A stretch of 23,673 nucleotides of DNA from a virus. The stretch spans positions 1 to 23,673 of the IMG/VR virus record IMGVR_UViG_3300030107_003845. One strand, given 5' to 3'. Shown here piece after piece: positions 1 through 23,673 of this stretch. Each line of letters starts with the position of its first letter. The stretch's first letter is position 1. Made by a program: the position numbers and the translations under genes. The notes below the pieces were generated by a model that was given only the letters and a program-made list of their open reading frames with translations, ran no database searches and was not told the DNA's origin.

Positions 1-164
1 GGAGTGGACGGCATAGCCAGACCACACGGGTATAAACAAATATCCCATTCCTGACGTGATGGAGCCATTACAATAGCTCCTTCCTCTTTTAACAACGGTA
101 CAATCTCTTTACCGAGCCTACCATAAGCACCACTGATAAGAACGTGTTGTCCTTCTAATCTCAT
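1..164 (-). CDS. rmlD: dTDP-4-dehydrorhamnose reductase-like SDR protein, N-terminal part (runs off the window)
   Basis: Only about 54 N-terminal residues are present; the gene continues past position 1. The protein opens MRLEGQHVLISGAYGRLGKE, a short beta strand followed by a GxYGxLG nucleotide-binding loop, as in RmlD and other extended or atypical SDR proteins. Shortly after comes SRQEWDI, matching the R-x-x-(L/W)-D-I segment that follows the second strand in RmlD proteins. RmlD reduces dTDP-4-keto-L-rhamnose to dTDP-L-rhamnose with NAD(P)H. The ATG at 164 overlaps the TGA of the upstream dehydratase gene (ATGA), so the two are probably translationally coupled. Position after rmlA and rmlB supports the RmlD reading. 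Because the catalytic Tyr-x-x-x-Lys lies outside the window, another SDR (for example a 4-ketoreductase making a different deoxysugar) is possible. Confidence 0.7.
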   Translation of the reverse strand, partial: MRLEGQHVLISGAYGRLGKEIVPLLKEEGAIVMAPSRQEWDICLYPCGLAMPST

Positions 165-1141
165 ATAATACGTGCCTCCACTAAATCTTTAGTGTTGTAC
201 ATATCGTCTATCCAATCAGGAAATAGTTTGGGTTTCCAATCAGATAACAAAACTCCTCGGAGTTTGTTACAATTTAAAGAGTAGCGTCTATCATGACCTA
301 GACGGTCATCTACGTAATCATACTTAACAGGTTTACCCATTGCGTTAGAAATCATTCTAAGTATGTGGTTATTAGGACAGGTATACCCACTACCAATATT
401 ATACACTTGGTCATGGGCGGCGGTCATCATCAGATTGTAGATAATCTCTACATTATCGTCTACGTGTATCCACTCCCTAACTTGTTCCCCGTCTCCATAG
501 ACAGGAACATCCGTTCCATCTCCGATGCACTTAGCGATTTTTGGGAGGAACTTTTCGGGGTCTTGTCCGGGTCCGAAGTTGTTACAGCTTCTCGTGATAA
601 GGTAATCGATTCCGTAAGTTCTAGCCGCCGACTGTACCAATAGGTCCGCCGATGCCTTTGAAGCTGAGTAGTACGAAGATGGTTTGAGCGGGAATGATTC
701 TGTCGCATGGCTAGGGTTTCTATAGTCCTCCATATCTCCATAGACTTCGTCGGTAGAGATTTGTACGAACTTCCTTAGATAGAGTGCATCCTTGAATAAT
801 TCCAATAAATTAAACACTCCCATAACATTACTCTTTATAAACGGGCTTCCATCGACAATAGAGTTATCAACGTGAGACTCAGCCGCGAAGTTAACAACAT
901 ACTCAGCTTCGAATATCTCCTTATATTCACAGATGTTATCACAAATATCCATTTTTACAAAACGATACCGTGTCTCATCTAAACGGATTGATTCCTCGAT
1001 ACGGTCATGATTACCCGCATAAGTTTCTTTATCCACATTAATGATACGATGTGGGGTTTTATCATAAACATACTTTATGAAACGAGAACCGATGAACCCT
1101 AGTCCACCAGTTACGACAATTGTGTTAGGTTTTATCTTCAT
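161..1141 (-). CDS. rmlB: dTDP-glucose 4,6-dehydratase
   Basis: RmlB converts dTDP-glucose to dTDP-4-keto-6-deoxyglucose, the branch point for rhamnose and many amino-deoxy sugars. The 326-residue protein has the NAD-binding TGGLGFIGS near its start, the dehydratase triad segment STDEVYGD (Thr-Asp-Glu), the catalytic YSASK, NNFGPGQ, and REWIHVDD, all standard for the family. Length is slightly below the usual 340 to 360. A GTG lies 18 bases upstream in frame, but the ATG at 1141 places the Rossmann strand (KPNTIVVTGG) at the usual distance and is preferred. The start overlaps the rmlA end by 17 bases and the stop overlaps rmlD by 4, so this is the middle gene of an rmlA-rmlB-rmlD unit. Confidence 0.95.
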   Translation of the reverse strand: MKIKPNTIVVTGGLGFIGSRFIKYVYDKTPHRIINVDKETYAGNHDRIEESIRLDETRYRFVKMDICDNICEYKEIFEAEYVVNFAAESHVDNSIVDGSPFIKSNVMGVFNLLELFKDALYLRKFVQISTDEVYGDMEDYRNPSHATESFPLKPSSYYSASKASADLLVQSAARTYGIDYLITRSCNNFGPGQDPEKFLPKIAKCIGDGTDVPVYGDGEQVREWIHVDDNVEIIYNLMMTAAHDQVYNIGSGYTCPNNHILRMISNAMGKPVKYDYVDDRLGHDRRYSLNCNKLRGVLLSDWKPKLFPDWIDDMYNTKDLVEARII

Positions 1142-1847
1142 AGAACTTTTGTGTGGCACGAGCTAAAGAATCAAAGGTACCGCAATCAATCCAAGTCCCG
1201 TGCATCTTGTGTGCGGTCAATTGGTCGTCCTTCAAATACGACCGATTTAAATCAGTTACCTCAAGCTCTCCACGAGCCGAGGGTTGTAAGTTTCTGATGC
1301 GGTCAAACACCGTATTGTCATACATATACAAGCCGATGACTGCATCATTGGAAGGAGGACTTACAGGCTTTTCTATAATATCAGATATTCCTCCTCCGAC
1401 AGGTTCGTACTCAACTACTCCGAATCTTTGGGGGTCGTGAACCTCTTTAGTAACAATTTGACAGCCTCCTGAATTGCCGTGAAACTTAACAATATTAGAA
1501 ATATCGTCAGCAATGATGTTATCCCCAAGAACAACAACACAACTATCACGCCCGACAAAAGGTTCTGCCATAGCAAGTGCATCTGCAATCCCTCCTTCTC
1601 CTTCTTGATACGCATAACTTAATTTATCTAGACCTAAGTCTTCTCCATTTTTTAAAACTCGAATGAAATCCCCGGCATGGGGACCCCCTGTTACAATCAT
1701 CACATCTTTGATACCGGCATTTACTAATGTTTGTAACGGATAGTACACCATTGGTCTATCATATACAGGTAACAAGTGTTTGTTAGTTGCGTGTGTAAGT
1801 GGGTGTAAACGGGTTCCTAATCCTCCCGCTAAAATAATACCTTTCAT
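1125..1847 (-). CDS. rmlA: Glucose-1-phosphate thymidylyltransferase
   Basis: This enzyme joins glucose-1-phosphate and dTTP to dTDP-glucose, the first step of dTDP-sugar synthesis. At 240 residues it matches the short nucleotidyltransferase form rather than the 290-residue enterobacterial RmlA, whose C-terminal regulatory extension is absent. It starts MKGIILAGGLGTRLHPLT, the nucleotide-binding signature, followed by NKHLLPVYDRPMVYYPLQTL with the conserved lysine. GDN (in VVVLGDNI) carries the metal-binding Asp, and EKP and GELEVTDLN follow as expected. It is the first gene after a clear terminator (1869 to 1901) and has a promoter-like sequence just before its ATG, so it probably begins a new transcription unit with rmlB and rmlD. 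A phage needs dTTP for DNA, so this enzyme competes for the same pool. Confidence 0.95.
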   Translation of the reverse strand: MKGIILAGGLGTRLHPLTHATNKHLLPVYDRPMVYYPLQTLVNAGIKDVMIVTGGPHAGDFIRVLKNGEDLGLDKLSYAYQEGEGGIADALAMAEPFVGRDSCVVVLGDNIIADDISNIVKFHGNSGGCQIVTKEVHDPQRFGVVEYEPVGGGISDIIEKPVSPPSNDAVIGLYMYDNTVFDRIRNLQPSARGELEVTDLNRSYLKDDQLTAHKMHGTWIDCGTFDSLARATQKFYEDKT

Positions 1848-1854
1848 AGTAAAC

Positions 1855-1862
1855 TATTATAG
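1855..1862 (-). promoter_or_regulatory. CTATAATA start-proximal element, rmlA
   Basis: On the minus strand CTATAATAG ends six bases before the rmlA ATG. It contains the TATAAT hexamer listed as the promoter minus-10. The same octamer stands just before three other genes (recA, ugd and the zinc-ribbon gene). Confidence 0.4.
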
Positions 1863-1884
1863 TATAAATAAAAAAATAGCGCAA
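1856..1884 (-). promoter_or_regulatory. Candidate sigma70-type promoter for the rml operon
   Basis: Reading the minus strand, TTGCGC (1884 to 1879) is followed after exactly 17 bases by a perfect minus-10 hexamer, TATAAT (1861 to 1856). The minus-35 matches TTGACA at only three of six positions. Predicted initiation falls only two or three bases before the rmlA ATG at 1847, so the transcript would be nearly leaderless; no Shine-Dalgarno is visible. The minus-35 lies inside the 3-prime arm of the upstream terminator hairpin. This is a sequence match only; phage-modified polymerase could use other signals. Confidence 0.45.
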
Positions 1885-1901
1885 GAAAAATCTCACGCTA
1901 T
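1869..1901 (-). terminator. Intrinsic (rho-independent) terminator
   Basis: On the minus strand an 11-base-pair stem (1901 to 1891 pairing with 1886 to 1876, with two G-U pairs) closes a four-base T loop and is followed directly by a run of seven T residues. It lies 21 bases past the stop codon of the small gene at 1922 to 2182 and so ends that transcript before rmlA. The plus strand has no T run after the hairpin, so it should work in one direction only. It is the only convincing intrinsic terminator I found in the window. Confidence 0.85.
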
Positions 1902-1921
1902 AAGGTAAAAAATAAACTGTT

Positions 1922-2182
1922 CTAGCTAATGTTAGCCTTGCGGTACATACGGAAGGAAGTTTTGGCAGGCTTGCCTACTCGCTTCATTAGAACGCGTTCT
2001 TTTGTGGTCAAAGACCATGGTTGGTTCTTCACGCGATTCCACTCATTCTGAATTCGGGTCACTTGTCCCTTCGTCATGTAATTCGTGTTGAAACCCCTCA
2101 AGGTATGCTGATTCTCAGCGGTTACCAATACAGATGGGTTGCGGTCAGTTCCAGTTTTGTAATTAAATTCTTTGTTGTGCAT
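1922..2182 (-). CDS. Small conserved-looking phage protein of unknown function
   Basis: The 86-residue product is not recognised with confidence. It begins MHNKEFNYKTGTDRNPSVLV and has a basic, aromatic second half (PWSLTTKERVLMKRVGKP, then SFRMYRK). The first part looks like short beta strands, with no signal peptide or membrane segment. The gene is unusual here because it stands alone: a 70-base gap upstream with promoter-like and hairpin sequences, and a strong terminator right after its stop. This suggests its own transcript and possibly high or separately timed expression. A GGGAG 12 bases before the ATG is a possible ribosome site. The real reading frame is supported by codon-like composition and by fitting exactly between the two gaps. 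Confidence 0.75.
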   Translation of the reverse strand: MHNKEFNYKTGTDRNPSVLVTAENQHTLRGFNTNYMTKGQVTRIQNEWNRVKNQPWSLTTKERVLMKRVGKPAKTSFRMYRKANIS

Positions 2183-2252
2183 AGTGCGATTAATCTCCCG
2201 GGCTATTGCCCATTTTGTTATACTATAATAGTGCGAGGGGAGGAAATTTGGA
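2183..2252 (-). promoter_or_regulatory. Intergenic leader region with promoter-like and hairpin sequences
   Basis: On the minus strand this 70-base gap contains CTATTATAGTATAAC (2231 to 2217), a minus-10-like AT-rich stretch without a good minus-35. A small GGGC-AATA-GCCC hairpin (2211 to 2200) follows, then GGGAG and the ATG at 2182. The nonamer TCGCACTAT occurs twice in the same direction (2236 to 2228 and 2189 to 2181), the second copy running into the start codon. The arrangement fits a promoter plus structured leader for the isolated gene at 1922 to 2182; no function is proven. Confidence 0.4.
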
Positions 2253-2510
2253 CTAATTTTCCTTAATTTTTTCCTTCAACCACTCCATGTCCTGAGACAT
2301 TTTAGCCACATCTACTCTAAGCTCTGTCATGTTGTCATTAAGAGTTTCTAACTGAGCCAAAGTTCTTTCCTCTAAAGTACTTACGCGCTTCTCTAGGTCG
2401 CTAACCTGTGCGTCTAGAGTGCCGTAGGATACTGCTACAGCTACAATGCAAGTAAGGATAGGAAGGAAGCTATTTAGCTTGTTGGATGGCTTGGACTCCG
2501 ATGAACTCAT
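2253..2510 (-). CDS. Membrane-anchored coiled-coil protein
   Basis: The 85-residue protein has a polar N-terminus (MSSSESKPSNKLNSF), one membrane segment (about residues 15 to 33, FLPILTCIVAVAVSYGTL), then a long heptad-rich helix (VSDLEKRVSTLEERTLAQLE and on to the end) typical of a coiled coil. Topology is probably N-in with the coiled coil outside the cytoplasm, as in inner-membrane spanins of the Rz type, but no partner o-spanin, holin or endolysin is seen nearby, so lysis is only a suggestion. An in-frame ATG at 2549 and a GTG at 2552 would lengthen the N-terminus by 13 to 14 residues inside the upstream Clp gene. I prefer the ATG at 2510, which still overlaps that gene by 41 bases. Confidence 0.7.
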   Translation of the reverse strand: MSSSESKPSNKLNSFLPILTCIVAVAVSYGTLDAQVSDLEKRVSTLEERTLAQLETLNDNMTELRVDVAKMSQDMEWLKEKIKEN

Positions 2511-3738
2511 TTTTCTTAAATAGGGGTTTGTATTTAGTAGCTGAATCATCACCTTTTAGCAATTCATCAGCAATTTTAATAGAAATATTGTTTTTAATAA
2601 ACCGTTTAATATTCCTCGCCCCATATTCTTCAGAGAATGCTTGGTCAGTGACGAAATCAACCAGTTTTTTAGTTACTCGAATCGGAAGTTCCTTGAGTTG
2701 CAAGCGAACAATCTTTTCAGCATCAACCTTATTTAGTGCGTTAAAGTAAATAACACTATCCAATCGGTTCCTAAATTCGGGAGAAAACTTATCTTTGAAC
2801 ACTTTCTTGATATCATCTTTGCTATTTTCGTATGTCATCTTCTGGTCGCCAAATCCAACGGAAGTTTTACCGACATATTCCTTCAACCCAATGTTACTTG
2901 TAAACAAAATTAAAGAGTTAGTAAAATCTAATTCAGTCCCATGGGAATCAGTTATTGTACCTTCATCCATAAGATTTAGTAACAAATCAAACAATTTAGA
3001 GTGAGCCTTTTCTATCTCATCAAAAACTATTACCCATTCATTGGACTTGTCTGCGCGTTCGGACAGAATGCCTTTCTCGTTGTGTCCGATGTAACCGGGA
3101 GGACTACCAATTAGTTTAGCATATTCATGAGAGTTGGAATACTCACCGCAGTTTATCTTTAACAACTTCTTGCGAGAGCCTAGAACTTTTTTAGCCAGAA
3201 TCTTTGCCAACTCTGTTTTGCCTACACCTGTAGGACCAATAAAAAATAAATTAGAATTATCGCACAGACCTGATTTCATCAACCTAAGTTGTTTCATAAT
3301 CTCTGTAATAGGTTGGTCTTGCCCTACAATCTCTTTCTTTATCTGTGTCTCTATACCTGAGAAGTCTGAGAAAGTAAGGGTTTTACGAGGTTTTGAGGGG
3401 CGATTGCTGACCGAACCTTTTTCATCAATGTAACTGTTGATGGTTTTGTTGAGCATTTCCAAAGAAAAACCTTGATAAATTTCTGTAACGCACTCAAACA
3501 GAGCTTCGGGAGCACCATCTTCAGTGCATTCTTTCATTACTGCGTCATACCCTATTACCAAATTACGCAAAATAAACTTCACGTACTCTGTAATAGAATA
3601 CTTGGGAGTAGTAACTGCATCTAGCATATCCAGAACGAGACGTTCTAATTCCTCCTCCCCTAATTTTTTAATGGGAATAAACCTATCCAACGTATGTGAA
3701 TAGACGATAAATTTATTTTTAAATTCTTTTCGCATCAT
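2470..3738 (-). CDS. Clp/Hsp100-type AAA+ ATPase, single ATPase domain
   Basis: The 422-residue protein is an ATP-driven unfoldase like the second ATPase domain of ClpA, ClpB and ClpC. Residues 1 to about 125 are a helical N-domain that I do not recognise. Then come Walker A GPTGVGKT (168 to 175), the pore loop SPPGYIG (212 to 218), Walker B VIVFDE (236 to 241), sensor 1 in LILFTSN, the arginine-finger segment FSPEFRNRLD (318 to 327) and sensor 2 YGAR (372 to 375). Between sensor 1 and the arginine finger is SVGFGD (293 to 298), at the place of the IGL/VGF loop with which ClpA and ClpC dock on ClpP. This suggests delivery of substrates to host ClpP, though no protease is encoded here. It starts with tandem ATGs overlapping the stop of the upstream gene (ATGA). 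Confidence 0.92.
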   Translation of the reverse strand: MMRKEFKNKFIVYSHTLDRFIPIKKLGEEELERLVLDMLDAVTTPKYSITEYVKFILRNLVIGYDAVMKECTEDGAPEALFECVTEIYQGFSLEMLNKTINSYIDEKGSVSNRPSKPRKTLTFSDFSGIETQIKKEIVGQDQPITEIMKQLRLMKSGLCDNSNLFFIGPTGVGKTELAKILAKKVLGSRKKLLKINCGEYSNSHEYAKLIGSPPGYIGHNEKGILSERADKSNEWVIVFDEIEKAHSKLFDLLLNLMDEGTITDSHGTELDFTNSLILFTSNIGLKEYVGKTSVGFGDQKMTYENSKDDIKKVFKDKFSPEFRNRLDSVIYFNALNKVDAEKIVRLQLKELPIRVTKKLVDFVTDQAFSEEYGARNIKRFIKNNISIKIADELLKGDDSATKYKPLFKKNEFIGVQAIQQAK

Positions 3739-4049
3739 TTGCTCAGGTCCTCGAATGACATAGGGTCTATAGCCTTCTTGGTTTTCATTTCTGCTTGAGT
3801 CATTTTAAGCATCAAATCCAATATTTTGACCACCTTATCATTCGCGCCTTGCGCTAAGTCTAAAGCCTTCGACATCTCTTGCTTGGCTTTATCGTCTAGA
3901 GGATTATCCGCAACCATCTCTTTGAAATAGTTAAACGCTTCTAAAGCTAATTTCCTATCCTCAACACTATCTCGGACAACATCCTTAGCCATCTTCTGAA
4001 CTCTTTGTTCAGAGAAATAGCTGGTTTTGGGAGTGTAAATTTTAGGCAT
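3735..4049 (-). CDS. Small helical protein of unknown function
   Basis: The 104-residue product is not recognised. After a short basic start (MPKIYTPKTSYFSEQRVQKM) it is almost wholly alpha-helical and charged, with an amphipathic stretch through ALDLAQGANDKVVKILDLML. No signal peptide, membrane segment or metal motif is seen. Its ATG overlaps the TAA of the upstream basic protein by one base (TAATG) and its TGA overlaps the Clp ATPase start, so it is coupled to both. A role as an adaptor or substrate-selector for the adjacent AAA+ ATPase is one guess from the neighbourhood. A small packaging or structural protein is equally possible. Confidence 0.75.
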   Translation of the reverse strand: MPKIYTPKTSYFSEQRVQKMAKDVVRDSVEDRKLALEAFNYFKEMVADNPLDDKAKQEMSKALDLAQGANDKVVKILDLMLKMTQAEMKTKKAIDPMSFEDLSK

Positions 4050-4432
4050 TAATCTAATGGGGTTTTGCGCTTCTCTAAATTTTTATACTTTTTAGTCGCG
4101 TACCCAGCTTTTGCCTTACCTTTAGAGGTGGCGGGCATTTTAGCCGGACCATGCTTAACATTAGTTCGTTTAGAATAAGCTTTAATAACATTGATATCGG
4201 TACCTCCGGGGAATCCTTTAACAACTTTGTTTTTTGATTTTTCCCCCCAAGTACCACGGGTAATAACATAAATCCGGTCTGAAGCGGGAGTGGTGAAATA
4301 ATGACCATACCCATGCTTCGCTAAAGCGTCGCCGATTGAAGAGTGTACGGGTACACGGGCTTTTTTACCTGTGTCTAGCTGACCTCTCTTGGTCGGTTTA
4401 ACTTCTTTATTGCCTGATTTTGCTTTTGCCAT
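4049..4432 (-). CDS. Lysine-rich basic protein of unknown function
   Basis: The 127-residue product is strongly basic, with lysine runs at both ends and a more ordinary centre (HSSIGDALAKHGYGHYFTTP, then DRIYVITRGTWG). The composition suggests nucleic-acid binding or internal packing in the head, but no known fold is recognised. The ATG at 4432 has a good ribosome site (GAGG nine bases upstream, in the short gap from 4433 to 4452). The stop overlaps the next start (TAATG). There are no membrane or export signals. Confidence 0.75.
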   Translation of the reverse strand: MAKAKSGNKEVKPTKRGQLDTGKKARVPVHSSIGDALAKHGYGHYFTTPASDRIYVITRGTWGEKSKNKVVKGFPGGTDINVIKAYSKRTNVKHGPAKMPATSKGKAKAGYATKKYKNLEKRKTPLD

Positions 4433-4452
4433 GAAATAATCCTCGCTAGTAT

Positions 4453-4896
4453 CTAGGTAGAAAACTCTACGGGATTTGAAATTCTGTGCTCATCTTTGTA
4501 AGATGAAACCACAGGGTAAGAAGAATTTTTAGGTTTATTTTTCTTCTTAGGAATTAGATGGTCCACATCTCTTTTTAAGAGTACAACCTCACCATCTCGG
4601 TTAAACGTGCTTATGTGCCCGTCTGCGATATATTCTTTGATAGTATCCTTATTAACATGTAGAACAAACATTGCTTCTTCAACAGAGTAAACTTTTATAT
4701 TAGCTCTCTGTGGTTTAGGCTTTTTGGGAGTGGGTGTAGGGAGGTTCTGTGGTTTTTTACGGTCTTTCTTCGTAAATATACTCTCCACAGTCGTGCATAT
4801 AGCTCCTGTGGATACCCACATAGCGTAAGGAATCCATCCAAATACCATAAGATATCCTATCAACATTCCCATACTTTCAGCGATATCGTCGCCCAT
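4453..4896 (-). CDS. Membrane protein with cytoplasmic excisionase/MerR-type helix-turn-helix
   Basis: The 147-residue protein joins two parts rarely seen together. Residues about 9 to 40 form a hydrophobic stretch (GMLIGYLMVFGWIPYAMWVS and on) long enough for one long or two short membrane helices. A Lys/Pro-rich linker follows (KKPQNLPTPTPKKPKPQR). From about residue 69 the sequence VYSVEEAMFVLHVNKDTIKE leads through ADGHIS to VLLKRDVDHLI, the pattern of excisionase-type winged helix-turn-helix DNA-binding domains. The tail is polar. Positive residues right after the membrane part suggest that the DNA-binding part is cytoplasmic. A role in tethering DNA or a regulator to the membrane is inference. 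The start overlaps the preceding stop (TAATG). Confidence 0.75.
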   Translation of the reverse strand: MGDDIAESMGMLIGYLMVFGWIPYAMWVSTGAICTTVESIFTKKDRKKPQNLPTPTPKKPKPQRANIKVYSVEEAMFVLHVNKDTIKEYIADGHISTFNRDGEVVLLKRDVDHLIPKKKNKPKNSSYPVVSSYKDEHRISNPVEFST

Positions 4897-5333
4897 TATT
4901 TATTCTCCGGTAACCACCAATCTTTTCCGACGAAATCAAAAGCTCCTGCACGTTCCTCGTCAGGATTCTTAGGGTCATATTTTTTGGTTACAAGATATAA
5001 TAGTCCGCATGGCTCATTTCCTACCGCAGTTAATCCGTGCCATTCTCCCGCCTGCACATGAATTACAGCCGGGTTGTGCTCTCCAATAAAGAATTTCTCC
5101 GCACCCCACTCATCAGACCAGATACCTACCTGTGCCATACCTGTCAATATGCAGAAGTAATCGTCCTGATGTTTATGTCGATGCCAAGCCTTAACGACCC
5201 CCGGATAAAGAATAGAATAGTTTATTTGATAATCTAAAGCTTTGTGGGGTTCTATATTTACACAATCATAAATATCATTTAAACTCCATCCTCTAGAGTC
5301 GGCAAACTTAGGTAATTGTATTATTCTACTCAT
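4896..5333 (-). CDS. RmlC-like sugar-nucleotide cupin (dTDP-4-dehydrorhamnose 3,5-epimerase family)
   Basis: RmlC epimerises dTDP-4-keto-6-deoxyglucose at C3 and C5 on the way to dTDP-L-rhamnose. This 145-residue cupin has the family landmarks: DSRGW near the start, YPGVVKAWHRHKHQDDYFCI with the conserved histidine and Tyr-Phe, GEHNPAVIHVQAGEWHG, and a C-terminal NPDEER. It is shorter than classical RmlC (about 180) and resembles the compact RmlC-like group, so 3,5-epimerase activity is likely but not certain; 3,4-ketoisomerases of the FdtA type are a related alternative. It is separated from rmlA-B-D and coupled to recA (ATGA at 5333). If active, it would supply the step missing between RmlB and RmlD in the window. 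Confidence 0.82.
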   Translation of the reverse strand: MSRIIQLPKFADSRGWSLNDIYDCVNIEPHKALDYQINYSILYPGVVKAWHRHKHQDDYFCILTGMAQVGIWSDEWGAEKFFIGEHNPAVIHVQAGEWHGLTAVGNEPCGLLYLVTKKYDPKNPDEERAGAFDFVGKDWWLPENK

Positions 5334-6301
5334 TGTAATTCTCCTTTCTCTATCATAGTAGAAAGGGTCTTAGTTAGGTCAGCGGCTCGGGATTTATTTA
5401 CCCCGTCAAGAGAATACCATCCTTTTGAGGGAGACGTTACTACACCATTCTTGTAGGCTGACATGGTTAACCCAAAGTCTCTGGACAAGCCCTCATTATA
5501 CATAAGTTTGAACTCACAATCTTGATACGGCACCGTTACTTTGTTCTTTACACACTTGATAGTCCCTTTAATTCCTGTTGGGTTTTTCATATCATCGTAA
5601 AGAATGTCATTTTTTCCTGACGCAGTTTCTAAGGATACCGCGCAATAATAAAGAAGTGCTTTACCGCCCCCTGCTTTGGTTCGTGGGTCTCCAAACACCA
5701 AACCAACTTTACTACGAACCTGATTGATAATTATCAATGACGCTTTGTGCTTACGTAGTAAAGGGTTAATGCGACGCAAACATTGTCCTGCAACTTTTGC
5801 TCTCAAAGCTCCGGCAATCTCACTATTATTACCAAGGTCTCCTTCCATCTCTTTACGAGTTGGTGAGACGCCAATAGAATCGTATCCAATAACAATAGGA
5901 GTATCTTTATCTTTTTCCCTGATTGCAAGAATCGCTTTCTCGATAGTATCGAAACAATCTTCCATTGTTTCAGGCATTGTGTAAATCAGTTTCTCGGAAT
6001 CAACTCCAAGAATCTGAGCGAACGACGGGGAATACGCGTGTTCATTATCTACCATAACAGTGTAGTAACCTTGCTCCTGTGCGCCTTTAAAAGCGTGTGT
6101 CAGAAACACAGTTTTAGCTGTCGAAGATTCGCCGTAAATCTCTGTAATACCTCCGATGGGAAACCCACCGTTGTAATCGCCAGAGATGATTTTGTTAAGG
6201 GCATACGAACCCGAGTCTACAAATCCAAAGACTTGTCCTTCTTCAGAAAGAAGGTTAGCTCCGTCGAGCCTTTTACAAATGTCATCTAAAATATTAGCCA
6301 T
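5330..6301 (-). CDS. recA: RecA-like strand-exchange recombinase
   Basis: The 323-residue protein is a RecA-type ATPase, the phage counterpart of UvsX, which pairs homologous strands in recombination-dependent replication and repair. The Walker A region reads GESSTAKT (57 to 64) instead of GPESSGKT, with Ala in place of the usual Gly before Lys. VDNEHAYSPSFAQILGVD (84 onward) carries the catalytic Glu. Walker B is PIVIGYD. Loop L1 is EMEGDLGNNSEIAGALRAKV, and loop L2 is INQVRSKVGLVFGDPRTKAG, both close to bacterial RecA rather than T4 UvsX. The C-terminal domain of bacterial RecA is short here. The gene follows a 44-base gap with a TATAAT-like element three bases from its ATG. Its stop overlaps the RmlC-like gene. 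Confidence 0.93.
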   Translation of the reverse strand: MANILDDICKRLDGANLLSEEGQVFGFVDSGSYALNKIISGDYNGGFPIGGITEIYGESSTAKTVFLTHAFKGAQEQGYYTVMVDNEHAYSPSFAQILGVDSEKLIYTMPETMEDCFDTIEKAILAIREKDKDTPIVIGYDSIGVSPTRKEMEGDLGNNSEIAGALRAKVAGQCLRRINPLLRKHKASLIIINQVRSKVGLVFGDPRTKAGGGKALLYYCAVSLETASGKNDILYDDMKNPTGIKGTIKCVKNKVTVPYQDCEFKLMYNEGLSRDFGLTMSAYKNGVVTSPSKGWYSLDGVNKSRAADLTKTLSTMIEKGELQ

Positions 6302-6305
6302 GCCC

Positions 6306-6313
6306 TATTATAG
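6306..6313 (-). promoter_or_regulatory. CTATAATA start-proximal element, recA
   Basis: On the minus strand CTATAATAG is followed by GGC and then the recA ATG at 6301. It lies in a 44-base gap after the small basic gene, so recA may have its own promoter here. No convincing minus-35 is seen 17 bases upstream. Confidence 0.4.
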
Positions 6314-6345
6314 GCACGGCTAATTAGTTTTGACTTATACTTCTG

Positions 6346-6477
6346 CTACTTTTTAGAGTCTTTCTTTTTAGCAGGTTTTTTCTTAGAAGTTTTGGCTGCT
6401 TCTTCTGCTAAGCGAGCCGCTTCCTCTTCTTGCTGCTTCTTGAGAAGTGCACGTCTGCGATGTAAGGGATGTACCAT
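6346..6477 (-). CDS. Very small basic protein
   Basis: A 43-residue frame begins with ATG at 6477, preceded by AAAGGT, and ends at TAG. The product has three parts: a basic head (MVHPLHRRRALLKK), an acidic/alanine helix (QQEEEAARLAEEAAK) and a lysine tail (KKKPAKKKDSKK). It fills the gap between the gene ending at 6482 and the recA leader, on the same strand and with ordinary spacing, so it is probably real. It could be a nucleic-acid-binding peptide, but low complexity makes any assignment weak. Confidence 0.6.
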   Translation of the reverse strand: MVHPLHRRRALLKKQQEEEAARLAEEAAKTSKKKPAKKKDSKK

Positions 6478-6481
6478 ACCT

Positions 6482-6700
6482 TTATATAGTACCACTTGTT
6501 GAGCGTGGGGATTTTTTCTTCGGCGGTTTCTTATACGTCTTCTTAGGGAGAGTAGGTTCCGGAACAGGAATACCTACAGGGGTTAAAGGGGGTTTACTTA
6601 ATATTCCCGCTAAATGTATTACCTCTCCCGGTGCTACGCGTAGCAACTCTCCAACGTCAATAAAAACGTCCGTATGCGTATCGTTACGAAATTTCCCCAT
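6482..6700 (-). CDS. Small protein with Pro/Lys-rich tail, function unknown
   Basis: The 72-residue product has a compact first half (MGKFRNDTHTDVFIDVGELL, then RVAPGEVIHLAG) that looks like a small beta-rich domain. The second half is disordered and rich in proline and lysine (VPEPTLPKKTYKKPPKKK). Similar short domains occur in phage accessory proteins, but I cannot name a family. GGAG lies about eight bases before the ATG. The gene overlaps the end of the GDP-mannose epimerase gene by 17 bases and stops just before the next small basic gene. Confidence 0.65.
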   Translation of the reverse strand: MGKFRNDTHTDVFIDVGELLRVAPGEVIHLAGILSKPPLTPVGIPVPEPTLPKKTYKKPPKKKSPRSTSGTI

Positions 6701-7649
6701 TAATCCACTCCAAAGTTTTTTCCATACCTTGTCTCAGAGAGTATTTAGGCTTCCAACCAATCTCTTTTTCTATAAGAGCATTATCAGAACAACGTCCCAT
6801 AACGCCTACAGGACCATCAACGTTCTGAATGGTGAGGTCTCTCCCACTAATCTCAATCGCCATTTGTGCAAGCCCGTTAATAGAAATCATTTCCTCCGAA
6901 CCTATGTTTACGATAGCGTCCGAATCAGAATCCATGAACGTACGAATAGCGTCTACACAATCATCAATATACAAGAATGAACGGGTTTGAGTTCCAGGAC
7001 CCCATACCTCCATAATTTCGGCTGATAGCAGGGCTTTACGGCACATGGCGGCGGGGGCTTTTTCTTTTCCCCCATCGAAAGAACCATGCGGTCCAAAAAT
7101 ATTATGGAAACGAGCTACCTTTACTGGAATCTTATAGTTGCGTTGGTACGCTTTATAAAGCCTCTCAGAGAAAAGTTTCTCCCATCCGTACTCGGAATCG
7201 GGGTCGGCAGGGTAAGCAGAATCTTCTACACAGTTTGGGTTCTCAGGCTCTAGTTGATTACGTGCCGGATAAATACAGGCAGAAGAAGAATAAAAGACTT
7301 TAATAGTTTCTTCCATCTTTGCTAATTGGTTTAACAAACGTAAATTAATCAAACCAGAATTGGTCATTACATTAGCATCATTCTCCCCGGTAAAAATATA
7401 ACCGGCTCCTCCCATATCTGCTGCGAGTTGATAAACTTCGTCCATTTTATCCACCACCTGAAAAATAGAGTCGCAGGTCAAATCATAATTCTCAAAAACC
7501 TCATAATCCATATGGGTAGGGATTTGCCACCATTCTTCTTTAGGTTTAATATCCACACCACGAACATGGTACCCCTCATCAAGGAGTCGTTTAACAAGAT
7601 GACCTCCAATGAAGCCTCCTGCACCAAATACTACTGCTTTTTTATTCAT
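6684..7649 (-). CDS. GDP-mannose 3,5-epimerase
   Basis: This extended SDR enzyme (321 residues) epimerises GDP-D-mannose at C3 and C5 to GDP-L-galactose (and GDP-L-gulose) using bound NAD. It has the NAD loop GAGGFIGG (9 to 16), AADMGGAGYIF, then SSSACIYP with the catalytic cysteine (Cys125). The catalytic YGWEK has Tyr154 and Lys158. ARFHNIFGPHGSFDGGKEKA and QTRSFLYIDDC follow. These blocks are characteristic of the GME family rather than of UDP-galactose epimerases. No gmd or fcl (GDP-fucose) gene is present, so GDP-L-galactose is the likely product, and the nearby GT11-type transferases are candidate users. GDP-mannose must come from the host. The start lies within the end of the NAD synthetase gene. 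Confidence 0.92.
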   Translation of the reverse strand: MNKKAVVFGAGGFIGGHLVKRLLDEGYHVRGVDIKPKEEWWQIPTHMDYEVFENYDLTCDSIFQVVDKMDEVYQLAADMGGAGYIFTGENDANVMTNSGLINLRLLNQLAKMEETIKVFYSSSACIYPARNQLEPENPNCVEDSAYPADPDSEYGWEKLFSERLYKAYQRNYKIPVKVARFHNIFGPHGSFDGGKEKAPAAMCRKALLSAEIMEVWGPGTQTRSFLYIDDCVDAIRTFMDSDSDAIVNIGSEEMISINGLAQMAIEISGRDLTIQNVDGPVGVMGRCSDNALIEKEIGWKPKYSLRQGMEKTLEWINGEIS

Positions 7650-8409
7650 TTATTTTACAAACCGGTATCGGTATCATCTTATGATAGTTCTGATTATGAA
7701 GATTTGAATATATATCTAACACTTTCTTTTGACGGGGAGTAAGACGTACGAGACCTTTGACCGCCTTGTCCTCACACCACTTCATCGCCCACTCTAACTC
7801 GTCGTACGTCGCTCCCAATTGGTCTTCATCGTTACGACTATCTCCCCACAGTCCGTCAGTGGGGGGAACATCCTGAATCTCTTGGGGGACACCAAGCTTC
7901 TTAGCCAGTTCGTAAACCTGGGATTTCATCAGGTCAGCGATAGGGGAGATATCTACACCTCCATCACCATACTTAGTAAAAAACCCGACGCCGAAATCTT
8001 CTACTTTATTTCCTGTTCCGGCTACAAGTAACTTGAGGTCACCCGCCACTGCATAAAGCGTGGTCATCCTCAAACGAGCTCTTGTATTAGCTAAACCCAG
8101 TTCGTTAGTACAAACCGACTCTTCGAAAGAGTCGTACACGTTAGTTAAATCTATACAATCTCCTATTACGTTAGAAAAATTATCTTCTAACCATTTTATT
8201 TGAAGCTCTGATAGACTGTGTAAAGCAGGGTCTTGATGTATGGGCATTGTCAGAACCCTAACTTTGAGTCCTGTCAATGCGCAAAGAGTAGAGGTAACAG
8301 CGGAATCAATTCCTCCCGATATCCCTACTACGAAACCGTCCATATTATTAGACTCGGCATACTCTTTAAGCCAATTAACTATTTTTTCTTTGTAAACCAT
8401 GCGTTCCAT
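7642..8409 (-). CDS. nadE: NH3-dependent NAD+ synthetase
   Basis: NadE adenylates nicotinic-acid adenine dinucleotide and amidates it to NAD+. The 255-residue protein has the PP-loop GISGGIDSAVT (29 to 39), NTRARLRMTTLY, and GTGNKVEDFGVGFFTKYGDG (131 to 150), followed by GVDISPIADLMKSQVYELAK and PPTDGLW, all standard for bacterial NadE. There is no glutaminase domain, so it uses ammonia. A second ATG at 8400 is an alternative start. It sits inside the glycan cluster, just before the NAD-using GDP-mannose epimerase. It may maintain NAD+ for host and phage enzymes or restore it after NAD-depleting defence; both are inference. No other NAD-salvage gene is in the window. Confidence 0.95.
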   Translation of the reverse strand: MERMVYKEKIVNWLKEYAESNNMDGFVVGISGGIDSAVTSTLCALTGLKVRVLTMPIHQDPALHSLSELQIKWLEDNFSNVIGDCIDLTNVYDSFEESVCTNELGLANTRARLRMTTLYAVAGDLKLLVAGTGNKVEDFGVGFFTKYGDGGVDISPIADLMKSQVYELAKKLGVPQEIQDVPPTDGLWGDSRNDEDQLGATYDELEWAMKWCEDKAVKGLVRLTPRQKKVLDIYSNLHNQNYHKMIPIPVCKINE

Positions 8410-9005
8410 CCATCGTTTTTTACTTGTACCATATAAGGCTCTAATAATTCACAAACCTTATCATGGTGAGAGGCATTATCATACTGTCCAGCCGTAGAGC
8501 TTTCTATTTGTAATAATTCTAGCCTAGACATGTATTTACCTAAACTAGCCACCACTTCATCTTCAAATCCTTGAGTATCTGATTTCATCCGAAATACTCC
8601 GTTATTTACACGCTCCCAAGGCACTTGGTCTAAGATAGTTTCCAAGGCAACTACGGGAACGTCTTTGGTTTCTAACACTTCGTACCCATCATTTTCAAAC
8701 AACTCGCTGGGTTTATGAAAGCTTGAAGTTCCTTGGTCAGTTATATCCCCATCTGATTGCGCAATAATATTAAAAGCCATTGTTTCCTTTGTAGAGTTAG
8801 CTACCCCAGCCTCAATCAAATGAAACCTTTCACCTAATTCAAGGGCTCTAACTCTCTCGCAGGAATTGGGGTTAGGTTCAATACCTATAACAAAACTTGT
8901 GGGGTTATGTGTTAAAAACTCAGCGGACGTGGGGGCATTATGAGAGAGTCCCACGTCAATAAACAAATCAAACTCCCCCGCAGGAAAATTAATCTCGTAT
9001 TTCAT
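8379..9005 (-). CDS. FkbM-family SAM-dependent methyltransferase
   Basis: The 208-residue protein fits the FkbM class, which O-methylates sugars and other hydroxyl groups. Near the start FDLFIDVGLSHNA is motif I (the SAM-binding Asp-x-Gly is shifted to D-V-G-L), then VIGIEPNP gives the acidic end of strand 2. Later MKSDTQGFEDEVV is the hallmark second block of FkbM proteins. A sugar target, capping or decorating the glycan made by neighbouring transferases, is likely from context. Two in-frame ATGs exist (9023 and 9005). The one at 9005 has GGAGAG ten bases upstream and puts the core domain at a usual distance, so it is chosen. The gene overlaps its neighbours at both ends. Confidence 0.85.
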   Translation of the reverse strand: MKYEINFPAGEFDLFIDVGLSHNAPTSAEFLTHNPTSFVIGIEPNPNSCERVRALELGERFHLIEAGVANSTKETMAFNIIAQSDGDITDQGTSSFHKPSELFENDGYEVLETKDVPVVALETILDQVPWERVNNGVFRMKSDTQGFEDEVVASLGKYMSRLELLQIESSTAGQYDNASHHDKVCELLEPYMVQVKNDGWNAWFTKKK

Positions 9006-10095
9006 AAGTGAACAACTCTCCATAAAGTTCTTTTACTTGGTCTACAACCTCTTGACGTTCTTTGATAGTTACCTGAGCCCCACCTCGTGCCACTCTAACT
9101 GCGTACGCAAGTTGTTGTGATTCCTCAATCATAGTGGACTGAGGTTTATATGTAACACAATCAAATACATAAGTTTTGTCTGAAGCTCTACTAACCATAT
9201 AATCTAAATGTTTGTCGTTACACGCGTCAGTCGCATCGCTTATATCTATCGGACAGTTCTTTTCTTTAGCGTAGATACCTAACGCTCTATTATCTCTAGG
9301 GAAACATGGTCCCCCATAACCAAAACCATACATAGTACATTTAGACCCGACACGCGTGTCAGCCCCAATAGCGTCTAAAATCTTTTGGGGTTCTGCTCCA
9401 ACTTCCGTAGCTAAATCCCCTATCATGTTAGTGAACGCTATTTTGGTAGTAATAAAACAGTTAAGAGATATCTTACAAATCTCTGCGCTTAAGGGGCTCA
9501 TAATAGCGTAGTGAGGATTTCCTCCTGCGAGGTGGTGATGAATTTGTTTAATCTCATCAGCGCAATCTTCGTCAGGAGCCCCGATTAAAACCATATCGGG
9601 CTGTAGTTGGTCGCGGATGATTGTTCCTTGAGCTATAAACTCAGGGTTATAAGAAACTTTATAATTATAAGACTCTAAATCTTTTTGTAGCTCTTGACAG
9701 AACCCAGGCATAACCGTGCATCCAATAATCAAATGCTTAGTGTCAGCTTGTCTGCCATAACCTTTCAACTCTTCCACGACGTTAAGAACTTGTGAATGGT
9801 CATACTTACCATTATCTAACGAAGGCGTAGCTACTAAAACAAAAATAGTGTTGGAATACTCTAGCCCTTCTAATAAATTGGTAGTAGCGCTGAAATTGGT
9901 ATCCTCCTGAAGAAGTTCGGTTACGTGCTCTTCGGAAGATACAAAAGTTTTGTTGTTTAAAGAGTTAACATATTCTTCAGATACGTCTACTCCCTTTACC
10001 TTGTACCCTGACCGCGCTAAATTAAGAGCCCAGCATAGCCCTAGCTTACCTACTCCTAAAACAGTTACTTTGGATTTAAAAGTTTCCTTCATCAT
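8989..10095 (-). CDS. ugd: UDP-glucose 6-dehydrogenase-type nucleotide-sugar dehydrogenase
   Basis: These enzymes oxidise C6 of a nucleotide sugar to the uronic acid with two NAD+. The 368-residue protein has the Rossmann loop VLGVGKLGL (about 13 to 20), VATPS, YNPEFIAQGT, CKISLNCFITTKIAF with the active-site Lys208 and Asn212, and the catalytic cysteine in YGGPCFPRD (Cys264). The CFPxD form matches UDP-glucose or GDP-mannose dehydrogenases rather than the GGHCxPxDP form of UDP-ManNAc dehydrogenases. It is shorter than usual (390 to 430), and the C-terminal UDP-binding domain is reduced: the usual Arg after the TYKP segment is not evident in TMIEES. A CTATAATAG element lies three bases before the tandem ATGs. 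Confidence 0.9.
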   Translation of the reverse strand: MMKETFKSKVTVLGVGKLGLCWALNLARSGYKVKGVDVSEEYVNSLNNKTFVSSEEHVTELLQEDTNFSATTNLLEGLEYSNTIFVLVATPSLDNGKYDHSQVLNVVEELKGYGRQADTKHLIIGCTVMPGFCQELQKDLESYNYKVSYNPEFIAQGTIIRDQLQPDMVLIGAPDEDCADEIKQIHHHLAGGNPHYAIMSPLSAEICKISLNCFITTKIAFTNMIGDLATEVGAEPQKILDAIGADTRVGSKCTMYGFGYGGPCFPRDNRALGIYAKEKNCPIDISDATDACNDKHLDYMVSRASDKTYVFDCVTYKPQSTMIEESQQLAYAVRVARGGAQVTIKERQEVVDQVKELYGELFTYEIRD

Positions 10096-10831
10096 CCACT
10101 ATTATAGTATCAGGATACCAAGAATGGAAAAAATTATTTTTAGCAAAAACCTTTTTATTTTGTCCGTATAAGTGCGCACACCAACTCAATGAACTATTTG
10201 ATGTCAGTAGTAAATCCGCAACTGTAAGATGGTAAAGAGTTCTTACTATATCATCATTCAAATGCAGAGTAGCATTATACTTTTCGGTTAATAATGAAAA
10301 CTCTTCTTCTTCCCCTTGGGAAAAAATATGAACCTCAGAATTATCCGTTATAACCTTCTCTAACAAAGAATCAAAATACTTTTCTTTGGGGGAACCTTTA
10401 CTATAATATTCTCGGTTTGGGTTATGGCAATTATCTTGAGAGTTCAATGCTCTGATGTGAAGAGCGATACTCTCCTTACCTTCGGTAAAGTACATCTTGT
10501 CATCGTAAGTAACATACTTAAAAAATTCTTTTATGTGAGGTTGCTTGTCGGCATTGTTTATCTCTCCCCACATCTTCAATAAAAACCCTTCATCGACCGT
10601 ACCTTGTTCTTTGTTAGATTCTAGGGGCGATACTCCTACAAACTTATTAATACGCTCACAAAACTCCTCTTGAGTTTGGTCAGTGTACTGATAATGTGAT
10701 AGATTACAAAACCCGGGAAACGCAAAATCATAATTATTTAATTTGCAAAACGCATATAGGTGTTGTTGTATTTGTAACAAAGAACCTAGTCCTGCTGAGT
10801 TTTGCCCGTCATATGTAGATGTTACTTGCAT
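10076..10831 (-). CDS. Fucosyltransferase-like GT-B glycosyltransferase (divergent)
   Basis: The 251-residue protein follows directly after a GT11 gene and shares its outline. An N-terminal glycine loop with a helix (GLGSLLQIQQHLYAFCKLNN, from about residue 14) takes the place of GxLGNQLFQ. SIALHIRALN (121 to 130) corresponds to the HxRRGD donor-binding block but lacks the second Arg and the Gly-Asp. LTSNSSLSWCAHLYG (209 to 223) matches the S-N-S-S-x-S-W block of GT11 enzymes. It is probably a second transferase for L-fucose or L-galactose, diverged from GT11, or a NodZ/FUT8-like relative. The start overlaps the GT11 gene by 10 bases. Confidence 0.7.
   Translation of the reverse strand: MQVTSTYDGQNSAGLGSLLQIQQHLYAFCKLNNYDFAFPGFCNLSHYQYTDQTQEEFCERINKFVGVSPLESNKEQGTVDEGFLLKMWGEINNADKQPHIKEFFKYVTYDDKMYFTEGKESIALHIRALNSQDNCHNPNREYYSKGSPKEKYFDSLLEKVITDNSEVHIFSQGEEEEFSLLTEKYNATLHLNDDIVRTLYHLTVADLLLTSNSSLSWCAHLYGQNKKVFAKNNFFHSWYPDTIIVDDEGNF
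10100..10107 (-). promoter_or_regulatory. CTATAATA start-proximal element, ugd
   Basis: On the minus strand CTATAATAG is followed by TGG and the tandem ATGATG that starts ugd. The element lies within the last codons of the preceding transferase gene (Thr-Ile-Ile-Val), so coding constraint could also explain it. Confidence 0.3.
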
Positions 10832-11670
10832 AATACTTCAAAATCTGTATGGTATAACCCTTCTCTTTTTTCGTGAGTATCGGTAGAGGTAGGGTCATAA
10901 ATAGCGGGAGCTATAACTCGCTTTCCTTTTTCTACATTTAAATAGCCCGCGAACAATCCAAAACTACTGGCTTGTCCTAAAATAGAATGGTCGCAGGAAA
11001 GGATGCGAGAAAAATCTTCCATCGTGTTACCGTTGGAATAGTGCGCGTCTATACCTAAATTATCCCTGCACCATTGAACGTCCTCTGAGTTATCATCTCC
11101 TTCCCGAGACCCACCTGTGAAGACTAAAAACTGACAGTCTTCGAATTGTTTTACTGCCTCCTTTAAATATTTAAAGTAGTAGCCGTCGCTATCATACATA
11201 CCCATCATCTCAGGGTTAGTACCGTCCGTATTATCTCCTCTTCGTACATGCACACTGACGGTGGTTTTATTACCGAACTGTTTCATATAACTATTTGCAT
11301 CGTCTAAAAAAGAGACATGGGGGGTAAGCTCTTTAAAAATTTGGTCTTTATAATCTTCGAAGTATTTTAAACTTTGAAAAAACCCTGAGATAGCTGTACC
11401 GTCAGGCTGTTCAAAAAAAGAAGCGTCTACTTTAGTATGGTCGGGCTCTCTATAAACATTAGTTATAGACCCCATATCATCTTCGGTAATCATCGTAGCC
11501 GATAGATTAAAATTATAAAGTTGGCAGTTTTGTCCATGCCATGCCATTCGTAAGAGGTCGGGTATTTTAGCCTCATATCCGTGCTTAAGGCTTAATCCTC
11601 TTAGCGCGGCATATTGGAACAACTGATTGCCCAAGCGACCATCGAACCCTAATCGAGGATAACAAATCAT
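10822..11670 (-). CDS. GT11-family alpha-1,2-fucosyltransferase-like enzyme
   Basis: GT11 enzymes transfer L-fucose (or possibly L-galactose, its 6-hydroxy analogue) from the GDP-sugar to galactose and related residues. The 282-residue protein opens with GRLGNQLFQYAALRGLSLKH (11 to 30). It has TVSVHVRRGDN, with HVRRGD at 141 to 146 as the GDP-binding block, and ends with SILGQASSFGLFAGYL (229 to 244), the third conserved block. Length is typical. GDP-fucose synthesis genes are absent from the window, while a GDP-mannose 3,5-epimerase is encoded about 4 kb downstream. The ATG overlaps the DegT stop (ATGA). Confidence 0.9.
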   Translation of the reverse strand: MICYPRLGFDGRLGNQLFQYAALRGLSLKHGYEAKIPDLLRMAWHGQNCQLYNFNLSATMITEDDMGSITNVYREPDHTKVDASFFEQPDGTAISGFFQSLKYFEDYKDQIFKELTPHVSFLDDANSYMKQFGNKTTVSVHVRRGDNTDGTNPEMMGMYDSDGYYFKYLKEAVKQFEDCQFLVFTGGSREGDDNSEDVQWCRDNLGIDAHYSNGNTMEDFSRILSCDHSILGQASSFGLFAGYLNVEKGKRVIAPAIYDPTSTDTHEKREGLYHTDFEVLCK

Positions 11671-12287
11671 AACGACTCACACCCTTTAAAAACTGGTAGT
11701 TTACTTAAATCCCGGTACCCATTATTTTCTCCAAGGTCAGGCATATTCTCCGGGTAATTTTGCATTAAAGCGAGACCGTGAGATGCTTGTTGTGGAGTCA
11801 TATACATATTCCATCCAAGCATTTCAATTTCATCCTCGTGGTAATTTTTCTCACTGCGCCCTTCATAGCGAGCTTTCTTAAGCCATTCCACCATGACAGG
11901 ATTGTCGGTCAAAATCATACCCCCTTTACCTATGGATAGCGTCTTCTTAATATGAAACGATAAGCACATAGAACTTCCCGGTTTGTACATATTAGAGGTT
12001 AAACGTTTAGCAGAATCCCAGATAGGATAAGGTTTGAGTTGGTATGCACCACTCCAATCACGGTCATCAAAAAGCACACGTCCGCCTGCGTGTATGACTG
12101 ACATGGGAACGGATAGGTAAGTATGTTTAGGTACTTGAACTTGGTCCACCTCCCAATACTTACAACACAAAAATAACGCGTTAGTGCAACTATCAACAGC
12201 TACAGCGAAAGGCGCTCCTGTGTATTGAGCGATTTCTTCTTCGAACATCTTAACGATGTTGTACGGATTATGTTTTATCTGTTTCAT
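11667..12287 (-). CDS. Miniature DegT/DnrJ/EryC1-family aminotransferase
   Basis: DegT-family enzymes use PLP to aminate keto-sugar nucleotides. At 206 residues this is only slightly more than half the usual 370 to 400, yet the active-site landmarks remain: YTGAPFAVAVDSCTNALFL, the PLP-contacting Asp in PIWDSAKRL, and the Schiff-base lysine segment SFHIKKTLSIGKGGMILTD. GWNMYMTPQQASHGL then matches the family's G-x-N-x-R-M-x-x-x-Q-A region, and the protein ends soon after. The loop between the second and third blocks is shortened and the C-terminal small domain is missing. The ATG at 12287 overlaps the acetyltransferase stop (ATGA). A TTG 24 bases upstream is less likely. It could be a working minimal enzyme or a binding protein derived from one. 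Confidence 0.8.
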   Translation of the reverse strand: MKQIKHNPYNIVKMFEEEIAQYTGAPFAVAVDSCTNALFLCCKYWEVDQVQVPKHTYLSVPMSVIHAGGRVLFDDRDWSGAYQLKPYPIWDSAKRLTSNMYKPGSSMCLSFHIKKTLSIGKGGMILTDNPVMVEWLKKARYEGRSEKNYHEDEIEMLGWNMYMTPQQASHGLALMQNYPENMPDLGENNGYRDLSKLPVFKGCESL

Positions 12288-12652
12288 ATTAAATCGTATG
12301 GAACTTGGCAAGCCTCAAAGATACGACGACTTGCCATATTCTCCTCCTTGATGCGTCCACGACAATCAGGAAAAATAGAACGAATTTCACTCAACATGAA
12401 CTTTCCTATCCCATTACCGTGAAAGCTAGAATCTGTGCACACACGTATATCATTATCAATAACGCCTATGTATCCAACAGGTTCCCCATATAATAGACAT
12501 ATGTAATAGCAATCAGAATATTTTTTCATATATTCTTTTTGTTGTTGAGGAGTTATGTTAGCCTCTTCTAAAAACCCATTTGTGTTTTTAGGGTCTGTCC
12601 TCAACTCTCGTACAAACTCATAATACTGCGAGGTAATAGGAATTAACTCCAT
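12284..12652 (-). CDS. GNAT-family N-acetyltransferase, short
   Basis: The 122-residue product fits a GNAT acyltransferase. CYYICLLYGEPVGYIGVID forms the central strands, and FHGNGIGKFML (about 77 to 87) is the acetyl-CoA pyrophosphate-binding turn (Q/R-x-x-G-x-G/A). GRIKEENMASRRIFEACQVP is the usual C-terminal strand and helix with the N-x-x-S/A-x-x-x-F/Y pattern. It is near the lower size limit for the fold. Immediate coupling to a DegT-type aminotransferase, as in amino-sugar N-acetylation pathways, suggests that it acetylates an amino-deoxy sugar nucleotide, but a peptide or glycan target is not excluded. The ATG is inside the end of the upstream GT-D-like gene. Confidence 0.82.
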   Translation of the reverse strand: MELIPITSQYYEFVRELRTDPKNTNGFLEEANITPQQQKEYMKKYSDCYYICLLYGEPVGYIGVIDNDIRVCTDSSFHGNGIGKFMLSEIRSIFPDCRGRIKEENMASRRIFEACQVPYDLI

Positions 12653-13446
12653 GTATCTATTTGAGTTCCATATTTATTATGCATACCTAACACCCAATGC
12701 TGAAGGTAAGCGCGGGAATACCTCCACCCTTCTAATCCCATCCAAGGATTTAAAGAACTTCCTATATCAATGTAGGTATTTTGAGGGTGTTCGAAGAAAC
12801 AATCTTTAATAATAAAATTAGAGAGAGTGGACGCCGCTACTAAAAAGACGGTATCGCTGATATTCTCTTGAGCTACCCATTTATTTATTTTAGTAGAAAT
12901 ATCGAAGTCGTTAACAATACAGTTCGACCCTATAGAAAATGTTTTTATAATATTATTAAAACTTAGTTGGTCGAGGTTAGCATTTTCATTAACAACAAAC
13001 ACAACTTTTTTATCTCTCAACATAGGAACAATCTCGTTTATAAACCTAGGATAATTTCCATTAATAAAAAGATTGGCGAAGGTTTGGTGAGTTTCGTCTC
13101 CTTCACAAATGTTTTGTTGGTATAACAAAATATTATCGTCCTTACACACATCATTATCTTCGTTCGTAGCCAATGCTTTAAAATAATTTGGGCGAGAGGC
13201 TTTTAAACACTCATGTAATTTCTCTATTACATGTGGATGTTCGTCAGGGTCAACATTCTTCCCTTCTTCACTTGGGTAACGACCACTTCCTACATCATCT
13301 CCACAAATGAATCCTGTGTCATGAAGAACTACCTTCATACTTTTTAGTAAGTTTATCTCCCCATCAGAAAAACGGGAATAAGCAAACGGCTCTCCTTTTT
13401 CAAGAAGCTGTTTAAATTTATCGAATTCAGCGTCGTAGTATTTCAT
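12643..13446 (-). CDS. GT-D-fold-like glycosyltransferase (DUF1792-related)
   Basis: The 267-residue protein begins MKYYDAEFDKFKQLLEKGEP and then FAYSRFSDGEINLLKS. The segment S-R-F-S-D-G-E (24 to 30) matches the SRFGDGE signature of the DUF1792 glycosyltransferases, whose Asp-x-Glu motif binds metal in the GT-D fold. Further on are KVVFVVNENANLDQLSF, TVFLVAASTLSNFIIKD, and a C-terminal YIDIGSSLNPWMGLEGWRYSR. In this family that part reads as strand-turn-Asp-x-Gly and may touch the donor. Overall identity to studied members appears low, so the family call is moderate. A TTG 33 bases upstream is in frame, but the ATG at 13446 is preferred. It lies between wecB and the acetyltransferase, overlapping both. 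Confidence 0.65.
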   Translation of the reverse strand: MKYYDAEFDKFKQLLEKGEPFAYSRFSDGEINLLKSMKVVLHDTGFICGDDVGSGRYPSEEGKNVDPDEHPHVIEKLHECLKASRPNYFKALATNEDNDVCKDDNILLYQQNICEGDETHQTFANLFINGNYPRFINEIVPMLRDKKVVFVVNENANLDQLSFNNIIKTFSIGSNCIVNDFDISTKINKWVAQENISDTVFLVAASTLSNFIIKDCFFEHPQNTYIDIGSSLNPWMGLEGWRYSRAYLQHWVLGMHNKYGTQIDTWS

Positions 13447-14404
13447 CAGCAATTTTTTTCGCGGAATCTCCACTTCCAAAAGGGCATTCCTCTGTTATTA
13501 TAGTCTCTATATGAGAAGAAAATTTATTAATAAGATTGTTAGGGTTTAAGCACATTACACTAGACGCGCAGGCTCGTTCAGTAACTTCTCTACACACAAA
13601 ACATATCTTCTTAAAAAAACTACATTCTTCTTGAATCCCTCCACTATCGGTGATAACAGCTTTGCAATTCGCAATTCGATGTTTCATTTCATCAAAAGGA
13701 ATTGGGTCACACACTTTAACATTCGAGAAACAACCTTTATGTTTCTGAACGTTGGGGTTAGGGTGCATGGGGAATATAAATTTGTATTGAGTAAACTCTG
13801 TTGCGAGCTTCTCTATCGCCTCACACCACTCTCTCATCTGGTCGTGGTTTTCCCTACGGTGAAGCGTAACCAAAATTTCGTCTGACGTGCTTGTAGGTAT
13901 ACCCACAAGATTGTCGATACATGTATTACCTGTAACTACAATCTTATCTTTCCACCAACCTTCTTTGTGTAAGTTTGCTGCATCTCCTATGCGCGGACAG
14001 TAATGTTCATCCGCCAAAGAACTTATAATCCGTCTATTTATTTCTTCAGGAAAAGGATTTCTCGCATCATGTGTTCTTAATCCAGCCTCTAAATGAATAA
14101 CTTTTATTCCTTTGTTAAAAGCAGTTAACGCAACAGCCATACCTGCTGTAGTATCGCCCTGCACCACGACGGAAGATATATCTTCAGGTAGGGGGGTTTC
14201 TAGAACAGAGACTATAATATCATTTAACCTGTTCTCAGTAAACCCCTTGATATTAATTTTATAATCATAATCACATCCTTCAATTAAAGAATCATGCTGT
14301 CCCACTTGTATTAATTTAAAAGGGTGTGCGCGGTGGTCTAACTCATCAATAAGAGGGAGGAGTTTTATATATTCGGGACGGGTTCCATAAAAAATTCCTA
14401 TCAT
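13427..14404 (-). CDS. wecB: UDP-N-acetylglucosamine 2-epimerase
   Basis: WecB interconverts UDP-GlcNAc and UDP-ManNAc, the precursor of ManNAc and ManNAcA residues. The 325-residue GT-B-fold protein has FYGTRPEYIKLLPLI at the start, VVQGDTTAGMAVAL, HLEAGLRT, NPFPEEINRRIISSLAD, TGNTCIDNL, VTLHRRENH, FPMHPNPNVQ and ITDSGGIQEE. These include the Asp, two Glu, Arg and His needed for catalysis in E. coli WecB. It is about 40 residues shorter than usual, mostly between blocks. A hydrolysing (NeuC-type) epimerase cannot be excluded. The ATG overlaps the preceding transferase stop (ATGA). The dehydrogenase in this cluster is of the UDP-glucose type, so conversion on to ManNAcA is not shown. Confidence 0.93.
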   Translation of the reverse strand: MIGIFYGTRPEYIKLLPLIDELDHRAHPFKLIQVGQHDSLIEGCDYDYKINIKGFTENRLNDIIVSVLETPLPEDISSVVVQGDTTAGMAVALTAFNKGIKVIHLEAGLRTHDARNPFPEEINRRIISSLADEHYCPRIGDAANLHKEGWWKDKIVVTGNTCIDNLVGIPTSTSDEILVTLHRRENHDQMREWCEAIEKLATEFTQYKFIFPMHPNPNVQKHKGCFSNVKVCDPIPFDEMKHRIANCKAVITDSGGIQEECSFFKKICFVCREVTERACASSVMCLNPNNLINKFSSHIETIITEECPFGSGDSAKKIADEILRR

Positions 14405-15147
14405 AGCTCTATAGGGTTAATTGTTTCCCATCCTCCACATAAAGCTTCATGAATCAATTCATCCCGTTGTGCGTAAAACATAGGGATAGGTATAAACCGT
14501 CCCATAGAAGATGCTTTACTATCACCTCCATACTTATTAGCTTTTAAGGAGCTATGTAACCGAGGATTGTCCTTAGGGTGGGGAGGGCAGTAACAGTTTA
14601 AACCTCCGTACTTCTGAGCAAGGTACGCTAACTGTATATCTTCTCCGTTCTCTAAACTCATGGGTTTTTCCGACCACATGTACTTAAGATTTTGGGTTTC
14701 TAAAAACCAAGCGTGTCCCAACAAATCTACCCTTTCAATATCCTCGTTGTTACTCGGCCAACCTTCACGACGATGTTGGTGATAATGTTTTCCCTCCATA
14801 ATACAACCTACTCCTCCGTATAAGCCCGGAGTTTTTTGTATTGAACTAACACAATTCTCCAACCACATATCGCCGGGAATAGTATCGTCATCAAACAAAG
14901 CAACATACTTCGTCGGAGCCATCAAACCCACAGCAAAGCGAGCATGAAACTTACAGTTTACGCTAGACCTAAAAACTCTATCAAATCCAAACCTATTCAC
15001 TTTAAATTTTTTATTCTCGTCTGCATGATTAATCCATAACCATATTTGAGACGGCTGAACAGTCTGAGCTCTGATTGCCTCAAGCTGTTCTTCTAAATAG
15101 TTCGGTCTTTTAAAAAGATTTAGAATTACAGTAATATCATTTTCCAA
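14401..15147 (-). CDS. GT-A (family 2-like) glycosyltransferase
   Basis: The 248-residue protein has a GT-A nucleotide-sugar-binding domain: DITVILNLFKRPNYLEEQLE at the start, the strand YVALFDDDTIPGDMW (81 to 95) with the DDD metal-binding motif, and a C-terminal acceptor side with ENGEDIQLAYLAQKYGG, resembling the E-D/E-D motif of family 2. Substrate is unknown. The start is TTG at 15147; there is no in-frame ATG before the conserved first strand, and GGAGGA lies eight bases upstream of the TTG, the best ribosome site in the cluster. It overlaps the upstream gene by 11 bases and the wecB start by 4. Confidence 0.88.
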   Translation of the reverse strand: MENDITVILNLFKRPNYLEEQLEAIRAQTVQPSQIWLWINHADENKKFKVNRFGFDRVFRSSVNCKFHARFAVGLMAPTKYVALFDDDTIPGDMWLENCVSSIQKTPGLYGGVGCIMEGKHYHQHRREGWPSNNEDIERVDLLGHAWFLETQNLKYMWSEKPMSLENGEDIQLAYLAQKYGGLNCYCPPHPKDNPRLHSSLKANKYGGDSKASSMGRFIPIPMFYAQRDELIHEALCGGWETINPIEL

Positions 15148-15928
15148 AGAGAATATCCTCCCAAGCGTTTAATACCTGAGTGTTTGTCCAAATCTCTGCT
15201 CCCGACTCGGCGGATTCTAGCCCGTCATAAGGAGTATTAGTTTTTTCACACTCAGCTTTAATAAAGTTAAAAGTTTCGCTCGCAGAAGAATGGTATACTT
15301 TAGAAAGAGAGTCGTACATTGCTTGTTTATTGTCAACGTGCCCCATCATATTAACGCCGTGTTTTTCTACAAGTGGTTTTACCTTTTCATTATAGTAAGC
15401 TTCGTCAGTCACCTGACCAAAAAGATTAATGGTTTCGAACCCATCTTCTACAGCCCTTTCTATGGAAAGGTGAGTTTGTTTATTGGAGTCGATACTTCCT
15501 ATTATGCCCGCAACTCCTATCATAAATTCTCTTTTAGGGTGAAGGTCGGACACAACATTAGGAATAACCTTTCCACCTACTCCCTGCCAAAACATTTGAG
15601 TATTAGAAACATAGACAACCTCGTCCCAGAACTTAGGAGTATCTTTTATAGGAAAAACGTTCTTCTCATGGCACGATAAAATAACGCGGTTCGATGCTTC
15701 AGGGCGAGAAGGGAATTTTAAATAATGTACAATAATGTTTTCATCTTTTTCGTTCACCGGACATTCATCTAAATAACCCGATTTACATTGGCGCGTATGC
15801 CATTCATGAGGACCATAAAATGTACAATCATACCCTCGTTCATTAAATAAATTACAAAGGTTTATAAAGGCAACGGTAGAGCCTCCCGGCGCAGACCAAC
15901 CACTAAGAATTTTTATTTTTTTTGACAT
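15137..15928 (-). CDS. GT-B (GT4-like) glycosyltransferase, compact
   Basis: The 263-residue protein has a GT-B outline. KIKILSGWSAPGGSTVAFIN begins the N-terminal domain with the donor-side glycine loop. VVYVSNTQMFW and GKVIPNVVSD lead into the C-terminal domain, which opens with MIGVAGIIGSIDSNKQTHLS, the typical strand and lysine of GT4 enzymes. NLFGQVTDEAYYNEKVKPLV follows, then VYHSSASETFNFIKAECEKT in the place of the E-x7-E donor-binding loop (the second Glu falls in KAECEK). It is about 100 residues shorter than typical GT4 proteins. Donor and acceptor are unknown. It overlaps the genes on both sides. Confidence 0.8.
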   Translation of the reverse strand: MSKKIKILSGWSAPGGSTVAFINLCNLFNERGYDCTFYGPHEWHTRQCKSGYLDECPVNEKDENIIVHYLKFPSRPEASNRVILSCHEKNVFPIKDTPKFWDEVVYVSNTQMFWQGVGGKVIPNVVSDLHPKREFMIGVAGIIGSIDSNKQTHLSIERAVEDGFETINLFGQVTDEAYYNEKVKPLVEKHGVNMMGHVDNKQAMYDSLSKVYHSSASETFNFIKAECEKTNTPYDGLESAESGAEIWTNTQVLNAWEDILFGK

Positions 15929-16682
15929 AATCTAATATAATAGTATCTTCAACTTCATTATCTTGTTGAAACACATCGTCTAGTTTCCTACCTATTCCAG
16001 TAGTATAGCGAAATTGAGGATGCCTCGACGGAACATCTGCGCGTCCTCTTGTAAGTTTGCGTTGGTATTCTTCTTTAGACTTCACCCAATAATGATTTAT
16101 ACGTAATGTATCTGCAGTAGCGGGTTCATTAAAAGGTCCTCCACAAGGTTGTTTGTTTTCATTAACGGCAGTTCCTTGAGTATAAATAAAGGAGTGAGGG
16201 TTAAAGGCTGAACACAAAGTAAGCTCGGGTTGGCAAATAGATTTAATATGTTTGTCTACCTCTTGTCGTCGTTTAATGTAATTGTGCAGAACACCTCCCG
16301 CCGGTCTAGTTTCATTTCCATTCGAGCCGAAAAACACTTCGTTAACCGCTATACCTGGAAACTGTTCATAATCTTTTAACTGTTCTTTCAAATCGCCTTT
16401 GGGTGAAAACAAAAATTCATCCAAATCAATAAACGCCATCCATTTAGATTGGTCACGAAAAGCAGTTAAAGCGTTAAAATAACACGCCATTTGGCACATA
16501 TCCATGGTGTTGTACGAGTAGCTTACATTAGCATAGCTATCACATATAGACTTGGTACCATCAGTACTACCATTATCATAAAGATAAAAATGGTCTACCC
16601 CAACACCTTTATGAAAATCTAACCACTCCCTCAGATTAGGAGCTTCATCTTTCATAACTGCAACTACGCTTAAATAATTCAC
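15903..16682 (-). CDS. Glycosyltransferase of the GT2_4/GT92-like (DUF23-related) type
   Basis: The 259-residue protein begins VVAVMKDEAPNLREWLDFHK and YLYDNGSTDGT (34 to 44), the nucleotide-binding start of this GT-A subgroup. WMAFIDLDEFLF (81 to 92) has the D-x-D metal motif. KHIKSICQPE and NHYWVKSKEEYQRKLTRGRA near the C-terminus are also typical, with His-Tyr in the acceptor or metal site. Many such transferases add hexoses to surface glycans; the donor here is unknown. The start is GTG at 16682, overlapping the TGA of the upstream gene (GTGA). The next in-frame ATG falls inside the conserved first strand, so GTG is the real start. Confidence 0.9.
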   Translation of the reverse strand: MNYLSVVAVMKDEAPNLREWLDFHKGVGVDHFYLYDNGSTDGTKSICDSYANVSYSYNTMDMCQMACYFNALTAFRDQSKWMAFIDLDEFLFSPKGDLKEQLKDYEQFPGIAVNEVFFGSNGNETRPAGGVLHNYIKRRQEVDKHIKSICQPELTLCSAFNPHSFIYTQGTAVNENKQPCGGPFNEPATADTLRINHYWVKSKEEYQRKLTRGRADVPSRHPQFRYTTGIGRKLDDVFQQDNEVEDTIILDYVKKNKNS

Positions 16683-17875
16683 GCAGATGCCCCCATCTGT
16701 GCTTGCGCTTTCACGTTCATGAGGTCTCTATACAAATCCAAACGACCTCCCACGACCTTGTTGATGTCATACAAATCATCACATAACAGTTTCAAATTCC
16801 TGCCCATCTCTGCGACATGCTGAGGGTCTTTAATACATTTAGTTAGAACTCTCATCCATTCCTTCTTTGGGTTGGACGGGTCAATAAGATATCCAGTCTC
16901 ACCATTAACGATTAACTCATCATAACAGCCAACGTTGGTAGCAACAAGAGGAACCCCGTAACGAGCCCCTTCGATAGCTTTAATCTCTGATTTTGAATCA
17001 TTGAAGTTATTACTGTCAAGTATAGCCAAGTTTACATCAATTTGAGTATACATCTGACCGTAGGTGTTAGGAGGCATCGCCGGATATATGTGGTAGTTTC
17101 TATGCCCTTTAAAACCCCGGGATAAAATACGTTCGTATCCTTTCCATACATCGGATTGCCAATCTTCCTGACCGGGAGCTTGGATGGGTCGTCCGTAAAA
17201 CCCCCAATGTACTCTCTCTTTTCCAACTTTCTGATTCACCAAGAATGGGATGCCAGCAAAATGTTTAACATCAACATCATGATGAATACCGCCTACCCAT
17301 CCCATACGGGTCAACTTCTTAGGTTTATTAACGCGAGGAAGATTCCAGCATGGTAAGTTATAGTCTATAGTATTTTTAATCACCACTAACGCACAGGTAA
17401 CGAAGGGAGCAATCCTTTCAGCAAACTTGCGCTGTGTAACTGATACTAAATCCACGTTAGAATAGATGTACTCGGTTACTTTATTGAGTTTTTGCTCATG
17501 ATACACGTCAGATAATCTATGACCTTCGTATAAATCCGTCAATAAATCATCTGTATCAAAGTGAGTAAACTTACCTAGTTCATGAGCTTTGCGTAAAATC
17601 TCTACAGTGTAAGGACCTCCAAAATTATGAATGTTCTGAGTAAACACAACATCCGCCCACTTCATGTTTTCAAACTCAAAGTCGGGTGGGGTGTGTTGAC
17701 CGGGCTTACCATCTTGAGGGGGAATCCACCCTAAAGGGTTATCGTCAAATCTAACCTCTACCTCGTCACCATAATGTTCCTGTAGTTTCTCCATAGGAAG
17801 GAGGATGCGGTAGTACGCGCATCCTCCATGGTTACTTGGGCAAGCTAGAATCTTTAGCTTTTTCTTTTCACTCAT
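16679..17875 (-). CDS. GT-B glycosyltransferase of the GT4/group 1 type
   Basis: This 398-residue protein is a full-length GT-B transferase. It begins KKLKILACPSNHGGCAYYRI, has a middle with FDTDDLLTDLYEGHR and VSVTQRKFAERIAPF, then WVGGIHHDVDVKHFA at the domain junction. The C-terminal donor-binding region is NDSKSEIKAIEGARYGVPLV, followed by NGETGYLIDP (324 to 333), which carries the E-x7-E pattern. It is first in the glycan cluster and directly follows the gp32-like gene with no gap (TAAATG). This suggests read-through transcription from the replication genes into the glycan genes. Donor sugar unknown. Confidence 0.92.
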   Translation of the reverse strand: MSEKKKLKILACPSNHGGCAYYRILLPMEKLQEHYGDEVEVRFDDNPLGWIPPQDGKPGQHTPPDFEFENMKWADVVFTQNIHNFGGPYTVEILRKAHELGKFTHFDTDDLLTDLYEGHRLSDVYHEQKLNKVTEYIYSNVDLVSVTQRKFAERIAPFVTCALVVIKNTIDYNLPCWNLPRVNKPKKLTRMGWVGGIHHDVDVKHFAGIPFLVNQKVGKERVHWGFYGRPIQAPGQEDWQSDVWKGYERILSRGFKGHRNYHIYPAMPPNTYGQMYTQIDVNLAILDSNNFNDSKSEIKAIEGARYGVPLVATNVGCYDELIVNGETGYLIDPSNPKKEWMRVLTKCIKDPQHVAEMGRNLKLLCDDLYDINKVVGGRLDLYRDLMNVKAQAQMGASA

Positions 17876-18649
17876 TTAATCCACTTTCAAATCTTTTAGA
17901 TGAGACATATAATCATCTTCATCCGTAGCCTGTGCCGCAGGTTGTTCAGCAGCGATAGCGTCAGGGTGAGTGCCTTTAGTAGCAGCTTCAAGCTCCATCA
18001 TAAGACCTTTAAGCTCGTCGTAAGCGGCAATCTTAACCAACCCATGAATATCATGAAGTTCATCTATGTATGTTGCATTCTCAGCATCGCTCCCTGCAGG
18101 ACTTTGCTTTGGTTTAGGTGCAGACTTATCATAGTTTGGCCACTGACCTTGAGTATCTTTAACAATCTTAAAGTCCCACCCTTCTTTCAAATCAGTGATA
18201 TCACCAAAGTCTTCGTCAAAGAAGCAGTCAAGAACTTTACCAAAAAGCTTTTGTCCGACAGATAGAATCTTAACAGAATTATCGCGACGGTCTACCACAT
18301 TCATGTAGTAACGTTTGCGAGCTTTGATTTGGCGAGCAAGGTCCGCCATTTCTTTTCCTTTAGGAGTATCTTTGCCGATAGCGTTAATCTCTTTCCACAT
18401 GTTATAATAAGTATCACATACCGGACACTTCTCATCTTTTACTCGTGGACAATGATAGTTTTTATCATTAAGTCGATGAATCGCAGTTTCAGCATAAAAT
18501 TCCTTCTCATCAGACTTTGATGGAAGTACGCGCACTACAGAAGTGCCCTCATCCATCATAAAGAATTTGCTTAGAAAATCGGAGCCTCCTCCGCCACCGG
18601 GATTATTAATCTCGGCATACTTTTTACGTAGTTGTTCGATGTTAACCAT
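17876..18649 (-). CDS. Single-stranded DNA-binding protein, gp32-like
   Basis: The 257-residue protein resembles T4 gp32, which coats ssDNA and organises replication and recombination. A basic N-terminal segment for cooperativity (MVNIEQLRKKYAEINN) leads into a Gly-rich linker. The OB-fold core begins at FLSKFFMMDEGTSVVRVLPS, with a zinc site His66-Cys67 and C-P-V-C (75 to 78), and contains GQKLFGKVLDCFFDEDFGD and WDFKIVKDTQGQWPNYDKS. The acidic C-terminal tail (TDEDDYMSHLKDLKVD) is the usual partner-binding arm. An in-frame TTG 18 bases upstream lies inside the previous gene, so the ATG at 18649 is chosen; it has no strong Shine-Dalgarno, so coupling to the upstream gene is likely. Confidence 0.92.
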   Translation of the reverse strand: MVNIEQLRKKYAEINNPGGGGGSDFLSKFFMMDEGTSVVRVLPSKSDEKEFYAETAIHRLNDKNYHCPRVKDEKCPVCDTYYNMWKEINAIGKDTPKGKEMADLARQIKARKRYYMNVVDRRDNSVKILSVGQKLFGKVLDCFFDEDFGDITDLKEGWDFKIVKDTQGQWPNYDKSAPKPKQSPAGSDAENATYIDELHDIHGLVKIAAYDELKGLMMELEAATKGTHPDAIAAEQPAAQATDEDDYMSHLKDLKVD

Positions 18650-18653
18650 AGTT

Positions 18654-19097
18654 TTAAATTTGTTCAATTAGTTTAGCTTCCGCTCGTTTGTTCGCGGACA
18701 GTTGTATTATTATATCCTTTTGGTGGTCCAAACTGGACACAATATTCTTAGATAAATTATATTTATGAGCCTTAGCGGTAATTCCTTTTTGAAGGGTTTG
18801 TAGCTCAGGCTGAGTCTTTAGATAAGCGTCTAAAGCGCGGTCCGTCGTCTTCTGACCCTTTTGAAAAAGTTCTTCTCTACGAGCTTCCCGTAATTCTGCT
18901 TCACGGGTTTCTAACATTAGGTTAGCCCGGTCAACTTCCTTCTTAGCATACGCCATAACCCCTGCAAAAAATGCAAAGGTAGATGGGTGATTAGACATAG
19001 CTTCTTGAAAGTTGTGTTCAGAGATAGCTATGTATTTCTTAGTGATATCCATGTAGGAATCTTCTATGTTATCGTAAACGTCTTTTATGTTAATCAT
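18654..19097 (-). CDS. UvsY-like recombination mediator (candidate)
   Basis: The 147-residue protein is mostly helical and charged. Its layout resembles T4 UvsY and related phage proteins that help load the recombinase on gp32-coated ssDNA. A short start (MINIKDVYDNIEDSYMDITK) precedes HPSTFAFFAGVMAYAKKEVDRA, a long basic and acidic helix (LMLETREAELREARREELFQ), then TTDRALDAYLKTQPELQTLQ and a closing helix with LDHQKDIIIQLSANKRAEAK. The size matches UvsY (137), and the gene lies directly before the gp32-like gene and just after the helicase, where a mediator would be expected. Sequence identity to T4 UvsY looks low, so the call relies on pattern and position. Confidence 0.55.
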   Translation of the reverse strand: MINIKDVYDNIEDSYMDITKKYIAISEHNFQEAMSNHPSTFAFFAGVMAYAKKEVDRANLMLETREAELREARREELFQKGQKTTDRALDAYLKTQPELQTLQKGITAKAHKYNLSKNIVSSLDHQKDIIIQLSANKRAEAKLIEQI

Positions 19098-19431
19098 TTG
19101 GAGAAAAAATAAATTGAAAAAGTTCAGGGTTTAAACCTGCCATCTGCATAACCATGTTAGAGGTTACACTTACTAAGTATTCATTACTCATGCTTGGTAT
19201 CTCATCATCATCATTGAGACCAAAAACTTCATACCCAATATGACATATTTCATGAAGCAGAGTACTTTTATAATCTTCAGGTCTTTGGTTAGGGTCAATC
19301 GAAAGAAGATATTTAGGAAACTCAACACAACCATAAAGATTATCTTTCTCTAATGATTGTTGTTTTATATCGAAAGTTTTGATGCCTGTATAAATAGTCA
19401 TCGGATGAACATATTTTGGAAATTTTTTCAT
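19090..19431 (-). CDS. HExxH metallopeptidase-like small protein
   Basis: The 113-residue protein has a zinc-peptidase motif, LLHEICHIGYEVFGL, with His60, Glu61 and His64. An acidic residue downstream in SNEYLVSVTSNMV (Glu84) is a possible third ligand, as in ImmA/IrrE-like peptidases. The preceding strand, YLLSIDPNQ, and the helix of the motif fit a minimal gluzincin core without additional domains. ImmA/IrrE-type proteins often act on repressors or stress regulators; SprT-like proteins act on DNA-linked proteins. Which of these applies is unknown. It lies between helicase and UvsY-like genes, coupled to the former by ATGA. Confidence 0.75.
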   Translation of the reverse strand: MKKFPKYVHPMTIYTGIKTFDIKQQSLEKDNLYGCVEFPKYLLSIDPNQRPEDYKSTLLHEICHIGYEVFGLNDDDEIPSMSNEYLVSVTSNMVMQMAGLNPELFQFIFSPND

Positions 19432-20708
19432 TGCTGTGATATTACCAATCGAGTGTAGTCAATACGGATTGGGACGATATATCTTGCTCGTCCATTACGT
19501 GATTTCATTACGAACATACGAGCTTTACCTTCGTCAAACTCTTGCTCTTTTTGATTAATAGAAAACGCTAAATCACACACCCTAATCTTGCCATAGGAAT
19601 CAGCAAGTTCTGCATCTGTGATAACGTCTACTTCTTTACCTTTCCTGTTTGTTTGGGTAGCTGTCCAAACCAAACATTTATGCTCCACTGCAATCCCCCG
19701 CAACTCTTGTGCGATACGTTCTTGCGCCATATACTCGGACATCGTGTTGTCAATGTTCGTCATTAGTTCAAGGTAATCGATAATAATTACTTGAGGGCTA
19801 AAATCCTCATAATTACGTAGCTGATTTAAATAAGCACGTAAACCTGTAACAGTTAATCGTTTAGTGGGAAACTCTTTTATTTTAAACCTTCCCATATTCG
19901 GAGCCGCCTGTTGAATTTGCTCCAAACGGTCGGTTAAAATTTTCACTCCTTTCTTCAGTTCTGCTTGTTTTATTCGGGTAAAGATACTGTCCATGCGCTG
20001 AGCGACACGGTCTTCAGACATCTCTAATGAAATATATAAAACATCCTTACCGTCAAGCACAGACCGTCCAGCTTGGTTAGCCAAAAATAAAGACTTACCT
20101 ACGCCCGGAGGAGCTACAACCATCGCAAGCTCTTTAGGAGCAAGTCCGCCTTCCAACTCCTGATTGATAGTCTCAAAAGGAGTGCGGAATTGAGTGTCTA
20201 GAGAAGTGTTGTTAAGGCGGTCATACCTGTCTTCAACGTTACCAAAATAATCTATACCTAAATCCACGTCACGGCTTACTGACAGAGCGTCACGAATCTG
20301 CTCTTCAATACGACCGAACTTCTTCTGCTTAAGCAAATCTATGGAATTGATAATAGCTTCTTTTAAGGATTCTTCTTTGGCAAACTCCTCTACCTTGTCT
20401 AAATAGAACTCTTCGTTCTCCAAAGACTTTTGGTCTACAGAATTAATCTCTTTAAGCTCTTCCTTAAAGTCCGAGAGTAATTCGTTATCCGACTTAAGCT
20501 CTCTAATCTGTTCTAGAATTTGTTCGTCGGAAGGTAATTTTTTATAACTACCGTAATAATTTTTAATAACACTCCAAAACTTTTGATGTTGAGGAAACTC
20601 AAAGTAAGTCTCCTTCACCATAGGCATTGCCTGTACTAAAAAATTATCGTCTGATTTGGCGAGATACACAATCCCGCGTTGAATAGATTCTTGAAATTCG
20701 TACGCCAT
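19428..20708 (-). CDS. dnaB: Replicative DNA helicase, DnaB/gp41 family
   Basis: The 426-residue protein is the hexameric 5-prime to 3-prime helicase of the replication fork. An N-terminal helical domain (residues 1 to about 150) leads into the RecA-fold motor. There, RTPFETINQELEGGLAPKEL opens the core, Walker A is APPGVGKS (199 to 206), VLYISLEMSEDRVAQRM is motif H1a, Walker B is QVIIIDYLELM (306 to 316), and WTATQTNRKG with ADSYGKIRVCDLAFSINQ and SRNGRAR supply motifs H3 and H4 with the arginine finger region. It lies directly after dUTPase (TAAATG) and is coupled to the metallopeptidase-like gene. No primase is encoded in the window. Confidence 0.93.
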   Translation of the reverse strand: MAYEFQESIQRGIVYLAKSDDNFLVQAMPMVKETYFEFPQHQKFWSVIKNYYGSYKKLPSDEQILEQIRELKSDNELLSDFKEELKEINSVDQKSLENEEFYLDKVEEFAKEESLKEAIINSIDLLKQKKFGRIEEQIRDALSVSRDVDLGIDYFGNVEDRYDRLNNTSLDTQFRTPFETINQELEGGLAPKELAMVVAPPGVGKSLFLANQAGRSVLDGKDVLYISLEMSEDRVAQRMDSIFTRIKQAELKKGVKILTDRLEQIQQAAPNMGRFKIKEFPTKRLTVTGLRAYLNQLRNYEDFSPQVIIIDYLELMTNIDNTMSEYMAQERIAQELRGIAVEHKCLVWTATQTNRKGKEVDVITDAELADSYGKIRVCDLAFSINQKEQEFDEGKARMFVMKSRNGRARYIVPIRIDYTRLVISQQ

Positions 20709-21179
20709 TTATTTGTCCCCTGTTGAACCGAAGCCACCTTCTCCACGAAGAGTTTTGTTTAAAGGTGAGTTCCACTCATCAGAGTCCATAATATAAATTT
20801 TTGGACGCAAACTTTGGGCACAAACTACTTGCGCGATTCGCTCACCTTTGTTAATCTTTATGTTATAAGGGTTTAAGTTATGTAACATAACTTTAATTTC
20901 TCCCCTATAATCTTCATCAATGGTTCCAGGTGCATTAGGAATAATAAGTCCTTTCAGCCCCCATGAGCTACGCAATCTAATTTGTGCTTCGTATCCGGGC
21001 GTCAGAACAAAATGTAATCCTGTGCCTATCAACTGCACGGTGCCGGGTTCTAATATAACGTCTTCGTTTGAAGCTATATCAAAGCCTGCGGCTCCTAAAG
21101 TTTTGTATTCCGGGTCTGGGTTTTGGGACTTATTAAATATGTACACCTTATCCATCTTCTTGAATGTTTTATCCGTCAT
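20709..21179 (-). CDS. dut: dUTP diphosphatase (dUTPase)
   Basis: dUTPase hydrolyses dUTP to dUMP and pyrophosphate, keeping uracil out of DNA and feeding dTMP synthesis. All five trimeric-dUTPase motifs are visible in the 156-residue protein: AAGFDIAS (30 to 37), RSSWGLKG (70 to 77), NAPGTIDEDYRGEIKV (82 to 97) with the catalytic Asp, GERIAQVV (112 to 119) and RGEGGFGSTG (145 to 154), the flexible C-terminal arm. The ATG at 21179 has AGGA seven bases upstream and overlaps the preceding gene by 11 bases; a second ATG at 21155 is possible. It works with the ribonucleotide reductase encoded upstream. The product also supports the dTTP needed by RmlA. Confidence 0.96.
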   Translation of the reverse strand: MTDKTFKKMDKVYIFNKSQNPDPEYKTLGAAGFDIASNEDVILEPGTVQLIGTGLHFVLTPGYEAQIRLRSSWGLKGLIIPNAPGTIDEDYRGEIKVMLHNLNPYNIKINKGERIAQVVCAQSLRPKIYIMDSDEWNSPLNKTLRGEGGFGSTGDK

Positions 21180-21708
21180 GTCTACGTCCTACGTGTTTCT
21201 TTTCAAATTCGTTATTAATTTTATCAGAGGCTTGGTCAGCCACTATCTTAGCGCGTTCATCAACGATGCGCTTTTTCTGTTCTGCGGTTGTTTCGTCAAG
21301 TTTTTGAGCTATTCCTCGTTTCTGAGCTTCATCCATATTCATGGTAAACTTTCCATAAGGGTTCGCCGCGTCTCCTCTTATCTGGTCTTCACCTGATAAT
21401 GCTTTTTTCGCGCCATCAATTTGATATTCCATCCACTTATGTTCGGCTTCGGCTCTTTTTTTAGAGTAATGAGGGTTAGATATACTTCCTACATTTCCTG
21501 TAATTTTCATAGCAGGCACACCATCTAAACACCATTCTGCCCACTCTCCGCAGAAAGGACAGTCGATGCCAGATGGTACCAACGTGGGTCCGGGTTCGGG
21601 GTAACGACAATGAAATTTTTGCTTACCTCTCTCGCACTTCTTACACAGAAACCTAAAACGAGTTTCCTCGTTCTCGTTTTCGTCGCCCGGCCATTGCATT
21701 TTACCCAT
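21169..21708 (-). CDS. Zinc-ribbon protein with charged C-terminal helices, unknown function
   Basis: The 179-residue product has six cysteines in its first third: FLCKKCERG (22 and 25), HCRYP (34), IDCPFCGEW (50 and 53) and Cys60. The two C-x-x-C knuckles about 25 residues apart fit a zinc ribbon, similar in layout to FmdB-type or rubredoxin-like phage proteins. The rest is polar and helical (HKWMEYQIDGAKKAL, KLDETTAEQKKRIVDERAK) and ends KKHVGRRHDG. It could bind nucleic acid or act as a small regulator, but no specific function can be given. CTATAATAA stands three bases before the ATG, overlapping the stop of the upstream lipoprotein gene. Confidence 0.75.
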   Translation of the reverse strand: MGKMQWPGDENENEETRFRFLCKKCERGKQKFHCRYPEPGPTLVPSGIDCPFCGEWAEWCLDGVPAMKITGNVGSISNPHYSKKRAEAEHKWMEYQIDGAKKALSGEDQIRGDAANPYGKFTMNMDEAQKRGIAQKLDETTAEQKKRIVDERAKIVADQASDKINNEFEKKHVGRRHDG

Positions 21709-21712
21709 AACT

Positions 21713-21720
21713 TATTATAG
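21713..21720 (-). promoter_or_regulatory. CTATAATA start-proximal element, zinc-ribbon gene
   Basis: On the minus strand CTATAATAA is followed by GTT and the ATG at 21708. The TAA inside it is the stop codon of the lipoprotein gene. No Shine-Dalgarno is visible at this start. Confidence 0.3.
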
Positions 21721-22140
21721 CTTTTCCGCTACGAAACCTACGGGTTTTTCTTCATCTCCCCAATAATAAACCATACCGTTAATAGCTAGTTTATCTTCGT
21801 CCATGGCTCCTTCGAAATATGCAAATGGGATTTTGGCATCCCTAAAATTAACTCCGAAGTCCACAATACCGTTAGAAGTTACATCTCCATGAGACGCAAA
21901 TATACGAATGCGATTCCATTCGACATCCCACACCCGACGAACCCTAACTTCAGAGAACATATCCAATACATCCCACTCGTCGTCCTGAAACTCTACAATG
22001 AGGACAGGGTGATTGTCATCGGGAATAATAGTCCACATGCCTATCAAATCCTCAGAGTCCCATGTTGGAGGAGGGGTATAACCCTTCCCTCCGGGACCAC
22101 AGGCGCCTAATAGTAAAGCTAATGTTGTCAATAATTTCAT
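21715..22140 (-). CDS. Small lipoprotein
   Basis: The 141-residue protein has a short lipoprotein signal, MKLLTTLALLLGACGPGG, with the lipobox L-L-G-A-C and lipidated Cys14. A Gly/Pro linker (GPGGKGYTPPPTW) is followed by a beta-rich domain of alternating hydrophobic and charged residues (VLIVEFQDDEWDVLDMFSEV, VDFGVNFRDAKIPFAYFEGA). It would sit in the inner or outer membrane facing the periplasm. Phage lipoproteins often block receptors or DNA entry of competing phages; here this is only inference. The ATG at 22140 overlaps the reductase stop (ATGA), which decides the start against upstream in-frame codons. Confidence 0.8.
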   Translation of the reverse strand: MKLLTTLALLLGACGPGGKGYTPPPTWDSEDLIGMWTIIPDDNHPVLIVEFQDDEWDVLDMFSEVRVRRVWDVEWNRIRIFASHGDVTSNGIVDFGVNFRDAKIPFAYFEGAMDEDKLAINGMVYYWGDEEKPVGFVAEKL

Positions 22141-23673
22141 AGTTCGCATACTCCGTCTACACAAGTATCTATACCTTCAACCTGTTCTTCCATTTTTCCT
22201 TCTTGAATCATTTTGTCAAGGTTAATCGTAGATATATCTACTGCCTCAAGAGGTTCATTCCCTCGTGACCCTGCGCGATAGAAGGTAAACCCTTTCATAT
22301 CATTCGCGTAGGTTAACAAATCATCATAAAGATTAGATGGTGAAAACTCTGCGGGGAGGTTACAAGTTTTTGATACGGCTGAATCAATGTACGTTTGTAC
22401 TACAGCTTGAACTTTGATATGCTCCTCAGGAGTGACGTCATAAGCACCCACGCAGTGCGAGACATCACGACCGCGCAAATAGAGTTGCTTAAACAGAGGG
22501 TCAACCACATACGTCTCGTTCCAGACACCGTCAGTACCAGTGCGCCAACGGCGCTTATAGACGGGAGCAAATATGGGTTCAAGACCAGTCGAGACGCCAA
22601 GTACCATACTGATAGTTCCAGTTGGAGCCACTGTGAGTAGAATGGCGTTTCGAAGACCATTCTTCTTAATGTCTGAGCGAATACGCGACGGTAGAGTTTT
22701 GAAAAACTTTTCTTCTTTAAGCCGGGTCCAATCGTAGGCGGGGAAACTTCCTTTCTCCCGGGCGAGATACATGGAGGCTTTATAAGCTTCATTTCTTATT
22801 GTAGCGAATAGCCGTTCCAAGAACTCCAAGCACTCTTCTGACCCGTACTTGTACCCTGCTTTGATGAGGAAGTAGTGGAGACCGGTGATGCCCAAGCCGA
22901 CTCTTCGAGAACGGATTCCTGCTTCGTCGCATTCCGGGATGGGGAAGTGGTTCGCCGTGAGGATGTTATCCAAGAACCTAGTCCCCGTGCGAATCGTCCG
23001 AGCAAGCCTGCGCCAATCGACAGTGCCATCCATATCAACCATATTAGCAAGATTGACGTGACCAAGGCAACAGTTCCCGTAAGCAGGGAGGACTTCTTCC
23101 CCACAAGGATTAGTAGAAGGCATGTGTTCGAAATAAGAGACGTTAGTGTATTCGTTAGCAAAATCAATGTTGAAGATACCCGGTTCCCCTGATTCAATAG
23201 CATTGTCAACAATGCGTTCCCAGAGTTCACGAGCGCGGATTTCCTTCTTCTTAGCTCCTGTAAATGTATCCGCAAAGTGTTTGAGATGATGAAGCTGTGC
23301 TCTACCAACCGCGTCTTCTTCGTCTTTAGCCACGACATTAATAACCTCGTCGCCAGCTTCAGACGTGCGCTCGACTTCGTAAACAAAGTATTTGTTTTGT
23401 CTACCGCCGAAGGTAAAGTACCATTCTTCATCTTTTTCAACCGCCTCAACAAACCTCTTTGTGATTGCTACCGAGACGTTGAAATTAGTTAGTTCATTTC
23501 GGTCGAGTTTTACGTGTAAAAACTCTAAAAAATCTGGGTGTGTAATATCCAAAATAGACATTAACGCTGTCCGTCTATTCTTTCCTGCTCTGACATGGTT
23601 CCCAATCTCATTAATCATTCTCATAACCGAGATAGAACCGGGCGCAGAGTTCTTAATATTTTGAATATTATCT
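22137..23673 (-). CDS. nrdJ: Ribonucleoside-diphosphate/triphosphate reductase, class II (B12-dependent) type, N-terminus outside the window
   Basis: The C-terminal 511 residues are present, and the frame is open to the right edge, so the gene starts outside. Ribonucleotide reductase makes deoxyribonucleotides for phage DNA. RRTALMSILDITHPDFLEF, GEPGIFNID and the catalytic block STNPCGEEVLPAYGNCCLGH (thiyl cysteine in N-x-C-x-E, with a redox cysteine 11 or 12 residues later) are visible. VGLGITGLHYFL, VAPTGTISMVLGVSTGLEPI and a C-terminal thiol pair (CVDGVCEL) follow. N-P-C-G-E rather than N-L-C-x-E points to the adenosylcobalamin-dependent class II enzyme, which needs no small subunit. The gene looks richer in G and C than the glycan cluster. 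It is coupled to the downstream lipoprotein gene. Confidence 0.93.
   Translation of the reverse strand, partial: DNIQNIKNSAPGSISVMRMINEIGNHVRAGKNRRTALMSILDITHPDFLEFLHVKLDRNELTNFNVSVAITKRFVEAVEKDEEWYFTFGGRQNKYFVYEVERTSEAGDEVINVVAKDEEDAVGRAQLHHLKHFADTFTGAKKKEIRARELWERIVDNAIESGEPGIFNIDFANEYTNVSYFEHMPSTNPCGEEVLPAYGNCCLGHVNLANMVDMDGTVDWRRLARTIRTGTRFLDNILTANHFPIPECDEAGIRSRRVGLGITGLHYFLIKAGYKYGSEECLEFLERLFATIRNEAYKASMYLAREKGSFPAYDWTRLKEEKFFKTLPSRIRSDIKKNGLRNAILLTVAPTGTISMVLGVSTGLEPIFAPVYKRRWRTGTDGVWNETYVVDPLFKQLYLRGRDVSHCVGAYDVTPEEHIKVQAVVQTYIDSAVSKTCNLPAEFSPSNLYDDLLTYANDMKGFTFYRAGSRGNEPLEAVDISTINLDKMIQEGKMEEQVEGIDTCVDGVCEL

Follow-up and report, generated by a model that had tools for sequence, protein, structure and literature searches.

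The minus-strand gene at 2470–3738 of the window (the whole stretch of DNA analysed, 23,673 nucleotides) encodes a Clp-type protein with one AAA+ module and a predicted ClpP-docking loop. We put at roughly two in three the probability that its product is a single-ring ClpC-type phage unfoldase, which would form a hexamer, dock on the host ClpP and choose its substrates with a N-terminal domain of its own. Three things were surprising: the reduced architecture, an N-domain in common with planctomycete chromosomes, and the recombinase neighbourhood. Phage interference with host proteolysis is usually discussed in terms of adaptors and inhibitors. If the reading is true, a phage that combines its own unfoldase ring and custom substrate-recognition domain with a borrowed peptidase would take over host protein degradation directly. 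With ~420 residues, a single-ring ClpC-type unfoldase would also offer a minimal setting in which to study the contributions of D1 and Clp_N, the planctomycete homologues being a cellular version for comparison.

Source genome

The IMG/VR fragment (23.7 kb), and with it the unfoldase gene, belongs to an uncultured T4-like marine phage. On the minus strand it encoded gp32, UvsX, a DnaB-like helicase, a dUTPase and a ribonucleotide reductase, the helicase and the dUTPase being recognized by reading of the sequence. The window had no DNA-level match in the phage record collection, and no close relatives were found by DNA among isolated phages. The large terminase of one relative was about 35% identical to the large terminases of cyanophages and other T4-like phages.

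Between uvsX and gp32 (window 6684–17875) there was a long series of sugar-nucleotide and glycosyltransferase genes, with a NAD synthase gene inside it (7642–8409). A small protein at 19090–19431 had a HEICH motif and a weak likeness to M78/SprT metallopeptidases.

Unfoldase gene and AAA+ module

The gene and its recognized parts were as follows:

2470–3738, minus strand: single-AAA+ Clp-type unfoldase, 422 aa, intact ORF
3394–3738, minus strand: N-domain, residues 1–115 (AlphaFold2 model, homology to a planctomycete N-domain)
2548–3354, minus strand: AAA+ module of the Clp D2 type, residues 129–397
3214–3237, minus strand: Walker A GPTGVGKT, residues 168–175 (G168, G171, G173, K174 and T175 invariant in 27 relatives)
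3085–3096, minus strand: pore loop 1 GYIG, residues 215–218 (G215, Y216 and G218 invariant in 27 relatives)
3016–3033, minus strand: Walker B VIVFDE, residues 236–241 (D240 and E241 invariant in 27 relatives)
2851–2859, minus strand: VGF tripeptide, residues 294–296, predicted ClpP-docking loop

The adjacent second ATG is another possible start. Pfam recognized AAA_2 at residues 162–328 (1.4e-42) and ClpB_D2-small at residues 345–397 (2.9e-11). The NCBIfam matches covered only the D2 portions of ClpA, ClpB, ClpG, ClpK and ClpV, all far under the equivalog cut-offs; the ClpA model, for example, scored 242 against a cut-off of 993, and the ClpX model 26 bits against 359. The best solved relatives were ClpC D2 domains, both with the single protein (1e-57) and with the family profile (2e-95). 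The sequence-only reading had likened the ATPase domain to the second domain of ClpA/ClpC, and these searches agree, with ClpC D2 as the closest relative. There is no D1, as the AAA+ module starts after only ~128 residues, and neither a Clp_N nor a zinc-binding domain was matched in the protein. In the phage collection, no match covered 80% of the unfoldase protein.

Two IMG/VR scans retrieved some 30 full-length relatives that share this architecture, and conservation was assessed on 27 phage family members, down to 29% identity. The sensor and arginine-finger residues were invariant in this alignment, like those of the Walker motifs and of the pore loop. Against the four closest relatives tested, pN was 0.12–0.18 with synonymous sites near saturation, indicating purifying selection. 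The unfoldase gene is thus functional, and its docking motif has been maintained.

Phage Clp D2 proteins of about 340 residues, with the N-terminal extension almost absent, were found at five further loci (L050–L052, L058, L059). The loop GF was still present in those that were read.

Predicted docking loop

With HMMER, tSVGFGdq of the unfoldase was in register with yVGFNvqD of Bacillus subtilis ClpC, and its VGF also aligned onto the AGF of Staphylococcus aureus ClpC. Thermus thermophilus ClpB had no such loop in the same comparison. The S. aureus AGF docks in the H-site of ClpP, and the motif mutants G672D and F673D lose the interaction (PMC12521514); the loop occurs in ClpP partners (ClpC) and thereby sets them apart from non-partners (ClpB) (PMC10149685).

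G295 and F296 were invariant in the 27 family members; in the stretch of residues 285–317 no other column was. Without GF, this region had a mean column entropy of 2.10 bits, compared with 1.10 for the AAA+ core. The tripeptide was VGF in 13 members, LGF in six, MGF in three, IGF in two, TGF in two and AGF in one. Its first position was hydrophobic throughout the marine branch, called here branch A (V 13, L 6, M 3, I 2). In the three members of the distant branch B it was T, T and A, which speaks against docking. GF was also invariant in an 18-row set with 13 bacterial homologues. That SVGFGD sits at the position of the ClpP-binding tripeptide, as proposed from the letters alone, is borne out by the exact ClpC register and the invariant GF.

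Probable ClpP partner and proposed mechanism

The ClpP family (PF00574) had no match in 24 related phage records, with control genomes positive. Most of the records were fragments; the longest contigs included were 268, 118, 104, 102 and 102 kb. The host ClpP is therefore the likely partner, and the phage-encoded unfoldase probably borrows it. ClpP genes are known from some marine viral genomes (PMC5332604), and this, together with the fragmentary records, counts for an unfoldase docking on a phage-encoded peptidase instead. With PF00574 unmatched in related records of up to 268 kb, we consider such a peptidase extremely improbable.

Docking on the host ClpP is the best reading of the in-register invariant motif, the invariant ATPase and pore residues, the purifying selection and the lack of a phage ClpP taken together. 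The earlier idea that the protein could redirect the host ClpP gains from the intact motifs, the in-register loop and the ClpP-free records, which make the host enzyme a likely partner; the host regulators or defence proteins that it named are hypothetical substrates. We infer hexamer formation, docking on host ClpP and proteolysis, with the loop placed by alignment to ClpC. As a hexameric AAA+ ring, the protein would draw substrates through its GYIG pore, its PhiGF loops would dock into hydrophobic pockets of the host ClpP, and the ring would feed the substrates into the ClpP chamber. Substrate choice would lie with the unfoldase’s own N-domain, instead of with a Clp_N domain and D1.

The protein might also act as a decoy, filling the host ClpP pockets and so stopping host ClpXP/ClpAP proteolysis. 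The conservation of the docking motif in the absence of a known substrate would agree with this, but a decoy would not need the Walker A/B, sensor, arginine-finger and pore residues, all invariant here, and we find it very unlikely.

Comparison with known systems

By sequence, the unfoldase has the features of a ClpP-partner unfoldase: a D2-type AAA+ module, Walker A and B, sensor, arginine finger, aromatic pore loop and PhiGF loop. With ClpC it shares the D2 AAA+ module, the pore loop and the PhiGF docking loop in register, but it lacks the Clp_N domain, D1 and M-domain, has an unrelated N-domain, and is 422 residues long compared with ~815. ClpC and ClpA proper have two AAA+ modules plus Clp_N; we found one module and no Clp_N. 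ClpX is likewise a single AAA+ ring, and its IGF loop docks on ClpP; the AAA+ module of the unfoldase is, however, of the ClpC/ClpA D2 type, distantly ClpX-like, and comes without the zinc-binding domain. ClpB/Hsp104 has two rings, a long M-domain and no docking loop, whereas the phage protein has one ring and the loop.

Other phage-encoded Clp unfoldases are the ClpA homologues of PHROG 4871, from jumbo and other phages (Vibrio phage VnaP, Salicola SCTP-2, Erwinia Kaldavass, Sinorhizobium Phosso). They carry IGL, IGY, MGM, IGF or IGV at the VGF position, but have 725–778 residues with a long N-terminal half, and formed a separate group in the AAA+ tree.

DolB (Dodola) and the PADLOC candidate PDC-M37B also have one Clp-type AAA+ module after a N-terminal region of ~105 residues. 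This region did not align with that of the unfoldase, and no defence partner gene was seen. The DolB profile gave no full-length match, because only residues 98–287 were covered (E 5e-24); in planctomycetes it also matches ordinary Clp-like ORFs. As the match was limited to the AAA+ module, we rejected a defence system (Dodola/PDC-M37B) as an identity for the unfoldase.

N-domain and planctomycete homologues

The AlphaFold2 model of the N-domain consisted of a beta hairpin and five helices (mean pLDDT 85.9). Searches of Pfam, PHROG and PDB gave no sequence match worth the name, and the predicted fold had no relative among solved structures. A fold search of BFVD gave weak matches to viral proteins, often annotated as tail assembly chaperones. 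With all of them at E 0.04 or worse, this is a weak hint at most, and we discarded a known phage structural domain as the identity of the N-domain. Using phmmer, unfoldase residues 28–397 aligned on ClpA 348–724. A remnant of the small subdomain of ClpA D1, suggested by this alignment, was rejected, the predicted N-domain being without a PDB fold match to ClpA.

Proteins of ~450 residues from Planctomycetota contigs matched the phage unfoldase from near the N-terminus to residue ~397. The phage and planctomycete N-domains alone, compared by hhalign, gave a probability of 97% (E 3e-11), and 22 planctomycete-type and four branch-B N-domains all outscored every shuffled control. Judged by these comparisons, the N-domain is homologous between the phage and Planctomycetota proteins, and is not phage-specific. 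The sequence-only reading had called it novel; it is so with respect to Pfam, PHROG and PDB, but it is no phage invention.

The planctomycete proteins are single-AAA+ Clp-type ATPases for which we found no family name. They share with the unfoldase the N-domain, in all homologues examined fused to the same AAA+ module, and a PhiGF-type loop, which usually reads IGF, LGF or MGF and in one case AGF. The N-domain was found in 28 of 119 sampled Planctomycetota genomes, one copy each, one match being weak. ClpP was encoded in all four homologue-bearing genomes tested. The chromosomal copies include L094–L099, L103, L107, L114, L117, L137, L164 and L166. Other differences from the phage genes lie in the neighbours: a divergent Ser/Thr-kinase-like gene was present in 16 of the 20 loci examined, and an asparaginyl-tRNA-synthetase-like gene beside some homologues (both named from sequence), with no adjacent recA or, by profile, helical gene in these 20 loci. 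Planctomycete sequences and those of the marine phages fell into separate groups of the AAA+ tree (support 97 and 98). Branch B was nearer to ordinary Clp proteins, a placement that long branches may affect. Among the open-licence literature we found no papers describing the architecture of the phage unfoldase.

Three branch-B loci (L060, L061, L063) had the N-domain and the AAA+ module, fused in relatives, on two overlapping ORFs, for example 7505–7954 and 7893–8987 in L060. This would reflect gene fission or a frameshift.

Recombinase neighbourhood and helical gene

The genes flanking the unfoldase were as follows:

5330–6301, minus strand: UvsX/RecA recombinase, conserved neighbour in branches A and B
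4049–4432, minus strand: conserved ~130-aa gene without a Pfam match, its position and order preserved across branch-A loci
3735–4049, minus strand: small helical gene, 104 aa, adaptor or small-terminase-like candidate
2253–2510, minus strand: small protein with an apparent membrane helix and coiled coil, with similar small genes downstream in relatives

With the exception of L040, every branch-A locus with enough flank had uvsX upstream of the unfoldase. Most marine-branch loci had uvsX followed by a small membrane gene, the ~130-aa gene, the helical gene and the unfoldase, in that order. A divergent recA was the neighbour of the unfoldase gene in all branch-B loci with enough upstream sequence. 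The large terminase lay within about 10 kb in this branch and in other lineages, in some of the latter at a distance of a few kilobases. The presence of two recombinase types beside one unfoldase family is suggestive of a shared pathway, and the recombinase and replication neighbours suggest a role in DNA metabolism or in early-infection takeover.

The recombinase neighbourhood kept in two distant branches, the terminase nearby and the many, if weak, tail assembly chaperone names (E 0.04 or worse) would fit a ClpP-independent remodelling chaperone for phage complexes (recombinase filaments, replisomes, virion parts), ClpP docking being secondary. ClpX acting on MuA and the single-ring CLPB/Skd3 are parallels. 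A pure chaperone, however, needs no PhiGF loop, and ClpB has none, whereas in this family the loop varies everywhere except at GF. We therefore consider this chaperone unlikely, and prefer docking on the host ClpP. A broader proposal, which we regard as doubtful, is that the N-domain defines a distinct class of single-ring ClpP-partner unfoldases common to planctomycete chromosomes and tailed phages, whose phage members, tied to recombinase genes, would reprogramme the host ClpP so that recombination/replication complexes are degraded or remodelled.

The helical gene overlapped the unfoldase gene by four bases (ATGA). All 28 branch-A loci, some of them near-copies of each other, had it directly upstream, mostly overlapping the unfoldase start; a profile search beside the branch-B and planctomycete genes found nothing. 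Coupling to the unfoldase, as first described, thus stands, while the proposed adaptor role loses ground through this absence and through a fold that best, if non-significantly, resembles a small terminase. The AlphaFold2 model was a long helical hairpin (pLDDT 80), whose best natural Foldseek match in PDB was the small terminase of phage T6 (E 0.23, probability 0.99, TM 0.61/0.67). One homologue matched PHROG 1595 at E 0.056. A search of the rest of ten long records gave no gp16-family match, and no small terS-like gene on the same strand was evident beside terL in four loci. The fold match and the lack of a small terminase gene elsewhere in these records and loci would suit a small-terminase-like packaging protein travelling with the unfoldase, rather than a Clp adaptor. 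Against it are the non-significant hhalign comparison of the helical family with six gp16 sequences (probability 0.35%, P 0.17), the many things that match helical hairpins, and the tight coupling to the unfoldase gene. We hold a packaging protein for a tentative option, short of even odds.

A contig binned in a GTDB genome of Altibacter, a Flavobacteriaceae (L093, NZTP01000040.1), also had the helical gene upstream. Its phage-type uvsX-helical-clp order rules out a bacterial copy, and it is therefore a branch-A phage contig binned with the Altibacter genome, which is either contamination or a weak hint of the host.

The ~130-aa protein (4049–4432), whose place next to the helical gene is conserved in the marine branch, carried the motif DRIYVITxGTWGEKS...KVVKGFP.
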